NCBI GenBank assembly: GCA_001464475.1
Contig: LNDX01000007.1
Coordinates: 1 to 64,000 of the forward strand
DNA: 64,000 nucleotides
DNA from: Flavobacteriaceae bacterium Ga0077528
GTDB taxonomy: Bacteria; Bacteroidota; Bacteroidia; Flavobacteriales; Flavobacteriaceae
Direction of reading: 5' to 3'
Position 1 is the first letter of the stretch, and each line of letters begins with the position of its first letter. The notes beneath the pieces were generated by a model that saw only the letters and a program-made list of their open reading frames with translations, made no database searches and was not told where the DNA came from. This document shows, piece by piece, positions 1 to 64,000 of the stretch. Both the position numbers and the translations under genes were made by a program.

Positions 1-923
1 CAGCTCCTATTACCGATTTAGTAAACTATCAAGCTTACACACATACGCTTTGGATTAGTGTTAAAAATAAAGTAACAGGTTGTGAGGAAATAGGATCGTT
101 TAATATTTATGTTGAACAACCACCAACACCGCTTATCACAGCGCCTACAGATGTGATTTGTGTGGATTATAATACCCAACAAGTAGTTAGAACATTAGTT
201 TTAACGGCAGAAAATACAACAGCATACTTACCTGGAACCACACCATTAACTTACACTTACCAATGGTATGACCAGGCAGGTGTTGCAATACCTGGAGCTA
301 CCAGCCAGACTTATGAAGTAGTTAATCCTCTTCCAGATACGATAAGTAGTGATTTTACGGTAGTTATGACAAGTACATCTGTGCAAGGATGTAGTGATGA
401 ATCGCCATCATTTACTGTATTACAATCAGGACAAGCTGTGGCTGTTGGTGTAGGCTATGAAGTAAGCAACGCTTTCTCTGATATGCAAACCATTACAGTA
501 ACTGTAACAGGATATGGAAGTTACTTATACAGCCTTGATGGAGGTCCGAGACAAACTGAGAATGTACCACTTGGAGTTCACACTATAACCGTATGGGATG
601 ACAAAGGTGGCGTAGCAAGTAGCTGTGATCCATTCCAATTAAGTGGTGTACAAATCATCGATTACCCTCACTATTTTACACCAAATGGTGACGGAATTAA
701 CGATACTTGGAATATTGTTGGTTTGGAAGATTATCCAAGTTTACAAATTAATATCTTTGATAGATTTGGTAAACTTATTAAACAAATCAGTCCATCAAGC
801 AAAGGATGGGATGGTACCTACAACGGAAACCTAATGCCATCAACGGATTACTGGTTTACAGTCAAATATCCTGAAGCTGGTGCGATGAAAGAATTCAAAG
901 CGCATTTTGCACTGAAACGATAA
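1..923 (+). CDS. T9SS type B sorting domain protein, C-terminal part (5' end outside window)
   Basis: The reading frame is open from base 3 and continues past the left edge, so only the last ~306 residues are visible. They hold Ig-like/adhesin-type beta segments (repeated PxxVICVDYN- and TYQWYDQ-like stretches). The C-terminal ~85 residues are a gliding-motility-associated type B sorting domain: FTPNGDGINDTW, then IFDRFGKLI and GWDGTYNG, ending in a short basic tail. Such domains direct proteins through the outer membrane by the type IX system. It is probably a large cell-surface adhesin, but the function of the rest cannot be judged from here. The gene converges on the aminotransferase across a shared terminator. 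Confidence 0.9.
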   Translation, partial: APITDLVNYQAYTHTLWISVKNKVTGCEEIGSFNIYVEQPPTPLITAPTDVICVDYNTQQVVRTLVLTAENTTAYLPGTTPLTYTYQWYDQAGVAIPGATSQTYEVVNPLPDTISSDFTVVMTSTSVQGCSDESPSFTVLQSGQAVAVGVGYEVSNAFSDMQTITVTVTGYGSYLYSLDGGPRQTENVPLGVHTITVWDDKGGVASSCDPFQLSGVQIIDYPHYFTPNGDGINDTWNIVGLEDYPSLQINIFDRFGKLIKQISPSSKGWDGTYNGNLMPSTDYWFTVKYPEAGAMKEFKAHFALKR

Positions 924-940
924 ATATGTATATGTAAAGC

Positions 941-975
941 AAAAAAAATACTCCTTATTATTGAGGAGTATTTTT
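941..975. terminator. Bidirectional intrinsic terminator
   Basis: AATACTCC and GGAGTATT form an 8-bp stem (947-954 / 965-972) with an A-run before and a T-run after it. It can serve both convergent genes. Confidence 0.8.
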
Positions 976-997
976 TTTATAATATTATGATAATTTA

Positions 998-2191
998 TTA
1001 AGCGTTGTAAACTCTTAATGCCTCTTTTAAAATTTGTACAGAACGAACTAAGTCTTCTTTCTTTAAAACATAAGCGATTCTTACTTCATTTAGGCCTACA
1101 TTTGGAGTTGAATAAAATCCGGCAGCAGGAGCAATCATAACAGTTTCTCCATTGTTGTCGTAAGATTCTAATAACCATTGTGCAAAATCATCTGCATTTT
1201 TAACAGGTAATTGAGCAATACAATAGAAAGCACCTTTTGGAGTAGCCACTTTTACACCTTCAATTTTATTTAATTCAGAAACAAGTGTATCTCTTCTTTC
1301 TTTATATTCTTCAATTACTTCTGTAAAATAACTTTGCGGAGTTTCTAAAGCAGCTTCACTTGCAATTTGAGCAAACGTTGGAGGACTCAAACGAGCTTGT
1401 GCAAACTTCATAGCAGTAGCCATCAATTCTTTATTTTTAGAAACAATGCAACCAATTCTTGCTCCACACATACTATAACGTTTTGAAACAGAATCAATCA
1501 TAATAGCATTTTCTTCAATTCCAGGAACATTCATAACAGAATAGTGTTTATCATTTTCATCATAGATAAACTCACGATAAACTTCATCTGCAATTAAAAA
1601 TAAGTCATGTTTTTTTACAATTTCTGCTAATTGTTGTATTTCTTCTTTAGAATATAAATAACCTGTTGGGTTACCTGGATTACAAATAAGAATTGCTTTA
1701 GTTTTTGATGTAATCAATTTCTCAAAAGCAGCAATAGGAGGTAAGGCAAATCCATCGTCAATAGTTGAAATAACCGGAACCACTTTTACCCCAGATGCAG
1801 TTGAAAATCCGTTATAATTTGCGTAAAAAGGTTCAGGAATAATAATTTCATCATCAACATCCATTGTGCTTCCCATAGCAAATAATAATGCTTCAGAACC
1901 ACCTGTAGTAATGATGATGTCTTGAACGTCAATTGGTAATCCGTGAGATTTGTAATATTGTGAAAGCTTCGTTCTGTAACTTTCAAAACCTGCAGAATGA
2001 CTGTATTCTAGAACGCTTATATCTGCATTTTTAACTGCATTTAATGCAACTTCAGGTGTTTTAATATCAGGTTGACCAATATTTAAATGATATACTTTAT
2101 TACCTTTTTTCTTTGCAATATCTGCATAAGGCACCAATTTTCTTATTGGCGATTCGGGCATTTGTTTTCCTTTGTTCGAAACTTTTGGCAT
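998..2191 (-). CDS. PLP-dependent aminotransferase, class I (aspartate aminotransferase-like)
   Basis: A fold-type I aminotransferase of about 397 residues. Seen: an N-terminal substrate-binding signature (LNIGQPD), NPGNPTG, the IADEVYREF aspartate region, and the Schiff-base lysine in SVSKRYSMCGARIG, followed by the C-terminal VRIAYV arginine region. The family transfers amino groups between amino acids and 2-oxo acids in the cytosol; the sequence alone does not fix the substrate. I start at the ATG at 2191 (MPKVSNKGKQMPES), because the upstream in-frame extension to 2221 adds ten residues that do not look like the family. It is a single gene, with its own terminator at the 3' end. Confidence 0.9.
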   Translation of the reverse strand: MPKVSNKGKQMPESPIRKLVPYADIAKKKGNKVYHLNIGQPDIKTPEVALNAVKNADISVLEYSHSAGFESYRTKLSQYYKSHGLPIDVQDIIITTGGSEALLFAMGSTMDVDDEIIIPEPFYANYNGFSTASGVKVVPVISTIDDGFALPPIAAFEKLITSKTKAILICNPGNPTGYLYSKEEIQQLAEIVKKHDLFLIADEVYREFIYDENDKHYSVMNVPGIEENAIMIDSVSKRYSMCGARIGCIVSKNKELMATAMKFAQARLSPPTFAQIASEAALETPQSYFTEVIEEYKERRDTLVSELNKIEGVKVATPKGAFYCIAQLPVKNADDFAQWLLESYDNNGETVMIAPAAGFYSTPNVGLNEVRIAYVLKKEDLVRSVQILKEALRVYNA

Positions 2192-2295
2192 GATTGAAAA
2201 TTTAGTTGTGCAAATTTGCAATTTTTTATTGTATTTATTGTTAAAAATGATTTTTCAACAACAATATTTTATTAAATTTATGAAAAATATTTTTG

Positions 2296-3627
2296 ATGAA
2301 GTTTAAGATAATCGCCATTCTCATTTTTTTATTTAGTTCCAATAGTTGGTCTCAAAATGGTTTTCAGTTTCAGACTAACAAGAAAAAAATTTCAATTCCA
2401 TTCAAGTTTATAAACAATTTAATAATTATTCCAATACAAGTTAATGGTGTTTCCTTAAACTTTATGGTTGATACTGGAGTCGAAGAAACAATCTTGTTTA
2501 GCATTGATGATACTAATGGTGTAAATTTTTCAAAAATAGAAAAAATACGAATAAGAGGATTTGGGAGTAACGATGCTTTTGACGCCTATAAATCTGATAA
2601 TAATAAATTAGAAATCAAAAACTACATTGATAACAATCATAATATTTATCTTGTTTTAGATCAAAATATTAACATTTCCTCTCAAGTTGGTGTCCCAGTA
2701 AATGGAATCATTGGTAGTAAGTTGTTTCAAAATAATTGTGTAAAAATCGACTATATTTCTAAGCGTATTGTTATTTACAACAAAAATGAAAAACAATTAA
2801 TATCAGCTATTAAAAACTATTATAGTTATCCAATACAGTTAGTTCAAGGAAAACCATATTTGAATGTTAATGCCTTTTTTAATACTAAAAAACAACCTCT
2901 TAATGCAAAACTTTTAATTGATACCGGAAATACAGATGCCTTTTGGTTTTTTAAACATAAAGACAAAGGTATTGAAATACCAATAAAAAATATTGATGAT
3001 TTTTTAGGTAGAGGATTCAGTGGTGATGTTTTTGGGAAGAGAGGAAGAATTCCTTCAATTTCTATTGGAAATTATAATTTTAAAGATCCAATTGCAGCTT
3101 TTCCAGATACAATTGCAACTTCAGATATTGACAAAATTGAAGGTAGATTGGGTTCTGTAGGTTCAGAAGTTATGAGAAGATTTTCTACAATTTACGATTA
3201 CAATAATAATTTAATTTACTTAAAGAAAAACAGTAATTACAAAGAATCCTTTAGTTTCAATATGTCTGGAGTAGAAGTACAGCATCAAGGCTTACAATGG
3301 ATCACAGAAACATATAAAAGTAACACAGTTGTAAACAATAATTTATTTGATGCTAATGGCAACAAATTAGAAAACAATCTTAAATACAGGTTTGAGTTAA
3401 AACCAATTTACGTTATAGCTAACGTAAGAAAAGATTCGCCAGCTGCAATAGCTGGATTGAAAAAAGAAGATATTATTGTAACAATCAACAATCAAAATGG
3501 GTACAATTTTACTTTAGAAAAAATAAACGAACTCCTCAAATCAGAAGAAGGTAAATCCATTGAATTTGAAATTGATAGAAAAGGCAAAATCATGAAATTC
3601 AGATTCCAATTGAAAAATATATTATAA
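2296..3627 (+). CDS. Exported retropepsin-like aspartic protease with C-terminal PDZ domain
   Basis: Signal peptide of about 20 residues (hydrophobic, ending WSQ). Two aspartyl-protease half-sites follow: VDTG near residue 59 and IDTG near residue 208, each in a hydrophobic-hydrophobic-D-T-G setting. Both lobes are therefore encoded in one chain. Residues ~375-440 form a PDZ domain (ANVRKDSPAAIAGLKKEDIIVTING-like). Likely a periplasmic or surface-attached protease; the substrate is unknown. A TTG precedes the ATG at 2296; the ATG is preferred. A TATTTTTG box at 2288-2295 touches the ATG, so promoter and start assignment remain open. No operon partners. Confidence 0.8.
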   Translation: MKFKIIAILIFLFSSNSWSQNGFQFQTNKKKISIPFKFINNLIIIPIQVNGVSLNFMVDTGVEETILFSIDDTNGVNFSKIEKIRIRGFGSNDAFDAYKSDNNKLEIKNYIDNNHNIYLVLDQNINISSQVGVPVNGIIGSKLFQNNCVKIDYISKRIVIYNKNEKQLISAIKNYYSYPIQLVQGKPYLNVNAFFNTKKQPLNAKLLIDTGNTDAFWFFKHKDKGIEIPIKNIDDFLGRGFSGDVFGKRGRIPSISIGNYNFKDPIAAFPDTIATSDIDKIEGRLGSVGSEVMRRFSTIYDYNNNLIYLKKNSNYKESFSFNMSGVEVQHQGLQWITETYKSNTVVNNNLFDANGNKLENNLKYRFELKPIYVIANVRKDSPAAIAGLKKEDIIVTINNQNGYNFTLEKINELLKSEEGKSIEFEIDRKGKIMKFRFQLKNIL

Positions 3628-3657
3628 AAAAAACGTCCGCGGTTTGCGAACGTCTTA
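3628..3657 (-). terminator. Intrinsic terminator for the DUF1573 gene
   Basis: On the minus strand ACGTTCGC and GCGGACGT form an 8-bp stem (one U.G wobble) followed by a run of T. On the plus strand the same pairing has a mismatch, so minus is the better direction. Confidence 0.7.
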
Positions 3658-3660
3658 AAT

Positions 3661-4095
3661 TTATGATTTTTCCATCAAACTTTGCTTTTTCTCTAGCGGA
3701 TTGACTTCTTTCTTTACAATCACTTCACCTTTTATTTTTAAGGCTACCATTCCACTTTCAACATTTACAGCATTAGTTTCAACTGTAATAGTTTTTCTTA
3801 TTGGACCTGGATTCATATTGTATTTCACCTCAATTATACCAGTTTTACCAGGTTGAATAGGAGTTTTTGGATAATCAGCAACCGTACATCCACAAGTAGA
3901 TTTGGCATTAGTAATCACCAAAGGAGCATCTCCAGTATTGGTGAATTCAAACTTTCTCAAACCATCGTCAGTATCTTTGGTAACAGTTCCGTAGTCAATA
4001 GTATTGTCTTTATCTTTAAAAACAATCTTTGGTCCAGTTTGAGCAAAAGCTACACTGTTTAGAACTACAAAAGCGATAAATAATATTTTTTTCAT
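3661..4095 (-). CDS. DUF1573 domain exported protein
   Basis: About 144 residues with a signal peptide (MKKILFIAFVVLNSVAFAQ) and one DUF1573/Ig-like beta-sandwich domain. It carries the family hallmark FTNTGDAPLVI and the STCGCTV cysteine motif, followed by PGKTGIIEVKY. Members are common in Bacteroidota and are exported; their biochemical role is not established. The ATG at 4095 is chosen because the seven residues before it (from 4116) would weaken the signal peptide. Single gene. Confidence 0.85.
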   Translation of the reverse strand: MKKILFIAFVVLNSVAFAQTGPKIVFKDKDNTIDYGTVTKDTDDGLRKFEFTNTGDAPLVITNAKSTCGCTVADYPKTPIQPGKTGIIEVKYNMNPGPIRKTITVETNAVNVESGMVALKIKGEVIVKKEVNPLEKKQSLMEKS

Positions 4096-4192
4096 TACGT
4101 TAATTTTTGGTTTCATTGGATTAGTAAAATTACGACTTTAAATTTATAAGCAAAATTTTAATTCTTAATTTTTTATAAAAGTACTTATTACT

Positions 4193-4200
4193 TACTTTTG
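4193..4200 (+). promoter_or_regulatory. Candidate -7 box (TACTTTTG), distal valS promoter
   Basis: Perfect match to the Bacteroidota -7 consensus TAnnTTTG. It lies about 200 bp before valS and upstream of a structured element. No clear -33 TTG was found at the usual distance. Confidence 0.4.
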
Positions 4201-4233
4201 CAGTAATAATTACAAAAAACATACCAAAGATTT

Positions 4234-4320
4234 TAAGGAGCGAATGGCTAGGGATTTATCAGCAATCCATATTCCTGCTTTCCGAGTTACATGGTAACTT
4301 TTCCAATCAGGGCTAAAAAG
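4234..4320 (-). ncRNA. Candidate structured RNA element upstream of valS (Flavo-1-like?)
   Basis: The intergenic stretch between the DUF1573 gene and valS holds three local stems: GGATT/AATCC (4252-4256/4264-4268), AGTTAC/GTAACT (4285-4290/4294-4299), and an outer CCTG/CAGG (4274-4277/4308-4311) enclosing the second. Read on the minus strand it begins TAGCCCTGATTGG and contains GGAAAGCAGGAA. From memory this resembles a recurrent flavobacterial intergenic RNA (Flavo-1 class), but I could not test this. The strand is uncertain; if read on plus it would be a valS leader. The rest of 4096-4400 holds two promoter boxes and a heptad repeat. Confidence 0.35.
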
Positions 4321-4331
4321 TTTTTGTATTG

Positions 4332-4339
4332 TACTTTTG
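4332..4339 (+). promoter_or_regulatory. valS: Candidate -7 box (TACTTTTG), proximal valS promoter
   Basis: Perfect TAnnTTTG match 61 nt before the valS ATG. This is the more conventional of the two candidate valS promoters. Confidence 0.5.
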
Positions 4340-4366
4340 TTAATTTTATAAAACACTTTCAGTATA

Positions 4367-4400
4367 AATCTGAAATCTAAAATCTGAAATCTAAAATTAT
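4367..4400 (+). repeat. Heptad tandem repeat AATCTGA/AATCTAA abutting the valS start codon
   Basis: Four consecutive 7-mers (AATCTGA, AATCTAA, AATCTGA, AATCTAA), then AATTAT running directly into the ATG at 4401. They lie inside the presumed 5' untranslated region. Confidence 0.85.
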
Positions 4401-7031
4401 ATGATTCCTGCACAATTCAACGCCAAAGAAGTAGAACAAAAATGGTATGACTATTGGATGAAAAACGACTATTTCACATCCAAACCAGACCATAGAACAC
4501 CTTACACCATTGTTATTCCACCACCAAACGTGACTGGAGTTTTGCACATGGGACACATGTTGAACAATACTATTCAAGATGTATTGATTCGTCGTGCGCG
4601 TCTTAAAGGTTTCAATGCTTGTTGGGTTCCAGGAACTGACCATGCCTCTATTGCAACTGAAGCAAAAGTTGTTGCCAAACTAAAAAGTGAAGGAATCAAC
4701 AAAAACGATTTAACGCGTGAAGAATTCCTAAAGCACGCTTGGGATTGGACCAACAAATATGGCGGAACCATTTTAGAACAACTAAAGCAATTAGGTTGCT
4801 CTTGCGATTGGAGCAGAACCAAATTCACTATGGACGAAGATATGTCGGCGTCTGTAATTCATTCATTTGTAGATTTATACAACAAAGGATTGATTTATCG
4901 CGGTTATCGAATGGTAAATTGGGATCCAGAAGCAAAAACGACTTTGTCTGATGAAGAAGTAATCTTTGAAGAACGTCAGGGAAAATTATACTTCTTAAAA
5001 TATAAAATTGAAGGTTCAGAAGATTTCCTTATTGTTGCAACAACGCGTCCTGAAACTATTTTTGGCGATACAGCTATTTGTATCAATCCAAACGACGAAC
5101 GTTTTACTCATTTGAAAGGTAAAAAAGCAATTATCCCAATTTCAGGAAGAGTTATTCCTATTATTGAGGATGAATATGTAGATATCGAATTCGGAACTGG
5201 TTGTCTAAAAGTGACTCCAGCGCACGATATGAATGATAAAACTTTAGGTGAAAAGCACAATTTAGAAATCATTGATATTTTTAATGACGATGCTTCTCTA
5301 AATTCATTCGGATTGCATTATCAAGGAAAAGATCGTTTTGTAGTTCGTGAAGAAATTGCAAAAGAGCTTGAAACAATTGGTGCTTTAGCTAAAACCGAAA
5401 CGCATTTAAATAAAGTAGGAACTTCAGAAAGAACCAAAGCGGTAATCGAACCACGTTTGTCAGACCAATGGTTTTTAAGCATGGAAGAATTGGTAAAACC
5501 TGCCATTAAAGCTGTTCTTGAAACCGAAGAAGTAAAATTATATCCATCACGTTTCAATAATACCTACAAACATTGGTTAGAAAACATTCGCGATTGGAAT
5601 ATTTCTCGTCAACTTTGGTGGGGTCAACAAATTCCAGCTTATTTCTATGGAGACGGAAAAGAAGACTTCGTAGTTGCTAAAAATATAGAAGAAGCTCTAG
5701 TTTTGGCACAAGAAGCGACAAACAATAAACAATTAACCATAAACGACTTAAAACAAGATGCCGATGCACTAGATACTTGGTTTTCTTCATGGTTGTGGCC
5801 AATGGCAGTTTTTGGTGGAATACTTGATCCTGAAAATGAAGATTACAAATACTATTATCCAACAAATGATTTAGTAACTGGTCCAGATATTTTGTTTTTC
5901 TGGGTTGCGAGAATGATTATTGCCGGTTACGAATATGCTGGTGAAAAACCATTCACCAATGTATATTTAACAGGTTTAGTTCGTGATAAACAACGTCGTA
6001 AGATGTCAAAATCATTAGGAAATTCACCTGAACCATTAGAATTAATCGAGAAATTCGGTGCCGATGGTGTTCGTGTTGGATTGCTTTTAAGTGCTTCTGC
6101 AGGAAACGATATCATGTTTGATGAAGAATTGTGCAGCCAAGGAAAAGCATTTTCTAACAAAATATGGAATGCCTTCAAATTGATAAAAGGCTGGGAAGTT
6201 TCTGATGCAATTCCGCAACCAGAATCTTCTAAAGTAGCTATCGAATGGTATGAAACTAAGTTGCAAAGAACCTTAACCGAAATCGAAGAAAACTTTGATA
6301 AATACAGAATTTCTGATGCTTTGATGGGTATTTACAAATTGGTTTGGGACGATTTCTGTTCGTGGTTTTTAGAAATGATAAAACCTGCTTACCAACAGCC
6401 AGTTGACAAAGCAACGTTTGACAAAGCAATAGAAATGTTGGAAAACAACTTGAAGTTATTGCATCCATTCATGCCGTTTTTAACGGAAGAAATTTGGCAA
6501 CATATTGCTGATAGAACTCCAGAACAAGCCTTAATTGTTTCAGAATGGCCAAAGGCAAAAGCGTATGACGAAAAGCTTATTGCCGATTTCGATTTTGCTA
6601 TGGAAGTAATCTCAGGAATTAGAACCATTAGAAAAGATAAGAACATTCCGTTTAAAGATGCTATCGATTTGAAAGTAGTGAATAACGAAAATGCTTCAAC
6701 TTATTTTGATGCCGTTATCATGAAATTAGGAAATGTAGTTGCTTTAGAGTACGTATCCGATAAAGTAGATGGTGCATTGTCTTACAGAGTAAAATCTAAC
6801 GAATACTTTATTCCAATCACCGGAAATATTGATGTTGAAGCCGAAGTAGCTAAATTAACCGAAGAGTTAAACTACACCAAAGGATTCTTAAAATCGGTAC
6901 AATCTAAGTTATCTAACGAGAAGTTTGTAAACGGCGCACCAGAAAAAGTATTAGAAATGGAACGCAAAAAAGAAGCCGATGCTTTAGCTAAAATAGCCAC
7001 AATAGAACAAAGTATTGCTGGTTTAAAATAA
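4401..7031 (+). CDS. valS: Valine--tRNA ligase
   Basis: 876 residues, a normal full-length class Ia synthetase that charges tRNA-Val in the cytosol. Seen: [13 protein letters not shown] with the HIGH-type signature HMGH at residues 49-52, a CP1 editing insertion ([12 protein letters not shown]), the [12 protein letters not shown] segment typical of ValRS, and KMSKS at 534-538. An anticodon-binding domain and a C-terminal coiled-coil arm (ends [11 protein letters not shown]) follow. The transcript probably starts near 4345 or 4206, giving a leader that contains heptad repeats and possibly the structured element. It stands alone and ends at a strong terminator. Confidence 0.98.
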
Positions 7032-7034
7032 TAG

Positions 7035-7064
7035 AAAAGTCCTGAGAAATCAGGACTTTTTTTA
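7035..7064 (+). terminator. Intrinsic terminator after valS
   Basis: AAAAGTCCTGA / TCAGGACTTTT, an 11-bp perfect stem with a GAAA loop, followed by T. It also works on the minus strand for the converging LRR gene. Confidence 0.9.
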
Positions 7065-7069
7065 TGATT

Positions 7070-8047
7070 TTATTGTTTTAGAACTTTTTCTATTTTCTCA
7101 CCATTATCGGTGATAATTTTTACAAAATAAATACTATTACTATAATTAGAAAGATCTAACGATGATTGATTACTTTCTACAATTTTAGAAACTAAAAGCC
7201 TACTCAAACTATCATATAACTCAATACTTTTGATGATTTCATTACTATTAATGGTGATTATAGAGCTTGTTGGATTAGGATATAAAACTACTTTATTAGC
7301 TGCAAACTCTTCACTACTCAAACCACAATTGCTTGTAACTACTGGCTGTATCCCATTACAAGTAGCCAAAAATGTTTGTAATGGTGCAACCTCGTTAGTA
7401 TCTGCGCAAATGTTTGTTAAATTTGGATTTCCATTATTCCAACAATCCTGCCATGGAGATGCTAATCCAATTAGTTGCATTGAACCATTTTTAATATTGA
7501 TTGAATTAAGGTTAATATTATTATTACAAATCAATTCATTAAATAACAGATTATTACTAAAATCTAATGAAGTAAATAGGTTGTGATCACATTTTACTAA
7601 TTTTAAATTAGGTAAAACAGAAAAATCAATAGAAGTAAAGTTGTTATTATTAATCTGTAGTTGTTCAATGTTATTTAATCCATTTAAATTTAATGTACTT
7701 AAATTATTGGAATCACATCTTAAAAAAATTAATTGATTTAATGTTGATAAATTAATTGATGACAATAAATTAGTATTAATGAAAAGATATTGAACATTAG
7801 TAAAATATTCTATACCTGTTAAATCAGAAATATTTGATACTGCTAAAAATAAATAAGTTACCTGTAAAGCTTCACTTTGTTCTATTTCATCATTATTATT
7901 TAAGTCAATCACTGTATAACCAGCAGTTTGATTGTTTACATTTGCCGATAATAACTTAGTCTTAAAATTTATGTCTGGTATATTAATAATTTGAGAAAAA
8001 CCAATTATTTGAAAAAATAATAAAGGAAGTAAAAATGTCTTTTTCAT
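7070..8047 (-). CDS. Leucine-rich-repeat T9SS type A secreted protein
   Basis: 325 residues. Signal peptide (MKKTFLLPLLFFQIIGFSQ), then the segment IPDINFKTKLL with a calcium-loop-like DLNNNDEIEQSEAL, about six irregular ~21-residue leucine-rich repeats (LRCDSNNLSTLNLNGLNN type), a two-cysteine patch, and a C-terminal ~75-residue type A sorting domain (VVLYPNPTSS ... SIYFVKI). It has the same architecture as the larger protein at 10577-13045, so the two are probably distant paralogues. A surface or secreted binding protein; ligand unknown. Confidence 0.88.
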   Translation of the reverse strand: MKKTFLLPLLFFQIIGFSQIINIPDINFKTKLLSANVNNQTAGYTVIDLNNNDEIEQSEALQVTYLFLAVSNISDLTGIEYFTNVQYLFINTNLLSSINLSTLNQLIFLRCDSNNLSTLNLNGLNNIEQLQINNNNFTSIDFSVLPNLKLVKCDHNLFTSLDFSNNLLFNELICNNNINLNSINIKNGSMQLIGLASPWQDCWNNGNPNLTNICADTNEVAPLQTFLATCNGIQPVVTSNCGLSSEEFAANKVVLYPNPTSSIITINSNEIIKSIELYDSLSRLLVSKIVESNQSSLDLSNYSNSIYFVKIITDNGEKIEKVLKQ

Positions 8048-8073
8048 AAGATTAGTTTTTCAAATATAAAAAA

Positions 8074-8101
8074 ATCCTCAATCGAATTAACAATTGAGGA
8101 T
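8074..8101 (-). terminator. Intrinsic terminator for the M28 peptidase gene
   Basis: ATCCTCAAT / ATTGAGGAT, a 9-bp stem, followed on the minus strand by a T-run. Confidence 0.8.
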
Positions 8102-8123
8102 GAAATAGTTTTTATAGTAGGGT

Positions 8124-10367
8124 TTATTCAAATTTCACTTTGGTAACTTTAGTTTCGCCGTCTCTAACATAAGTAACCTCTAGTTCGTCACCTGGGTTGA
8201 TTTTGCCTAAAGCTTCCATATAGTTATAAACGTCTTTAATTGTTGTTGTTCCAATTTTTGTAATAACATCGCCTTCTTTAATTCCAGCAACTTGTGCAGG
8301 TCTATTTTCTGTTACACCATCAACATGTAAACCATCAGGATGCTCTGAGTAATCAGGCATGATTCCCATTGTTACTTTGTATTTTGGTCTTGTTTTTCCG
8401 GCATTGGCTTTAGTTTTAGTAAATTCTACTTTATCTAAATCAGCCACATCATTAGCGATTCTAAAAACAAACTCTACAATGTTTTTTACACCATTGAAAT
8501 TAATTTTATCAGTATCATCACTTGGTTTGTGGTAATCGCCATGCGTTCCTGTAAAGAAATTTAAAACCGAAATATCTTTCAAATAAAACGAAGTATGATC
8601 GGTTGGTCCGATGCCACTGTCTTCTGTAGTTACATTAAAACCAGCTGGTTTGTTTTTCTCTACCAATTTTTTGAATTCTGGAGAAGTTCCAACACCACCA
8701 ACAATCATTTCTTTTTTGTCGCTCAAACGGCCAATCATGTCCATGTTAATCATAGCAACCACATTTGGATACAATGTTTTCAATGTTTCCGCCATGTGTT
8801 TAGAACCAATCAAACCATCTTCTTCACCAGAAAATAAAGCAAAAATATAGTTGGCTTTTTCAGTAGTTTTATTTTTGGTCAACATACGAGCCAATTCTAA
8901 AACACCAGAAACTCCAGAAGCATTATCATCAGCGCCATTGTGAATTTCTCCTTTAGAATTTGGTTTGGTTGAATTGTTGTGCTCGTTCAATCCCAAATGG
9001 TCATAATGCGCGCCAATTACGATAGTTTTAGCTGCTTTATTGTCTAAATAAGCAATAACGTTTCTACCATTATTAGTTTCGCTCTTATCGGTAATAGAAT
9101 CGTTTGGACTCAATCGAACTTTGTAATCGAATTTTTGTAAATACGTTTTTCCAGCATATGGTTTTAAACCTAAAGCTTTGAATTGTGCTGAAATATAATC
9201 AGCAGCCTTTTGTTCACCTACAGAACCTGTTAAACGACCTTTCAACTCATCAGAAGCTAAATAAGATATATGTTTGTTAAGAAGTTCTGGTTTTACATTT
9301 TCAGTTTCGTCACTATCAACCCAATCCGCAATAAAAACATTGGTTTCACGAGCTGCAGTTTGTTGACGATTACTAGACCAAACCAATTTCTTTCCGTCTG
9401 GAGAAAACATTGGAAACGCGTTAAATTCACTTTCCCATGTTATTTGTTTCAAATTAGTTCCATCAACATCAATCATGTACAACTGAAAATCGTATCCACG
9501 AGTGGAATGATGATTAGAAGAAAAGATGATTTTTTTATCGTTTGGACTAAAAAATGGTGCCCAATTGGCTTTTCCTAAGTGAGTTACTTGTTTAACATCA
9601 GTTCCATCAACATTACATGTGTAGATTTCCATTTCAGTTGGAGCTACTACATTTTCTGCCAATAAATCTTTGTATTCTTTAATGTCTTTTTCAGTTTTTG
9701 GTCGAGACGAACGGAAAACTAATTTTTTACTATCGTGCGAAAAGAAACTTCCACCATCATAACCTAAACCATTAGTAACTTGTTTCAAATTACTTCCGTC
9801 AATGTCCATTGTCCACAATTCCAAATCACCAGAGCGAGTAGAAGTGAAGGCAATTTTCTTTCCATCCGGAGAAACTACAGCTTCAGCATCATATCCTGGA
9901 GTATTGGTTAATTGTTTGACAATGTTACCATTCAAATCGGCAATATAAATATCAAATTCTGGATAAACTGCCCAAAGGTATTTTCCGTCTTTTGGTTTTG
10001 GTGGCGCAGGACAAGCTTCACTTGAAGCATGCGTAGAAGCATAAATGATGTGCTTTCCATCTGGCATGAAGTAAGAGCAAGTGGTTCTTCCTTTTCCAGT
10101 TGAAATCAGTTTTAAATTTTCTGAAGAATAACTTTTGCTTTGTAAATCATACATATAAATCTGATCGCAAAGAATATTAGCTTTCGGATTAGAAACTTGT
10201 AAAGTCAAAAGCGAACTGTTTGGACTAAAATAGGCTTCGGCATTGTCACCTCCATTAGTTAGTTTTTGAATGTTTTTAAGGTTTTTCTCTTGTCCAACAA
10301 CGTTCAAAGAAAGCAGAAGAAAAAAGAGCTTAGCAAAATAATTTAGTTTTGAAGTATTTAGATACAT
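8124..10367 (-). CDS. TolB-like propeller / M28 zinc peptidase / PDZ fusion protein
   Basis: 747 residues, exported (hydrophobic N-terminus, cleavage near VVGQ). Residues ~40-345 carry PD40/TolB propeller blades (repeated FSPDGKK, DIDGSNLKQVT). Residues ~360-640 are an M28 di-zinc aminopeptidase with H454 in AHYDHLG, D480/D481 in ADDNASG, E515/E516 in SGEEDG, D543 in NMDMIG and H613 in HGDYHKPSDD. A PDZ domain closes the protein (~665-745). Probably a periplasmic or outer-membrane peptidase that trims peptides; the propeller may present or filter substrates. Single gene with its own terminator. Confidence 0.92.
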   Translation of the reverse strand: MYLNTSKLNYFAKLFFLLLSLNVVGQEKNLKNIQKLTNGGDNAEAYFSPNSSLLTLQVSNPKANILCDQIYMYDLQSKSYSSENLKLISTGKGRTTCSYFMPDGKHIIYASTHASSEACPAPPKPKDGKYLWAVYPEFDIYIADLNGNIVKQLTNTPGYDAEAVVSPDGKKIAFTSTRSGDLELWTMDIDGSNLKQVTNGLGYDGGSFFSHDSKKLVFRSSRPKTEKDIKEYKDLLAENVVAPTEMEIYTCNVDGTDVKQVTHLGKANWAPFFSPNDKKIIFSSNHHSTRGYDFQLYMIDVDGTNLKQITWESEFNAFPMFSPDGKKLVWSSNRQQTAARETNVFIADWVDSDETENVKPELLNKHISYLASDELKGRLTGSVGEQKAADYISAQFKALGLKPYAGKTYLQKFDYKVRLSPNDSITDKSETNNGRNVIAYLDNKAAKTIVIGAHYDHLGLNEHNNSTKPNSKGEIHNGADDNASGVSGVLELARMLTKNKTTEKANYIFALFSGEEDGLIGSKHMAETLKTLYPNVVAMINMDMIGRLSDKKEMIVGGVGTSPEFKKLVEKNKPAGFNVTTEDSGIGPTDHTSFYLKDISVLNFFTGTHGDYHKPSDDTDKINFNGVKNIVEFVFRIANDVADLDKVEFTKTKANAGKTRPKYKVTMGIMPDYSEHPDGLHVDGVTENRPAQVAGIKEGDVITKIGTTTIKDVYNYMEALGKINPGDELEVTYVRDGETKVTKVKFE

Positions 10368-10484
10368 ATATAATTTGATAAAGTAATTTTTTTAATACTA
10401 GCAAAGATAGTAAAATTGATTTTTTTACTCTAGTGGTTTAGAATAAAATATAGGTTTATTTAAAACTTAGTTAAGGGAATACTG

Positions 10485-10536
10485 ATACCAATACTTAATA
10501 TGAATTTGTCTTATAATTTTGGCATAAAACAAAAAA
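10485..10536. repeat. 52-bp direct repeat, copy A
   Basis: Begins ATACCAATACTTA and ends ATAAAACAAAAAA; 46 of 52 positions match copy B at 13172-13223, in the same orientation. Its end overlaps the base of the terminator after the LRR gene. The two copies flank the LRR gene. The rest of the 10368-10576 gap shows no gene. Confidence 0.85.
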
Positions 10537-10560
10537 GCCTCTCATTTCTGAAAGGCTTAT
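10533..10560 (-). terminator. Intrinsic terminator for the large LRR gene
   Basis: On the minus strand AAGCCTTTC and GAGAGGCTT pair over 9 bp with one wobble, followed by TTTTTTG. Confidence 0.75.
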
Positions 10561-10576
10561 TATACTATAAAATGGT

Positions 10577-13045
10577 TTATTCTTTTATGAATTTGCTTGT
10601 AGCAGTTCCTTTATCGGTGGTTACTTTTATAAAATAGTTACCAGTTTTTAAATTTGATACCTCAATTGTATTTGAAGGATTGGTTGTTGTTAAAACCACT
10701 TGTCCCAACATATTATAAATTGAAATGGACGACATTTCAATTTCGTTTTTTACTTCGATATGCAGCAAATTTTTAGCAGGATTTGGGTATAAAACAAACT
10801 CGTTTTCAAAAACAAAAGCATCATTATTCAATGCTTGAAAAGTTGAAGTTGCTGTGTTGGTTATAATTGGAAAATTGTAATCAAAATAGATATTTGCTTG
10901 ATTGCTAATAGTGTTTCCAACAACTAAAGTTGATTTTGTTCTAATTTTAAAAACCACATAACCATCGTTATTGGCATCATCAAAAGGAAGATTGATGTTT
11001 TCAAAAATGAATTCTACTTTGTTGCCGCTTATTCTTGTTGTGCAACTATGAGAAGCATCGATCATTTGCAAACTTGAAATATCAAATTTTGAAATATCTA
11101 TCATATCTTTTACTACAATATTTTGAGCAGGAAAAGTACCTGTGTTTTCAAAACGAATTTTGTAATGCACATAATCTCCAATCATGCTTGGGTTGATGGT
11201 GTTGCCTTCTAAACACGTTTTATCATTAGGATCATAAGAGTTCACTACCGTTTGATTTAATACAGCAGTATTATCAATTGGCGTTTCATCGGTATTTAGA
11301 CCATTTATTGTTGCAGAATAGCTCAAAATATCACCACTATTTACGGCTGGAGTTTCCATAGGAGAATTTACATTTAACGTTATCACAAATTCACCACTCT
11401 GAAAAGGTGCCATTGTGCCAATATTCCAAGAAATCGAACCTACATTTTGAGTGGTTGGAACTAAAGTTGCAGCAACATAATCTAAAACGGCATCGTTGTA
11501 ATTAAAAACCAAAGTAGCTGTTTCAGTAGAAGTGCCTTTGTTTTTGTATTTAATTTTATATGCAGCATCAAACCCAGGACGAGCAGGAAAAAGCGGAATA
11601 ACAACCACTTCTAGATCGTGATGAACACCATTTGGAGATACACAAAAATTTTGAGTAAACGGACTTGCAGCAGTTGGAAAAGTAACTGTTGCAGCAGCTG
11701 GAGCAACAGTAAAATAAGTTGGGTTTTCAAAAACAGGAGTAATAGTGTGAGTTCCTGCTTGGACTGCTATTGTGTAATTTCCTGTTGTATCTGCAATTAA
11801 ACCACCTGTGTTTGTGCCGTCATTCATAGTAAACTTGAAATTTGGAAAAAAAATATCCAAAACATCACAACCATTGTTGTTTGAGTCATATTTATTGGTG
11901 CCATTTATAGTGTAAAAGATACCTCCAGGAGAAAAGCTACAATAGCCATTAACATTACAATTGGTATAACCATATCCTGTTGCTAAAGTTTGCACGCTTG
12001 TAATCTGACCATCATCTGCGCAAATGTAAGCAAGATTAGGGTTTCCAGAAAAATCAATAGTTTCATTACGTCCATTTTTTATAAATAAACTTGTAAGTTG
12101 GTTGCCACTGCAATATAACTCTTGAAGATTTGTCAATCCTAGTACATTTAAGGTAGGAAGTTGGTTGTTATTGCAATATAACTTTTGAAGATTTGTCAAT
12201 CCTTGTACATTTAAGGTAGGAAGTTGGTTGTTTTGGCAATGTAAAAATTTAAGATTTGTCAATCCTTGTACATTTAAGGTAGGAAGTTGGTTGTATGAAC
12301 AATTTAAATTAATAAGATTTGTCAATCCTTGTATATCTAAATTAGGAAGTTGGTTGTTAGAGCAATGTAAAAATAGAAGATTTGTCAATCCTTGTACATT
12401 TAAGGTAGGAAGTTGGTTGTTATAGCAAAATAAATATTGAAGATTTGTCAATCCTTGTACATCTATGATAGGAAGTTGGTTGTTAAAGCATTCTAACCTT
12501 TGAAGATTTGTCAATCCTTGTACATTTAAGGTAGCAAGTTGGTTATTAGAACAAAGTAAATATTCAAGATTTGTCAATCCTTGCACATTTAAGGTAGGAA
12601 GTTGGTTGTTAGAACATATTAACCAATTAAGATTTGTCAATCCTTGTACATTTAAGGTAGGAAGTTGGTTAGAATAGCAATGTAACTCTTGAAGATTTGT
12701 CAATCCTTGTACATTTAAGGTAGTAAGTTGGTTGGCACTGCATTGTAAATATTGAAGATTTGTCAATCCTTGGACATTTAAGGTAGTAAGTTGGTTGTTA
12801 TTGCAAAATAAAGTAACAAGATTTGTAAAAGCTTCAATACCTGTCATATCTAAAATAGAAGCTGAACTCACATTGAGATTGGTAACCGCTAAGGCTTCAG
12901 TTAATTGTATTTGTCCATCAGCATTAGTATCAACTCCAACTGCAATCAGTTTTGCTTTAAAATTGGCATCTGGAATAGTCACGATTTGAGCATTGGCAGT
13001 CGCAAAAAAGAATATAGTAAGTAGTTTAAAGTACAAATGTTTCAT
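10577..13045 (-). CDS. Large T9SS type A leucine-rich-repeat surface protein
   Basis: 822 residues. Signal peptide (ends TANAQ), then IPDANFKAKLI with an EF-hand-like DTNADGQIQLTEAL, then about 12 tandem 21-residue leucine-rich repeats (LxxLxCxxNQLPTLNVQGLTN), most nearly identical. Next come a Cys pair, a region of DUF11/Ig-like beta domains (KNKGTSTETATLVFNYND, IRFENTGTFPAQNIVVKD), and a C-terminal type A sorting domain (FVLYPNPAKNLL ... GNYFIKV). Probably an outer-surface adhesion or binding protein. The near-identity of repeats at the DNA level (63-bp units) points to recent expansion or homogenisation. The gene lies between the 52-bp direct repeats. Confidence 0.92.
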   Translation of the reverse strand: MKHLYFKLLTIFFFATANAQIVTIPDANFKAKLIAVGVDTNADGQIQLTEALAVTNLNVSSASILDMTGIEAFTNLVTLFCNNNQLTTLNVQGLTNLQYLQCSANQLTTLNVQGLTNLQELHCYSNQLPTLNVQGLTNLNWLICSNNQLPTLNVQGLTNLEYLLCSNNQLATLNVQGLTNLQRLECFNNQLPIIDVQGLTNLQYLFCYNNQLPTLNVQGLTNLLFLHCSNNQLPNLDIQGLTNLINLNCSYNQLPTLNVQGLTNLKFLHCQNNQLPTLNVQGLTNLQKLYCNNNQLPTLNVLGLTNLQELYCSGNQLTSLFIKNGRNETIDFSGNPNLAYICADDGQITSVQTLATGYGYTNCNVNGYCSFSPGGIFYTINGTNKYDSNNNGCDVLDIFFPNFKFTMNDGTNTGGLIADTTGNYTIAVQAGTHTITPVFENPTYFTVAPAAATVTFPTAASPFTQNFCVSPNGVHHDLEVVVIPLFPARPGFDAAYKIKYKNKGTSTETATLVFNYNDAVLDYVAATLVPTTQNVGSISWNIGTMAPFQSGEFVITLNVNSPMETPAVNSGDILSYSATINGLNTDETPIDNTAVLNQTVVNSYDPNDKTCLEGNTINPSMIGDYVHYKIRFENTGTFPAQNIVVKDMIDISKFDISSLQMIDASHSCTTRISGNKVEFIFENINLPFDDANNDGYVVFKIRTKSTLVVGNTISNQANIYFDYNFPIITNTATSTFQALNNDAFVFENEFVLYPNPAKNLLHIEVKNEIEMSSISIYNMLGQVVLTTTNPSNTIEVSNLKTGNYFIKVTTDKGTATSKFIKE
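12087..12838. repeat. 63-bp tandem repeat array inside the LRR gene
   Basis: About 11-12 copies of a 63-bp unit containing AGATTTGTCAATCCTTGTAC and TTTAAGGTAGGAAGTTGGTT. Variation is concentrated in the few codons before the conserved cysteine and asparagines. The unit length equals 21 codons, so gain or loss of copies keeps the frame. Confidence 0.9.
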
Positions 13046-13171
13046 AAAATTTTAGGTTTTAGAGGGTAAATATAAAATAATAAATTTAACCCTTCTACAA
13101 CTAAGCGATGAAAATCAAAAAAAGCGCTATTAAAAATGAATATCATTTGGGTATTTTTTTTTCGATGTTTA

Positions 13172-13223
13172 ATACCAATACTTATTATGAATTAGACTTA
13201 TAATTCTGTTATAAAACAAAAAA
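13172..13223. repeat. 52-bp direct repeat, copy B
   Basis: Same orientation and 46/52 match to copy A (10485-10536). As with copy A, it lies directly after a terminator on the minus strand, here that of the superoxide dismutase gene. Confidence 0.85.
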
Positions 13224-13250
13224 AATCCCAAGATGTTGACTTGGGATTTT
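13222..13250 (-). terminator. Intrinsic terminator after the superoxide dismutase operon
   Basis: AAAATCCCAAG / CTTGGGATTTT, an 11-bp perfect stem with a 7-nt loop, T-rich on the minus strand. Confidence 0.88.
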
Positions 13251-13253
13251 AAT

Positions 13254-14024
13254 TTATTTTTTAATGGCTTCTTCATATTTTTCGCCAACTTTTTTCCAAT
13301 TGATGACATTAAAAAAAGCTTCAATGTATTTCTTTCTTTTGTTTTGATAATTCAAATAGTAAGCATGTTCCCAAACGTCGATAGCTAAGATTGGAGTTCC
13401 TGCAACAACTGATCTTGGCATTAAAGGATTGTCTTGATTTGGCGTACTAGTAACTTGTAATTTTCCTGCTTTATCAACTATCAACCAAGCCCAACCTGAA
13501 CCAAATTGCTTAGTAGCTGCATCTTCAAACTGAATTTTAAAATTATCAAAAGAACCAAAATCTTTATCAATAGCACTTGCCAAAGTATCAGAAGGTTTTC
13601 CGCCAGCTTTTGGTGCCATAATATCAAAATACAAAGTATGGTTGTAGTAACCACCTAAATTGTTTCGTAAATCGGCATTATTTAAATCTAATTTTTTGAA
13701 AATCTCTTCGATTGGAAGACTTTCTAACTCGGTTCCAGCCAAAGTTTTATTTAAGTTGTTGGTGTATGTTAGATAATGTTTAGAGTAATGTACTTCCATA
13801 GTCATAGCATCAATATTTGGCGCTAAGGCATCATAGTTATAGGGAAGTTTAAGCAATTCAAAAGCACCAGCATCAGCTTTAACATCTTCTGGTAAACCAA
13901 TAGTCATTTTTTCTTCTTTAGACGGAAGAGGCACTTCAACTACTTCGGTATATTTTTTCCTTTTGCAAGAACCAATAGAAAGGAAAAAAATCGAACTTAA
14001 TACAATTAAAATTACTTTTTTCAT
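13254..14024 (-). CDS. Fe/Mn superoxide dismutase, lipoprotein form
   Basis: 256 residues. The N-terminus is a lipoprotein signal with lipobox LSIGSC (C20), followed by a charged linker, so the enzyme is probably lipid-anchored outside the cytoplasm. The dismutase domain starts near residue 55. Metal ligands are recognisable: H79 (MEVHYSKHY), H129 (YYNHTLYF), D216 and H220 (DVWEHAYYL), with GSGWAWL in the core. It converts superoxide to oxygen and peroxide. The choice of Fe or Mn cannot be read here. Last gene of the LUD-cdsA-psd-ACBP run, 3 bp after the ACBP gene. Confidence 0.95.
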   Translation of the reverse strand: MKKVILIVLSSIFFLSIGSCKRKKYTEVVEVPLPSKEEKMTIGLPEDVKADAGAFELLKLPYNYDALAPNIDAMTMEVHYSKHYLTYTNNLNKTLAGTELESLPIEEIFKKLDLNNADLRNNLGGYYNHTLYFDIMAPKAGGKPSDTLASAIDKDFGSFDNFKIQFEDAATKQFGSGWAWLIVDKAGKLQVTSTPNQDNPLMPRSVVAGTPILAIDVWEHAYYLNYQNKRKKYIEAFFNVINWKKVGEKYEEAIKK

Positions 14025-14027
14025 TGG

Positions 14028-14297
14028 TTATCTTTTTTTAACTAAATCATTTATGGCTTCAATATACAATTCCTTGCATTCATCTTGAGTAAGATGGCTT
14101 ATTTGCATCCAAGCGTTCATTTTAAACGCATTTCTTAAGTCATATACAGGATAAACGCGATTGGTAATTGTTCCGTGGGTTGATTGTTTATATAATGCAT
14201 ACAAACGCAACTGAACATCTTGTGGTAGTTCGGCTTGTGTTATGGTATTTGCCAAGGCTACGGCATTTTCAAATCGTTTTTCTAAATCTTCTTGCAT
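14028..14297 (-). CDS. Acyl-CoA-binding protein
   Basis: 89 residues, the normal size for the ACBP fold (four helices). Seen: LQLRLYALYKQ-like helix 2, a PxxYDLRNAFKMNAWMQI segment matching the K/W acyl-CoA contact region, and a C-terminal helix with YIEAINDLVKK. ACBPs bind long-chain acyl-CoA in the cytosol. The gene sits directly after psd (adjacent ends) and 3 bp before the superoxide dismutase gene, so it belongs to a phospholipid-synthesis operon and may buffer the acyl-CoA pool. Confidence 0.88.
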   Translation of the reverse strand: MQEDLEKRFENAVALANTITQAELPQDVQLRLYALYKQSTHGTITNRVYPVYDLRNAFKMNAWMQISHLTQDECKELYIEAINDLVKKR

Positions 14298-14948
14298 TTA
14301 TTTGCTAGCAACTATAGTTTGATTTCCGACTGCTTTTTGTCCAATTTTTACGTTTACATTGGTTCCAATTGGTAAATAAATATCAACTCTTGAACCAAAT
14401 TTGATAAATCCAGCATCATCACCTTGTCTTACTTGCATTCCTTCTTCAGCATAATTTACAATTCTTTTTGCCAAAGCACCAGCAATTTGTCGGTACATGA
14501 TTTCACCAAAAATTCTATTTTCAATTACAACTGTTGTTCTTTCGTTTTCCGTACTGGCTTTTGGATGCCAAGCTACAAGATATTTACCAGGATGATATTT
14601 ACTGTATCTTACTTTTCCACTTGTAGCATAACGAGTTACGTGTACATTTATTGGCGACATAAAGATAGAAACTTGTAAACGTTGGTCTTTGAAATATTCA
14701 GGTTCAAAGACTTCTTCAATTACTACGACTTTTCCATCTACTGGTGCAATGATATTGTAATCGTTTACTTCTAATGGTCTTTTCGGATTTCTAAAAAATT
14801 GCAATACGGTCACTAAAAGCAATAGCATTAGTATTTGTACTGATTTTAAAATCCAAGGATTTGATATAACCATTGGAGAAACTAATAGTAAAACTACAAA
14901 TAGAGTAGTAGAGATAAGAATAATCTTGGCACCTTCTTTATGAAACAT
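14298..14948 (-). CDS. psd: Phosphatidylserine decarboxylase family protein
   Basis: 216 residues, the short (archaeal-type) form. Two membrane segments near the N-terminus (~8-28 and ~32-51), then the catalytic domain with APVDGKVV, FMSPINVHVTRY and the self-cleavage site GS at 185-186 (KFGSRVDIYLP), where Ser186 should become the pyruvoyl group. It decarboxylates phosphatidylserine to phosphatidylethanolamine at the inner membrane. Its start overlaps cdsA by 11 bp, so the two are translationally coupled; CdsA makes the CDP-diacylglycerol that feeds this route. No pssA is visible in the window. Confidence 0.95.
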   Translation of the reverse strand: MFHKEGAKIILISTTLFVVLLLVSPMVISNPWILKSVQILMLLLLVTVLQFFRNPKRPLEVNDYNIIAPVDGKVVVIEEVFEPEYFKDQRLQVSIFMSPINVHVTRYATSGKVRYSKYHPGKYLVAWHPKASTENERTTVVIENRIFGEIMYRQIAGALAKRIVNYAEEGMQVRQGDDAGFIKFGSRVDIYLPIGTNVNVKIGQKAVGNQTIVASK

Positions 14949-15762
14949 AATCTAAAATTTGATAAAATAAAAATACAAATGGAGCTACAAATATAATACT
15001 ATCTAAGCGATCTAGAATACCTCCATGTCCTGGCATAATTTTTCCGCTGTCTTTAACACCAGCAATACGTTTGAATTTTGATTCAATTAAATCTCCCAAA
15101 GTACTAAAAACACTAATGATAATGGCACTAACGGTCCAAATTAAAACCGAAGTATTAAAGTATTTCGGATTGGGGTCGAAATAGTATTTTGATATTAAAA
15201 ATCCTGCTAAAACCGAGAAAACCATTCCTCCAAAAAAGCCTTCAATGGTTTTTTTAGGTGATATTTTCTCTAATAATTTATGTTTTCCAATTGATTTTCC
15301 TACGATGTAAGCAAAAGTATCGTTGGTCCAAATAAGGATAAAAATACTAATGATAATTTTTGGTCTGAAATTATTTCCAACAAAAGGAATTTTGGCAATT
15401 AGAATAAAAGGTAAGATTACATAACCAATAAGGTAAATGTATTTCGAAAGAGTATCAATTTTTTCTTTCTTGGTATTGAAAAGTAAAAGCAAACATTTAA
15501 TGGAAACAAAAAGTGTTGCAATTAATATTAAAATATCATTGGTTTTGTTCGTTCTAAATTGACTTCCCAAGTAAAATGCAACTCCTCCAACTATTATGGG
15601 AAGAATTTTATTTAAATTGATTAATTGGCAAAACTCATAAATCGCAATGAGCATAAAAATGCCAAATAGTAAAAAAAAACTATTAGCAGAGTAGGAAGTA
15701 GCTAATAGTAAAAGTGTTACATAAACTACACCCGAAAGTAATCTCGTTAGCGATTCATTCAT
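14938..15762 (-). CDS. cdsA: Phosphatidate cytidylyltransferase
   Basis: 274 residues with about eight transmembrane helices and the C-terminal CDP-diglyceride synthase signature (KRIAGVKDSGKIMPGHGGILDRLDS). It makes CDP-diacylglycerol from phosphatidate and CTP in the inner membrane. The start follows the LUD gene by one base and the end overlaps psd, so it is part of the same operon. Confidence 0.96.
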   Translation of the reverse strand: MNESLTRLLSGVVYVTLLLLATSYSANSFFLLFGIFMLIAIYEFCQLINLNKILPIIVGGVAFYLGSQFRTNKTNDILILIATLFVSIKCLLLLFNTKKEKIDTLSKYIYLIGYVILPFILIAKIPFVGNNFRPKIIISIFILIWTNDTFAYIVGKSIGKHKLLEKISPKKTIEGFFGGMVFSVLAGFLISKYYFDPNPKYFNTSVLIWTVSAIIISVFSTLGDLIESKFKRIAGVKDSGKIMPGHGGILDRLDSIIFVAPFVFLFYQILDYVS

Positions 15763-15763
15763 G

Positions 15764-16363
15764 TTATAAATCTTCTAAAAGAAGTAGGTAAAGATTTTTG
15801 GCACAACTTCCATAGGTCAAGAAATCTTCCTCTTGTACTTTTTCAAAATATTTGATAGTTGTAATATTGGTAGGATAGTCTTTATCGTATTTTTTCTTAA
15901 TAACTCTTAAACCATCACTTTTAGATTCTAATATCTGACTTGTAGTAGCAAGTATTACAATATTGTCAGGTAATTCGTTAGGTTTTTTCTGTTTAATTTG
16001 ATTTGAAGAAAACAACACTGAACCTTCATCAGCTATTAAATTTTCACAACTTGCAAAAAAGAATTTTGGTTCTGTTGGATTGGTGTAACTTAATTTATTT
16101 TCGTCTAAAAGATTGTAAAGTTTTGGTTCAAAACATAATGCTTCACTTTCAAACCAATCATTCTCCTCAAGTATATTTTCGAACTGTTCCCTTACTTCGT
16201 TTAAGTTTTCACAATAGATAAACTTACCGCCATTTTTCTTAAAATTGAAAGTAAATAAATCGTCAATTGGAAGATTTGAAGGTTTGGGAGTATTATATTC
16301 ACTTTGGTTTTCCTCATCGGAAGCATCATTGCTAGAACCAAATATTTTTCTGAAAAGACTCAT
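15764..16363 (-). CDS. LUD domain protein (LutC-like)
   Basis: 199 residues. A short N-terminal basic helix (MSLFRKIFG) and acidic linker precede a LUD fold: FFASCENLIADEGSVLFSSNQ matches the conserved gly/ser-rich core, then ILATTSQIL. Related LutC/YkgG proteins take part in lactate oxidation, but here there are no lutA/lutB partners. The gene is fixed to cdsA-psd, so the real role may lie in envelope or ribosome-linked functions. First gene of the phospholipid operon, separated from ftsH by a terminator. Confidence 0.85.
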   Translation of the reverse strand: MSLFRKIFGSSNDASDEENQSEYNTPKPSNLPIDDLFTFNFKKNGGKFIYCENLNEVREQFENILEENDWFESEALCFEPKLYNLLDENKLSYTNPTEPKFFFASCENLIADEGSVLFSSNQIKQKKPNELPDNIVILATTSQILESKSDGLRVIKKKYDKDYPTNITTIKYFEKVQEEDFLTYGSCAKNLYLLLLEDL

Positions 16364-16412
16364 ATTGCTGTGTAAAATTCTTTAAATATCATTTGAAAAC
16401 CTTCAAAGATAA

Positions 16413-16455
16413 AAAAATCTTAATTCAAAAGCATTTTTTGAATTAAGATTTTTAA
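16413..16455 (-). terminator. Intrinsic terminator after ftsH
   Basis: AAAAATCTTAATTCAAAA pairs over 18 bp with TTTTGAATTAAGATTTTT (16436-16453) around a 5-nt loop. It separates rsfS-ftsH from the LUD-cdsA operon. Confidence 0.85.
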
Positions 16456-16476
16456 ATTTTTATATTTAACTGTTGT

Positions 16477-18405
16477 TTAAGCAGTAAATTCAGTGTTCTC
16501 TTCGCTGTCTATTTGATAAGGACGTTTGCCAAAAATAGTTTCCAAATCATCTTTGAAAATAACCTCTTTTTCAATCAAAATATCGGCAAGTTGCAACAAT
16601 TTATCTTTGTTTTCTTTAAGAATTTCAATCGCTCTTTGATACTGACCTTCAATAAGAAGTGAAATTTCTTTATCAATAGTAATTGCAGTATCTTCTGAGT
16701 AAGGTTTGCTAAAACTATATTCGCTTTGTCCTGAAGAATCGTAATAAGTGATATTACCTAGTTTTTCATTCAAACCATAAATAGTTACCATAGCACGAGC
16801 TTGTTTTGTAACTTTTTCTAAATCTGATAAAGCTCCAGTAGAAATAGTATCAAAGATTACTTTTTCTGCAGCACGACCACCCATAGTAGCACACATTTCG
16901 TCAAGCATTTGATCTGGACGCACAATAAGTCTTTCTTCAGGTAAATACCAAGCAGCACCTAAACTTTGACCTCTAGGAACAATAGTAACTTTAATAAGTG
17001 GCGCAGCATGTTCTAACATCCAACTTACGGTAGCATGACCAGCTTCGTGAACTGCAATAGCTCTCTTTTCTGCAGGTGTAACTATTTTGTTTTTCTTTTC
17101 CAATCCGCCAACAATTCTGTCAACTGCGTCTAGGAAATCTTGTTTGTCTACAGCTGTTTTGTTGTTACGAGCAGCAATTAAAGCCGCTTCGTTACAAACA
17201 TTTGCAATATCTGCACCAGAGAAACCTGGCGTTTGTTTTGCTAAAAAGTCAGTATCTAAACCTTCTACTTTTTTCAAAGGTGCTAAATGCACTTCGAAGA
17301 TTTCTTTACGTTCTCTAATGTCTGGTAAATCGACATAAATTTGTCTGTCAAAACGTCCAGCACGCATTAAAGCTTTGTCTAAAACATCAGCTCTATTCGT
17401 TGCAGCAAGAACAATAACGTGAGTGTTTGTTCCAAAACCATCCATTTCGGTTAGTAATTGGTTCAAAGTATTTTCACGCTCGTCGTTTCCGCCTGACATG
17501 TTATTTTTTCCTCTTGCACGACCAACAGCATCAATCTCATCAATAAAAATAATAGCTGGTGATTTTTCTTTTGCTTGTTTGAATAAATCTCTTACTCTCG
17601 AAGCTCCAACACCAACAAACATTTCAACAAAATCTGAACCTGAAAGTGAGAAGAAAGGAACTTTTGCTTCACCAGCAACGGCTTTTGCAAGTAATGTTTT
17701 TCCTGTTCCTGGAGGTCCAACTAAAAGAGCTCCTTTTGGAATTTTTCCACCTAAAACAGTATATTTTTCTGGGTTTTTAAGAAATTCTACAATTTCTTGC
17801 ACTTCTTCTTTAGCACCTTCTAATCCGGCAACGTCTTTGAAAGTGGTTTTTACTTCAGATTTTTCATCAAAAAGCTTAGCTCTAGATTTTCCAATATTGA
17901 AGATTTGACCTCCGCCACCTCCAGCGCCACCGCCAGACATTCTTCTCATGAAATATAACCAAACCCCAATAAGAATAATCATTGGCAATAAACCAACTAA
18001 GAATTCTGTCCAATCGCTTTTAGTTTGAAAATCGAAATCTTTGATTTTTTTCTGAGCTCTAGCATCAACTAATTTCTTTTGAAAAAGCTCGTCATTTCCA
18101 GGATCAAAAATGTAATGTGGTCCTTTATTTGGATTACCAAAAACATCTTTGGCTATTTTTTCATTAGCTTTCGCTTTCAAGGCATTAGCCGTTAGATAAG
18201 CTTCTGCTTGATTTTTATTGTAAATAATTACTTTTTCAATCTGACCGCTATTCAAAAGTTCATCAAATTTTGATGAAGAAATTTTTGAAGGATCTTGCAT
18301 TGTAGAACCATTTAATATGTTCAATATAACAAACATAAGAATTATAGCTCCTGTAATCCACCATGGACTAAATTTTAAACCGCTTGGCTTTTTGTTCTCT
18401 GACAT
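16477..18405 (-). CDS. ftsH: ATP-dependent zinc metalloprotease FtsH
   Basis: 642 residues, the usual length. Two membrane helices (~14-32, ~135-153) bracket a periplasmic domain. The AAA module has Walker A GPPGTGKT (230-237), Walker B IIFIDE (285-290), the second region of homology MRAGRFDR, and the zinc site HEAGH (453-457). It degrades misfolded or unneeded membrane and cytosolic proteins. It is 14 bp downstream of rsfS, so the two are co-transcribed. A glycine-rich linker ([10 protein letters not shown]) lies after TM2. Confidence 0.98.
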
Positions 18406-18419
18406 TATTTATAGTGCTT

Positions 18420-18791
18420 TTAGTATTTGTTTTCTAAAGTAGTGATTTTGGCATCGCCCCAAAGACCTTCAATATTATAATATTCACGAATTTCTTTTTG
18501 AAATACGTGTACTACAATACTAACATAATCCATTAAAACCCATTCTGCATTGTCTGTTCCTTCTACATGCCAAGGTTTGTCTTTTATTTCTTTGGAAACA
18601 ACTTTTTGAACAGAGTTAACAATAGCGTTAACTTGTGTATTTGATGAACCGTTGCAAATAACAAAATAATCGCAAACAGCGGTATCTATTTCTCTTAAAT
18701 CAAGGATTTCAATATCATTTCCTTTTACTTCTTCTATTCCTTTAATGATGTTTGTTAATAAAACATCGGTACTAATTGTCTTTTTTGCCAT
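18420..18791 (-). CDS. rsfS: Ribosome silencing factor
   Basis: 123 residues, the RsfS/Iojap fold. Seen: DIEILDLREIDTAVCDYFVICNGSSNTQVNAI, PWHVEGTDNAEWVLMDYVSIVVHVFQ and the C-terminal YYNIEGLWGDAK. It binds ribosomal protein L14 and blocks subunit joining under poor nutrition. First gene of rsfS-ftsH, with a TACCTTTG promoter box upstream. Confidence 0.95.
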   Translation of the reverse strand: MAKKTISTDVLLTNIIKGIEEVKGNDIEILDLREIDTAVCDYFVICNGSSNTQVNAIVNSVQKVVSKEIKDKPWHVEGTDNAEWVLMDYVSIVVHVFQKEIREYYNIEGLWGDAKITTLENKY

Positions 18792-18810
18792 CTAAATTTT
18801 ATATAATTTG

Positions 18811-18818
18811 CAAAGGTA
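18811..18818 (-). promoter_or_regulatory. Candidate -7 box (TACCTTTG) of rsfS-ftsH
   Basis: Perfect TAnnTTTG match on the minus strand, with 19 nt between it and the rsfS ATG, the usual distance for a short leader. Confidence 0.6.
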
Positions 18819-18884
18819 TCAAAATTTGTGATTATTTTTGATGCTTAACATAAGTTTAAACTCTGTTTTATCAAAATAATTCCT

Positions 18885-19616
18885 ATGAACTTAATCAAAC
18901 TCGATGCCATACATTCTACAAACGATTTTTTGAAAGAAATGTCAAGAAGTCAAATCGTAGAAAACTTTACCGTTGTAACTGCCAAGAATCAAACAAAAGG
19001 TAAAGGTCAAATGGGCGCTACATGGGAAACAGAAAGTGGTAAAAACTTAATTATGAGTATCTTGGTTAAAGAAGTGTTGAAAGATATTGATGAAATATTT
19101 CATTTGAATGTTGCTGTTGCACTCTCAGTAATTAAAGCTTTAGAACCTTTAAACTTGCCCAAACTTTCTATTAAATGGCCAAACGACATTATGGCAGAAA
19201 ACAAAAAAATAGGTGGCATTTTAATTGAAAACAGCTTCAAATCTGACAACAAAATAGAATCTATAATTGGAATCGGATTAAATGTCAATCAAATCAACTT
19301 TGATAATTTGCCAAAAGCGTCTTCATTGTGCTTACTAAAAGAGAAAGAATTTGATTTAAATGAGGTTTTAGAAAAATTATTTTTTCAAATAAAAAAACAT
19401 TGCAGTTTGTTGCTTTCCAATCAACATGATTTTCTGTGGAATGAGTATCACAAAAATCTTTTCAAATTAAACACGCCCATTGCTTTTTCAGACAATGAAA
19501 ATAATCAATTTATGGGAATCATTCAAGGCGTAAATTATGAAGGTAGGTTAGAAGTACTTCTTAACGACGACTCTATAAAAACTTTTGGTGTAAAAGAAAT
19601 TCAAATGCTTTTTTAA
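18885..19616 (+). CDS. birA: Biotin--[acetyl-CoA-carboxylase] ligase
   Basis: 243 residues, catalytic and C-terminal domains only; the N-terminal DNA-binding domain of the E. coli repressor form is absent. Seen: HSTNDFLKE, the biotinyl-AMP loop region KGKGQMGATWETESGKNLIMS (a GRGRRGR-type loop), KWPNDIM and GGILIE. It attaches biotin to the carboxylase carrier protein. Divergent from rsfS with about 90 bp between starts. Since the helix-turn-helix is missing, it should not regulate transcription. Confidence 0.95.
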   Translation: MNLIKLDAIHSTNDFLKEMSRSQIVENFTVVTAKNQTKGKGQMGATWETESGKNLIMSILVKEVLKDIDEIFHLNVAVALSVIKALEPLNLPKLSIKWPNDIMAENKKIGGILIENSFKSDNKIESIIGIGLNVNQINFDNLPKASSLCLLKEKEFDLNEVLEKLFFQIKKHCSLLLSNQHDFLWNEYHKNLFKLNTPIAFSDNENNQFMGIIQGVNYEGRLEVLLNDDSIKTFGVKEIQMLF

Positions 19617-19643
19617 TTAAAAAATCGACTTCTCAAAAATGTC

Positions 19644-19672
19644 AATAACATGATTTATATCATTTAGTTATT
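19644..19672. promoter_or_regulatory. Nested palindrome with CRP/FNR-type core upstream of the EF-G paralogue
   Basis: AATAAC..GTTATT (19644-19649/19667-19672) encloses ATGAT..ATCAT (19650-19654/19659-19663). The centre reads TGA-N6-TCA, the usual half-site layout of CRP/FNR-family operators. It lies about 65 bp before the start of the EF-G-like gene. Confidence 0.45.
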
Positions 19673-19674
19673 CC

Positions 19675-19701
19675 TATACTATTCCGAAATTTGGTAGTAT
19701 A
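19675..19701. promoter_or_regulatory. Inverted repeat TATACTA/TAGTATA in the EF-G paralogue upstream region
   Basis: A 7-bp inverted repeat (19675-19681 / 19695-19701) with a 13-nt spacer, immediately after the CRP/FNR-like palindrome. It could be a second operator or a leader hairpin; no function is proven. Confidence 0.3.
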
Positions 19702-19728
19702 ATTAATTTATAACTAAACCGAGTAATT

Positions 19729-21858
19729 ATGGCAAATTTTGATATTAAACACATAAAAAATGTTGTTTTAGTTGGACACACGGGTAGTGGTAAAACGACT
19801 TTGGTAGAATCAATGCTTTTTGAAGCTGGATTAATCAATCGTCGTGGAACCATTCTTGATAAAAATACCGTTTCAGATTATACTGAAATTGAACACGAAA
19901 AAGGAAAAACATTCTTTTCAAAATTAGTAAACACCAAATGGAAAGGATATAAAATCAATCTTTTAGATACGCCTGGATATGACGATTTTGCAGGCGAAAT
20001 AATAGGAGCAATGCGAGTTGCCGATTGTGGATTGATGTTATTAAATTCGGCAATGGGCGTTGAAGTTGGAACCGATATTATTTGGGATTATACTAATGAT
20101 TATAAACTTCCAATGCTTTTGGCAGTAAATCATTTAGATAACGAAAAATCAGATTACGATAGAACTGTAAATGAAGCTAAAGCTCACTTTGGAAATAATG
20201 TAGTTGTGGTTCAATATCCAATGAATCAAGGTGAAAAATTTGATGCTATCGTTGATGTTTTAAACATGGTTTTATACAAATATCCGCAAGATGGAGGAAA
20301 ACCTGAAAAGCTTCCTATTCCTGATTCTGAAAAAGAAAAAGCCAACCAATTGCATCAAGAATTAATTGAAACAATTGCAGGAAATGACGAAACATTGATG
20401 GAACGTTATTTTGAAAAAGGCGAATTAGATGAAGATGAAATGAAATTAGGACTACATCATTCGTTAATAAAACATGAAATTTTTCCAATTTTCTGTGTTT
20501 CTGCCAAAAAGAATATGGGAAGTGGAAGAATTATGGGATTCATTGACAACGTTTGTCCATCGGCTTACGAAATGCCTAAACAAAAAACAGTCGATGGCAA
20601 AGAAATTACTTGCGATGAAAACGAATCAACCTCAATTTTTGTTTATAAAACGTTATCAGAACCTCATGTGGGTGATTTGAGTTTCTTTAAAGTACTTTCT
20701 GGAAAAATTAAAGTTGGTGATGAATTAACCAATGAAAATACAGACCAAATTGAGAGAATCAATCAACTTTATGAAGTAGAAGGAAGTAAAAGAACGCCTG
20801 TTCAAGAATTGGTTGCTGGAGACATTGGCGCTACTTTAAAACTAAAAAATACGCATACCAATAATACACTTCACGAAAAAGGAAAACACATTGAAATTGT
20901 TCCGATTCAGTTTCCAAATCCAACGCTAACTATTGCTGTTGAAGGCACTAAAAAAGGTGAAGAAGAAAAATTGTCGATGGCATTACATCAATTAGTAGAA
21001 GAAGATCCAACGATAAAAGTTGAAGTTTCTCCAGAGCTAAAACAAACCTTATTGCACTGTCATGGTGAGTTGCATTTGGCAATCATCAAGTGGAAATTGG
21101 AAAATACCTACAAACTTTCGGTTGATTTTAAAACTCCAAAAATACCTTATAGAGAAACCATTCGTAAAAGTGCGGATACGGTTTACAGACACAAAAAACA
21201 ATCTGGAGGAAACGGACAATTTGCTGAAGTTTCCATGAAAATTGAACCTTGGTATGAAGGAATTGAAGAGCCAACAGGTTACAATATTCGTGGAAAAGAA
21301 GAACACGATTTGCCTTGGGGTGGAAAATTAGTATATTATAATTGTGTCGTTGGTGGTGCCATTGACACTCGTTTTCATCCATCCATTATGAAAGGAATTA
21401 TGGAGAAAATGCATGAAGGACCGCTTACAGGTTCTTATGTTCGTGATGTGCGAGTTATTGTTTATGATGGAAAAATGCACACTGTAGATAGCAATGATTT
21501 ATCTTTCAAATTGGCTGGAATGATGGCATTTAAAGAAAATTTCCACAATGCAGATCCACAATTATTAGAACCATTTTATTATGTTGAGATTCATGCTCCT
21601 GAAGAAGTTACAGGTTCTATAATGAGTACTATTCAATCGCACAGAGCTGTTGTTGAAGGAATGGATGCAGAAGGACAATTCTCAATTATAAAAGCCCAAA
21701 TTCCTTATGCAGAAATGCACGAATTTAGTAACGATTTACGTTCGCTAACACAAGGAAGAGCAAGATTTAATATGAAATTTGATCATTATGAAGCTGTGCC
21801 ATTTGATTTACAAAGAACATTGATTTCAGAATTTAGTAATCAAGAAGAATTAGTTTAG
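19729..21858 (+). CDS. Elongation factor G-like GTPase (EF-G2 type paralogue)
   Basis: 709 residues with the full EF-G domain set. G1 is GHTGSGKTT, G3 is DTPGYDDF (canonical EF-G has DTPGHVDF), and the G4 position reads NHLD instead of NKxD, so the guanine-contact lysine is replaced. Domain II (LSGKIKVGDEL), domain III, domain IV (KKQSGGNGQFAEV, HPSIMKGIMEKM) and domain V (GSIMSTIQSHRAVVEGMD) follow. This is the divergent paralogue, not the fusA of the str operon. Its role may be ribosome recycling or stress translation; this is inference. The upstream palindrome suggests redox- or stress-linked control. Confidence 0.9.
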   Translation: MANFDIKHIKNVVLVGHTGSGKTTLVESMLFEAGLINRRGTILDKNTVSDYTEIEHEKGKTFFSKLVNTKWKGYKINLLDTPGYDDFAGEIIGAMRVADCGLMLLNSAMGVEVGTDIIWDYTNDYKLPMLLAVNHLDNEKSDYDRTVNEAKAHFGNNVVVVQYPMNQGEKFDAIVDVLNMVLYKYPQDGGKPEKLPIPDSEKEKANQLHQELIETIAGNDETLMERYFEKGELDEDEMKLGLHHSLIKHEIFPIFCVSAKKNMGSGRIMGFIDNVCPSAYEMPKQKTVDGKEITCDENESTSIFVYKTLSEPHVGDLSFFKVLSGKIKVGDELTNENTDQIERINQLYEVEGSKRTPVQELVAGDIGATLKLKNTHTNNTLHEKGKHIEIVPIQFPNPTLTIAVEGTKKGEEEKLSMALHQLVEEDPTIKVEVSPELKQTLLHCHGELHLAIIKWKLENTYKLSVDFKTPKIPYRETIRKSADTVYRHKKQSGGNGQFAEVSMKIEPWYEGIEEPTGYNIRGKEEHDLPWGGKLVYYNCVVGGAIDTRFHPSIMKGIMEKMHEGPLTGSYVRDVRVIVYDGKMHTVDSNDLSFKLAGMMAFKENFHNADPQLLEPFYYVEIHAPEEVTGSIMSTIQSHRAVVEGMDAEGQFSIIKAQIPYAEMHEFSNDLRSLTQGRARFNMKFDHYEAVPFDLQRTLISEFSNQEELV

Positions 21859-21883
21859 TTTTAAAATAGATTCTTTAAAAATG

Positions 21884-21917
21884 AAAAACCTCGTAACGAA
21901 TTAGATACGAGGTTTTT
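21884..21917. terminator. Bidirectional intrinsic terminator
   Basis: AAAAACCTCGTA / TACGAGGTTTTT, a 12-bp perfect stem with a 10-nt loop, A-rich on one side and T-rich on the other. It serves the EF-G paralogue and the converging pyrE operon. Confidence 0.9.
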
Positions 21918-21946
21918 CTATTTTGTATTCCGTTGGAATCTATTCT

Positions 21947-22339
21947 TTACAACTTGTGCATATTTTCAGCCAAAGTCTCAATAAATTTTGAAATCGGACC
22001 TTTAATCATCATTGCCATCATTGGGTTGAAATCACCTTCAAAATCTAATTTTACTTCACTAGAATTTTCAGAAATAGCATCAATACTCGCTACTAATGTA
22101 AATGGAAGTTTGTCACTTGCCGCAGCAAGATTCACTTTTGAATGTGGAACGCCTTCTTTCAAACGTAATTTGATTTCTGGCATACCTTTCAAACCAAAGT
22201 TGAAAATATCATCACCAAGAACTTCAAATTTAGCAATGTTCTCAGGCATTAATTTTTCAAAATTTTTCACATCAGACAATTGAGTGTATAAATACTCAGC
22301 CGATTTTTCTACAGTAACTTTTGGACTTTCTAAGTTCAT
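21947..22339 (-). CDS. SRPBCC family protein
   Basis: 130 residues. The pattern ESPKVTVEKSAEYLYTQLSDVKNFEKLMPENI, then alternating beta strands and a long C-terminal helix (PISKFIETLAENMHKL), fits the START/SRPBCC helix-grip fold that binds lipids or other hydrophobic ligands. Specific ligand unknown. Third gene of pyrE-lipoprotein-SRPBCC, 9 bp after the lipoprotein gene. Confidence 0.8.
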   Translation of the reverse strand: MNLESPKVTVEKSAEYLYTQLSDVKNFEKLMPENIAKFEVLGDDIFNFGLKGMPEIKLRLKEGVPHSKVNLAAASDKLPFTLVASIDAISENSSEVKLDFEGDFNPMMAMMIKGPISKFIETLAENMHKL

Positions 22340-22348
22340 TATATATTT

Positions 22349-22672
22349 TTATTTAATAGTATCTTTTGATTTTATAGCGGTTCCTTCAACAATATATTCA
22401 GTGTAAAATAAATGCATTTTAATTTTAATGGTACCATTTATTAGAATGTCATATCCTTCACCAGCGGACTTTAGAGCATTTTCAATTGCTTCGTCTATAG
22501 CTTCTTTTTTACTTTTTAAAAACACTTTTGCACTTCCACTAACTCTTACACCAACTTGATTAGTAATTGTTGTTTCTCTATTACTAAGAGTGGTAAAATT
22601 AACTAAACTAGTTGAACAACTTGTAAGTAAAAGTGATAATAAGGCAATTAAAATAGTTTTTTTAAAAATCAT
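22349..22672 (-). CDS. Small lipoprotein, function unknown
   Basis: About 107 residues. Lipoprotein signal (MIFKKTILIALLSLLLTSCSTS) with lipobox LTSC. The mature part has a segment with Gly-Ser-Ala and an AIDEAIENALKSAGEGYDILINGTI helix-strand unit. I do not recognise a family. The ATG at 22672 gives a normal signal; a GTG at 22690 would overlap pyrE. Lies between pyrE and the SRPBCC gene. Confidence 0.75.
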   Translation of the reverse strand: MIFKKTILIALLSLLLTSCSTSLVNFTTLSNRETTITNQVGVRVSGSAKVFLKSKKEAIDEAIENALKSAGEGYDILINGTIKIKMHLFYTEYIVEGTAIKSKDTIK

Positions 22673-22682
22673 TTTTACATTG

Positions 22683-23324
22683 TTAAACACTCCAAGTAGA
22701 TGGACTTTTACGCCATTCTTGTAATGTTTTTTGTTCTTCTTCTGTAATGTATTGTTTTTCTACTGCAAGTTCTAAAAGATGTTCGTAATTGCTTAATGTA
22801 TTCAAATTTACATTCGCATTTTTGAAGTTTTCTTCCGCAACATCGAATCCGTAAGAGAAAATAGCTAACATTCCTTTTACATTTGCTCCGGCTTCTTTTA
22901 AAGCTTCAACAGCAAGTAAACTACTATTTCCTGTCGAAATCAAATCTTCAACTACAACAACATTCTGACCTTTTTGTAAAAAACCTTCCACTTGATTTTG
23001 TCTTCCATGCTTTTTTGGCTCTGGTCTAACGTACACAAATGGCAGTCCTAATTCTTCTGCAACAAGTATGCCAATGCCAATTGCGCCGGTTGCAACACCT
23101 GCAATGACATCTGGTTTACCATAAATTTCTTCAATTTGCTTAGAAAATTCGTCGCGAATGTAATTTCTAATCGCTGGAAATGAAAGCGTTAGACGATTGT
23201 CGCAATAAATAGGTGAGTTCCAACCCGAAGCCCACTTAAAAGGATTTGACGGATTCAATTTAATTGCATTTATTTGTAAAAGCAATTCGGCTGTTTTTTC
23301 GGCTGTTTCTTTATTAAAAATCAT
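22683..23324 (-). CDS. pyrE: Orotate phosphoribosyltransferase
   Basis: 213 residues. PRPP-binding motif VVVVEDLISTGNSSL near residues 120-135, with FKWASGWNSPIYCDNR and AGVATGAIGIG. It joins orotate to PRPP in pyrimidine synthesis, giving orotidine monophosphate. The ATG lies only 7 bp from the divergent Nudix ATG, and a -7 box sits 4 nt before its own ATG, so the message may be leaderless. First gene of a three-gene operon. Confidence 0.97.
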   Translation of the reverse strand: MIFNKETAEKTAELLLQINAIKLNPSNPFKWASGWNSPIYCDNRLTLSFPAIRNYIRDEFSKQIEEIYGKPDVIAGVATGAIGIGILVAEELGLPFVYVRPEPKKHGRQNQVEGFLQKGQNVVVVEDLISTGNSSLLAVEALKEAGANVKGMLAIFSYGFDVAEENFKNANVNLNTLSNYEHLLELAVEKQYITEEEQKTLQEWRKSPSTWSV

Positions 23325-23328
23325 ACTG

Positions 23329-23336
23329 CAAATGTA
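23329..23336 (-). promoter_or_regulatory. pyrE: -7 box (TACATTTG) of pyrE overlapping the Nudix start codon
   Basis: Perfect TAnnTTTG on the minus strand ending 4 nt before the pyrE ATG (TACATTTG-CAGT-ATG). The same bases contain the ATG of the divergent Nudix gene. Confidence 0.65.
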
Positions 23337-23943
23337 TAAAGTTTTTGTGAACGATAAACCACTTTTTTTGACAAATGAAGTCGCAAAGGAAACCGACTTT
23401 CAATTGTTTTTACTTGAAAGTGTTGACATTGAACAGCTTATTGTAAAGATGTTCAACAATAAGATTAATAAAGCTTATTTGTATTATCCAGACGAAAAGG
23501 AAATTCTGAAAAAAGTAAAGGAAAAAATCCCTGTAAAAAAAGCTGGTGGCGGATTGGTTTACAACAAAAATGGTGAAGTTTTATTCATTTTTAGAAACGG
23601 AAAATGGGATTTGCCAAAAGGCGGTTGCGATAAAGGTGAAGAAATTGAAGCTTGTTCTGTAAGAGAAGTGGAAGAAGAAACTGGCGTTCAAGGTTTGAAA
23701 ATCACTAAAAAACTTCAAAAAACGTATCATGTTTTCAAACGTAATGGTGAATATAGATTAAAAATCACGCATTGGTTTGAAATGAAAACCAATTTCGAAG
23801 ACAAATTAACACCTCAAAAAGAAGAAGGCATTAAAAAAGCCGTTTGGTTAAAACCTGAAGATGTTCAAGAGGCTTTGAAAAACTCGTACGAAAATATCAA
23901 ATTGTTGTTTCAAGAAGAAAATGAAAATAGTATCAAAATCTGA
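23332..23943 (+). CDS. Nudix hydrolase
   Basis: 203 residues. A ~70-residue N-terminal extension (MYKVFVNDKPLFLTNE...) precedes the Nudix domain. The Nudix box runs from G97 to V119: G-x5-E (E103)-x7-REVEEETGV. Members hydrolyse nucleoside diphosphates linked to another group; the substrate is not evident. Starts 7 bp from divergent pyrE and overlaps the following acetyltransferase gene by 23 bp. Confidence 0.92.
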   Translation: MYKVFVNDKPLFLTNEVAKETDFQLFLLESVDIEQLIVKMFNNKINKAYLYYPDEKEILKKVKEKIPVKKAGGGLVYNKNGEVLFIFRNGKWDLPKGGCDKGEEIEACSVREVEEETGVQGLKITKKLQKTYHVFKRNGEYRLKITHWFEMKTNFEDKLTPQKEEGIKKAVWLKPEDVQEALKNSYENIKLLFQEENENSIKI

Positions 23944-24382
23944 TGTATCAATTGAAGAAAAGGAAATCATCTTCCAACTTTGGAATGAAGAATATCCTGA
24001 GCGAATTTCGTATAATTCTATTGAAGATTTAGAAACTTATCTTAACAATTTAGCTGATGTAAATCATTATTTACTTTATAACGATTCCAATGAAATTAAA
24101 GGTTGGGCGATAACATTTATAAGAGAAAACGAAAAATGGTTTGCTATCATCATCAATTCAAAAATTAAAAATCAAGGTTTCGGAACGCAATTATTAAATC
24201 ATTTGAAATCTATTGAAAATAAGCTTTCAGGTTGGGTTATTGATCATGATAATGACCTGAAATCTGATGGAACTACATACATTTCACCATTACACTTTTA
24301 CCTCAAAAATGGTTTTTCAATTTGTGAAGGAATTCGAATCGAAACGGATAAAATTTCTGCTGTTAAGATTGTTTCAAAATAA
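23921..24382 (+). CDS. GNAT family N-acetyltransferase
   Basis: 153 residues. A GNAT-like core: strand IKGWAITFIRENEKWFAIIINSKIKNQGFGTQLLNHLKS carries the Q/RxxGxG/A-type acetyl-CoA loop as NQGFGTQ. The later part (LHFYLKNGFSICEG) matches the family's C-terminal FYxxxGF. Substrate unknown. Its start lies inside the end of the Nudix gene, so the two are coupled. It converges on a membrane protein gene with 25 bp between them and no clear terminator. Confidence 0.8.
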   Translation: MKIVSKSDVSIEEKEIIFQLWNEEYPERISYNSIEDLETYLNNLADVNHYLLYNDSNEIKGWAITFIRENEKWFAIIINSKIKNQGFGTQLLNHLKSIENKLSGWVIDHDNDLKSDGTTYISPLHFYLKNGFSICEGIRIETDKISAVKIVSK

Positions 24383-24407
24383 ATTGTAAATTAATTACAT
24401 CAAAACA

Positions 24408-25424
24408 TTAATACCATTCTTTCAACTCTTTGTCAAATTCTTTTTTGTTGTGATTTAAATATTCAAGCTCTAATACATATTCTTGTCCATCACAATTGTA
24501 TTCAATTTTATTTACAATGTAACTTTGTAGCAAGTTAAAATCTTGTTTCTCAATGATACTCTTAATTTCATTTGGATATTTACCAAATTTGCTTTTGTGA
24601 ACTTCAATTTCATTGGTGATTTTTATTCCAATTTTATTTGATGTAGCATCATAAATTTCAAATACAAGCAATAATACAATCATATTAATAAAACATAGAA
24701 ACGTCATTATTTTAGACCATTTGTATAGTAAAGATTTATTATTTGTGCCGCTGTACCATTTTGCAATCAAAGCAGAACATCCCATTATTACGATTATAGT
24801 CATAAAAGCAATGAAATTACTCAATGATGCAACTAATAAAATGATTAGTATAAATAAGTATAGAAGATAATTATTAAAGCCAATTATTGTATTTAATTTT
24901 TGATTTGATAAAAATATTCTAATGTGATTGGATCTTTCATTTTTTTCGGAATGAATTAATTTATTTATCAATTCTGAAAGTTTTATTTCGTCAACTTTTA
25001 TTTGGCTTAAATTTAAATTTAATTTCTGTGCACCAATTATTTCATTTAATTTTTCTACCCATTTATATTGTTTGGTTTCACTATCAAAAGCTTCGTTTAC
25101 TATTATTGAAATGAATTTTTGGTCATAAATATCTAATGGATAAGCTTCAATGATATAGTCCCATTCTATCAGCTCTTGTTTTAGTTTTTTATCGAAGATT
25201 CCATTTTCATTAATAATTATTTGTACTCTTTTATCAAAGAGTGTAAATATTCCAATTGGAATTCCTAAACCAAAAAACAATGTAGTGAACCAACCCATAT
25301 AATAATCAAAAGTGCCATTTTGTTCTCTTAAAATCACCCAAATACCAATTATTACAAAAGGCAATGAAAGAGCAATTATTTTAAACCCTTTTCCGCTTGA
25401 TTTGTATAATTTTATTTCAGCCAT
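24408..25424 (-). CDS. Membrane protein of unknown function
   Basis: 338 residues. Two N-terminal membrane helices (~14-30, ~37-60) precede a cytosolic PH-like stretch (VQIIINENGIFDKKLKQELIEWDYI), then a central charged region, then three further helices (~185-260). The tail (KSKFGKYPNEI ... QEYVLELEYLN) resembles a small soluble domain. No family is recognised with confidence. The gene is 34 bp downstream of the M14 peptidase gene and may be co-transcribed. Confidence 0.6.
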   Translation of the reverse strand: MAEIKLYKSSGKGFKIIALSLPFVIIGIWVILREQNGTFDYYMGWFTTLFFGLGIPIGIFTLFDKRVQIIINENGIFDKKLKQELIEWDYIIEAYPLDIYDQKFISIIVNEAFDSETKQYKWVEKLNEIIGAQKLNLNLSQIKVDEIKLSELINKLIHSEKNERSNHIRIFLSNQKLNTIIGFNNYLLYLFILIILLVASLSNFIAFMTIIVIMGCSALIAKWYSGTNNKSLLYKWSKIMTFLCFINMIVLLLVFEIYDATSNKIGIKITNEIEVHKSKFGKYPNEIKSIIEKQDFNLLQSYIVNKIEYNCDGQEYVLELEYLNHNKKEFDKELKEWY

Positions 25425-25458
25425 TATTTTTTATAAATGTAAATAAATGAAGATATAA

Positions 25459-27189
25459 TTACTCCATTATCCTATAAACTGGATATTGCAAATGCGCTTT
25501 TTCGTAATAAATAGAATTTTTATGAACCCAATCCAATTGAGCTTCTGGGTTTTCTGCAAAGGCTTTGTCTTCTAATTTCTTTTGTTCTAATTTGGCGCGC
25601 AATTCTGGATTTTTATTCAAATAGTCATTTGCTAAATCTTCAAAAACATAGTCGGAATAGCCTTCTTTTTGTTGCAATAAAGTGTCAAAAAAGTTCCAAT
25701 TGAAAAAGCTGTCCATCGCTTCTGGTTCTAATGTTTCTAGTAGAAATTTCACGCCCATTTGGTCGGTTTTGAACAAATAATCACCTTTTCTAAAATTCAT
25801 CTTTATTTTAGAACTTGTAATTTTTGTACTGTTGTGTGGATAATGTCCTTCGTAAGCATTTTTCGCTGTTTTATAATCGGCAATTCTATAACTTTCTACT
25901 TCAATTATCGTATCGGTTTTTAATCTTCGGAAGTCTAATTTATTTTCTTTCAAACGATCAATTACAGGCCAAAATCCTTGTGGAATAATATAAGCATTCG
26001 GAATTTTTACCGTTTGAACCGATTTATAATCTGCCATGAAAGGAATGTACTTTGTAAACGGAAGTTTTCGGTCGTAATACAATCGTTTGCCTGAAGTTAC
26101 ATCACTTTTTTTGTATTTTCCTTCGTAACCAAGAAACGGAATTTTGGTGATTTTGGTCGTATCAATTTCCCATTTAATTGTGTAATCACTTTTAGGTTGA
26201 AATTGTTTTTGATTTTCCAATCGTTTGGCTTTTATAGTTTTATAATTTTTATCAGCAAAATTTATTGTGGAAACCATAAACTCATAAGTAGCTTTCACAC
26301 GACTCGCGTAGTTTTTCAACATGTGCGTTTCAACAACAAAACCAATCGTATTAAACAAAGAAGTATAACCTGTAGCATACCTCGGACTTTCAAAAAACTG
26401 TTGAAAACCTTCGTCTGGTGTGCCGTGCCAAACGTTTACGTAAGGCGTGGTTTCTATCTTTTTTTGCTGTAAATCTTTTATAATCGATGGCGTCAATTCG
26501 TTTTTCATGTAATCGCCTAAAGCAGTTCCTAATTTCTTAGGTTCGGTCATGATGTAGGTCAACGTATATTGATAATCTGCGCCATTGCTCACGTGATTGT
26601 CTATGAAAATATCGGGATTAAATTCTTGGAATATTTTATAAAAACTATGCGTGTTTTTGGTGTCTGATTTGATGAAATCTCTGTTCAAATCAAAATTTCG
26701 AGCATTGCCACGAAAACCATATTCCTCTGGACCATCTTGATTGACGCGTGTCGTCGAATTTCTATTCAAACAACCACCAATATTATAAACCGGAATCGCA
26801 ACTACAATCACATTCTTTGGGACTTTAATTTTTCCTAAAGCCAAATCGCGGTACAATTGCATAGTCGCATCAATTCCGTCTGGTTCGCCTGCGTGAATTC
26901 CGTTATTGATTAATAGGATGCTTTTTTCGGAAGAGGCATAATTTAAATCAAATTCTTTTTCAGGATTGAAAATCACTACTTGCAAGCGTTCGCCACTATC
27001 GGTTTCACCCATATTTAAAACTTGAATGTTTTCAAAATCCAAATCCAATAGCTCATAATAACGAAGTATTTCTTGATAATCAGCACTTTGATTGCCATTT
27101 CCTTTTTCAAAATAGGTAGCGTATTTCGATTTATCTTGAGCCAAAAGAATTGTTGTAAATAGGAGGAAAGCAACTTTTATAAAACGCAT
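25459..27189 (-). CDS. M14 family zinc carboxypeptidase
   Basis: 576 residues, exported (signal peptide ends LLAQ). The zinc ligands are recognisable as H99 and E102 in HAGEPDG and H199 in DNHVSNG; the catalytic Glu is E287 in VVETHML. The DLNRDF segment matches the substrate-binding Asn-Arg pair. The ~240-residue C-terminal region after the catalytic domain is long for the family and probably a beta domain. Likely a periplasmic or secreted carboxypeptidase for nutrition. Confidence 0.92.
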   Translation of the reverse strand: MRFIKVAFLLFTTILLAQDKSKYATYFEKGNGNQSADYQEILRYYELLDLDFENIQVLNMGETDSGERLQVVIFNPEKEFDLNYASSEKSILLINNGIHAGEPDGIDATMQLYRDLALGKIKVPKNVIVVAIPVYNIGGCLNRNSTTRVNQDGPEEYGFRGNARNFDLNRDFIKSDTKNTHSFYKIFQEFNPDIFIDNHVSNGADYQYTLTYIMTEPKKLGTALGDYMKNELTPSIIKDLQQKKIETTPYVNVWHGTPDEGFQQFFESPRYATGYTSLFNTIGFVVETHMLKNYASRVKATYEFMVSTINFADKNYKTIKAKRLENQKQFQPKSDYTIKWEIDTTKITKIPFLGYEGKYKKSDVTSGKRLYYDRKLPFTKYIPFMADYKSVQTVKIPNAYIIPQGFWPVIDRLKENKLDFRRLKTDTIIEVESYRIADYKTAKNAYEGHYPHNSTKITSSKIKMNFRKGDYLFKTDQMGVKFLLETLEPEAMDSFFNWNFFDTLLQQKEGYSDYVFEDLANDYLNKNPELRAKLEQKKLEDKAFAENPEAQLDWVHKNSIYYEKAHLQYPVYRIME

Positions 27190-27247
27190 GAGTGTAATTT
27201 TTTTAGATTTTCAAAAGTAATTAACTTTTTCCAACTAGTATTTCGTA

Positions 27248-27275
27248 ATTCATAATTATTAATTCATAATTGGCT
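27248..27275 (+). repeat. Heptad repeat ATTCATA/ATTATTA next to the helicase promoter
   Basis: ATTCATA, ATTATTA, ATTCATA, ATTGGCT in strict 7-bp register, abutting the -7 box at 27277. The same unit occurs at 52151-52185. Confidence 0.85.
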
Positions 27276-27276
27276 T

Positions 27277-27284
27277 TATCTTTG
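27277..27284 (+). promoter_or_regulatory. -7 box (TATCTTTG) 4 nt before the helicase ATG
   Basis: Perfect TAnnTTTG; the layout TATCTTTG-CCAA-ATG matches that of pyrE and predicts a leaderless or nearly leaderless mRNA. Confidence 0.65.
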
Positions 27285-27288
27285 CCAA

Positions 27289-28632
27289 ATGAATAAAAAT
27301 CCACATTCCAATAATGTTCTTCTCAATTTAGGTATTGAGGAATTAAACGAAATGCAAGTTGTTGCTCAAGAAACCATCTTGAACGACGCCAATATTTTAC
27401 TACTTTCACCTACAGGTTCTGGAAAAACGTTAGCTTTTTTACTACCCATTTTTCAAATGTTGGGCGATACTTGCAAAGACGTTCAATGTTTGATTTTAGT
27501 TCCATCGCGTGAATTGGGTTTGCAGATTGAGCAAGTTTGGAAAAAAATGGGCACCGATTTCAAAGTAAATGTTTGTTATGGTGGTCATTCTATAGAAACA
27601 GAAATTAAGAATTTATCGAATCCTCCAGCGATTTTAATTGGAACGCCAGGTCGAATTGCCGATCATTTGGACAGAGGAACTTTTAATACAAATGATATCC
27701 AAACGTTGGTTTTGGACGAATTTGATAAGTCGTTGCAATTGGGTTTTCATGAGCAAATGAGTTTTATCATTTCAAGATTGAACAAGTTGAACAAACGCGT
27801 TTTGGTTTCGGCGACTTCCGATATTGAAATTCCGAAATACACACGAGTTTTGCAGCCAACGGTTTTGGATTTTATTCCAACGGAAGATTCGAGTAGCAAT
27901 TTGAGTTTGAAAATGGTCGTTTCTAAAGAAAAGGACAAAATTAATGCGCTTTTCAATTTGCTTTGTTCTTTAAAATCGGAAGCGGCGATTATCTTTTGCA
28001 ACCATCGTGATGCTGCCGAACGCATTAGCGACACATTGAACGAAAAAGGAATTTACTCGACGTATTATCATGGTGGCATGGATCAAGACGAACGCGAACG
28101 TGCTTTAATTCAGTTTAGAAACGGAAGTGTGAGTTATTTAATCACGACCGATTTAGCAGCGCGCGGATTAGACATTCCCGAAATGAAACACGTTATTCAT
28201 TATCATTTGCCGTTAAAAGAAGACGAATTTACCCATAGAAATGGTCGTACAGCTAGAATGTTAGCTTCTGGAACGGCGTACATTATTGCACATGAAAGTG
28301 AAAAAAAAATGGAGTATTTAGATTATAAAATGCCTGTTTTAAATTTAGAAAACGCAACAACTTTACCAAAACCACCCGAATTTCAAACGATTTATGTAAG
28401 TGGCGGAAAGAAAAACAAATTGAATAAAATTGACATTGTAGGTTTCTTTTCTCAAAAAGGAAAACTAGAAAAAGGTGATTTGGGCTTGATTGAAGTAAAA
28501 GATTTCATTTCGTTTGCTGCCGTAAAATCTAAAAAAGTAAAACAATTTTTGGCGAACATTCGTGATGAAAAAATGAAAGGAAAGAAGTTTAAAATTGAGG
28601 TTGCAAGGAAAGTTGTTAAGAAAGAGGAGTAG
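27289..28632 (+). CDS. DbpA-like DEAD-box RNA helicase
   Basis: 447 residues. Motif I SPTGSGKT (40-47), Ia PSRELG, motif II DEFD (143-146, in place of DEAD), motif III SAT (174-176), motif VI HRNGRTAR (316-323). The C-terminus (~372-440) looks like a DbpA RNA-binding domain (SGGKKNKLNKIDIVGFF ... IEVKDFISFAAV). DbpA binds 23S rRNA helix 92 during large-subunit assembly. The final Ala-to-Phe change in motif II is unusual. The promoter is built on a heptad repeat. Confidence 0.92.
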   Translation: MNKNPHSNNVLLNLGIEELNEMQVVAQETILNDANILLLSPTGSGKTLAFLLPIFQMLGDTCKDVQCLILVPSRELGLQIEQVWKKMGTDFKVNVCYGGHSIETEIKNLSNPPAILIGTPGRIADHLDRGTFNTNDIQTLVLDEFDKSLQLGFHEQMSFIISRLNKLNKRVLVSATSDIEIPKYTRVLQPTVLDFIPTEDSSSNLSLKMVVSKEKDKINALFNLLCSLKSEAAIIFCNHRDAAERISDTLNEKGIYSTYYHGGMDQDERERALIQFRNGSVSYLITTDLAARGLDIPEMKHVIHYHLPLKEDEFTHRNGRTARMLASGTAYIIAHESEKKMEYLDYKMPVLNLENATTLPKPPEFQTIYVSGGKKNKLNKIDIVGFFSQKGKLEKGDLGLIEVKDFISFAAVKSKKVKQFLANIRDEKMKGKKFKIEVARKVVKKEE

Positions 28633-28786
28633 GGTTTAAAAAAAACGTTCCATGCTTTTCGTCTGTTGCTGCTGCAAGCGCGAAACAAACCTTAAAAATT
28701 TCTTTGAAAATAGAGTTGTAGTCATCAGATTATTTTTCACGAAGAACAAAATAGTAAGCCCAGCCCAGCAATAGCGCAAACATGTG

Positions 28787-28802
28787 TTATGCGTCGTTCT
28801 TT
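28787..28802 (+). repeat. Left arm of a 16-bp inverted repeat bracketing the RloC-like gene
   Basis: TTATGCGTCGTTCTTT lies just outside the stop codon of the RloC-like gene (28806). Its inverted partner, with one mismatch, is at 31193-31208. The neighbouring 28633-28786 has no gene; it contains a G-rich GGGCTGGGC stretch on the minus strand. Confidence 0.75.
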
Positions 28803-28805
28803 TGA

Positions 28806-31136
28806 TTATATTAGTTGTATCAATTTCAGAGTTCTTTCACAATAATTTCTTAATTCAGCATCTGTTATCGGTTCGCTGTCGGCATTTGTATTATGTCTAT
28901 GATGATACTTTTTAGAATAATCATTTATATCAGCCAATTCATTAACTTCTGGCAGCAATCTGTTGTAAGCGTCCGTGGCATTTGAGTTTCTAACTTTATC
29001 AATAAAATTACCAAGCCATTCAGAAGGTGTTACTATATCAAAAAATTTTAGATGAAAATAGCTTTCTAACGCTGGTCTAATGCATCTTGCAATATTTCTT
29101 CTGTCTTGGTCAGTATAGCAACCATTGACCAAGTAGTTTTTGATTGTAGTGCTATCTTTTAGGACGCTTGATAATGTTTCATTGTCTATTAAATATTCTA
29201 CAATACAGCTTGTATTTCCGATGAATTCTATTTTACTACATTGAGTAGTTAAATTTGTTTGGTTTGCATTCTTCCAGAATTCTCCAGCAAAAATAATATT
29301 ATGAGTAAGAACAAATAATTGTTTTGCTTGTTGTCCAAAATATAACAGTTTTGATATAGTAGTTGATTTTCTATTAAGGTCAAAACTGGAAACAGGATCG
29401 TCAAAAACGATTATCTTATCTTGAATATTTCCATCAACTTCTAATTTTGTTAAAAAGAAAGCTAAAGCTAAAGCGGTTTTGTCTCCTTCACTTAAAGAAT
29501 ATTTAAAGCTTTGAGTAATTGGATTTTCTTCAAGTTTAATTTCATTTCCGTTTATGTGTAATGCATATTTTATCATTGGCTCTTTACTGCTGCCAACATA
29601 CACGCTATCTAATCCACGAATCTCCAAATACGGAGCAAACGCTTGAAGATATTGGTTAATTTTAGTAGAATAACTTGAAAATATTGTTGTAGAATATGTG
29701 TCGAGTAAACCTTGTTTAGTATCTTTTTCTACTTTAAGATTTTCAACGGCAGAATTATAAGTTACTAAATCAGTGCATAGACCATTAATAGTTGAATCGT
29801 TTCTTTTTTGTATGGCTTTGAGTTTTTTTAAATCTGTTTCTAGTAACGCTGAATTAGGTTGACTCATAGATTTCATTGCACTAATTGACAAATTGTATGC
29901 CGTAATATTAGTATTAAAGTCCTCAATTTTTTTATTGAAAGCGATGACTATATTTTCAAAATGTGTTAGGCTTGAAAACTCCTGAGCCTCAATCGGATTT
30001 TCTGATTTTAGGCGAAAACTTTCTTTTATTGCATCAAAAGATTCTTTAAAATTTTCTTTTTCATGGATTATTGATGTCAAATTAGGTATTTGAGGAATGT
30101 GAGTTTTCCAAAATTCGATCAAGTTTAAGTTTGCAGTTATTTTATTTTCTATTTCTAAGAATTGAGCTTCTAAATTAAAACTTGAAATGGATAAGTTTTG
30201 TTTTTTTAACTCTTCGAGTAATGTTTTATACTCTTCGTTAAAGTATTGCTTATACGCTTTAATTATTTCTATTGAATCATCCAATGGTCTTAAGCAAAAG
30301 GGACAATCATCATTTTCATTTTCTATTGTTTCATATCCTTGTTTAATCCACTGTTCAGATGTTCCATCCATATCAAGATGTTCTTTATGTTCATTGAATC
30401 TTTCTAGATATGTATCGGATATATTATCAATAGATTTTGATAGAGTTGTCTTTAATTCAGAAATGTTAAAAGGAAGTTCAAGTAATTGAATTTCATTTAA
30501 TGATACCTTCGACTGAATTGTTTGAAAGTTATTTGCAGTTACAATTTCAGCTTCTTTAAGTGATATTTTATTTTCAATGTCTAAGTCAACTGGAATAGTT
30601 GTATAAGCTACAGCAGAGTATGCATTGTCTATCGCAAGTTCAATTTTATCTGAAGTTTCTTTAATAATTTTGTTACCATTCTGTATTCTTTCTTTTATAG
30701 ATTGAATTTCTAGTTTTAATGTAATCCCTTGCTGTCCAAAAATTACCTCAAATAGATTCTTTTTATGTGAAGTTTGAATTTCTAAACCAGTATATATATT
30801 CTCATTGATAAAATGGATGTCAAAAATTTCTATATTTGGATAATGATTATCCCAAACGTTAGTATTGTAAGTTGATTTAGGATTTGTAGCATTATCTGTC
30901 AAAACTTCTATCGTTTGAGAAAAAGTTGTATCAAAAGCTCTTTTCTTTGGTAACAGAAGATTGTCTCCTTTCAATGAATTTAGTATTATTGCCATTGTTG
31001 TCTTTCCACTACCATTTTCTCCGTAAATGAGATTTAACTTTTCAAAATCTGTAGTTCTATGTCCTGATAAAACTGTACTGTGGTTATAATTTAGAAACTT
31101 CCCTGTACCCGATATTTTTATAAATCTCTTTATCAT
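28806..31136 (-). CDS. RloC-like ABC ATPase with zinc hook, candidate anticodon nuclease
   Basis: 776 residues of AAA_13/RloC architecture. Walker A GENGSGKTT (39-47); long coiled-coil arms with a central zinc-hook motif CPFC (278-281); ABC signature LSEGDK (548-553); Walker B IIVFDDP (575-581); H-loop LTHN (610-613). The C-terminal ~115 residues carry RxxxE (R687, E691) and an HHRH cluster (745-748), in the region where PrrC/RloC tRNases place their Arg-Glu-His catalytic set. RloC proteins cut tRNA in response to DNA damage or phage, exceeding PrrC in excising the wobble base. Nuclease activity here is inferred. It stands alone, without a restriction system, and is closely bracketed by an inverted repeat. 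Confidence 0.8.
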   Translation of the reverse strand: MIKRFIKISGTGKFLNYNHSTVLSGHRTTDFEKLNLIYGENGSGKTTMAIILNSLKGDNLLLPKKRAFDTTFSQTIEVLTDNATNPKSTYNTNVWDNHYPNIEIFDIHFINENIYTGLEIQTSHKKNLFEVIFGQQGITLKLEIQSIKERIQNGNKIIKETSDKIELAIDNAYSAVAYTTIPVDLDIENKISLKEAEIVTANNFQTIQSKVSLNEIQLLELPFNISELKTTLSKSIDNISDTYLERFNEHKEHLDMDGTSEQWIKQGYETIENENDDCPFCLRPLDDSIEIIKAYKQYFNEEYKTLLEELKKQNLSISSFNLEAQFLEIENKITANLNLIEFWKTHIPQIPNLTSIIHEKENFKESFDAIKESFRLKSENPIEAQEFSSLTHFENIVIAFNKKIEDFNTNITAYNLSISAMKSMSQPNSALLETDLKKLKAIQKRNDSTINGLCTDLVTYNSAVENLKVEKDTKQGLLDTYSTTIFSSYSTKINQYLQAFAPYLEIRGLDSVYVGSSKEPMIKYALHINGNEIKLEENPITQSFKYSLSEGDKTALALAFFLTKLEVDGNIQDKIIVFDDPVSSFDLNRKSTTISKLLYFGQQAKQLFVLTHNIIFAGEFWKNANQTNLTTQCSKIEFIGNTSCIVEYLIDNETLSSVLKDSTTIKNYLVNGCYTDQDRRNIARCIRPALESYFHLKFFDIVTPSEWLGNFIDKVRNSNATDAYNRLLPEVNELADINDYSKKYHHRHNTNADSEPITDAELRNYCERTLKLIQLI

Positions 31137-31192
31137 AAACTTTCAAATATTTGTAAAAATAATCATTTAGGTTTGGTTTAGCTATAGTCGTG

Positions 31193-31208
31193 AAAGAATG
31201 ACGCATAA
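31193..31208 (-). repeat. Right arm of the inverted repeat bracketing the RloC-like gene
   Basis: Reads TTATGCGTCATTCTTT on the minus strand, 15 of 16 identical to the left arm at 28787-28802. It lies 56 bp before the start of the RloC-like gene. Confidence 0.75.
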
Positions 31209-31254
31209 GGTGTCGTCGCTTCACGAAGTTGTGGATTTTCAACACTTTCGTTTA

Positions 31255-31262
31255 CAAATATA
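31255..31262 (-). promoter_or_regulatory. Candidate -7 box (TATATTTG) of the RloC-like gene
   Basis: Perfect TAnnTTTG on the minus strand about 118 nt before the start codon. The inverted-repeat arm would therefore be in the 5' leader of the mRNA. Confidence 0.5.
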
Positions 31263-31340
31263 GACAAAATTTAGCTTCAAAATTACCAATTCTGATATAT
31301 ACCAAACCCCGCAATTTCGTGAAACGGTTGTTAGTGGTTG

Positions 31341-32243
31341 TTATTTTTCAGGTTCGTTTTTAACATATTTTTTCAAAGCCATTCTCGGCAAACCTAATCC
31401 TAATGTTTGTCTATCTTGATAAACATAAACAGGTTTTTCTTTATAATTTTGATTTATTAAATCTTTTTTATCATTGTATTTTTCAGGCAATTTATTTACT
31501 AAATCGTTTAGTTTTTCATAATCAAATTCGTGTATTTCAATTCTGTTTTTGAGGATTTCGATAATATCATCAAGTATATATTTAACCTCTCTATTCAATT
31601 CAACTTGAAGTAGAGCTGTTCTCAAATAACTAGAAAGTGCATTTGATTCCACACCTTTAATTTTCCAAATATCCCCTTCATTTTTCTCTACATTGATTTT
31701 AAGAGCTTTTACTTCGTCAGTCAACTCTTTTTTGTAAGAACTAATTTTAAAATTAATTAATTCCTCTTTAATGTCCAATAAACTTTTTGATTTTTCAAGT
31801 TCATTATTTATTTTGTCAACAACATCTTTTTCGAGTTTTTCTAATAATTTATCTAATTTTTCGATTTGCTCTTTATTGATTATTGCAAAATCATTTTTAA
31901 GTTCAGATTTTAATTCTGTTATTTTTTCATCAATGTCTTTTTTTATGTAATCGATTTCTTTTTTATTTATTCTCCAATTGAAAAAAATTTGGCTTCCAAG
32001 AATTGCTAAAAGAAATGCAACTGATATTCCTATAACCCATTGAATAGTCGTTATCAATGAATTATTATTTTCTTTAGCATTTTCATAGAGTAATTTATAA
32101 GCACCACTTTCTGTTAGATTAGTTTTCTTTTCGGTACTAATTTTCTGTGCAATACTCTCTTTTGAATTTGAATCAATTTTTTGTGCATTTGTTAAATAAA
32201 AAACTAATAATAAAAAAAATAATGCTTTAAATTTATGTTTCAT
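31341..32243 (-). CDS. Coiled-coil membrane protein of unknown function
   Basis: 300 residues. Signal peptide (MKHKFKALFFLLLVFYLTNAQ), short extracytoplasmic segment, one transmembrane helix (~64-88, TTIQWVIGISVAFLLAILGSQIFF), then ~130 residues of strongly charged heptad-type coiled coil, and a helical C-terminal part (SNALSSYLRTALLQVELNREVKY). No enzyme motif is visible. It lies in the accessory stretch upstream of the RloC-like gene but has a different junction (205 bp), so a joint function is only possible. Fast-evolving or acquired is inference. Confidence 0.6.
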   Translation of the reverse strand: MKHKFKALFFLLLVFYLTNAQKIDSNSKESIAQKISTEKKTNLTESGAYKLLYENAKENNNSLITTIQWVIGISVAFLLAILGSQIFFNWRINKKEIDYIKKDIDEKITELKSELKNDFAIINKEQIEKLDKLLEKLEKDVVDKINNELEKSKSLLDIKEELINFKISSYKKELTDEVKALKINVEKNEGDIWKIKGVESNALSSYLRTALLQVELNREVKYILDDIIEILKNRIEIHEFDYEKLNDLVNKLPEKYNDKKDLINQNYKEKPVYVYQDRQTLGLGLPRMALKKYVKNEPEK

Positions 32244-32426
32244 ATTTTAATTTACAGATTTTAAGTTTTAAAATTGCGTTAGATTTTTGAGTCTTGCGGT
32301 ATAATAGCCAAAAACTCTCTAATATGCGCCACAAACAAAAGTTTACATTTATTTGTAAGCGTTTGTAATGAATCGTAAATATATAAAAATATACCTTGAA
32401 TAATTACGGTTTTCCTCATTCCATAA

Positions 32427-32466
32427 AAAAAAGCTAAAAATTAGTTCTAACTTTTAGCTTTTTTAA
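32427..32466 (-). terminator. Intrinsic terminator after coaD
   Basis: AAAAAAGCTAAAA pairs with TTTTAGCTTTTTT (outer, 32427-32439/32452-32464) and TTAG with CTAA (inner), ending in T on either strand. The remainder of 32244-32426 shows no gene. Confidence 0.8.
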
Positions 32467-32490
32467 TAGTATTTTTAATCTGCAAACAGT

Positions 32491-32943
32491 TTAAATCCTC
32501 ACAGAATCTGGTACTAAAACCGTATAATCGCCACCATTTCGCAATACATCGCGCACAATACTTGAGGAAATATAAGACGTTTTGGATGCGGTTAATAAGA
32601 ACACAGTTTCAATTTTAGACAAGCGTCTGTTGGTGTGGGCAATGGCTTTTTCAAATTCAAAATCGGCAGGATTTCGCAAGCCACGTAAGATGAATTCGGC
32701 TTTTTCTTTTCGGCATAAATCAATCGTCAAACCTTCGTACGTGATTACTTTTACTTTGGGTTCGTCTTTAAAAGCTTCTTCGATAAAGCGTTTTCGGTCT
32801 TCAAGAGAAAACATGTATTTTTTTTCGGCATTGATTCCAATGGCTACAATGACTTCATCAAAAAGCGAAATGCCTCTTTTAATAATGTCGTAATGACCAT
32901 TTGTAATAGGATCAAAGGAACCTGGAAATATGGCTTTTTTCAT
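32491..32943 (-). CDS. coaD: Pantetheine-phosphate adenylyltransferase
   Basis: 150 residues. Nucleotidyltransferase motif PGSFDPITNGHYDII (the HxGH-type site reads NGHYD), later RGLRNPADFEFE and TASKTSYISSSIVRDVL. It makes dephospho-CoA from 4'-phosphopantetheine and ATP. Its ATG shares one base with the stop of the zinc-ribbon gene (TAATG), so translation is coupled. Last gene of the ddl-coaD operon. Confidence 0.97.
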   Translation of the reverse strand: MKKAIFPGSFDPITNGHYDIIKRGISLFDEVIVAIGINAEKKYMFSLEDRKRFIEEAFKDEPKVKVITYEGLTIDLCRKEKAEFILRGLRNPADFEFEKAIAHTNRRLSKIETVFLLTASKTSYISSSIVRDVLRNGGDYTVLVPDSVRI

Positions 32944-33551
32944 TAGTTTCTTTCAATTTCGTATATTTTCTTGTCTTTATACATTTTTCTAATTTCTTCT
33001 TTAGAATAACCATAAAGCTCTTTGTAGTTTTCAGGTTTGTCAATGTCATTGATTCCTGAAGTTTTGTTGGTTTCCATATCATTTACAAGAACATGAAGAC
33101 TATCTTTCAAAACGCTTTCAACTTTCATTGTAGAATAATACCCTGGATTTGATTCAAATTTATAAATGTCACCCACTTTTGGAGCTTTTAGATATTCGGC
33201 TTCTTTTTTCTCAGTTTCACCAGAACTATAAATTCCAATGGCAACTAAAACAGCAACAATTCCCAATCCTGAAAACATCCAAATTGGAGTTTTTGCACCG
33301 TCTTTTTCTTTTTCTCTGTCTAATTTTGTTTGAATAGGTTGCGGTAATTCGCTGTATTCAAAGGTTCTTTTGCAATTATTACATTCAGCTACAGTTGTTT
33401 TTCCAATTGGAAAAAACGGAATCCAATAAACATGAGCATACTTACCGAAAACGGCGTAATTCATTGAAGTATTGGTTTCACAATGAGGACAATCTACATT
33501 GATTACTTGTCCGTTTTTGATATTGCTTGCTTTTGTTCCGTAAAAAATCAT
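32943..33551 (-). CDS. Zinc-ribbon membrane protein, paralogue 3
   Basis: 202 residues. N-terminal zinc ribbon with CPHC (residues ~21-24) and CNNC (~57-60), separated by a hydrophobic stretch YAHVYWIPFFPIGK. A single membrane helix (~93-110) follows, then a ~90-residue C-terminal domain (VGDIYKFESNPGYYSTMKV ... YGYSKEEIRKMYKDKKIYEIERN). The C-terminal domain is shared with the two genes upstream. I do not recognise a named family. Confidence 0.7.
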   Translation of the reverse strand: MIFYGTKASNIKNGQVINVDCPHCETNTSMNYAVFGKYAHVYWIPFFPIGKTTVAECNNCKRTFEYSELPQPIQTKLDREKEKDGAKTPIWMFSGLGIVAVLVAIGIYSSGETEKKEAEYLKAPKVGDIYKFESNPGYYSTMKVESVLKDSLHVLVNDMETNKTSGINDIDKPENYKELYGYSKEEIRKMYKDKKIYEIERN

Positions 33552-33651
33552 AGTTTTGGTTTTGGTTAGTTTTTTTATTGATGTAATTCGATTTTCTTTA
33601 TACTTTGTGTTTTAAAATTACTTGTAAAAATGCTACTTCGTACTATTATAA

Positions 33652-34047
33652 TTAATCTCTATTAACAGAAATAATAGAATCTTGCGCGAACAGACTTTCT
33701 AGTTTTTTCTTAGAGTAGGCTTCTTTAAAAAGACCATAATTTCTGTCAATATCAATCTCGCTTATTCCTTCAACTTTATCCGTTTTCATATTGTTAACGG
33801 TAACAAAAATAGTATCATTTCTTAAATAGAGAACTTTTGCAGTGCTATAAAAACCATCCTCAATTTTCATTTCATAGACATCTCCAGCTTTAGGATTATC
33901 AATATATGTTTTTTCTTTGTCTCTTTTGTAGGTGTAATAAATAGCACCAATTCCCATTAAAAGAGCGATTGATACTATTATTATGATTACAATCCAAATG
34001 GGTTTTAATTTTTTGCTTTTGTTTTCTTGAGGGTTTGAGTTTTCCAT
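33652..34047 (-). CDS. Membrane protein, paralogue 2 (no zinc ribbon)
   Basis: 131 residues: a short N-terminus rich in Asn/Lys, one membrane helix (~18-40) and the shared C-terminal domain (AGDVYEMKIEDGFYSTAKV ... AYSKKKLESLFAQDSIISVNRD). It lacks the zinc-ribbon half of its neighbours, apparently a truncated or domain-lost version. 9 bp upstream ends the next paralogue gene. Confidence 0.7.
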   Translation of the reverse strand: MENSNPQENKSKKLKPIWIVIIIIVSIALLMGIGAIYYTYKRDKEKTYIDNPKAGDVYEMKIEDGFYSTAKVLYLRNDTIFVTVNNMKTDKVEGISEIDIDRNYGLFKEAYSKKKLESLFAQDSIISVNRD

Positions 34048-34056
34048 AGTTTTTGG

Positions 34057-34665
34057 TTAGTTTCTTATTATTGATGAAATTTTGTCTTCTTTGTATAGAT
34101 TTTCTAGTTCTTTTTTTGAATAAGTTATTTTCTTGCTGGTGTAATTTTCTGGAATGTTTATTTCATCAACTTCATACGGTAATTCTGCTTGATAATCGCT
34201 TTCTGTGGCATAAATACTGTCATTTGAAATGCTATCAATTCTAAAAGTATAATAAAATCCTTTAGCATCTTTTATAGCATAAACATCATTTACAGTTGGA
34301 TTTTGAACGTATTTTTCAGTTTCATTATTACTTTGAAAATAGTAATAAATTCCATAAGCAATAGCCAAAGCTAATAAAAAACTACCAAAATAAGTCCAAA
34401 TAGGATTTTTTAAATTATTATTTTCTGCAGCTAATTTTTCAACTATAGTATCATCCAAATCGTTGATGTCAATTATTTCGTTACAATTATTGCATACAAC
34501 AACAGCTTCTTTTCCAACAGGAAATAAAGGAATTAGAGTTATAAAAGTATAATTGGTATTTACAAAATAGTCAAAATTGGCAACTTCTCTACATTTAGGA
34601 CAAATTGTACCTGAAAAATTTCCTTTTTTTATTTCTGTTGATTTTGTACCTAAAATTAAAAGCAT
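34057..34665 (-). CDS. Zinc-ribbon membrane protein, paralogue 1
   Basis: 202 residues, built like the gene at 32943: zinc ribbon CPKC/CNNC, a central segment TFITLIPLFPVGK, a membrane helix (~109-128), and the shared C-terminal domain (VNDVYAIKDAKGFYYTFRI ... TYSKKELENLYKEDKISSIIRN). It begins 4 bp after ddl and is likely in the same operon. Confidence 0.7.
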   Translation of the reverse strand: MLLILGTKSTEIKKGNFSGTICPKCREVANFDYFVNTNYTFITLIPLFPVGKEAVVVCNNCNEIIDINDLDDTIVEKLAAENNNLKNPIWTYFGSFLLALAIAYGIYYYFQSNNETEKYVQNPTVNDVYAIKDAKGFYYTFRIDSISNDSIYATESDYQAELPYEVDEINIPENYTSKKITYSKKELENLYKEDKISSIIRN

Positions 34666-34669
34666 AAGC

Positions 34670-35656
34670 TTACTTTTTCCAAATTAGTTTTCTCTGTAAA
34701 GCTAAACTAATTTCGTTATCTAGCAAATCGCTCATAGGCATATTTGAGTAAGCTGCTTGTTGTGGAAAAATACTTTGTGGTGATAAACCCGGATTGGTAT
34801 TGATTTCGATAAAATGCGGAATGTCATTCATAATAATAAAATCGGTTCTTGAAAAACCAGACATTCCAAGTGCTTCATACACTTTTTTAGCCGTTTCTTC
34901 CACACTATTTTTAATTTCTTCTGATAAATTAGCTGGCGTAACTTCTTCTGATTTGCCTAAATATTTGGCTTCATAATCGAAGAAATCATTTTCAGATAAA
35001 ATTTCGGTGATTCCCATCACTTTGGTTTCACCTTTGTATTTAATAACACCAACCGAAACTTCTCTTCCTTTTAAGTAGGATTCAATTAAAATATCGTTGT
35101 CTTCTGCGAAAGCAAAGGCTAAAGCTTTGTCAAAATCTTCTAGCGAATTTACTTTTGAAACACCAAGAGAACTTCCGGATTGATTGGGTTTTACAAAGAA
35201 CGGCAAACCTAATTCTTGAGCCACTTCGTTTCCATCAATAGCATCACCTTTTGATAAATAAATAGAATTGGCTTTTGGGATATTGAATTTTGATAAAACC
35301 GAAAGCGTATCACGTTTGTTAAAAGTCAAACTCGATTGGTAAAATCCGCAACCTGTGTACGGAATTTCTAGTAATTCCCAATACGCTTGCATGTGTCCAT
35401 CTTCGCCTGGAGTTCCGTGAATGGTATTGGATATTACATCAAATTTGATGGTTTGATTGTCTTTTGTTAATGAAAAATCAGCTTTGTTTATTGGGTATTT
35501 TGTTCCGTCAATTAGGCAATACCAATCGTTCAAAAGGATGTGAACTTCAAATACTTGGTATTTTGATTTGTCTAAATTGTTTAAGATTAATTGACCACTT
35601 CTTAAAGATATTACAGATTCATCCGAATATCCACCCATAACAACGGCTACGTTCAT
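34670..35656 (-). CDS. ddl: D-alanine--D-alanine ligase
   Basis: 328 residues. ATP-grasp ligase with GGYSDESVISLRSG near the N-terminus, VKPNQSGSSLGVSKV, ILIESYLKGREVSVGVI and HFIEINTNPGLSPQS. It makes the D-Ala-D-Ala dipeptide for peptidoglycan. First gene of the operon, divergent from the PASTA gene with 83 bp between starts; TAAATTTG at 35680-35687 (minus) is its candidate -7 box. Confidence 0.97.
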   Translation of the reverse strand: MNVAVVMGGYSDESVISLRSGQLILNNLDKSKYQVFEVHILLNDWYCLIDGTKYPINKADFSLTKDNQTIKFDVISNTIHGTPGEDGHMQAYWELLEIPYTGCGFYQSSLTFNKRDTLSVLSKFNIPKANSIYLSKGDAIDGNEVAQELGLPFFVKPNQSGSSLGVSKVNSLEDFDKALAFAFAEDNDILIESYLKGREVSVGVIKYKGETKVMGITEILSENDFFDYEAKYLGKSEEVTPANLSEEIKNSVEETAKKVYEALGMSGFSRTDFIIMNDIPHFIEINTNPGLSPQSIFPQQAAYSNMPMSDLLDNEISLALQRKLIWKK

Positions 35657-35712
35657 TTGATTTTATTTTAAATACAATACAAATTTAGCACAATTGTTGA
35701 AACTAAAAATTA

Positions 35713-35720
35713 TATCTTTG
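35713..35720 (+). promoter_or_regulatory. Candidate -7 box (TATCTTTG) of the PASTA-rluA pair
   Basis: Perfect TAnnTTTG, 19 nt before the ATG; a TTG at 35694-35696 is 16 nt upstream, close to the usual spacing. Confidence 0.65.
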
Positions 35721-35739
35721 CGATAAATAAATTTTATTT

Positions 35740-36363
35740 ATGAGTTTACGTAAATATCTTACTAGTCGTGTGTTTTTTGCTCAAGGTCTGGCAGCATTAG
35801 CAATAATAGCAGTTTTGGCTTATTTGTTTTTTCATTGGATTACTTTTATTACCAATCATGGTGAGGAAATTACAGTTCCCAATTTGGCAAAATTAAATCC
35901 AGAACAAGTAGAAGAAAAATTAGACGAATTAGATTTGGATTACCAAATTATTGATACAGTTGATTATCAACCACAATTTCCTAAACTTACAGTGGTGCAA
36001 CAAGAACCTACAGCTGGTTCTAAGGTAAAAGGAGGAAGAACCATTTATATAAAATTAAATGCCTCAACTTTCAAAATGGTTGCTGTTCCAGATTTAATTG
36101 AAAAGACTTACAGACAAGCTGTTCCAACATTGAAAGCACTTGGATTACAAGTAGGAACTATTAGATACATACCTTACATTGGTAAAGATATGGTTCGTGA
36201 AATGTGGATTAATGGCGTGAAAATTGAACCAGGAAAGAAAGTATATAAAGCTACCAAAATTGATTTGGTTCTTGGAGACGGAAAAGTAGTTTTTGATGAA
36301 ACAGAGATAGATTCAATTATTGAAACTGAAACTCCAATAGATACCATTCCGAATGAACAATAA
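35740..36363 (+). CDS. PASTA domain membrane protein
   Basis: 207 residues. One N-terminal membrane helix (~13-35) and an extracytoplasmic region with two clear PASTA-like repeats (VPNLAKLNPEQVEEKLDELDLDY; VPDLIEKTYRQAVPTLKALGLQ) and perhaps part of a third. PASTA modules bind muropeptides or cell-wall polymers. Conserved next to ddl, which fits a wall-linked role. Overlaps the following gene by 11 bp. Confidence 0.88.
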   Translation: MSLRKYLTSRVFFAQGLAALAIIAVLAYLFFHWITFITNHGEEITVPNLAKLNPEQVEEKLDELDLDYQIIDTVDYQPQFPKLTVVQQEPTAGSKVKGGRTIYIKLNASTFKMVAVPDLIEKTYRQAVPTLKALGLQVGTIRYIPYIGKDMVREMWINGVKIEPGKKVYKATKIDLVLGDGKVVFDETEIDSIIETETPIDTIPNEQ

Positions 36364-37393
36364 TAGTGACTTACAAGAACCTGAAGAAGAACTTTTTGAG
36401 CATTACAGATTTGACGTTCCTAAAGGTCAAGCATTTTTAAGAATTGACAAATACTTGATGTTGATGGTTCCGAATGCAACCAGAAACAAAATTCAAAATG
36501 CGGCTTCCAATGGCGATATTTATGTAAATGACGTTCCGGTAAAGTCTAATTATAAAGTAAAACCATTTGATGTAATTAGAATTTTATTAGCGCATCCGCC
36601 ATTTGAAAATAGGGTAGATCCTGAAGATATTCCATTAGATATAGTTTATGAAGACGACGCTTTATTAGTGATTAATAAACCGCCAAATTTTGTTGTACAT
36701 CCAGGTCACGGAAATTACACAGGAACTTTGGTGAATGCATTGGCTTTTCATTTCGAAAATTTACCTTTAAACAGTTCAGAACGCCCAGGATTGGTGCATC
36801 GTATTGACAAAGATACTTCTGGACTTTTGGTTGTTGCCAAGACTGAAGCTGCTATGACGCATTTGGCAAAGCAATTTGAAGATAAAACTTCAGAAAGAGA
36901 ATATATTGCCTTAGTTTGGGGAAATGTGAAAGAAGATGAAGGTACAATAGTTGGAAATATAGCTCGTCATGTTAGAGATAGAATGCAGATGGCTGTCTTT
37001 GCCGATCCAGAAATAGGAAAGCATGCGGTTACTCATTATAAAGTTTTAGAGCGATTTGGTTATGTTACTTTAGTTTCATGTAAATTAGAAACTGGTCGTA
37101 CACATCAGATTCGTGTGCACATGAAGCATATTGGTCATACTTTATTTAACGATGAACGTTATGGTGGAAATCTTATTTTGAAAGGAACCACTTTTACTAA
37201 ATACAAACAGTTTATAGACAATTGTTTTAAAACATTACCACGTCAAGCACTTCATGCTAAAACACTTGGTTTCATTCATCCAAAGACTGGTGAAATGATG
37301 CGATTTGATACAGAAATTCCCAAGGATATGGCTGATTGTATTGAAAAATGGCGAAACTATTCCAAATCAAATGCCTCTGAGGAAGAAGAATAA
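36353..37393 (+). CDS. RluA-family 23S rRNA pseudouridine synthase (RluD-like)
   Basis: 346 residues. An N-terminal S4 RNA-binding domain (LRIDKYLMLMVPNATRNKIQNAASNGDIYVNDVPV) precedes the catalytic domain with the signature HRIDKDTSGLLVVAK (Asp catalytic) and later LETGRTHQIRVHMKHIGH. It isomerises uridines in 23S rRNA. Start lies inside the PASTA gene; the run ends at a strong terminator. Confidence 0.95.
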   Translation: MNNNSDLQEPEEELFEHYRFDVPKGQAFLRIDKYLMLMVPNATRNKIQNAASNGDIYVNDVPVKSNYKVKPFDVIRILLAHPPFENRVDPEDIPLDIVYEDDALLVINKPPNFVVHPGHGNYTGTLVNALAFHFENLPLNSSERPGLVHRIDKDTSGLLVVAKTEAAMTHLAKQFEDKTSEREYIALVWGNVKEDEGTIVGNIARHVRDRMQMAVFADPEIGKHAVTHYKVLERFGYVTLVSCKLETGRTHQIRVHMKHIGHTLFNDERYGGNLILKGTTFTKYKQFIDNCFKTLPRQALHAKTLGFIHPKTGEMMRFDTEIPKDMADCIEKWRNYSKSNASEEEE

Positions 37394-37430
37394 AAAAAAG
37401 ACCTTTAGAAATTTCTAAAGGTCTTTTTTT
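37393..37430. terminator. Bidirectional intrinsic terminator
   Basis: AAAAAAGACCTTTAGAAA pairs over about 18 bp with TTTCTAAAGGTCTTTTTT. It serves the rluA-type gene and the converging endonuclease gene. Confidence 0.9.
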
Positions 37431-37446
37431 ATGGGGTTGAAACTTA

Positions 37447-38577
37447 TTAGTTGATAATAACTTTCTTAGTGACAGATTGATTTCCTGATGTTAATTTTAG
37501 GAAATAAAATCCTTGAGGTAAATTTTCCATGGTGAAAGTATTGCTTTCAAATACTGGATTTTTCACTTCATTTATAATTTGTCCGTTAATATTTATAAGC
37601 TCGATAGTTTCAATTGAAACGGCACTTGTAATATTAATTTTTTGTTCGTTAGAAGGATTTGGATAAACAGTTATATTTGATAGTAATTCAAATGAATCTA
37701 CAGAAAGAGCATCAACTGTTGCACATTGAGCACTCCAAATGGAGCACACATATGCTGGATTATCAATAAAAGGATTTCTATTACCTTGATAATTATAGAT
37801 GGCATTATTTTGAGCTATTTCTTTAGGAGAAACAGGATCTTGTTTATGCCATTTAATTAATAACAGAATAAAATTATCGCTAAAAACTTTATTAATCGAA
37901 CCATCAAACATATTTTTAGCTGGACAAGAAGTTGCATTTGCAGCATTATAAAAATCATCCATTAAGTCTTCATAACGTGTTGCGAAATAAAAATAGGCTC
38001 TAGCAATGTCACCTTTAAATTCGTCAATTGGTTCAAACACCGTTCCTGAATAGTTTGAAAAACCATTTACTGCATTGGTACCTCTTTTAGAACCATTAGT
38101 TGAAAGATAAGTTCCAGAAGCAACTACTCCAAAAGGGAAGTTATTTCTATCTCCATTTACTTTTCCATCAGATGGAACTACGTGAAATGGGTCGTTTTTC
38201 ATTGGATCTACTTGAAAAACATCAAAATAAGATTGTGGCACAAGGTGTTCTCTATTGTAGCAATCTCCTTCTGCACCATAAGAACCACATTGTTGCGATG
38301 TACTAGTAAATTCATAAGAATCTAATCCGCTTGGTTTTTCTGAATACATATCCAAAAGACTTCCATTATTCTCATAGTAGTTATCTCTAAAAGCAGATTG
38401 CGTGTATAAACCCCAAATTGAACCATAACCTTGATCTACGTGACCAGTTGTTATTCTTGTTTTTAATTGTGTTTTTAGCGCGTAACCTGATCCAGTTGCA
38501 GAATTATAATATCCTGTTGGAATTTGTGCAAAAACGATTGCGTTTACAAATAATAGTAGGTAAAAGTATTTTTTCAT
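37447..38577 (-). CDS. Secreted endonuclease I, T9SS type A
   Basis: About 376 residues. Signal peptide (MKKYFYLLLFVNAIVFAQ), endonuclease I domain with the catalytic YNREHLVPQSYF motif, NDPFHVVPSDGKVNGDRNN and IKWHKQDPVS, and a C-terminal type A sorting domain (ITVYPNPSNE ... GFYFLKL). It degrades nucleic acid outside the cell, probably for phosphate and nucleotide supply. The ATG at 38577 is preferred to an in-frame TTG two codons upstream. Confidence 0.93.
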   Translation of the reverse strand: MKKYFYLLLFVNAIVFAQIPTGYYNSATGSGYALKTQLKTRITTGHVDQGYGSIWGLYTQSAFRDNYYENNGSLLDMYSEKPSGLDSYEFTSTSQQCGSYGAEGDCYNREHLVPQSYFDVFQVDPMKNDPFHVVPSDGKVNGDRNNFPFGVVASGTYLSTNGSKRGTNAVNGFSNYSGTVFEPIDEFKGDIARAYFYFATRYEDLMDDFYNAANATSCPAKNMFDGSINKVFSDNFILLLIKWHKQDPVSPKEIAQNNAIYNYQGNRNPFIDNPAYVCSIWSAQCATVDALSVDSFELLSNITVYPNPSNEQKINITSAVSIETIELININGQIINEVKNPVFESNTFTMENLPQGFYFLKLTSGNQSVTKKVIIN

Positions 38578-38585
38578 TTTCAATT

Positions 38586-39800
38586 TTATTGTTTTCTTTC
38601 TAATAATGCCATATAAAACCCGTCAAAACCTGATTGTGAGGCAAGTATCTTAGAATCTTTTACAAAGGTAAAACTTTTACCAATATCTGTAGTTAAGAAA
38701 TGCTTAATTTGTTCTTGATTTTCAGAAGGTAAAACCGAACAAGTTGCATAAACCAATTTTCCACCTGGTTTAACAATTTTAGAATAATTTTCTAAAACTT
38801 CGGCTTGTACTTTTCTGATGTTATCAATGAATTCAGGTTGTAATTTCCATTTAGCATCTGGGTTTCTTTTTAAAACTCCTAAACCACTACATGGTGCGTC
38901 AATAAGAACTCTATCAGCTTTTTCGTGAAGTTTTTTGATAACTTTTGTAGTATCAATAATTCTGTATTCTATGTTGAAAGCTCCGTTTCTTTTTGCTCTT
39001 AATTTTAATTGCTTTAATTTACTTTCGTACAAGTCCATTGCAATCAATTGTCCTTTGTTTTCCATTAAGGAAGCCATGTGCAATGTTTTTCCACCTGCGC
39101 CTGCACAAGTATCAACAACTCTCATTCCGGGTTGAACGTCAAGAAAACGAGCTACTAATTGTGATGAAGCATCTTGAACTTCAAACATTCCTTCTTTGAA
39201 AGCATCGGTTAGAAAAACATTAGCTCTTTCTGTAAGAACTAAAGCATCTGGTTGATCTTTTAAGAATTCGGTTTCGATATTCAAATCCATCAAAAGTGCA
39301 CGAAGTTTTTCTTTTGTCGTTTTTAAAGTATTTACTCTAAGAATAACTTTTGCTTGTTGGTTTTGAGCTGCAATTTCTTTGGTCCAAAGTTCTTCTCCAA
39401 GTTCTTGTACACCAATTTCATCCATCCAATCTGGAATAGATTCACGCATTTTTCGGATTTTTGACAATTCATCAAATTTTCCTTTGATTTTTCGTTCAGG
39501 AGTTCCTTCCAATTGTCTCCAATCTGGAATTGGATAACCTCTTAAAACAGCCCAAACTGCGAACATTCTCCACAAATCTTCACGATTGTAAGGTTCTTTA
39601 ACATCAGCAATTTCAGAATATAATCTCTTCCAACGAACTACTTCGTAGATGGTTTCGGCAACAAATTTTCTGTCGGAGCTTCCCCAACGTTTGTCTTTTT
39701 TTAAAGAACGTGCTACAACTTTATCGGCATATTCACCTTCATTGAAAATAGCGTTCAATGCATCAATCGTTGTGTAAACTAAATTTCTATGTAATCTCAT
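38586..39800 (-). CDS. RsmB/NOP2-family RNA m5C methyltransferase
   Basis: 404 residues. Class I methyltransferase with the SAM motif VDTCAGAGGKTLHMA, DAPCSGLGVLKRNPDAKW (motif IV Cys) and ATCSVLPSENQEQ (motif VI, catalytic Cys). An N-terminal RsmB/NusB-like helical domain precedes it. It probably methylates a cytosine of 16S rRNA. A TACCTTTG box at 39819-39826 (minus) lies 18 nt upstream of the start. Confidence 0.93.
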   Translation of the reverse strand: MRLHRNLVYTTIDALNAIFNEGEYADKVVARSLKKDKRWGSSDRKFVAETIYEVVRWKRLYSEIADVKEPYNREDLWRMFAVWAVLRGYPIPDWRQLEGTPERKIKGKFDELSKIRKMRESIPDWMDEIGVQELGEELWTKEIAAQNQQAKVILRVNTLKTTKEKLRALLMDLNIETEFLKDQPDALVLTERANVFLTDAFKEGMFEVQDASSQLVARFLDVQPGMRVVDTCAGAGGKTLHMASLMENKGQLIAMDLYESKLKQLKLRAKRNGAFNIEYRIIDTTKVIKKLHEKADRVLIDAPCSGLGVLKRNPDAKWKLQPEFIDNIRKVQAEVLENYSKIVKPGGKLVYATCSVLPSENQEQIKHFLTTDIGKSFTFVKDSKILASQSGFDGFYMALLERKQ

Positions 39801-39818
39801 TATTTTTTAATCAGTCTG

Positions 39819-39826
39819 CAAAGGTA
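39819..39826 (-). promoter_or_regulatory. Candidate -7 box (TACCTTTG) of the RsmB-like gene
   Basis: Perfect TAnnTTTG on the minus strand with an 18-nt leader. Confidence 0.6.
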
Positions 39827-39878
39827 TTGCTTTTTTATTGTTTGTCAATTTTATGGCTTTAAATTCTTGATTTTTTTC

Positions 39879-39886
39879 TACATTTG
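39879..39886 (+). promoter_or_regulatory. Candidate -7 box (TACATTTG) of the secreted alpha/beta hydrolase
   Basis: Perfect TAnnTTTG, 23 nt before the ATG at 39910. Confidence 0.55.
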
Positions 39887-39909
39887 AAAAGAACAAATTA
39901 CTTATAATT

Positions 39910-41088
39910 ATGAAAAAGCATTACTATTGTTTTATTTTGTTACTTTTTATTAGTTCTTCACTTTTTGGTCAAGTATATCAAATAGGACATACAACAATAA
40001 CTTTTGTAGATGCTAGCAGAAATAATAGAAATATTCCAACGGAAATATATTATCCAGCGGATTCTAATGGCGATAATGTTGCTATGACTACTCAAAACAC
40101 TTTGCAGTTTCCGAGTTTGGTTTTTGGTCATGGTTTTGTAATGACCTGGGATGCTTATCAAAATTTTTGGTCTACAGTCGTACCAAATGGTTACATAATG
40201 GCATTTCCTAAAACGGAAGGTTCTCTTTCTCCATCGCATTTAGAATTTGCAAAAGATTTAGCATTTGTAGTCAATCAAATGAATTCACTTGGAAGTCAAT
40301 CGTCTTCTTTGTTTTTCAATAGAGTAAGTTCGTTTAATGCCGTTATGGGACATAGTATGGGTGGAGGCGCTTCTTTTTTGGCGGTTCCATTAAATTCAAA
40401 TATTAAGACTTTGGTGAATTTCGCGCCAGCCGAAACCAATCCATCTGCTATTGGTGCTGCAACTTCTGTTACTATTCCAACTTTAGTTTTTGCTGGAGCT
40501 AATGATTGTGTTACACCATCAAGTACCAATCAGTTACCTATGTACAATGCAGTAACTAGTTTGTGTAAAACCTATATTAGCATTACTGGAGGAAATCATT
40601 GTCAAATGGCTCAGAGTAATGCTTTTTGTAATTTTGGTGAAGCAACTTGTTCTCCTAGCGCAACGATAACTCGTGCTGTGCAACATGCTAAAATATTTAG
40701 TTATCTATTACCTTGGTTAGATTACCAATTGAAAGGAATTTGTACTCAAGGTACTTTATTTGATACTCAAATTACATCTGATGCTAGTATAACTTATTTA
40801 AAAAATTGTATTCAATGTAGTCCCTTAGAACTTGATGAGAACTTTAAATTTGAAAGCAATGAAATCATTGTTTTTCCAAATCCTGCAAATGATTTTCTTG
40901 AGATTAAAGGATTTGAATTAAAGGAGTATGAAGTAAAGTTATTTGATGTAAATTCTAAAATAGTTTTTAATAGTAAGTTCACAGAAAAATTGAAAATTGA
41001 TGTTTCTAAATTTTCATCAGGAGTTTACTATTATGAAATAAATGATAGTTCTAATAAAAAAGAAAAGGGCAAATTCATTAAAAAATAA
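39910..41088 (+). CDS. Secreted alpha/beta hydrolase, T9SS type A
   Basis: 392 residues. Signal peptide (ends SSLFGQ), alpha/beta-hydrolase core resembling the chlorophyllase/PET-hydrolase branch: SLVFGHGFVMTWDAY oxyanion region, nucleophile elbow GHSMGGG, an Asp in VFAGANDCVTP and a His in TGGNHCQM. A C-terminal type A sorting domain (IIVFPNPANDFLEI ... GVYYYEI) ends the protein. Probably an extracellular esterase; substrate unknown. The last codons form one arm of the hairpin that terminates kup. Confidence 0.9.
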   Translation: MKKHYYCFILLLFISSSLFGQVYQIGHTTITFVDASRNNRNIPTEIYYPADSNGDNVAMTTQNTLQFPSLVFGHGFVMTWDAYQNFWSTVVPNGYIMAFPKTEGSLSPSHLEFAKDLAFVVNQMNSLGSQSSSLFFNRVSSFNAVMGHSMGGGASFLAVPLNSNIKTLVNFAPAETNPSAIGAATSVTIPTLVFAGANDCVTPSSTNQLPMYNAVTSLCKTYISITGGNHCQMAQSNAFCNFGEATCSPSATITRAVQHAKIFSYLLPWLDYQLKGICTQGTLFDTQITSDASITYLKNCIQCSPLELDENFKFESNEIIVFPNPANDFLEIKGFELKEYEVKLFDVNSKIVFNSKFTEKLKIDVSKFSSGVYYYEINDSSNKKEKGKFIKK

Positions 41089-41096
41089 ATTTGCCC
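41064..41096 (-). terminator. Intrinsic terminator of kup, overlapping the hydrolase coding end
   Basis: GGGCAAATT / AATTTGCCC (41067-41075 / 41088-41096) is a 9-bp stem, followed on the minus strand by TTTTCTTTTTT. The left arm codes for the last residues of the opposite gene. Confidence 0.8.
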
Positions 41097-41111
41097 TCAG
41101 TTCTTATATAT

Positions 41112-43088
41112 TTAGTTTTCTCGACATTCAATTCTTCTCATTTCTATTTTTTCAGGAGCGTGAAGCACTAATGGGAATTGTTCTACTTTTACAGAACTAC
41201 TATCCAATCCGAAACCTTTTTCTTCAGATAAACTGAATTTTTTAAGGAAGAAATAAGCACTCATAACCGTATTTTCAAAGAAAGTTAAATCACTATCGTT
41301 AGATAAGAATTTTTCTGAAAGTACAAATTTGAAATCACCAATAATATTGTTTTTATTCAATGATTCATAACGACTTGTGATGTCAACTTCACCACGTTGT
41401 ACCATATCTTTCAATACTTGTTTGAACATCAAATTGATTTTTGTTGCTTCTCTAAAGCCAAGGTAAAAATCAATTCTGTAAATATCATCTTTTACAAGTT
41501 CAATTACTTTATATTCTTTTTTATAAGGTTCGCTTAAGATATTTACGTGAACAAACCAATAGATATCAGCTCTTTTAGGTCTTTTTTGTAAGATAGAATA
41601 CATTACTTTCTCTTCAATTTCATCACTTCTCATTGAGTTAGTCATGTAAACTAAATGGGTAGCATATTTAGGAATTGATAAGTCAACACTTAACTCAGCC
41701 AATACTTTTTTGTAAGTGTCTATTTTGACAATTTTGGTATAGGTTTTACTAATTTGTTTTGCTAAATACCATGTTGACATTATTGAAATAAGGATTATAG
41801 CAATGATAAGCGTTACAAAACCACCATGCAAAAATTTAGTAACATTAGCATAAAGGAAAGAGAATTCAATTACTAAGTAAAGCGTAATTAATGGAACGAT
41901 ATAATACATTTTCACTCTTTTCATTATCAAATAAAAATTAAGCAAAATTGTAGTCATAATCATGGTTAGAACAATAGCTAAACCATAAGCATGTTCCATA
42001 TTACTTGACTCTTTGAAGTATAATACAATTCCGATACAGCCAACTAATAGCAACCAGTTGATAGATGGAATATACAATTGTCCTTTTTCTTCTGTAGGAT
42101 ATTTGATTTTAGCTTTTGGCCAAAAGTTCAAACGCATGGCTTCATTTATTAATGTAAACGAACCACTAATTAAGGCTTGTGAAGCAATTACAGCAGCTAA
42201 TGTTGCAATTACAACACCAATAGGTTGGAACCAAGTTTCCATAATTAAATAGAATGGATTTCCGTTTTTTCCACCAAGTTCTTGCAATGTTTTTCCTTCG
42301 TGAGATATTAAATAAGCACCTTGACCAAAATAGTTTAAAAGCAACATTATTTTTACAAAAATCCAACTTACTCGGATGTTTTTTCTTCCGCAATGTCCCA
42401 TATCTGAGTATAAAGCTTCTGCTCCAGTGGTACATAAAAATACAGCACCAAGTACAAAGAAACCTTCAGGATGAGCAGATAATAAATGATAAGCGTAGTA
42501 TGGGTTGATTGCTTTTAATACATGAAAATTTCCAAATATTTGAATCGTTCCTAAAATACCCAACATAGCAAACCAAACTAACATCATTGGAGCAAAAAAC
42601 TTTCCAACTAGTTTAGTTCCATATTGTTGGATGATAAATAGGATTATCAAAATTACAATTACAATTGGAATAGTATTCAACTCAGGTTTGAAGATTTTTA
42701 AACCCTCAACCGCAGAAGATACAGAGATAGGAGGTGTGATGATTCCATCTGCCAAAAGCGTACTTCCTCCAATGATTGCAGGAACGATTAACCACTTTAT
42801 CTTAGTTTTTTTGACTAAAGCATATAAGGCAAAAATCCCACCTTCACCATGATTATCAGCACTTAATGTGATGATTACATATTTTAATGTTGTTTGTAAA
42901 GTAAGTGTCCAAAAGATACATGAAATTCCACCTAAAACTATGTCACTTGTGATGGCATACTGTCCTAGAATGGCTTTCATTACATAAAGAGGAGATGTTC
43001 CAATATCACCAAAAATAATTCCCAATGTTACTAATAAACCAGCTGTAGAAAGTTTGCTATGAATATTTGAATGACCGTGTGAGCTCAT
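41112..43088 (-). CDS. kup: Potassium uptake protein Kup
   Basis: 658 residues, about 12 membrane helices followed by a ~200-residue cytosolic tail. Family signatures: GDIGTSPLYVMKAIL near the start, then NHGEGGIFALYAL and ADGIITPPISVSSAVEG. It is a K+/H+ symporter of the inner membrane. Single gene. Confidence 0.97.
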   Translation of the reverse strand: MSSHGHSNIHSKLSTAGLLVTLGIIFGDIGTSPLYVMKAILGQYAITSDIVLGGISCIFWTLTLQTTLKYVIITLSADNHGEGGIFALYALVKKTKIKWLIVPAIIGGSTLLADGIITPPISVSSAVEGLKIFKPELNTIPIVIVILIILFIIQQYGTKLVGKFFAPMMLVWFAMLGILGTIQIFGNFHVLKAINPYYAYHLLSAHPEGFFVLGAVFLCTTGAEALYSDMGHCGRKNIRVSWIFVKIMLLLNYFGQGAYLISHEGKTLQELGGKNGNPFYLIMETWFQPIGVVIATLAAVIASQALISGSFTLINEAMRLNFWPKAKIKYPTEEKGQLYIPSINWLLLVGCIGIVLYFKESSNMEHAYGLAIVLTMIMTTILLNFYLIMKRVKMYYIVPLITLYLVIEFSFLYANVTKFLHGGFVTLIIAIILISIMSTWYLAKQISKTYTKIVKIDTYKKVLAELSVDLSIPKYATHLVYMTNSMRSDEIEEKVMYSILQKRPKRADIYWFVHVNILSEPYKKEYKVIELVKDDIYRIDFYLGFREATKINLMFKQVLKDMVQRGEVDITSRYESLNKNNIIGDFKFVLSEKFLSNDSDLTFFENTVMSAYFFLKKFSLSEEKGFGLDSSSVKVEQFPLVLHAPEKIEMRRIECREN

Positions 43089-43144
43089 AATTTATTTTAA
43101 ATAAAAGATTGCAAAGTTACTCATTTTAATAAATGGTAATAAAA

Positions 43145-43170
43145 AAAGCACCGAATATTTTCGATGCTTT
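43145..43170 (-). terminator. Intrinsic terminator of the 470-residue repeat protein gene
   Basis: On minus AAAGCATCGAA pairs with TTCGGTGCTTT (11 bp, one wobble), followed by T. Confidence 0.75.
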
Positions 43171-43190
43171 ATAGTTTATATTTAAATAAG

Positions 43191-44603
43191 TTATCTTCTT
43201 CCAGAATTTCCGCCTCTTCCTCCAGAATCTCCACCTCTTGAAGAACTACCTGAACTTCTTTCGTTTGAATCTGAACTTCTTGATGGCTCATAAGAATTAC
43301 CTCTTGATGTTGATGCACTTCTTACTGGTTCGCTAGTATTTCTAACACCACCATAGTTTGAGTTTTCTCTAACAGGTGCAGTTGTTCTAATAGTTTCAGA
43401 AGAATTGTTTCTTACTGTGTTGTCATTACTTCTTACTCCACCATAGTTTGAATTCTCTCTTACAGGAGCAGATGTTCTAATAGTTTCAGAAGAGTTGTTT
43501 CTTACTGTATTATTGCTACTTCTTACACTACCTAGGTTTGAATTCTCTCTAACAGGAGCAGAAGTTCTAATAGTTTCAGAAGAGTTGTTTCTTACTGTAT
43601 TATTGCTACTTCTTACACCACCTAGGTTTGAATTCTCTCTAACAGGAGCTGTTCTAATAGTTTCAGAAGAGTTGTTTCTTATTGTATTATTGCTACTTCT
43701 TACACCGCCTAAGTTTGAATTCTCTCTTAAAGGAGCTGTTGTTCTAATAGTTTCAGAAGAGTTGTTTCTTACTGTATTATTGTTACCTCTTACACCGCCT
43801 AAGTTTGAATTCTCTCTTGTATTTCCATTATTTCTTGTGTTGTTGAATGCAACATCTCTTACAGTTCTAGTTCGGTCTAACTCATATCTATTAGTATATC
43901 CTGAGTTTCTATGGCTAAAGGCACGATTTGGATATTGTCTTTCGCAGTAGTTAGCTCTTCTTCCATAGTAATTGTTGTAAGCAACATGACATCTTCTATA
44001 ATTTACATAATTGTAGTGGTGACTAAAGTTTATCCATAAACCAATGTTGTGACGGTATCTAAATACTGGATATGGACTCCAATAAGTATAATAACTTGGA
44101 TAATAACCCCAATACCAACTTGAACAATAAGGACGATAGCTTGATATCCAAAAGTGATTGTATATTACTGGCACATGAACGTAAACTGGCTCATAAATGT
44201 AGTTACTTCCATACATGTAAACATCACCAACTACTTGAACTTGAACACGATTATCTGAATCCTTTTCTACTTCTACGGTACAAACATCTTGAAATTGATC
44301 ACGACCTAAAACAGATTGCACTACTATTAAATGGGTTCTTCCTTCAACAGATTCAATTACACGCAAATAATCAACTTGATTATCATTGTTTAAATCCAAA
44401 TTAGAGATTTGTGTTTTAGGATCATTCAATCGGTTTTCAAAATCTTCTAAATCTCTTGAATCTCCAAATATAGAAGCAATGGCTCTAAGGTCTAGATTAT
44501 CACTGATTTCAGAACTTGTTGCATTTACAGTAGTTCTGTCTTGGGCAAATGAAGTTGCAAAAAGCAAAGTCATAAATGACGAAAGTAATATTTTTGTTTT
44601 CAT
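43191..44603 (-). CDS. Exported Asn/Ser/Arg-rich protein with 30-residue tandem repeats
   Basis: 470 residues. Signal peptide (ends TSFAQ), a ~120-residue conserved-looking N-terminal domain (LDLRAIASIFGDSRDLEDFENRLND), a Tyr/Trp-rich middle (SSWYWGYYPSYYTYW), and then about five and a half 30-residue repeats of the form RENSNLGGVRSSNNTVRNNSSETIRTSAPV (~265-430), ending in a Ser/Gly/Arg tail. The low-complexity part is basic and hydrophilic, perhaps a flexible surface extension or nucleic-acid/polysaccharide binder. No sorting domain is seen. Family unknown. Confidence 0.8.
   Translation of the reverse strand: MKTKILLSSFMTLLFATSFAQDRTTVNATSSEISDNLDLRAIASIFGDSRDLEDFENRLNDPKTQISNLDLNNDNQVDYLRVIESVEGRTHLIVVQSVLGRDQFQDVCTVEVEKDSDNRVQVQVVGDVYMYGSNYIYEPVYVHVPVIYNHFWISSYRPYCSSWYWGYYPSYYTYWSPYPVFRYRHNIGLWINFSHHYNYVNYRRCHVAYNNYYGRRANYCERQYPNRAFSHRNSGYTNRYELDRTRTVRDVAFNNTRNNGNTRENSNLGGVRGNNNTVRNNSSETIRTTAPLRENSNLGGVRSSNNTIRNNSSETIRTAPVRENSNLGGVRSSNNTVRNNSSETIRTSAPVRENSNLGSVRSSNNTVRNNSSETIRTSAPVRENSNYGGVRSNDNTVRNNSSETIRTTAPVRENSNYGGVRNTSEPVRSASTSRGNSYEPSRSSDSNERSSGSSSRGGDSGGRGGNSGRR
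43345..43830. repeat. 90-bp tandem repeat inside the repeat protein gene
   Basis: About five 87-90-bp units each containing TTTCAGAAGA-TTGTTTCTTA and TTTGAATTCTCTC. They code for the 30-residue protein repeat; copy-number change keeps the frame. Confidence 0.88.
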
Positions 44604-44731
44604 AATATAAAGTATTAATGGTTCATAATAGCATTTGTTAGCTTAAACCAATTTTTGTGCCAAGAATAATTATTCACAAATCATTAACACAAAATTAAGT
44701 TGTATTTTAGCACTGTAATAAAACTATAAAT

Positions 44732-45787
44732 ATGAATAGAATCGCAATTTTACTACTAGTTTTGGTATCTTTTATTTCCTGCAAACCAACTCAAGTTTCT
44801 GATGAAACATTTTTTAAAAGTGTGAAAATTGATACTATTTTGAAGGATAAAATCAGTATTCGACCTATCACAGTATCTTCTAATAAAGTTTGGTATGCAG
44901 CCGACAAAAATAGAGTAGGATATGTTAGTTTGATAGACGCCAATAAAATGGAACGCAAAATCAATAAAGATTCGCTTAAATTAGAATTTAGAAGTATTGC
45001 TCAAACTTCGGATGCTATTTTTGTTTTAAATGTTGGAAATCCAGCTTTGTTGTATAAATTTTCTAAAGATTTGAATAAGAAAACTTTAGTTTATGAAGAA
45101 AAACATGAAAAAGTCTTTTACGACAGTATGCAATTTTGGAATGATAAAGAAGGAATTGCTATCGGTGATCCAATTGAAAATTGTTTTTGTGTAATTGTTA
45201 CTCGTGATGGAGGAAATACTTGGAATAAAATTGCATGTGAGAACTTGCCTAAAATGGACGAAGGAGAAGCAGCTTTTGCTGCAAGCAACACCAATATCAT
45301 TATAAAAGGAAACAATACTTGGTTGGTCTCTGGTGGAAAAAAGACAAGAGTTTTTTATTCTTCTGATAAAGGAATAACTTGGAAAGTCTACGAAACTCCA
45401 ATAGTTCAAGGTGAAGCGATGACCGGAATATTCACTGCCGATTTCTACAACGACAAAATCGGATTTGTAGCAGGTGGAAATTATGAAAAACCTAATCAAA
45501 ATTTTCAAAATAAAGCACTAACAACTGATGGTGGAAAAACATGGAAATTAGTTGGAGAAAATAATGGTTTTGGTTATGCATCGTGCGTCCAGTTTGTTCC
45601 CAATAGTAATGGTAAAGAATTGGTAGCTGTTGGTGCAAATGGTTTGTTTTATTCTCACGATAGTGGAAATTCTTGGACTCAATTTAGCAAAGATGCTACA
45701 TTTTACACCATAAGATTCATAAATGAAACCACTGCAATCGCTGCTGGAAAAGATAAAATTGTCAAAATAGTATTCAGTGTTCAGTAA
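44732..45787 (+). CDS. Ycf48-like lipoprotein with Asp-box propeller
   Basis: 351 residues. Lipoprotein signal with lipobox (LVSFISC), then a beta-propeller with Asp-box motifs: TRDGGNTW, SSDKGITW, TTDGGKTW and SHDSGNSW. Related proteins are assembly factors or sialidase-fold proteins; the function here is unknown. Its last codons (FSVQ and stop) are formed by the CAGTGTT heptad repeat, so the C-terminal end is repeat-derived. Confidence 0.85.
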   Translation: MNRIAILLLVLVSFISCKPTQVSDETFFKSVKIDTILKDKISIRPITVSSNKVWYAADKNRVGYVSLIDANKMERKINKDSLKLEFRSIAQTSDAIFVLNVGNPALLYKFSKDLNKKTLVYEEKHEKVFYDSMQFWNDKEGIAIGDPIENCFCVIVTRDGGNTWNKIACENLPKMDEGEAAFAASNTNIIIKGNNTWLVSGGKKTRVFYSSDKGITWKVYETPIVQGEAMTGIFTADFYNDKIGFVAGGNYEKPNQNFQNKALTTDGGKTWKLVGENNGFGYASCVQFVPNSNGKELVAVGANGLFYSHDSGNSWTQFSKDATFYTIRFINETTAIAAGKDKIVKIVFSVQ

Positions 45788-45802
45788 TCAGTTTGCAGCA
45801 TA
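45775..45802 (+). repeat. CAGTGTT heptad repeat overlapping the 3' end of the Ycf48-like gene
   Basis: CAGTGTT, CAGTAAT, CAGTTTG, CAGCATA in 7-bp register. The stop codon TAA (45785-45787) is part of the second unit. Confidence 0.85.
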
Positions 45803-45803
45803 A

Positions 45804-45839
45804 AAAAAAAGGCGATTTTTAAGTAAAAATCGCCTTTTT
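45804..45839. terminator. Bidirectional intrinsic terminator
   Basis: AAAAAGGCGATTTTTA / AAAATCGCCTTTTT, a long stem with an AGTA-type loop between the converging Ycf48-like gene and the sigma-factor operon. Inverted heptad repeats flank it on both sides. Confidence 0.88.
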
Positions 45840-45854
45840 AATTACAATATTTTG

Positions 45855-45875
45855 AACACTGAACACTGAACACTA
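45855..45875 (-). repeat. CAGTGTT heptad repeat (inverted copy) at the end of the sigma operon
   Basis: On the minus strand TAGTGTT, CAGTGTT, CAGTGTT. The TAG stop codon of the converging gene (45873-45875) is part of the first unit. Confidence 0.85.
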
Positions 45876-46331
45876 TCTTCTAACTTTCTTATCACGATAT
45901 TGTTGAAGTAATTTTTTGCTAAACTCTTCTTCTGCTTTTTTCAATTTTAAAATCTTTGTTGCAGGTAGTACACTTTTCAAATTAGTGATGAATTTCTTTT
46001 TTAATTGGTGCAATTCTTCTTCAGTGCTTTCCATTTGATTCAATAGTGTAGTAGCATCTTTTTCAGATAATTTTTCAACAGAATTATCTGCTCTGTCCAT
46101 GTAAACTTTTAGTTTTTGCTTTCTGATTTCGTGTTGTTTGTCCTCAAAAGCATTGTAAAGAGGCCAAAATTTAGCCGATTCCTCTGGAGTTAAATCCAAT
46201 TCATTAGTTATAAAAGCTACTTTTAAGGATTTTACCTGTTCCTTTTTCTCTTTTAGTCGACTACCTGGTTGAGCAAAAGTTGCTGTAGAAATTAGTAGGA
46301 TTAACAAGGTAATTAATTTATATTTTTTCAT
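45873..46331 (-). CDS. Periplasmic Spy/CpxP-like protein of an ECF sigma operon
   Basis: 152 residues. Signal peptide (ends TATFAQ) and an all-helical charged mature part with LDLTPEESAKFWPLYNAFEDKQHEIRKQK, the LTPEE-type pattern of Spy/CpxP-like periplasmic chaperones and stress sensors. It is the third gene of the ECF sigma / anti-sigma set, so it likely senses or buffers envelope stress for that system. Confidence 0.8.
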   Translation of the reverse strand: MKKYKLITLLILLISTATFAQPGSRLKEKKEQVKSLKVAFITNELDLTPEESAKFWPLYNAFEDKQHEIRKQKLKVYMDRADNSVEKLSEKDATTLLNQMESTEEELHQLKKKFITNLKSVLPATKILKLKKAEEEFSKKLLQQYRDKKVRR

Positions 46332-46343
46332 TTTAGTTTTGTT

Positions 46344-46757
46344 TTAGTTTGTAATGTAATCTTCAATTTGTGAATTGTTAAGAAGTACTTCTTCCAAAGC
46401 TTCATTTTCAATTTTATTGTCTATTTTAATGTTTTCTATATCTTCTGTATCCAATAAATTAACAATATCATCATCAGATATGGTTGAATGTTGCGTTAAA
46501 TAGGTTTCAATTTCATTAGAAGCCATTTCATCGCTATTATTTTGTAATTGATTCGCTATTGGAATACTTAATGCCAAAACAATTATTGCTGCTGCAGCGT
46601 AAAATATTCGGCTGTATTTTGCATAAAACGAAATTACCTTTGGTTCTTCAGAAGGCAACTGATGTAGCACTTTCTCTGAAAAAGTTTCAAAGTAATCCTC
46701 TGGAATCTTGAATCCGGAGGTTATTTTTTCGTTTGTATCTAATTTAAAATTATTCAT
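46344..46757 (-). CDS. Putative anti-sigma factor, single-pass membrane protein
   Basis: 137 residues. A cytosolic N-terminal ~55 residues (SGFKIPEDYFETFSEKVLHQLPS), one membrane helix (~52-68), and an acidic periplasmic tail. This layout, directly after an ECF sigma gene, is that of an anti-sigma factor, although no zinc-binding anti-sigma motif is seen. Sits 30 bp after the sigma gene and 12 bp before the Spy-like gene. Confidence 0.7.
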   Translation of the reverse strand: MNNFKLDTNEKITSGFKIPEDYFETFSEKVLHQLPSEEPKVISFYAKYSRIFYAAAAIIVLALSIPIANQLQNNSDEMASNEIETYLTQHSTISDDDIVNLLDTEDIENIKIDNKIENEALEEVLLNNSQIEDYITN

Positions 46758-46787
46758 ATCTATAAGACAAGTATTGTTTAAAAAGGT

Positions 46788-47330
46788 TTAATTAGAGTTC
46801 ATATATTCTTCAATTTTTTTCACTGCATGATGGTAAGAAGCTTTTAATGCTCCAACCGAAGTGCCTAAAATTTCCGACATGTTTTCATATTTAATTTCTT
46901 CAAAGTACTTCATTTTGAAAACTAATTGTTGTTTTTCGGGCAAGAGTAAAATAGCTTTCTGAAGTTTTATTTGAATATCGTTACCATCGAAATAAGAATC
47001 GGATTGCAAATTTTCTACAATTTTGGTTTGCATGGCTTCACTTGTAGTTCCGTTGCGTTTGGCTTTGTTATTAATAAAAGTTATGGCTTCATTAGTTGCA
47101 ATTCTATACATCCAAGAAAAGAGTTTGCTATCGCCTTTAAAGTTTTTAAGATGCTGAAATACTTTGACAAAGGTATTTTGTAAAACATCATCAGTATCAT
47201 CGTGATTGAGAACAATATTTCTGATGTGATTATACAACGGTTTCTGATAATCGCGTAAGAGTTTTTGAAACGCGACATTTTGCGTTTTAGGATTTAACAA
47301 TTCTTGTATGAAATCTTTTTCTTCTTGCAA
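46788..47330 (-). CDS. ECF RNA polymerase sigma factor
   Basis: 180 residues. Sigma region 2 (LYNHIRNIVLNHDDTDDVLQNTFVKVFQHLKNFKGDSKLFSWMYRIATNEAI) and region 4 (LPEKQQLVFKMKYFEEIKYENMSEILGTSVGALKASYHHAVKKIEEY) are clear. It probably activates its own operon in response to envelope signals. No in-frame ATG is near the start; TTG at 47330 is the best start, as an upstream in-frame stop prevents extension. Confidence 0.93.
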   Translation of the reverse strand: MQEEKDFIQELLNPKTQNVAFQKLLRDYQKPLYNHIRNIVLNHDDTDDVLQNTFVKVFQHLKNFKGDSKLFSWMYRIATNEAITFINNKAKRNGTTSEAMQTKIVENLQSDSYFDGNDIQIKLQKAILLLPEKQQLVFKMKYFEEIKYENMSEILGTSVGALKASYHHAVKKIEEYMNSN

Positions 47331-47428
47331 TTCAGAAAATTTATCTTTTGTTCAGCTAATATACCAATTAGAATAAAGATAATTGAAAAGGTTTAATCAG
47401 AAACTTTTAAAATCTTTTTTTTAAGAAT

Positions 47429-48532
47429 TTATGGAGTAGTAGTTTCGGTAGGTGCAACAACTGGAGCAACAACAGTTGAATCGGCAGGTTTTCTATAAAC
47501 AGGTCGAGGAGCAGCTTTTGGGTATACAGGAACATAAACTTCAGTTACCCATTTGGATGGACTTTTAATATCATCCATGTTTTTAGAATAAACCTCAATA
47601 ATTTGTTGCGATGTATTTCTAACCAAGTTGTTTTTAGCGATATGTTGATAAGCTTTGTTCCAAGTTTGCTGCGTATGAGAATAATCTCCAGTCAAAGTGG
47701 TTTTCAATGCTGTGTAAGGTTTAAGTTCACCAGATTCCATATCACTTCCTTCAGAAATATGAATAGAATCTCTTATGGGCATACAAACAGAAAAGCCAAC
47801 TAAATCGTTTGTTCTATCATATTTGTGATAAATTATGAACGGTTTGCCATTCATTACCAAACTATTTTTTTCAAAGAAACGTCTCATTCTTGGCAACATA
47901 ATTTTGACGTTGCGTGTAACATCTTTTTCTTTACAAACTTTAAACTGTTTTAAGTAAAATCCTCCTTGTCGATTGACAATTCCGTTAACTTTTATACTAA
48001 AGGTGTTGATTTCATAATCAAGAGTCTTGTTTAAATTTTCTAAACTTTTTTCGTAAGTATCTCCAACAACACTATTAATTCCGCCTTGAAAAAAGGCCAA
48101 TACTTTTGATTTAAAATCTAAAGTGCCTTTACTTCTCCAAGTTACTTTTGTTCCACCAATCGTATCTTTAAATTTCCAAAAAATTTCTGAATTTTCTCCA
48201 TTGGAAACCATTTTTTGATAAATGCTTTCGTTATCTTTTACAAAAAAAGTTTTCAGGTTTCCATTGCCATCATCTCCTGTCCAAGAACACGAAGCTCCTT
48301 TTCCGGAAGTAAGTTCAGGGTAAGTAAATTTTATAGATTCATCTTCTAGAATCCAGGAACCAAAGGTTTCCCAATTTCTATAATCGTTGATGTAATTAAA
48401 AACAGTTGCTTTAGGATTCTTGATTACTTTACTTCGAGTTACATCATAATTTGCTTGCTGAGTTGAAACAAAAACAGTTAGTCCTACGAGTATTAGGAAT
48501 AATAATAAAAAGATGTATTTAAGTATTCTCAT
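47429..48532 (-). CDS. Membrane-anchored SRPBCC / GyrI-like protein
   Basis: 367 residues. One N-terminal membrane helix (~5-24), an SRPBCC-type domain (~30-170: KNPKATVFNYINDYRNWETFGSW), a GyrI-like/effector-binding domain (~180-325), and a Pro/Thr/Val-rich tail (VAPVVAPTETTTP). SRPBCC proteins bind hydrophobic ligands; the combination with a GyrI domain suggests small-molecule sensing or detoxification, but this is inference. Single gene. Confidence 0.8.
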   Translation of the reverse strand: MRILKYIFLLLFLILVGLTVFVSTQQANYDVTRSKVIKNPKATVFNYINDYRNWETFGSWILEDESIKFTYPELTSGKGASCSWTGDDGNGNLKTFFVKDNESIYQKMVSNGENSEIFWKFKDTIGGTKVTWRSKGTLDFKSKVLAFFQGGINSVVGDTYEKSLENLNKTLDYEINTFSIKVNGIVNRQGGFYLKQFKVCKEKDVTRNVKIMLPRMRRFFEKNSLVMNGKPFIIYHKYDRTNDLVGFSVCMPIRDSIHISEGSDMESGELKPYTALKTTLTGDYSHTQQTWNKAYQHIAKNNLVRNTSQQIIEVYSKNMDDIKSPSKWVTEVYVPVYPKAAPRPVYRKPADSTVVAPVVAPTETTTP

Positions 48533-48651
48533 TAGAGGTTAAGAATTCGCGACGTAAATGTAAGAAATTAATTTTATTATTAAACAATTCTAAATGTAGA
48601 AGTTATTTTACAATTGAATTCGTAATTAATATTTCTTTTAGGCGCTAATTT

Positions 48652-48840
48652 TTAATGCTTTAAGAAAATTTTGATTAAAAAAAGAAGCAAGATAAAACCA
48701 AAGAAACCCAATAGTATTTTGTAATTTCCTTTATAAAATTTGTTGTGTAATGCTTTATCTTTTCCGTAAGCATAAATCATTGCTATGATAAAAGCAACTA
48801 AAAATAGACCAGCAAATACCCATTGACCAGTTGTAAACAT
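48652..48840 (-). CDS. Small two-helix membrane protein
   Basis: 62 residues from the ATG at 48840: MFTTGQWVFAGLF... with two membrane helices (~6-24, ~44-60) joined by a basic loop (YGKDKALHNKFYKGNYK). An in-frame TTG at 48870 would add ten residues. No known function; the MazG-like gene diverges from it. Confidence 0.65.
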   Translation of the reverse strand: MFTTGQWVFAGLFLVAFIIAMIYAYGKDKALHNKFYKGNYKILLGFFGFILLLFLIKIFLKH

Positions 48841-48918
48841 ATTCTCTAATTTTTCAACAAATTTAGGCAATTGAAATCATAATTTGTATTTTGGCTTCAT
48901 AAATTAATTACAAATAAA

Positions 48919-49302
48919 ATGCAAGACAAACTTAATGCAGTAAAAGAGTTTCACACTGCTTTCAAAATCGGATACAGTGAAAATATGAAAGCTAGTTTGG
49001 GTGAAAGTAAAAACCTACTTCGCTTTAATTTAATGAAAGAAGAAAATGAAGAGTACCTAGAAGCAGCTCAAAACGATGATATTGTTGAAATTGCTGATGC
49101 TCTTGGTGATATGCTTTACATTTTATGTGGAACCATCATAGAACACGGATTACAACACAAAATAGAAGAAGTATTTGAAGAAATCCAAAGAAGTAATATG
49201 AGTAAACTAGGTGAGGACGGAAAGCCAATTTACAGAGAAGACGGAAAAGTAATGAAAGGACCTAATTATTTTAAACCGAATTTTGAGGAGATTTTAAAAT
49301 AG
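48919..49302 (+). CDS. MazG-like nucleotide pyrophosphohydrolase
   Basis: 127 residues, all-alpha NTP pyrophosphohydrolase type. KEENEEYLEAAQNDDIVEIADALGDMLYILCG carries the EExxE and ExxD metal-binding motifs. The C-terminus (GKVMKGPNYFKP) fits the MazG-like/HisE group. It probably hydrolyses a nucleoside triphosphate to the monophosphate; substrate unknown. The stop codon TAG (49300-49302) is the beginning of a CAGT heptad repeat. Confidence 0.87.
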   Translation: MQDKLNAVKEFHTAFKIGYSENMKASLGESKNLLRFNLMKEENEEYLEAAQNDDIVEIADALGDMLYILCGTIIEHGLQHKIEEVFEEIQRSNMSKLGEDGKPIYREDGKVMKGPNYFKPNFEEILK

Positions 49303-49352
49303 TCTCAGTTTTCAGTCTCAGTTTTCAGTTTACTAACTGCGACTGAAAACTA
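49300..49352. repeat. Inverted CAGTTTT-type heptad repeats spanning both stop codons
   Basis: CAGTTTT (49306), CAGTCT (49313), CAGTTTT (49319), CAGTTTA (49326), then on the other strand GTTTTCAGTC as an exact 10-bp inverted match (49308-49317 / 49341-49350). Both converging genes end in TAG inside this block. Confidence 0.85.
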
Positions 49353-49847
49353 ATAAAGCATCTTCTGAACAAAAACACTGTGCAACCAACGGTCAAATTT
49401 GAATCCGGAATCTTTTATGGTTCCTGCAATTTTAAATCCGAATTTTTTATGAAAATCTATGCTGCTTTGGTTTTCTGAATCAATTACGCCAATCATTGTG
49501 TGTAGATTTTGAGCTTTCGCTAAATCAATTAAGTTTTCTAAAATCAATTTACCAATGCCTTTTCCAATGTGATTGGGATGTGCATAAACCGAATGTTCCA
49601 CAGTAAATTTATAAGCTTCACGAAATCGGAATTCACTGTAATAGCCAAATCCAACCACGATTTCATTCTCGGTAGCCACAATTATTGGAAACCCTTTTTT
49701 TAGTTTGTCATCAAAAATCGCAATCTGATTTTCTAAAGTTCGTGGTTCATAATCATATAAAGCAGTCGAATTTAGAATATTATAATTAATAATTTCTAAA
49801 ATAGCTTGCGTATCTTCAATTTGGTAAGGTCTGATTTTGATTTCCAT
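49350..49847 (-). CDS. GNAT N-acetyltransferase (phosphinothricin acetyltransferase-like)
   Basis: 165 residues. Features of the PAT/MddA group: IRPYQIEDTQAILEIINYNI, EHSVYAHPNHIGKGIGKLILENLI with the acetyl-CoA loop, and FHKKFGFKIAGTIKDSGFKFDRWLHSVFVQKML. It may detoxify amino-acid analogues. Its stop codon TAG lies within the inverted heptad repeat shared with the MazG-like gene. Confidence 0.88.
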   Translation of the reverse strand: MEIKIRPYQIEDTQAILEIINYNILNSTALYDYEPRTLENQIAIFDDKLKKGFPIIVATENEIVVGFGYYSEFRFREAYKFTVEHSVYAHPNHIGKGIGKLILENLIDLAKAQNLHTMIGVIDSENQSSIDFHKKFGFKIAGTIKDSGFKFDRWLHSVFVQKMLY

Positions 49848-49940
49848 GATTCAAAAGTAGTATTTTTATGTTATTTGAAAAACTATAAGGTCACTATTAT
49901 TAACTTAATTTTCTTAATGGTTTAATTTAAACTCAAAAAA

Positions 49941-49956
49941 TAACTTTGTACTTTTG
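49941..49956 (+). promoter_or_regulatory. menD: Two abutting -7 boxes (TAACTTTG, TACTTTTG) upstream of menD
   Basis: TAACTTTG (49941-49948) is followed without a gap by TACTTTTG (49949-49956). Both match TAnnTTTG. They lie 54-70 nt before the menD ATG. Confidence 0.5.
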
Positions 49957-49969
49957 TATAAATTAAAAG

Positions 49970-49993
49970 CCTTTGTGTCTTTGCGCCTTTGTG
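49970..49993 (+). repeat. Octad repeat CCTTTGTG/TCTTTGCG/CCTTTGTG in the menD leader
   Basis: Three consecutive 8-mers in register, each containing CTTTG. They lie between the menD promoter boxes and the ATG at 50010. Confidence 0.8.
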
Positions 49994-50009
49994 GCATAAA
50001 AATTTAAAA

Positions 50010-51668
50010 ATGACGTACCCAAAAATACCTTTAGCACAATCCATCATCGAAATACTTCGTGCCAAAGGAATCACAACCATAATAATTTCTCCAGGTTCAA
50101 GAAACGCACCTTTAACCATCGGATTTGCTAGTCATCCAGATTTTACTTGTTATAGCATTGCAGACGAACGTTCGGCAGCTTTTTTTGCTGTAGGAATGGC
50201 GCAACAACTCAAGAAACCAGTGGCCGTGGTTTGTACTTCTGGTTCGGCATTACTGAATTATTATCCAGCTTTTGCAGAAGCGTTTTATAGTCAAATTCCA
50301 TTTGTTGTAATTTCTGCTGATAGACCGCAAAGCAAGATTGATATTGGCGACGGACAAACTATTCGTCAAGAAAACGTATTTGCCAATCATTCGTTATTCA
50401 ATGCTAATCTTACCGAAAATGCCTCTGATGAAAATGATTTTTTAATCAATGAAGCCATCAATACGGCTTTCGCCAAAAAAGGTCCAGTGCATATCAACGC
50501 ACCATTTGAAGAACCTTTATACGAAACGGTTTCTGAATTGACAGTTGAACCTAAAGTGATTTCGGCAACTACAAAAGAATTTATTTACGACGAACCTATT
50601 TCAGAATATGCCAACATTTGGAACACTTCCAAAAAGAAATTAGTTCTTGTTGGAGTAAACGAACCCAATGCAGTTGAACAAAAGTTTCTCGATAAATTAG
50701 CCAACGATCCTTCGGTTGTGGTGATGATTGAAACAACTTCCAATTTGCATCATCCAAAGTTTATTAATACCATTGATTCGATAATTACGCCATTCACACA
50801 TGAAGATTTTCTAGATTTTCAACCCGAAATTTTAGTGACTTTTGGCGGAATGATTGTCTCTAAACGCATCAAAGCTTTTCTAAGAAAATACAAACCAAAT
50901 CATCATTGGCATATTGACGATTTAAGAGCTTATGATACTTTTGATTGTTTGACCAAACATTTTGAAGTGCAACCCAATTTGTTTTTTCAATCGTTTTTTA
51001 TGTTGACAGAAACTGTTGAAAGCAATTACAATCAATATGCTCAAAATATCAAAGCATTGCGTCAAAAACGTAGTTTAGAATATTTAGCCAAAATCCCATT
51101 TACCGATTTTAAAGTATTTGAAAAATTGATTCCGGCTTTGCCTAAGAATTCGCAGTTGCAAATTAGTAACAGTTCGCCAATTCGTTATGCTCAATTATTT
51201 GATATTGAAATAAGTATTGAAGTTTTCAGCAATAGAGGAACAAGCGGCATCGACGGAAGCACCTCAACCGCAATTGGAGCGGCTGTTGCAAGCAAAAAGC
51301 CAAACGTATTCATTGCAGGCGATATCGGATTTTTATACGATAGCAACGCACTTTGGAACAATTACATTCCGAAAAATTTCAAAATCATTTTAATTAATAA
51401 TGGAGGTGGAGGTATTTTTAGAATTCTTCCCGGTCACGATGAAACACCAGTTTTTAATACGTTTTTCGAAACTTCTCATTGCTTAACAGCGGAACATTTA
51501 TGCAAAATGTACGGATTGAACTATCTTACAGCCAGTACCGAAACCACTTTAGAGGAAAGTTTAAAAACAATGTTTTCAAATGATGAAAAACCAACTTTGT
51601 TAGAAGTTTTTACACCAACATTAGAAAACGATAAGGTTTTGTTACAGTATTTTAGAGAGTTGGTTTAG
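50010..51668 (+). CDS. menD: SEPHCHC synthase (menaquinone synthesis)
   Basis: 552 residues from the ATG at 50010 (MTYPKIPLAQ). ThDP-dependent enzyme: GSRNAPLTIGF, SADRP, and the C-terminal ThDP-binding part GIDGSTSTAIGAAVA ... GDIGFLYDSNALWN with INNGGGGIF. It adds a succinyl semialdehyde unit from 2-oxoglutarate to isochorismate. The TTG at 49989 lies inside the octad repeat, so it is not the start. The end overlaps the SET gene by 4 bp. menB lies 8 kb away. Confidence 0.97.
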   Translation: MTYPKIPLAQSIIEILRAKGITTIIISPGSRNAPLTIGFASHPDFTCYSIADERSAAFFAVGMAQQLKKPVAVVCTSGSALLNYYPAFAEAFYSQIPFVVISADRPQSKIDIGDGQTIRQENVFANHSLFNANLTENASDENDFLINEAINTAFAKKGPVHINAPFEEPLYETVSELTVEPKVISATTKEFIYDEPISEYANIWNTSKKKLVLVGVNEPNAVEQKFLDKLANDPSVVVMIETTSNLHHPKFINTIDSIITPFTHEDFLDFQPEILVTFGGMIVSKRIKAFLRKYKPNHHWHIDDLRAYDTFDCLTKHFEVQPNLFFQSFFMLTETVESNYNQYAQNIKALRQKRSLEYLAKIPFTDFKVFEKLIPALPKNSQLQISNSSPIRYAQLFDIEISIEVFSNRGTSGIDGSTSTAIGAAVASKKPNVFIAGDIGFLYDSNALWNNYIPKNFKIILINNGGGGIFRILPGHDETPVFNTFFETSHCLTAEHLCKMYGLNYLTASTETTLEESLKTMFSNDEKPTLLEVFTPTLENDKVLLQYFRELV

Positions 51669-52102
51669 GAATGTTTCTTCCAATATCGTTTCCCATAATC
51701 ACAGAAAATTTCTTCGCCAGATTTTATTTTTCTAATTGCAATCAGACATACATTATTATTTTCGTCTAAAGTAATTTTGGCATTATTTTTAAAATTGTCC
51801 CGAAACTTTGGGATTGAAAAACCATTAGCATCATTGGCATATTTAGCAAAGCAATCCGTGTTTTTGCAATCTAAAATACTTCCGTTGTGTAGATTCATAA
51901 AGTATTGATTGGCGTTATTTTTTGCTCGCAATTCAGCTTCAATATCAGATAAGATTTCGCCTTTAAAAATCGAAATAATTTCGTCTTTATAAATGTCAAT
52001 AGCAGTAAACAATCCATTCCCTGAACTAGGAAGTTGAGAAGTTTGGATATACAAATAATCCGATTCTTCGGCTTGAATTTTATTTTGGTCGTTTTTTGAC
52101 AT
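51665..52102 (-). CDS. SET domain protein
   Basis: About 145 residues. A SET core: SGNGLFTAIDIYKDEIISIF, then NAKITLDENNNVCLIAIRKIKSGEEIFCDYG, including the NxxH/pseudoknot and catalytic Tyr region. Bacterial members are presumed protein-lysine methyltransferases, substrate unknown. The ATG at 52102 (MSKNDQNK) is preferred to the upstream one at 52138. Converges with menD; no terminator separates them. Confidence 0.83.
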   Translation of the reverse strand: MSKNDQNKIQAEESDYLYIQTSQLPSSGNGLFTAIDIYKDEIISIFKGEILSDIEAELRAKNNANQYFMNLHNGSILDCKNTDCFAKYANDANGFSIPKFRDNFKNNAKITLDENNNVCLIAIRKIKSGEEIFCDYGKRYWKKHS

Positions 52103-52150
52103 TTTGAATATATAGTACTCAAATATAATCAATTTCACTACAAACCATCA

Positions 52151-52185
52151 AATCATAATTTATAATTCATAATTCATAATTGCTA
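52151..52185 (+). repeat. Heptad repeat ATTCATA beside the CvfB-like gene promoter
   Basis: AATCATA, ATTTATA, ATTCATA, ATTCATA, ATTGCTA in 7-bp register, followed 5 bp later by the -7 box at 52191. The same unit occurs at 27248-27275. Confidence 0.85.
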
Positions 52186-52190
52186 TTTTG

Positions 52191-52198
52191 TACCTTTG
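52191..52198 (+). promoter_or_regulatory. Candidate -7 box (TACCTTTG) of the CvfB-like gene
   Basis: Perfect TAnnTTTG directly after the heptads, 114 nt before the chosen ATG. Confidence 0.55.
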
Positions 52199-52312
52199 CA
52201 CAAATTATACGCATATTATGAAATCGCCATTAACAACAAGTTGCGCAAGCAAACACCAATAAATAAAAAAGCGATTCCATGTATGACCGCTAAAAAATTA
52301 TATTTTACATAT

Positions 52313-53143
52313 ATGAAAATTGGACAGTTCAATACACTAACGATAGATAGAGATACTCAAGTAGGTTTATTTCTTACCAATGGAAAAGAGGATGTTTTAT
52401 TACCCAACAAATACGTTCCAAAAGTATTTGAGATTGGTGAAGAAATGACAGTCTTCGTTTATCTTGATCATGAAGAACGTCCAGTAGCTACTACTTTAGT
52501 ACCTTATATTTTCTTAAATGAATTTGCACTTTTACGAGTAAATTACATCAATCAAATTGGTGCTTTTATGGATTGGGGAATGGAGAAAGACATTTTGGTT
52601 CCGTTTAAAGAGCAAGCGCGTCCTATGGAAAAAGGAAAACGCTATTTAGTGTATCTTTACATGGACGAAAAAACCAATAGGTTAGTGGCTTCTAGTAAAA
52701 CCAATCAGTTTTTAGACAACGAAAACATCACAGTTGAAAAAGGAGAAGAAGTAGATTTAATTATTTCACACATTACCGAAATCGGAATTAACGTAATCAT
52801 CAACCAAAAACACAAAGGTTTGGTTTATAAAGACGAGGTTTATGATGATGCCATTCGTACAGGTGACAAAATGAAAGGCTATATAAAATTGGTTCGTCCT
52901 GACGGAAAAATTGATGTTTCGTTACATAAACAAGGTTTTGAAAACATCGAACCCAATTCAGAAATTATCATGAACGAATTGAGGGCCAGTAGAGGTTTCT
53001 TAAGATTGAATGACAATTCTAATCCAGAAGATATTAAGACGGTTTTGAAAATGAGTAAGAAAACCTTCAAGAAAGCAATCGGACTTTTGTACAAAGAGAA
53101 ATTGATTGAAATTAAAGACGATGGGATTTACTTAATACAATAA
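52313..53143 (+). CDS. CvfB-like S1-domain RNA-binding protein
   Basis: 276 residues from the ATG at 52313 (MKIGQFNTLTIDRDTQVGLFL). S1-type repeats: LRVNYINQIGAFMDWGMEKDILVPFKEQ and a second (SHITEIGINVIINQKHKGLVYKDEV), then a winged-helix C-terminus. The CvfB/YitL family binds RNA and affects virulence or gene expression in other bacteria. An open frame extends upstream to a TTG at 52196 inside the -7 box and is rejected. Confidence 0.88.
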   Translation: MKIGQFNTLTIDRDTQVGLFLTNGKEDVLLPNKYVPKVFEIGEEMTVFVYLDHEERPVATTLVPYIFLNEFALLRVNYINQIGAFMDWGMEKDILVPFKEQARPMEKGKRYLVYLYMDEKTNRLVASSKTNQFLDNENITVEKGEEVDLIISHITEIGINVIINQKHKGLVYKDEVYDDAIRTGDKMKGYIKLVRPDGKIDVSLHKQGFENIEPNSEIIMNELRASRGFLRLNDNSNPEDIKTVLKMSKKTFKKAIGLLYKEKLIEIKDDGIYLIQ

Positions 53144-53173
53144 AAAAAAGCACTGAATTCAGTGCTTTTTTTG
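53142..53173. terminator. Bidirectional intrinsic terminator
   Basis: Perfect palindrome GCACTGAATTCAGTGC with A7 before and T7 after; it serves the CvfB-like gene and the converging delta-60 gene. Confidence 0.92.
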
Positions 53174-53192
53174 TGACTTCATTTTGAATTAA

Positions 53193-55844
53193 TTAATCGA
53201 TTTTTATAATTTTTAAAGATTGATTTTTTAAAGGTGTTGAAAGTCTGATAAAATAGTTTCCTGCAGCAATGTCACTTTGCATTGTAACTATTTTACTATA
53301 TTTTCCTTTTTTTGTAAATTTTTCTTTAACTATGTTTTGAACAACTCTTCCTTGTAAATCAACTATTTCAATACTAATTATGCCATCTTTTTCTAATAAA
53401 AAATCAAAATTAGCTGTATTTCTAATCGGATTTGGATAGAAAACAGTTTTATTGCTTTGAGTGTTATTATTAGTTACAAAATTCAAATCGGTATATCTTG
53501 CTTGAGAAGCATAAATACCAGTATTACTTGAATTTCCTGCAATCAATAAACTCCCATTAGAAAGTAACAATAAATCGTTTGGACTCGAATGTTGATTAAT
53601 TATTGTAGTCAAATAACCTTGATTTCCAAATGTGGTATCTAGTGTTCCATTGGTATTGTATCGAACTGTAGTAATGTCATTATTGAGTTGACCAGTTTTT
53701 AAAATTTTATTATCGGGTTGGATAATCAGATCATTATTAAGAAATAAATCATCTACAACTCCATTTGTTCCATAAGAGGAATCTAATGAACCATTAGAAT
53801 TATATTTAATTATAGCTCCAGTATTACCAGTTTGAAAATCAAGAGCATTTATTATTATTTCATCATTAGTAGTACAAACAATTTGTTTAGGAACATAGAC
53901 ATTATTAAAAGTACTTAAAACTTTACCATTAGTTCCAAAGGAAGTGTCTAAAGTACCATTGGTATTGAATTTTATACTTCCAATACCAAAATCAAAATAA
54001 TTTATATAATGTGGACTTAAATAAACCGCTCCAGAAACAACAATTTGTCCGTTAGATAAAATAGTTAAACAATATGGAATCTCGTTATCAACATTACTAT
54101 TACTATTGAAGCGATAAAGTGCATATCCATTGGTTCCAAATGTAGTATCAACTGTTCCATTTGCATTTAAACGAAGTAATTCCATTGAAAATAATCCTTC
54201 ACCTATACTTGAATTAACATTATAAAGTAATGCATAAATTTGATTATTATCTGTAACTTCAATAGCTCGAAATGATCTTGCAATAGAGCCATTTGAGCTA
54301 CTAAAATCGACAATTCCGTTAGTTCCAAAGCCGGTGTCATAGGTACCATCTTCATTAAGTTTGTGGAGACTTGACGATGCATTTAAAATAACTTTATCAT
54401 TAGAGCATTTCTTTAATTCTTCAAATTTAATTGTCAATGGTATCAAACCGTTACTACCATAGGTAGTATCAATACTTCCATCTGAATTGAAACGCGCAAG
54501 TGAAGAAGATGTTTCAAGTGTATTACTGTTTTTATTTAAAGTCAAAGCAATTGTTTTTCCGGTGCTTAATTCACAAATATTTTTTATGTCATCATAACTA
54601 CTAAAAACATTAAAATTAGTTGAATTTTGAAAAATCCCATTTGTATTGAATGATACATTTGTAGTTTTAGCGGAATAGTTTGTAGAAGTGGTTGTGGGAA
54701 AACTTCTACCACCTGTAACAATAGTACCTAATGAGTTGATAAAAAGGTATCTTGAAGTATAAAGTTCACCATTGTTATAAGACGATAAGCTGTTGACTCC
54801 AAAAGTATTATCAGGTGATCCATCAGAATTAATTTGCATTAAGTTAAATATTCTACTTCGTGAAAATGAAAATAGAATTTTACCGTTAGGTTTTATAATT
54901 AATTTTGGTTTTGCACTTTGAGTTTGATAGTCTGTATAGTTTGTATTCAGTATACCATCCAAATCAAAAGTCGAATCATAAGTTCCATTACTATTAAATC
55001 GAAGAAGTGTTATTTTGTAATTTTGTGTATGACATAACAATACAATTTTTCCGTCTGCTTGTAATTTTAAATCTTGAGGTAAATCCATACTACCAGAACC
55101 AAAATCTATTTTTGAAATGCCATTAACAGCAAAACTAGTATCTAAAGTTCCATTGGATAAATACCTAAAGGTTACTATTTCATTTGTGTCAGGATTTGCT
55201 GTGTAATCTATTGAACGTCCTGTAATTATTATTTTTCCGTCTGTTTGTATTTCTATTTCTGAAGGTTCATCTTTACTAACGCCTACACTTAAAATTGCTT
55301 TTCCGTCTACATCAAATGTAGTATCATAACTTCCATTTGGATTTAGTCTTATTGTAAAAAAATCGTCTGTAGACTTTCCTAAGACTAAAATTTTACCATC
55401 GTTTTGAATTTTAATTGATACGATGGAAATATAATTTAAATTATAATCAAGTGATACAAAACCTTGATTTCCAAAAGATGTGTCAACACTTCCATCACTA
55501 TTCAGTAAAAATATAGCAGTTCCTGCACCATACATTAATTGTCCATTAGATAGAATGGCGATTGAATTTATTGCATAATTACTTAGTTTATATCCAATGT
55601 CATTAAAAGAAGTATCTAAAGTACCATTAACATTTGTTCTTACAATGTAATAACCTATATCGCATTGTCCGACGTAAACTAATTTATCATCGCTTTGTAT
55701 AGCTACTTTGTTACAAATATCTGAGTTAATGAAATTTGACAACTGATTGTTTGCAATGCCATTAGTGCCAAAAGTAGGGTCTAATATTTGAGAAGATATT
55801 ATAAGAGATTGTAAACAAAATAGGAGGAGTAAAGTTTTTCTCAT
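53193..55844 (-). CDS. Delta-60 repeat T9SS type A secreted protein
   Basis: 883 residues from the ATG at 55844 (MRKTLLLLFCLQSLIISSQ). About 13 delta-60 repeats, each with a D-x-T/S-F-G-x-x-G signature (DPTFGTNG, DTSFNDIG, DTTFDVDG, DSTFDLDG, DTTFGNQG) and a preceding GKIxxxG stretch, probably forming beta-propellers. A C-terminal type A sorting domain (TVFYPNPIRN ... GNYFIRL) ends it. The upstream open frame to 55901 lacks the signal and is rejected. A surface protein with unknown ligand. Confidence 0.9.
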   Translation of the reverse strand: MRKTLLLLFCLQSLIISSQILDPTFGTNGIANNQLSNFINSDICNKVAIQSDDKLVYVGQCDIGYYIVRTNVNGTLDTSFNDIGYKLSNYAINSIAILSNGQLMYGAGTAIFLLNSDGSVDTSFGNQGFVSLDYNLNYISIVSIKIQNDGKILVLGKSTDDFFTIRLNPNGSYDTTFDVDGKAILSVGVSKDEPSEIEIQTDGKIIITGRSIDYTANPDTNEIVTFRYLSNGTLDTSFAVNGISKIDFGSGSMDLPQDLKLQADGKIVLLCHTQNYKITLLRFNSNGTYDSTFDLDGILNTNYTDYQTQSAKPKLIIKPNGKILFSFSRSRIFNLMQINSDGSPDNTFGVNSLSSYNNGELYTSRYLFINSLGTIVTGGRSFPTTTSTNYSAKTTNVSFNTNGIFQNSTNFNVFSSYDDIKNICELSTGKTIALTLNKNSNTLETSSSLARFNSDGSIDTTYGSNGLIPLTIKFEELKKCSNDKVILNASSSLHKLNEDGTYDTGFGTNGIVDFSSSNGSIARSFRAIEVTDNNQIYALLYNVNSSIGEGLFSMELLRLNANGTVDTTFGTNGYALYRFNSNSNVDNEIPYCLTILSNGQIVVSGAVYLSPHYINYFDFGIGSIKFNTNGTLDTSFGTNGKVLSTFNNVYVPKQIVCTTNDEIIINALDFQTGNTGAIIKYNSNGSLDSSYGTNGVVDDLFLNNDLIIQPDNKILKTGQLNNDITTVRYNTNGTLDTTFGNQGYLTTIINQHSSPNDLLLLSNGSLLIAGNSSNTGIYASQARYTDLNFVTNNNTQSNKTVFYPNPIRNTANFDFLLEKDGIISIEIVDLQGRVVQNIVKEKFTKKGKYSKIVTMQSDIAAGNYFIRLSTPLKNQSLKIIKID

Positions 55845-55940
55845 AAATAAAGTTTTATTTATTGATGCAGAAAAACCAAAAAGGTTGCGTCGAAATGTCA
55901 AGTTTTTTATTTAATTTTTATTTATTTTGAAAGTAGTAAT

Positions 55941-56624
55941 CTAATTAGTTACTACCGTTTCATTCAAAATCCATTTTTCAACTAGTTTTTCATTTTCGGT
56001 AATAGCAACGATGTAGTATTTTTTACTTACAAAAGCTTTCGATTCTGTTATACTTTCTTTTTTTACGCCTTCATGATTGATGTAATTGGAATGAATGAAA
56101 AATACTTCATTGTTTTCTTTCAGTAAATACCCAACGTGAAAATCTAAACCCACAAAATATAGTCCGTCTTTTTTAGTAGCGATAAAATGTTTTTTAAGTT
56201 CACTCGGACTTTTTTCTAAAACTTCAATTGCTCCATTTATTTGAAGTAGTTCAGCTTCTTTTTTTGGATCTTTTTGAGCCAATTTATAGCGGTTTAATTT
56301 AAATCCAGCGTGACTTAAAGTAGTCGAAACAAAATAACCACAAGCAATTTCACCTTGCTTTGGAATTGCGGTGTAACCATCAAAAGACCATTTTGTTCCG
56401 TACCAAAACGGAATTATTGTGGACGTTAAATTTTTAGTTATTACTTGTTTAGTAGATTGTAATAATGCTTTCTTTTCTTGTGCAGAAGCCTTCAAATAGT
56501 TAACTTTTATTGCTTTTCGTTGTGTTTCAATTTTGTTTTTAGCTATTGAATAATCACTTTTTGCATTTTGATTTATAGTAGAGAATATAAAAAACGTAAG
56601 TAGTATTAGTATTTTAATTTTCAT
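55941..56624 (-). CDS. Putative exported cysteine amidase (NlpC/P60-like)
   Basis: 227 residues with an N-terminal signal/anchor (MKIKILILLTFFIFSTINQNAKS). The domain contains EIACGYFVSTTLSHAGF (C95) and GLDFHVGYLLKEN (H163) with a nearby FFIHSNY (H178), the Cys-His order of papain-like NlpC/P60 or CHAP folds. Specific activity is not shown. Single gene, divergent from the dioxygenase gene. Confidence 0.65.
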   Translation of the reverse strand: MKIKILILLTFFIFSTINQNAKSDYSIAKNKIETQRKAIKVNYLKASAQEKKALLQSTKQVITKNLTSTIIPFWYGTKWSFDGYTAIPKQGEIACGYFVSTTLSHAGFKLNRYKLAQKDPKKEAELLQINGAIEVLEKSPSELKKHFIATKKDGLYFVGLDFHVGYLLKENNEVFFIHSNYINHEGVKKESITESKAFVSKKYYIVAITENEKLVEKWILNETVVTN

Positions 56625-56683
56625 GAGTTTTATTTAAGATTTAAAACGTTGTTAATTATTATTTAGTATAGGAAATAATTTCA

Positions 56684-56691
56684 TATATTTG
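56684..56691 (+). promoter_or_regulatory. Candidate -7 box (TATATTTG) of the dioxygenase gene
   Basis: Perfect TAnnTTTG, 20 nt before the TTG start at 56712; this spacing supports the TTG start. Confidence 0.55.
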
Positions 56692-56711
56692 TATATACAA
56701 ATGTTAGAATC

Positions 56712-57590
56712 TTGGAAAGAAAAACATTCATAAAAACACTAATAGGAGGAGCAGCTATGGCATCATTACAGCCTTTTTATAATTGGACTAAAGACTTAAC
56801 AGAACAAGAAGAAAAACTTCCAGCATTGTTTATTGGTCACGGTTCACCAATGAACGGAATTGAAGACAATGAGTTTTCAAGAACTTGGGCAAAATTCGGA
56901 AAAGAAATTCCGAAACCTAAAGCTGTTTTAGTTATCTCAGCGCACTGGTTAACGAATGGAACTCACATTACCGCTATGGATAATCCTAAAACCATTCATG
57001 ATTTTGGTGGTTTTCCGAAAGCTTTGTTTGATGTTGAATATCCTGCAAAAGGAAGTCCAGAATTGGCAAAAGCAACGTCCGAATTAATCACCTCAACCGA
57101 TGTTGGTTTAGACCACGATTGGGGTTTAGACCACGGAACTTGGACAGTAGTGCGCCACATGTATCCCAATGCAGATATTCCTGTATTGCAATTGAGTATT
57201 GATTATAACAAACCTCCACAATATCATTATGATTTGGCCAAACAATTGGCTTCGTTAAGAAAAAAAGGAGTTCTAATTATTGGAAGCGGAAATATGGTGC
57301 ACAACCTTCGCATGGTTGCTTGGGACAAACTTCAAGAACCAGAATATGGTTTTGATTGGGCAATAGAAATGAATACAATCTTCAAAGAAAAAATAGGAAA
57401 TAATGATTTTAAATCGCTAATTGAATACGAGAAACTTAATGAAGCAGCCAAACTTGCTATTCCAACACCAGATCATTATTATCCGTTGTTGTACAGCATT
57501 GCATTGCAAGACAGTAAAGACGAGGTAAGTTTCTTTAATGATAAGCCTGTTGGTGGCTCGTTAACTATGACTTCTGTGAAAATAGGATAA
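56712..57590 (+). CDS. ygiD: 4,5-DOPA dioxygenase extradiol-like protein
   Basis: 292 residues. LigB-type extradiol dioxygenase: FIGHGSPMNG, VISAHWLTNG, DHDWGLDHGTWTV and GSGNMVHNLR carry the metal-binding His residues. The N-terminus RKTFIKTLIGGAAMASL resembles a Tat-like signal with one Arg replaced by Lys. The start is a TTG at 56712, since no in-frame ATG precedes and the promoter spacing fits. The exact aromatic substrate is unknown. Confidence 0.88.
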   Translation: MERKTFIKTLIGGAAMASLQPFYNWTKDLTEQEEKLPALFIGHGSPMNGIEDNEFSRTWAKFGKEIPKPKAVLVISAHWLTNGTHITAMDNPKTIHDFGGFPKALFDVEYPAKGSPELAKATSELITSTDVGLDHDWGLDHGTWTVVRHMYPNADIPVLQLSIDYNKPPQYHYDLAKQLASLRKKGVLIIGSGNMVHNLRMVAWDKLQEPEYGFDWAIEMNTIFKEKIGNNDFKSLIEYEKLNEAAKLAIPTPDHYYPLLYSIALQDSKDEVSFFNDKPVGGSLTMTSVKIG

Positions 57591-57594
57591 ATAA

Positions 57595-57623
57595 AAAAGG
57601 TAAGCATTACGCTTACCTTTTGT
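57595..57623. terminator. Bidirectional intrinsic terminator
   Basis: AAAAGGTAAGC / GCTTACCTTTT, an 11-bp stem with a 5-nt loop; T-rich on both strands. Confidence 0.85.
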
Positions 57624-57626
57624 GTA

Positions 57627-58052
57627 TTAAATCACTTCAATTTTCGGATTTATTTTCTTAATTTCCTCAATAAAAATATCACTCATTTTAGGTGAAATAA
57701 ACAAATCATCAAACTGATTGTAAGTCACAATAAAACCTTTAGTGTCTAAAGCTGGTTTCAACATTACAGGAACATTCAATCCTGAAAAACGCTTTATAGA
57801 TTTGATTTTTGTGATATCAACTCTACCACGAATTGGTCCAGAACGATATAAAAGAAAGTTGTTTTTAATGACATATCTTGTATCCAACAAAACCCAAAGA
57901 ATAAAAGCAGTTACCAAGGATATAATGATAATGGGAGCAACAGGAATATTTCCTTTGGTTAAGTTTAAAACTAACATAGTAATTAAAAACAATACCAAAC
58001 CCCATAGGATAGCAATGGTAAAAGTGTTTTTTGTGGATAGAAATCGTTTCAT
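57627..58052 (-). CDS. bPH-domain membrane protein
   Basis: 141 residues: two membrane helices (~11-31, ~36-56) then a PH-like beta domain (TRYVIKNNFLLYRSGPIRGRVDITKIKSIKRF). Same type as bacterial PH-domain proteins of unknown role. It starts 3 bp after the C1 peptidase gene, in the same operon. Confidence 0.78.
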   Translation of the reverse strand: MKRFLSTKNTFTIAILWGLVLFLITMLVLNLTKGNIPVAPIIIISLVTAFILWVLLDTRYVIKNNFLLYRSGPIRGRVDITKIKSIKRFSGLNVPVMLKPALDTKGFIVTYNQFDDLFISPKMSDIFIEEIKKINPKIEVI

Positions 58053-58055
58053 TTT

Positions 58056-59165
58056 TTATAATCCTAATTTAGATTTGGTAGCTTTTGTCAAACCATCTTT
58101 GTGCAAAAGTACGGAGATACTTTTCAATTTCAAATAAGAAACACTCATATATACAAAACCATCTTTACCTGATTTTGAACCCCAAGAATTTTTTACTTTA
58201 TAATAAATTTTACCTGTTTGATCTTTTACTTTTCCAACGATATGCATCAAATGGTCGTCTTGTGTAGTAAGATTTTCAAATTGAGATTGACGGTATTCAG
58301 CTGTAATGTTTTTCTCAGGTTTGATTTCTGTTGTAATTACTTTAGAATCTTCGTCTTTTTCAGCTACTACAGCCACACCATTCTTACCAGAAAAAGTGTT
58401 TTCAGAAACATCACAATCTAAAGCAACAGTAAAACCATTGTCAATAGCATTGTCAATATTTTGAACATACTCATCTAAAGTTAAATTGTAAAATAAACCA
58501 TTCGAAAAATTATCAGGAATATCTAATAAGAAAGGTTTGTTGTATGCCTCATGAGTAAAGGATGAAATCGTAACATAGTCTTTCGGATTTACTTTAGTTA
58601 ATTCCATAAAACTCATTGGGGAGTATTTTTTGCCTTCAAAAGTGAATTCAGTTACGTTTTTACCCATGTAAACATCCAAAACAGCGTTGATAGCTTCTTT
58701 CCATTGTGGTGATAACTTTTGTCCCGGATTGGAAACATAGGTTTTCAACATAGCTTCCAGAACAGCCGTCATTTCTGCATGGTTGTATTTGTCGTCAACA
58801 TTCAACTTTCCAGTGTAAGTACTTTGTGGTACCAAACCAAAATCTTCTGCGCTGTTGATAACATCGTGTGCCAAACCACCTTCGCCAAATTGTGCTTTGC
58901 CTTGACGCATTACATAATTCCAAGCTTTTTTGGGATAGGTATTTCGAACATTATACATTTCAGATAAATCGATTTTCTTTCCAGTAAGACGAATAATCTC
59001 AGCTTCTAAAAAAGAAGTGGTAGAAAAACTCCAACAAGTTCCAGTAACATCTTGTGAAATTACAGGATTAGCTTCAATGTCTTTAACGGTTTGAAATTCA
59101 TAAGTCTGCGCATAACTTCCACAAGCAATGGAAAGTAATCCGATGGAGAAAAGTAGTTTTTTCAT
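58056..59165 (-). CDS. C1-family cysteine peptidase (aminopeptidase C-like), exported
   Basis: 369 residues. Signal peptide (ends GSYAQ). The papain-type Cys lies in QDVTGTCWSFSTTSFLEAE (C44), the His in DDHLMHIVGK (H305) and the Asn in VKNSWGSKSGKDGF (N326). The layout is that of bleomycin-hydrolase/PepC-like peptidases, but exported. Probably cleaves peptides in the periplasm. Second gene of the 59695-57627 operon. Confidence 0.92.
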   Translation of the reverse strand: MKKLLFSIGLLSIACGSYAQTYEFQTVKDIEANPVISQDVTGTCWSFSTTSFLEAEIIRLTGKKIDLSEMYNVRNTYPKKAWNYVMRQGKAQFGEGGLAHDVINSAEDFGLVPQSTYTGKLNVDDKYNHAEMTAVLEAMLKTYVSNPGQKLSPQWKEAINAVLDVYMGKNVTEFTFEGKKYSPMSFMELTKVNPKDYVTISSFTHEAYNKPFLLDIPDNFSNGLFYNLTLDEYVQNIDNAIDNGFTVALDCDVSENTFSGKNGVAVVAEKDEDSKVITTEIKPEKNITAEYRQSQFENLTTQDDHLMHIVGKVKDQTGKIYYKVKNSWGSKSGKDGFVYMSVSYLKLKSISVLLHKDGLTKATKSKLGL

Positions 59166-59167
59166 TA

Positions 59168-59695
59168 TTATTTTTCAATTAATTTAAACGATTTTACAAA
59201 TTGTGTAGCAGCTTCTGATTTGGTATTTCCCATTAATATCACAATAAAGAAATGATTTTCTTTAACAATACAAAAAGTTTCCATATCAACTTCCGCAGTA
59301 GTTCCTGCAAATCTTATGGCTTTGTATTTTTCGTTGTATAAATATTTTTCATCCAATGTAGGTGCGTATTTTCCTTCCATTTGAGCTTCAACATTTTTTA
59401 TAGCTCCGTTTTTAACACCATCAAGAATTCCATCAACACCAGTATCTCCAAGTTTTGTAATTAATTCTGCAGGATAAACATTTTCCGATAACACTATAAC
59501 AAAATCTTCACCTTCACAACTGTAAGAGGTACTTTGTATTTTTCCAACTTTAGTATCAATTTGGTTTTTCTCCACTTCTGGCTTTGTTGGAAAGGCAGCC
59601 ATAAATCCTGCATCAGGAAAAGCGGTTGCTTTTACTTGCGATGTAGCTGTTAATGAAGAGGTTAAAACAAATAAAGCAACAAATAAATTTTTCAT
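59168..59695 (-). CDS. Exported protein of unknown function
   Basis: 175 residues from MKNLFVALFVLTSSLTATSQ (signal peptide). The rest is a compact alpha/beta domain with FPDAGFMAAFPTKPEVEKNQ near the start, a Cys in SYSCEGEDFV and another in ETFCIVKENHFF. No family is recognised. 2 bp upstream of the C1 peptidase gene, so a partner of it is plausible. Confidence 0.7.
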   Translation of the reverse strand: MKNLFVALFVLTSSLTATSQVKATAFPDAGFMAAFPTKPEVEKNQIDTKVGKIQSTSYSCEGEDFVIVLSENVYPAELITKLGDTGVDGILDGVKNGAIKNVEAQMEGKYAPTLDEKYLYNEKYKAIRFAGTTAEVDMETFCIVKENHFFIVILMGNTKSEAATQFVKSFKLIEK

Positions 59696-59755
59696 AAAGA
59701 ACTTTCTTTTTAAATAAGTCATAAAAATAGTATTTTTACGCTTAAAAAAAAGAAT

Positions 59756-60595
59756 ATGTCAGAAATTAATTGGGTAGTCGCTAAAGAATTTGAAGATATA
59801 ACCTATAAAAAATGCAATGGAGTAGCGAGAATTGCATTCAATCGACCAGACGTTCGAAATGCGTTTCGTCCAAAAACTACAGCAGAGTTACTACAAGCCT
59901 TTCACGATGCACAAGAAGATACTTCTATTGGAGTGGTTTTACTTTCTGCAGAAGGTCCAAGTTCTAAAGACGGAATCTGGTCATTTTGTAGTGGTGGCGA
60001 CCAAAAGGCAAGAGGTCATCAAGGATATGTGGGTGACGATGGATATCACAGATTAAATATTTTAGACGTGCAACGCTTGATTCGTTTTATGCCCAAAGCT
60101 GTAATTTGCGTTGTTCCTGGTTGGGCCGTTGGTGGCGGACACAGTCTTCACGTAGTTTGCGATTTGACACTTGCAAGTAAAGAACACGCTATTTTCAAAC
60201 AAACCGATGCCGATGTAACAAGTTTTGATGGAGGATATGGTTCGGCTTACTTAGCTAAAATGGTCGGACAAAAGAAAGCAAGAGAAATTTTCTTTTTAGG
60301 AAGAAATTATTCCGCACAAGAAGCTTTTGAAATGGGAATGGTTAATGCCGTAATTCCTCATGATGAATTAGAAGCTACTGCCTACGAATGGGCACAAGAA
60401 ATATTAGCCAAATCACCAACGTCTATCAAAATGCTAAAATTCGCAATGAATTTAACAGACGACGGAATGGTAGGACAACAAGTATTTGCAGGAGAAGCAA
60501 CAAGATTAGCCTACATGACCGACGAAGCCAAAGAAGGAAGAGATGCGTTCCTAGAAAAACGCAAACCTAACTTTGATAAAAAATGGCTGCCTTAA
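59756..60595 (+). CDS. menB: 1,4-dihydroxy-2-naphthoyl-CoA synthase
   Basis: 279 residues. Crotonase fold with the MenB pattern: IAFNRPDVRNAFRP, FCSGGDQKARGHQGYVGDDGYHRLN, AVGGGHSLHVVCDLTLAS and SFDGGYGSAYLAK. It closes the second ring of menaquinone. Stands alone; other men genes except menD are not in the window. Followed by the heptad array. Confidence 0.97.
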   Translation: MSEINWVVAKEFEDITYKKCNGVARIAFNRPDVRNAFRPKTTAELLQAFHDAQEDTSIGVVLLSAEGPSSKDGIWSFCSGGDQKARGHQGYVGDDGYHRLNILDVQRLIRFMPKAVICVVPGWAVGGGHSLHVVCDLTLASKEHAIFKQTDADVTSFDGGYGSAYLAKMVGQKKAREIFFLGRNYSAQEAFEMGMVNAVIPHDELEATAYEWAQEILAKSPTSIKMLKFAMNLTDDGMVGQQVFAGEATRLAYMTDEAKEGRDAFLEKRKPNFDKKWLP

Positions 60596-60604
60596 TTTAG
60601 TTGT

Positions 60605-60674
60605 CAGTGTTCAGTGTTCAGTGCTCAGTGTTCAGTGTTCAGTGCTCAGTGTTCAGTGTTCAGTTATCAGTTTA
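60605..60674 (+). repeat. Ten-unit CAGTGTT heptad array after menB
   Basis: CAGTGTT x2, CAGTGCT, CAGTGTT x2, CAGTGCT, CAGTGTT x2, CAGTTAT, CAGTTTA: ten 7-mers without interruption, with a 21-bp higher-order period. The remaining part of the 60596-60813 gap holds an ATTCCGTAGGAATCT palindrome (60693-60707) but no gene. Confidence 0.95.
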
Positions 60675-60813
60675 CTCACACAGTTTGTCATTCCGTAGGA
60701 ATCTCATAAAAAGTTCAGGATAATGTTTTTTCAAACAAAAATTAATTGTTTAAATTAATTTCAATAAAACAGCATTTTAATAATAAACTATTTAAAGTAA
60801 TAAGTTTTTAATA

Positions 60814-61332
60814 ATGGAGTTACCAATATTTAAATACAGTCCAAACGCATATAGAATTAATGTTTTTGAAAATGAAGAGGGAATTTGTGATTGTTGCAAT
60901 GAAAATAGAAGTTTAAGATATACTGGTTCATTTTATAGTGAAGAAGAACCTGATTATATCTGTCCTTGGTGCATTGAAAATGGTAAAGCTGCAGAAATGT
61001 TTGAAGGAGAGCTTAATGATTATGAAGGAATTGAAAACGCCGAATTAATTGATAAAGAGCTATTGTTAGAGGTGAGTGAACGAACACCAAGTTATGTTAG
61101 TTGGCAACAAGAAGTTTGGTTAACTCATTGTAATGAGCCATGTAAACTTATTGGATATGCAGATGGAAAAGTAATAAAACCAATTCTTGAAGAAATTGAA
61201 GATGATATTGAGGGTAGTGGTTATGATAAAGAATTTATAATTGAAAATCTATCGGTTGATGGAAGTTTAGTAGGATATTTATTTCAATGCCAAAAATGCA
61301 ACAAACATAGATTACATATTGATTGTGATTGA
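60814..61332 (+). CDS. CbrC family protein (UPF0167)
   Basis: 172 residues. Seen: LPIFKYSPNAYRINVFENEEGICDCCNENRSLRYTG, YICPWCIENGKAA and CQKCNKHRLHIDCD, three Cys pairs that may bind zinc. The family is named for E. coli CbrC, linked to colicin E2 tolerance; biochemical role unknown. An ATG at 60814 gives the usual family N-terminus. Confidence 0.85.
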   Translation: MELPIFKYSPNAYRINVFENEEGICDCCNENRSLRYTGSFYSEEEPDYICPWCIENGKAAEMFEGELNDYEGIENAELIDKELLLEVSERTPSYVSWQQEVWLTHCNEPCKLIGYADGKVIKPILEEIEDDIEGSGYDKEFIIENLSVDGSLVGYLFQCQKCNKHRLHIDCD

Positions 61333-61409
61333 GAAAGAATCTTTCGTAACATTTTTAAATAATAGTTTTATCGTTAATTTTCATTAAAATCTATAGTTTT
61401 AATATTACC

Positions 61410-62006
61410 ATGAAAAACATAATAATTTTAAGTTTACTATTGTTATTATCTGTTAAGTCTAACTCTCAAGAGAAGGTAAAGCAGAATGATAATAAGTTTT
61501 TGATTTCATTACACTACACTGGAAATAGTAGAAATGACAATTTTGTTAGTAATAACTATAATGGAATTCTTGGTTTGAATGCTCATTATGTTTTGTTCAA
61601 CAACAAATTGATTAGTGTTCAAGGTGGATTGGGATTAGATTATTTTCAAGGTCGATTTATTGATAATCAAGTTGATTTAAAAAATAGAGTAATGGTTAAT
61701 CCAAATTTTGGAGTAGAGTTTAATGCTGGAAAAACATTCAAACCTTTTTTTAACTTGGGCTACTCATTTTTTACAGCTAAAATTGTTATTGAAACTTATA
61801 CTCCTAGTCTTTTTGACCCAATGGATCCTGCTTTTCAAGCTAGAAGTTTTGAAATCACAGAAACTTATAATAGTCTTTCAATCAATCCTGGATTTAGACT
61901 TTATTTTAATGATAAAGTTTACTTTCAAACAGATTATAAATACTTACCAATAGAATCTAACATTAATGCACATATCCTAGCTTTGGGAATAGGTCTAAAA
62001 TTTTAA
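61410..62006 (+). CDS. Outer-membrane beta-barrel protein
   Basis: 198 residues. Signal peptide (ends VKSNSQ) and alternating aromatic/glycine beta strands (LISLHYTGN, LISVQGGLGLDYFQG, GVEFNAGKTFKPFFNLGYSFF) with a terminal ALGIGLKF. A small porin-like or OmpW-like barrel; substrate unknown. Followed 3 bp later by the bPH gene, so a shared operon is likely. Confidence 0.82.
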   Translation: MKNIIILSLLLLLSVKSNSQEKVKQNDNKFLISLHYTGNSRNDNFVSNNYNGILGLNAHYVLFNNKLISVQGGLGLDYFQGRFIDNQVDLKNRVMVNPNFGVEFNAGKTFKPFFNLGYSFFTAKIVIETYTPSLFDPMDPAFQARSFEITETYNSLSINPGFRLYFNDKVYFQTDYKYLPIESNINAHILALGIGLKF

Positions 62007-62009
62007 TTT

Positions 62010-62525
62010 ATGGAAGAATTTACTAACGAAGTTATAGATACCAAGCAACTTCCTCGATATGAAGAAGTGCAATTGACACCTTTGCATCCAAAGTATTGGA
62101 AAGTTGCACTTATAAATTTTTCTATCGTATTTGTTATTATTGGTATTGCTTTGACATTGCTTTGGTTCAATAAAGAAGAATTTTCAGATATTGGATTGTA
62201 TTTTGCAATTACTTATTTCATTGTACTTTTATTCTCTTTATTCATTAATCGTATAGCTTTCAAGAAAAAAGCCTATGCCTTCAGAAATCACGATGTAATT
62301 TACAGAAGTGGTATTATTTCAACCAATACTATGGTAATTCCCTATAATAGAGTACAACACGTTGCGCTACATGAAGGATTTGTTTCTCGAATTTTTGGTT
62401 TAGCCAAAGTAGAAATTTTCACTGCTGGAGGAAGCTCAAGCGATTTAGAAATTCCCGGAATTGAAAAAGAGGAAGCAGAAAACATCAAACAGTTATTGAT
62501 GGGTAAAATTCAAAAGCAACTGTAA
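62010..62525 (+). CDS. PH-domain membrane protein (YdbS-like)
   Basis: 171 residues: two membrane helices (~32-52, ~62-80) then a bPH_2 domain (AYAFRNHDVIYRSGIISTNTMVIPYNRVQHVALHEGFVSRIFGLAKVEIFTAGG). YdbS-type proteins pair with YdbT; the next gene is that partner. TAATG overlap couples the two. Confidence 0.88.
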   Translation: MEEFTNEVIDTKQLPRYEEVQLTPLHPKYWKVALINFSIVFVIIGIALTLLWFNKEEFSDIGLYFAITYFIVLLFSLFINRIAFKKKAYAFRNHDVIYRSGIISTNTMVIPYNRVQHVALHEGFVSRIFGLAKVEIFTAGGSSSDLEIPGIEKEEAENIKQLLMGKIQKQL

Positions 62526-64000
62526 TGGAAACCAATTTCAATCAGCCACAAAGACAATCTTCCATTGGAATCTTGGTCATGTTTGTTGATTCTTTGCAGA
62601 AATTCGCAAGGGCTTTTTGGCCTATTATTCTAGTTTCTCTTTTTAAAGTAGATAATCTTAGCAAATTGTATGTGTTTTTAGCAATCATTGGTGCAATAGT
62701 AGTTGTTGGTGTCATAGCTTATTTAAGATATTTAAATTTCACATTCTATATCGACGATGTTAACGACGAGTTTATTGTTAACGATGGTGTAATCAACAAA
62801 ACTAAAACTACCATTCAGCTCAATAAAATCCAACAAGTAAATATTCATCAAAATCTTATTCAACGACTTATTGGCGTTTATGCTTTAAGCGTCGATACTG
62901 CAGGTAGTGATAAAAAAGAAGGCAACATCAAAGCTATTTCGCATCCATTGGCATTGGCATTGAAATCAAAATTATTAGACAATGAAAATCTAAAAACAGT
63001 TGTTTCCGATGAAAATACTGTTGAGGTTCAAGAAACAATTCCGACATCAGAAACACATCCTTTTCTTAAAATCAAACTTACTAGTTTATTTAAGATTGGA
63101 ATTACGTCTAATTATGTTAAAAGCATTGGTTTGATTCTAACGTTTTTCTTTACCATTATAGAAAACCTGCATCAAATAGGAAAAGAAGATGTTATTGACG
63201 AAGATAAAATTGAGACAGCAATAAGCAATTATCCAGCTATATATGCGATTCTTGTATTCGTTGTAGTGATGTTTACTATTATATTTCTAATCAATATTGT
63301 TAGAACCATTGTCAAGTATTTCAATTTTTCTATTGCTAAGCAAAAAGGTTCTTTGTTACTTTCTTACGGATTAATCAACACAGAAAGTACTATTCTAAAA
63401 CCTGAGAAAGTGCAAATCGTAAACATTTCAAGAAATTACTTTCAGAAAAAACTTAATGTACTCGAAATCAAAATCAAGCAAGCCACAAGCGATGAAAAGA
63501 AGCAGAAAAAGAATTTAATTGAAATTCCGGGATGTAATTCGCAAGAGCGCGATGAAATTCTAAAACTACTTTTCAATCAATTACCAGAAAGAGGAGTGAT
63601 GATGCGACCTAATTTTCGTAAATTAGTTTTCTCTATTTTTCTAACAATTATCTTACCTTTAACAGGATTTTTTATCTTTGGTACTAAAGTAGATGCCATT
63701 GTATTTCAATACAGCCATTTTGCTGTTTTTTATACGGTATTTTTGTTATTAATTCACTTATTCGGATTTAGAAATTACCGTTTATTTGTAAGTGACAATC
63801 ATATCATCAAACAAAGTGGCGCTTGGGATGTAGACAATGAAATAATTGAAATCAAAAAAATACAAGCCATTACAACCTCACAATTGTTTTGGCATAAAAA
63901 CCTAAATATAGGTTCGTTAACTTTGCACACAGCAGGAGGAAACTTATCGTTTTATTTAGGTGAATACAACACAATAAAAGAATACGTTAACCTTTGGCTG
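62525..64000 (+). CDS. PH-domain membrane protein (YdbT-like), 3' end outside window
   Basis: The ATG at 62525 shares bases with the stop of the YdbS-like gene. At least 492 residues are read and the frame is still open. Several membrane helices (~28-70, ~195-265, ~365-420) alternate with bPH modules, e.g. TTIQLNKIQQVNIHQNLIQRLIGVYALSVDTAG, ending with a third, GSLTLHTAGGNLSFYLGE, at the edge. YdbT proteins have three bPH_2 domains, as here. Function unknown, possibly membrane stress. Confidence 0.88.
   Translation, partial: METNFNQPQRQSSIGILVMFVDSLQKFARAFWPIILVSLFKVDNLSKLYVFLAIIGAIVVVGVIAYLRYLNFTFYIDDVNDEFIVNDGVINKTKTTIQLNKIQQVNIHQNLIQRLIGVYALSVDTAGSDKKEGNIKAISHPLALALKSKLLDNENLKTVVSDENTVEVQETIPTSETHPFLKIKLTSLFKIGITSNYVKSIGLILTFFFTIIENLHQIGKEDVIDEDKIETAISNYPAIYAILVFVVVMFTIIFLINIVRTIVKYFNFSIAKQKGSLLLSYGLINTESTILKPEKVQIVNISRNYFQKKLNVLEIKIKQATSDEKKQKKNLIEIPGCNSQERDEILKLLFNQLPERGVMMRPNFRKLVFSIFLTIILPLTGFFIFGTKVDAIVFQYSHFAVFYTVFLLLIHLFGFRNYRLFVSDNHIIKQSGAWDVDNEIIEIKKIQAITTSQLFWHKNLNIGSLTLHTAGGNLSFYLGEYNTIKEYVNLWL

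What the first reader, a model, noticed from the sequence alone, without database searches (positions are those of the whole stretch)
28806..31136. Stand-alone RloC-like ABC ATPase with zinc hook: candidate phage-defence tRNase
Seen: Walker A, coiled-coil arms with CPFC hook, LSEGDK signature, Walker B and H-loop in one 776-residue chain, plus a C-terminal RxxxE (687-691) and HHRH (745-748). Known: RloC/PrrC nucleases combine an ABC ATPase with an Arg-Glu-His tRNase. Inferred: this protein cuts tRNA upon DNA damage or infection. The R/E-to-H spacing (~55) is larger than in PrrC (32), so it may be a diverged subfamily or have another target.
Basis: partly seen in the sequence, partly recalled or inferred. 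Interest (0 to 1): 0.8.

Follow-up and report, generated by a model that had tools for sequence, protein, structure and literature searches.

The report
RloC-like RNase on integron-like cassette
This bacterial gene most likely encodes a dormant RNA-cutting enzyme that would shut down the cell's protein synthesis when DNA damage or a virus is sensed, and it sits inside a small mobile gene cassette, so such self-sacrifice defences may travel as ready-made single-gene cassettes in this group of bacteria.

Summary
The motifs are real, on the minus strand at the stated coordinates. The protein is a Rad50/SMC-type ABC ATPase (Pfam AAA_13; PADLOC candidate PDC-S06) with a CPFC zinc hook and a C-terminal helical domain whose predicted structure is closest to HEPN RNases (best Z 10.4). 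R687, E691 and H746 are invariant in the 36 proteins aligned; H745 is His in 34, H748 is not conserved. E-X54-H lies just outside the published RloC range (36-52), with HH instead of SH: an RloC-like subfamily rather than textbook RloC. RNA cleavage, tRNA targeting and phage defence remain inference.

New: the gene is an integron-like gene cassette. Its 3' end carries an attC-like repeat (32 sites in the genome), its start is complementary to its own attC core (9 of 10 bases), and the upstream cassette ends in a second site; both lie between a DEAD helicase and coaD, which are adjacent in some relatives. Two hook-less relatives in its clade, one of the same genus, also lie in such cassettes. 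Arrays of these sites follow an IntI/Xer-like recombinase lacking the IntI-specific segment. Verdict: new variant of a known kind; the cassette system deserves its own study.

The parts
28806..31136 (-). RloC-like gene, 776 aa (P0001)
   Evidence: ORF; AAA_13 142 bits; PDC-S06 192 bits
30996..31022 (-). Walker A GENGSGKTT (residues 39-47)
30294..30305 (-). zinc-hook motif CPFC (residues 278-281)
   Evidence: C278, C281 invariant in 22 of 22 rows
29478..29495 (-). ABC signature LSEGDK (548-553)
29394..29414 (-). Walker B/D-loop IIVFDDP (575-581); H-loop His612 follows
28809..29204 (-). C-terminal stretch 645-776 modelled alone; HEPN-like domain
   Evidence: AF2 pLDDT 89.7, pTM 0.82; HEPN matches
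29076..29078 (-). Arg687
   Evidence: invariant in 24 of 24 rows of A4 and 36 of 36
29064..29066 (-). Glu691
28899..28901 (-). His746, the invariant histidine
28636..28797 (-). attC-like site of the RloC-like cassette (model hit; R'' core GACGCATAAC at its 5' end)
31197..31342 (-). attC-like site of the upstream cassette, directly 3' of the 300-aa ORF
28646..31208 (-). inferred extent of the gene cassette (about 2.56 kb) between the two junctions
   Evidence: junction/R'' complementarity 9 of 10; 16-nt inverted repeat 28787-28802 / 31193-31208
31341..32243 (-). 300-aa ORF of the upstream cassette (signal peptide/TM and coiled coil by eye), no confident family
27289..28632 (+). flanking DEAD-box helicase gene (host; name from sequence, recalled)
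32491..32943 (-). flanking coaD gene (host; name recalled)

Best explanation
The gene encodes a latent translation-stopping RNase that works like RloC. Two Rad50-like ATPase heads and a zinc-hook coiled-coil arm (shown as sequence and model) hold a pair of C-terminal HEPN domains (fold shown by model only) inactive; DNA ends, DNA damage or phage attack change the ATPase/hook state (inferred from RloC), the HEPN site R687/E691/H746 becomes active (inferred), and RNA, most likely tRNA anticodon loops, is cut, halting growth and phage production (inferred). The gene is carried as an integron-like gene cassette: its own attC-like site follows the stop codon, the cassette start is complementary to that site's 5' core, and it lies with a second cassette between a DEAD-box helicase gene and coaD.
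For: Family and motifs. Invariance of C278, C281, R687, E691, H746 in 22 of 22; R, E, H in 36 of 36 and CxxC in 34 of 36, the exceptions being two hook-less proteins. Head fold: SMC/Rad50/RecF heads, Z 19.6-22.9 in the 50 rows shown, covering about 1-656. C-terminal domain: ranks 1-23 of VIA-align (Z 10.4 to 7.4) are HEPN or HEPN-like; 11 of these 23 titles say HEPN, the rest are MntA-HepT or SO_3166 toxins and small proteins that I take to be HEPN-like; the first clearly unrelated row is rank 24, Z 7.0. Published mutagenesis: Arg692, Glu696 and His737 of G. kaustophilus RloC are each needed for tRNase activity and a zinc-hook mutation raises it (PMC2610378, passages). Defence-like contexts of homologues: type III mod-res starting 6 bp after the gene in L007, Eco57I-type methylase about 2 kb from L003's gene; R-M genes annotated within the fetched flanks of 4 of 11 plasmid homologues (L011, L012, L015, L018); 23 loci on IMG/VR viral contigs, 3 of them head-only matches. 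Cassette; neighbouring genes in relatives; relatives in cassettes.
Against: No RNase or defence assay. E-X54-H lies outside the published X36-52 range and HH replaces SH. The literal HEPN motif Rx4-6H is absent (positions 739-741 are D, Y, S). Foldseek E-values for the C-terminal domain are weak (best 0.4), and Z 8-13 can arise among helical bundles. The PADLOC PrrC model did not match this protein at E up to 1, though it matches three of five relatives weakly (22.7-25.4 bits). No direct sequence comparison with a characterised RloC was possible. The upstream junction reads CTT instead of GTT; whole-site folding of the two window sites is unremarkable; the 5' AAC core is present in only 10 of the 18 aligned sites; 6 of 16 cassette pairs score 3-8 of 10; the genome's recombinase is below the integron-integrase cut-off; close relatives L003, L005 and L007 show no such site.
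Confidence: 0.66

Rival explanations
1. Same architecture and HEPN RNase, but the target is not a tRNA anticodon (mRNA, rRNA, another tRNA region), perhaps triggered by something other than DNA damage.
For: HEPN RNases have diverse RNA targets (PMC3710099, passages); the HH motif and longer E-H spacing differ from characterised RloC.
Against: Closest characterised architecture (ABC ATPase, hook, R-X3-E...H) is that of the tRNase RloC.
Confidence: 0.22
2. A Rad50/SMC-like DNA-repair or chromosome protein whose C-terminal helical bundle is only structural.
For: Head matches Rad50, SMC and Lamassu LmuB structures.
Against: R687, E691 and H746, with one glycine, are the only invariant residues of a domain with 38% mean column identity over 24 rows; patchy presence (2 of 199 family genomes incl. 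own) and carriage on plasmids, viral contigs and cassettes do not fit a housekeeping repair role.
Confidence: 0.06
3. The repeats flanking the gene are an ordinary dispersed repeat family or another mobile element, and the gene's position between them is incidental.
For: No consensus base pair by RNAalifold; recombinase lacks the IntI-specific segment; several copies sit at contig ends; the 16-nt inverted repeat is no rarer than chance when 3 mismatches are allowed (2 found, 2.33 expected).
Against: Unit starts match the complement of their own 3' site at 9 or 10 of 10 bases in 10 of 16 consecutive pairs against 27 of 976 other pairs, 0 of 20000 permutations as high; arms of a site pair better with each other than with those of other sites on average; in 10 of the 12 genomes with a recombinase row within 10 kb of a listed site, the site is downstream on the same strand.
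Confidence: 0.08

Closest known systems
RloC (Geobacillus kaustophilus, Acinetobacter baylyi)
   Same: Single chain with ABC ATPase, coiled-coil CXXC zinc hook and C-terminal R-X3-E...H; only rarely in an R-M locus (PMC2610378, passages)
   Different: E-X54-H and His before the His, against X36-52 and often Ser; target and trigger unknown here; carried in an integron-like cassette
PrrC
   Same: ABC ATPase head, R-X3-E...H HEPN RNase
   Different: PrrC has no zinc hook, a shorter E-H spacing (R320, E324, H356) and a linked type I R-M; the PADLOC PrrC model did not hit this protein
PADLOC candidate PDC-S06
   Same: Best library match, 192 bits over residues 1-699
   Different: The library states no mechanism for PDC-S06; one paper lists it as a PADLOC prediction in one S. 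thermophilus strain (PMC11514479, passages)
Gene cassettes of chromosomal integrons (CALIN: attC cluster without integrase)
   Same: ORF followed by an attC-like site, GTT junction in most sites, cassette start complementary to its own R''
   Different: Host phylum where complete integrons were hardly reported (PMC9024848, passages); the genome's recombinase lacks the IntI-specific segment

Membership tests
RloC | Rad50-like ABC ATPase head | tested here: met
RloC | CXXC zinc hook inside a coiled-coil insert | tested here: met
   CPFC lies between long helices (236-253 and 289-319) in the model, with low pLDDT at the hook; invariant in A2
RloC | Arg-X3-Glu in the C-terminal part | tested here: met
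   R687, E691
RloC | Glu-X36-52-His, Ser often before His (as published for 72 proteins) | tested here: not met
   X54, His before His
RloC | Anticodon nuclease activity, wobble-nucleotide excision | not testable with these tools
   needs bench work
PrrC | No zinc-hook insert | tested here: not met
   CPFC hook present
PrrC | Linked type I R-M operon | tested here: not met
   neighbours are a DEAD helicase, a 300-aa ORF and coaD; nearest N6_Mtase (PF02384) hit of the contig is about 70 kb away; other R-M families were not searched
HEPN superfamily | HEPN helical fold | tested here: met
   predicted domain: sacsin HEPN 3o10 Z 10.4, rmsd 3.0 over 112; 2hsb Z 10.0, rmsd 3.3 over 112; a model, and Z under 13 is only moderate for helical bundles
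HEPN superfamily | Rx4-6H motif | tested here: not met
   D739, Y740, S741 at the three possible positions before H746 (sequence)
Integron gene cassette | ORF directly followed by an attC-type site shared with other cassettes of the genome | tested here: met
Integron gene cassette | cassette start (R') complementary to own R'' | tested here: met
   9 of 10 bases for this cassette; 10 of 16 pairs at 9 or 10 in the loci examined
Integron gene cassette | attC single-strand hairpin | tested here: inconclusive
   own arms pair better than swapped arms (mean -16.2 against -10.8 kcal/mol over 31 sites; 3 of 30 swaps as good for the RloC-like site, 0 of 30 for the upstream one); whole-site z below -2 in 16 of 31, but -0.22 and -0.74 for these two
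Integron (complete) | IntI integrase with the IntI-specific additional domain | tested here: not met
   TIGR02249 hit skips profile 177-237 and is under the cut-off; 17 residues here against 59 (184-242) in IntI4

The most novel reading that the evidence does not exclude
A widespread but overlooked integron-like system of this genus, run by a tyrosine recombinase without the IntI-specific segment, circulates RloC-type suicide RNases as single-gene cassettes, including compact versions that have lost the zinc hook yet keep the R/E/HH site, so that dormant translation-stoppers are traded and parked at new chromosomal sites.
Probability: 0.5. Interest if true: 0.78.

Novelty: new variant of a known kind. 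Interest (0 to 1): 0.6.

Why it matters
It gives a defined, testable member of a little-studied RloC-like branch (HH type) and natural hook-less relatives, an evolutionary experiment on what the zinc hook does: in G. kaustophilus RloC a hook mutation raises RNase activity, so hook-less natural forms must be restrained otherwise. It also suggests that a whole abortive-defence protein of 776 residues can be a single gene cassette of about 2.56 kb, larger than the roughly 2 kb that one paper took as the largest annotated cassette (PMC8352920, passages), in a phylum where complete integrons were hardly reported.

Tried and rejected
Whole-protein comparison with solved structures by sequence gave only weak or head matches, mostly Rad50 and other ABC ATPases; no chain named RloC or PrrC is among the rows shown, which says nothing about their fold. 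The full-length model alone could not test the C-terminus, since only about 1-656 was covered, so the domain was modelled apart. NCBIfam gave only sub-threshold matches. The first viral scan with the single sequence found no relative; the alignment query found 23 loci. Phage records: one partial match. Rfam and tRNA scans of the window found nothing.

TIR-like transposon reading of the 16-nt inverted repeat around the gene: set aside after the repeats proved to be attC-like sites of many cassettes. Covariance model with structure: RNAalifold found no consensus pair, so model R1 is sequence only.

A first complementarity script picked several wrong junctions by regular expression (7 of 14 own pairs at 9 or 10, against 14 of 490 others; the RloC-like pair scored 4); I replaced it by alignment columns (10 of 16 against 27 of 976; the RloC-like pair 9). 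The second rule is fixed by columns, not by the score, but I had seen the sequences before. A first co-location count used hand-picked rows (10 of 10 downstream, same strand); redone with all 49 recombinase and all 150 site rows shown it is 10 of 12 genomes: in G635 (37% identical recombinase) the site is 190 bp upstream on the opposite strand, and in G622 two 35% recombinases have sites 5.7-9.7 kb downstream on the opposite strand, while its 72% recombinase has same-strand sites 11 kb downstream.

L003, L005 and L007 show no model hit in the flanks held, and L007 lies in a type III R-M operon: not every relative is a cassette. L006 is split into two frames; only its longer part was used.

Literature: searches. 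The search for RloC with integron listed 6 papers, none with both terms in title or abstract; only the HEPN review was opened (passages). The search for attC, Flavobacteri, integron and gene cassette listed 7, none opened. I recall, from no call, recent reports of anti-phage systems in integron cassettes; most subscription journals are not held, so no absence in print is claimed beyond these searches.

Full report
OBSERVATION. The ORF of 776 codons lies at 28806-31136 on the minus strand. Walker A (39-47), CPFC (278-281), LSEGDK (548-553), Walker B (575-581), H-loop His612, R687-x3-E691 and HHRH 745-748 are all present. Pfam gives AAA_13 (142 bits, cut-off 36). PADLOC gives PDC-S06, a candidate defence label, at 192 bits over residues 1-699; its PrrC model is not among the 16 families with E up to 1, though it matches three of five relatives weakly.

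CONSERVATION. Alignment A2 (window protein plus 21 relatives from genome and viral contigs) has invariant C278, C281, R687, E691 and H746. In 36 proteins aligned, R, E and H are present in 36 of 36, the residue before H746 is His in 34 of 36, the E-to-H spacing is 54 in 27 of 36 (range 51-68), and the CxxC hook is present in 34 of 36. Left out of that set: L002, L006, L022 and the weak or partial hits L026-L047, and the viral loci L088, L090, L093, L096 and L104-L108. In the wider alignment distant AAA_13 proteins have other residues before the same His, among them Ser (YSH, ESH), which is the published RloC pattern (R-X3-E-X36-52-H, Ser often before His; PMC2610378, passages read). So H746 is the likely catalytic residue, and the HH/X54 form is a subfamily trait.

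FOLD. Full-length model: pLDDT 84.9, pTM 0.54. PDB matches are Rad50, SMC, cohesin, RecF and Lamassu LmuB heads, Z 19.6-22.9 in the 50 VIA rows shown, over about residues 1-656. The C-terminal stretch 645-776, modelled alone from 24 sequences, has pLDDT 89.7 and pTM 0.82. Foldseek E-values are weak (best 0.4) but the leading rows are HEPN toxins or domains. VIA-align gives sacsin HEPN 3o10 Z 10.4 (rmsd 3.0, 112 aligned), AF0298 HEPN 2hsb Z 10.0 (rmsd 3.3, 112), HepT and SO_3166 toxins about Z 8; ranks 1-23 are HEPN or HEPN-like (11 titles say HEPN, the rest is my reading) and rank 24, alpha-catenin, has Z 7.0. For helical bundles Z 8-13 is only moderate evidence; it agrees with the published assignment of the PrrC and RloC nuclease domains to HEPN (PMC3710099, passages). 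The literal Rx4-6H motif is absent, so the arginine would have to come from R687 in another helix, as mutagenesis of RloC suggests. I could not measure distances between the residues.

MECHANISM. Shown: ATPase motifs, hook, invariant R/E/H, predicted folds. Inferred from RloC: zinc hook and ATPase keep the RNase silent, DNA breaks or phage attack release it, tRNA anticodon loops are cut, translation stops. Trigger and RNA target are not established. R-M genes are annotated within the fetched flanks in 4 of 11 plasmid loci (L011, L012, L015, L018; the gene table of that collection is incomplete). Of the five genome contigs relatives, L007's gene is followed after 6 bp by a type III mod-res pair and L003's lies about 2 kb from an Eco57I-type methylase, with a DUF3800 gene between. 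Among the ORFs of window 22000-40000 I see no R-M gene (by eye); the nearest PF02384 hit on the contig is about 70 kb away, and other R-M families were not searched.

DISTRIBUTION. The gene is patchy: 2 of 199 family genomes incl. its own and 27 of 395 phylum genomes, 19 of them only weak matches with E above 1e-8. Around coaD in the same genus, 59 of 61 genomes have a match and loci were made for the best 30; of the 29 that are not the window's own (about 2-3.5 kb each), none holds the RloC-like gene or the 300-aa ORF; in 4 (L058, L059, L060, L063) the helicase gene lies 20-181 bp from coaD, in 10 more 0.7-1.3 kb away with other small genes between, and in 15 it was not seen in the stretch held.

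CASSETTE. The stretch just 3' of the gene has 10 matches in the genome, itself included, and the stretch just 3' of the 300-aa ORF has 3. On contig C6 such repeats follow small ORFs in a row downstream of a tyrosine recombinase. Eighteen copies were aligned (A3): the 3' end reads ACGTT in 16 of 18 (the site upstream of our gene has ACCTT), the 5' core has AAC in 10 of 18. A sequence-only model (R1) finds 32 sites at E up to 0.01 in the genome, the 18 training copies included, with both window sites. In 16 consecutive same-strand pairs within 5 kb the ten bases at the upstream junction match the reverse complement of the next site's R'' at 9 or 10 positions in 10 pairs, against 27 of 976 other pairs; no permutation of 20000 reached the sum; the other six pairs score 3-8. 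For the RloC-like cassette it is 9 of 10, and the 16-nt inverted repeat 28787-28802/31193-31208 is this relation; as a bare pattern with 3 mismatches it is no rarer than chance in the window. The ends of a site pair better with each other than with those of other sites (mean -16.2 against -10.8 kcal/mol over 31 sites, own pair best in 10), though whole-site folds of the two window sites are ordinary. So the inferred unit 28646-31208 looks like an integron gene cassette, with the 300-aa ORF as the cassette before it. Excision or movement was not seen.

RELATIVES IN CASSETTES. R1 has 3 hits in 9 loci of relatives: directly 3' of the hook-less gene in L021, directly 5' of the hook-less gene in L025 (same genus as the window), and after the gene that follows the RloC-like gene in L004. 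Reading the flanks, L025 and L021 show start-to-R'' matches of 14 of 15 bases and L004 8 of 10 (hand-chosen positions; there GTT decamers matching at 9 or better are 2 of 163 in L025, 2 of 84 in L021 and 1 of 147 in L004, the site itself included). The two hook-less proteins (about 480-520 aa) fall with five hooked rows, the window's among them, into one seven-row group at 99% SH-aLRT (quick tree, no bootstrap, unrooted, L025 on a long branch; six rows are Bacteroidota by title or kinship, L003 is an unnamed bacterium). If the root lies outside it, the hook was lost within this group.

RECOMBINASE. The C6 recombinase matches XerA/integron-integrase models (NF040815 210 bits, cut-off 220; TIGR02249 205 bits, cut-off 265) but skips TIGR02249 positions 177-237 and, against IntI4, has 17 residues where IntI4 has 59, so the IntI-specific domain described in PMC9668308 and PMC2426708 (passages) seems missing. 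All 14 control genomes also give sub-threshold matches to TIGR02249, so that match alone means little. In the genus, R1 hits 44 of 61 genomes and the recombinase 37 of 61 at 1e-30. With all 49 recombinase rows and the 150 site rows that were shown (the site list is cut), 12 genomes have both within 10 kb; in 10 the sites are downstream on the same strand, in G635 upstream and opposite, in G622 (two distant recombinases) downstream and opposite.

KNOWN OR NEW. Only In0 elements were known from Bacteroidetes before the IntegronFinder 2.0 survey, which added a complete integron in Salinibacter (PMC9024848, passages); another paper lists Bacteroidota among phyla with integrons (PMC9668308, passages). 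HEPN domains in integron cassettes are known from Gammaproteobacteria (PMC3710099, passages). The protein is therefore a new variant of a known kind; the cassette system is the less expected part.

Noticed in passing
L120 8889-18034 (G000:C6:158888-168033): Integron-like array: an IntI/Xer-like tyrosine recombinase without the IntI-specific segment, followed mostly on the same strand by small ORFs with attC-like sites; similar layout in 9 further genomes of the genus.
   Followed up: partly
attC-like sites of the genome, incl. window 31197-31342: 24 of 31 attC-like sites carry TAnnTTTG in cassette orientation against 4 of 31 in the other (mononucleotide shuffles mean 3.0, max 9), resembling the Bacteroidetes -7 promoter element (recalled); each site may promote the next cassette. 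The sites share ancestry, so the count is not independent.
   Followed up: partly
L021 225-1793 (-) and L025 982-2427 (+): Hook-less relatives (about 480-520 aa) with the same R/E/HH site, inside cassettes; L021 lies downstream of what reads like a recombinase C-terminus (by eye), i.e. a possible first cassette.
   Followed up: partly
window 31341-32243 (-): 300-aa ORF with apparent signal peptide, TM and coiled coil, no confident family; the cassette upstream of the RloC-like gene.
   Followed up: no
L121 1942-3678 (-) (G000:C11): Alw26I/Eco31I/Esp3I-like type II methyltransferase (66 bits, under the model's cut-off of 353.5) close to another attC-like site (L121 3773-3942), so R-M parts may travel in the same cassettes.
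   Followed up: no
G635:C2:120331-121436: A 37% identical recombinase with an attC-like site 190 bp upstream on the opposite strand, the layout of a canonical integron (the canonical layout is recalled).
   Followed up: no
window 32943-34665: Two 202-aa zinc-ribbon proteins and a related 131-aa ORF between coaD and ddl; only some genus loci show a relative there.
   Followed up: no
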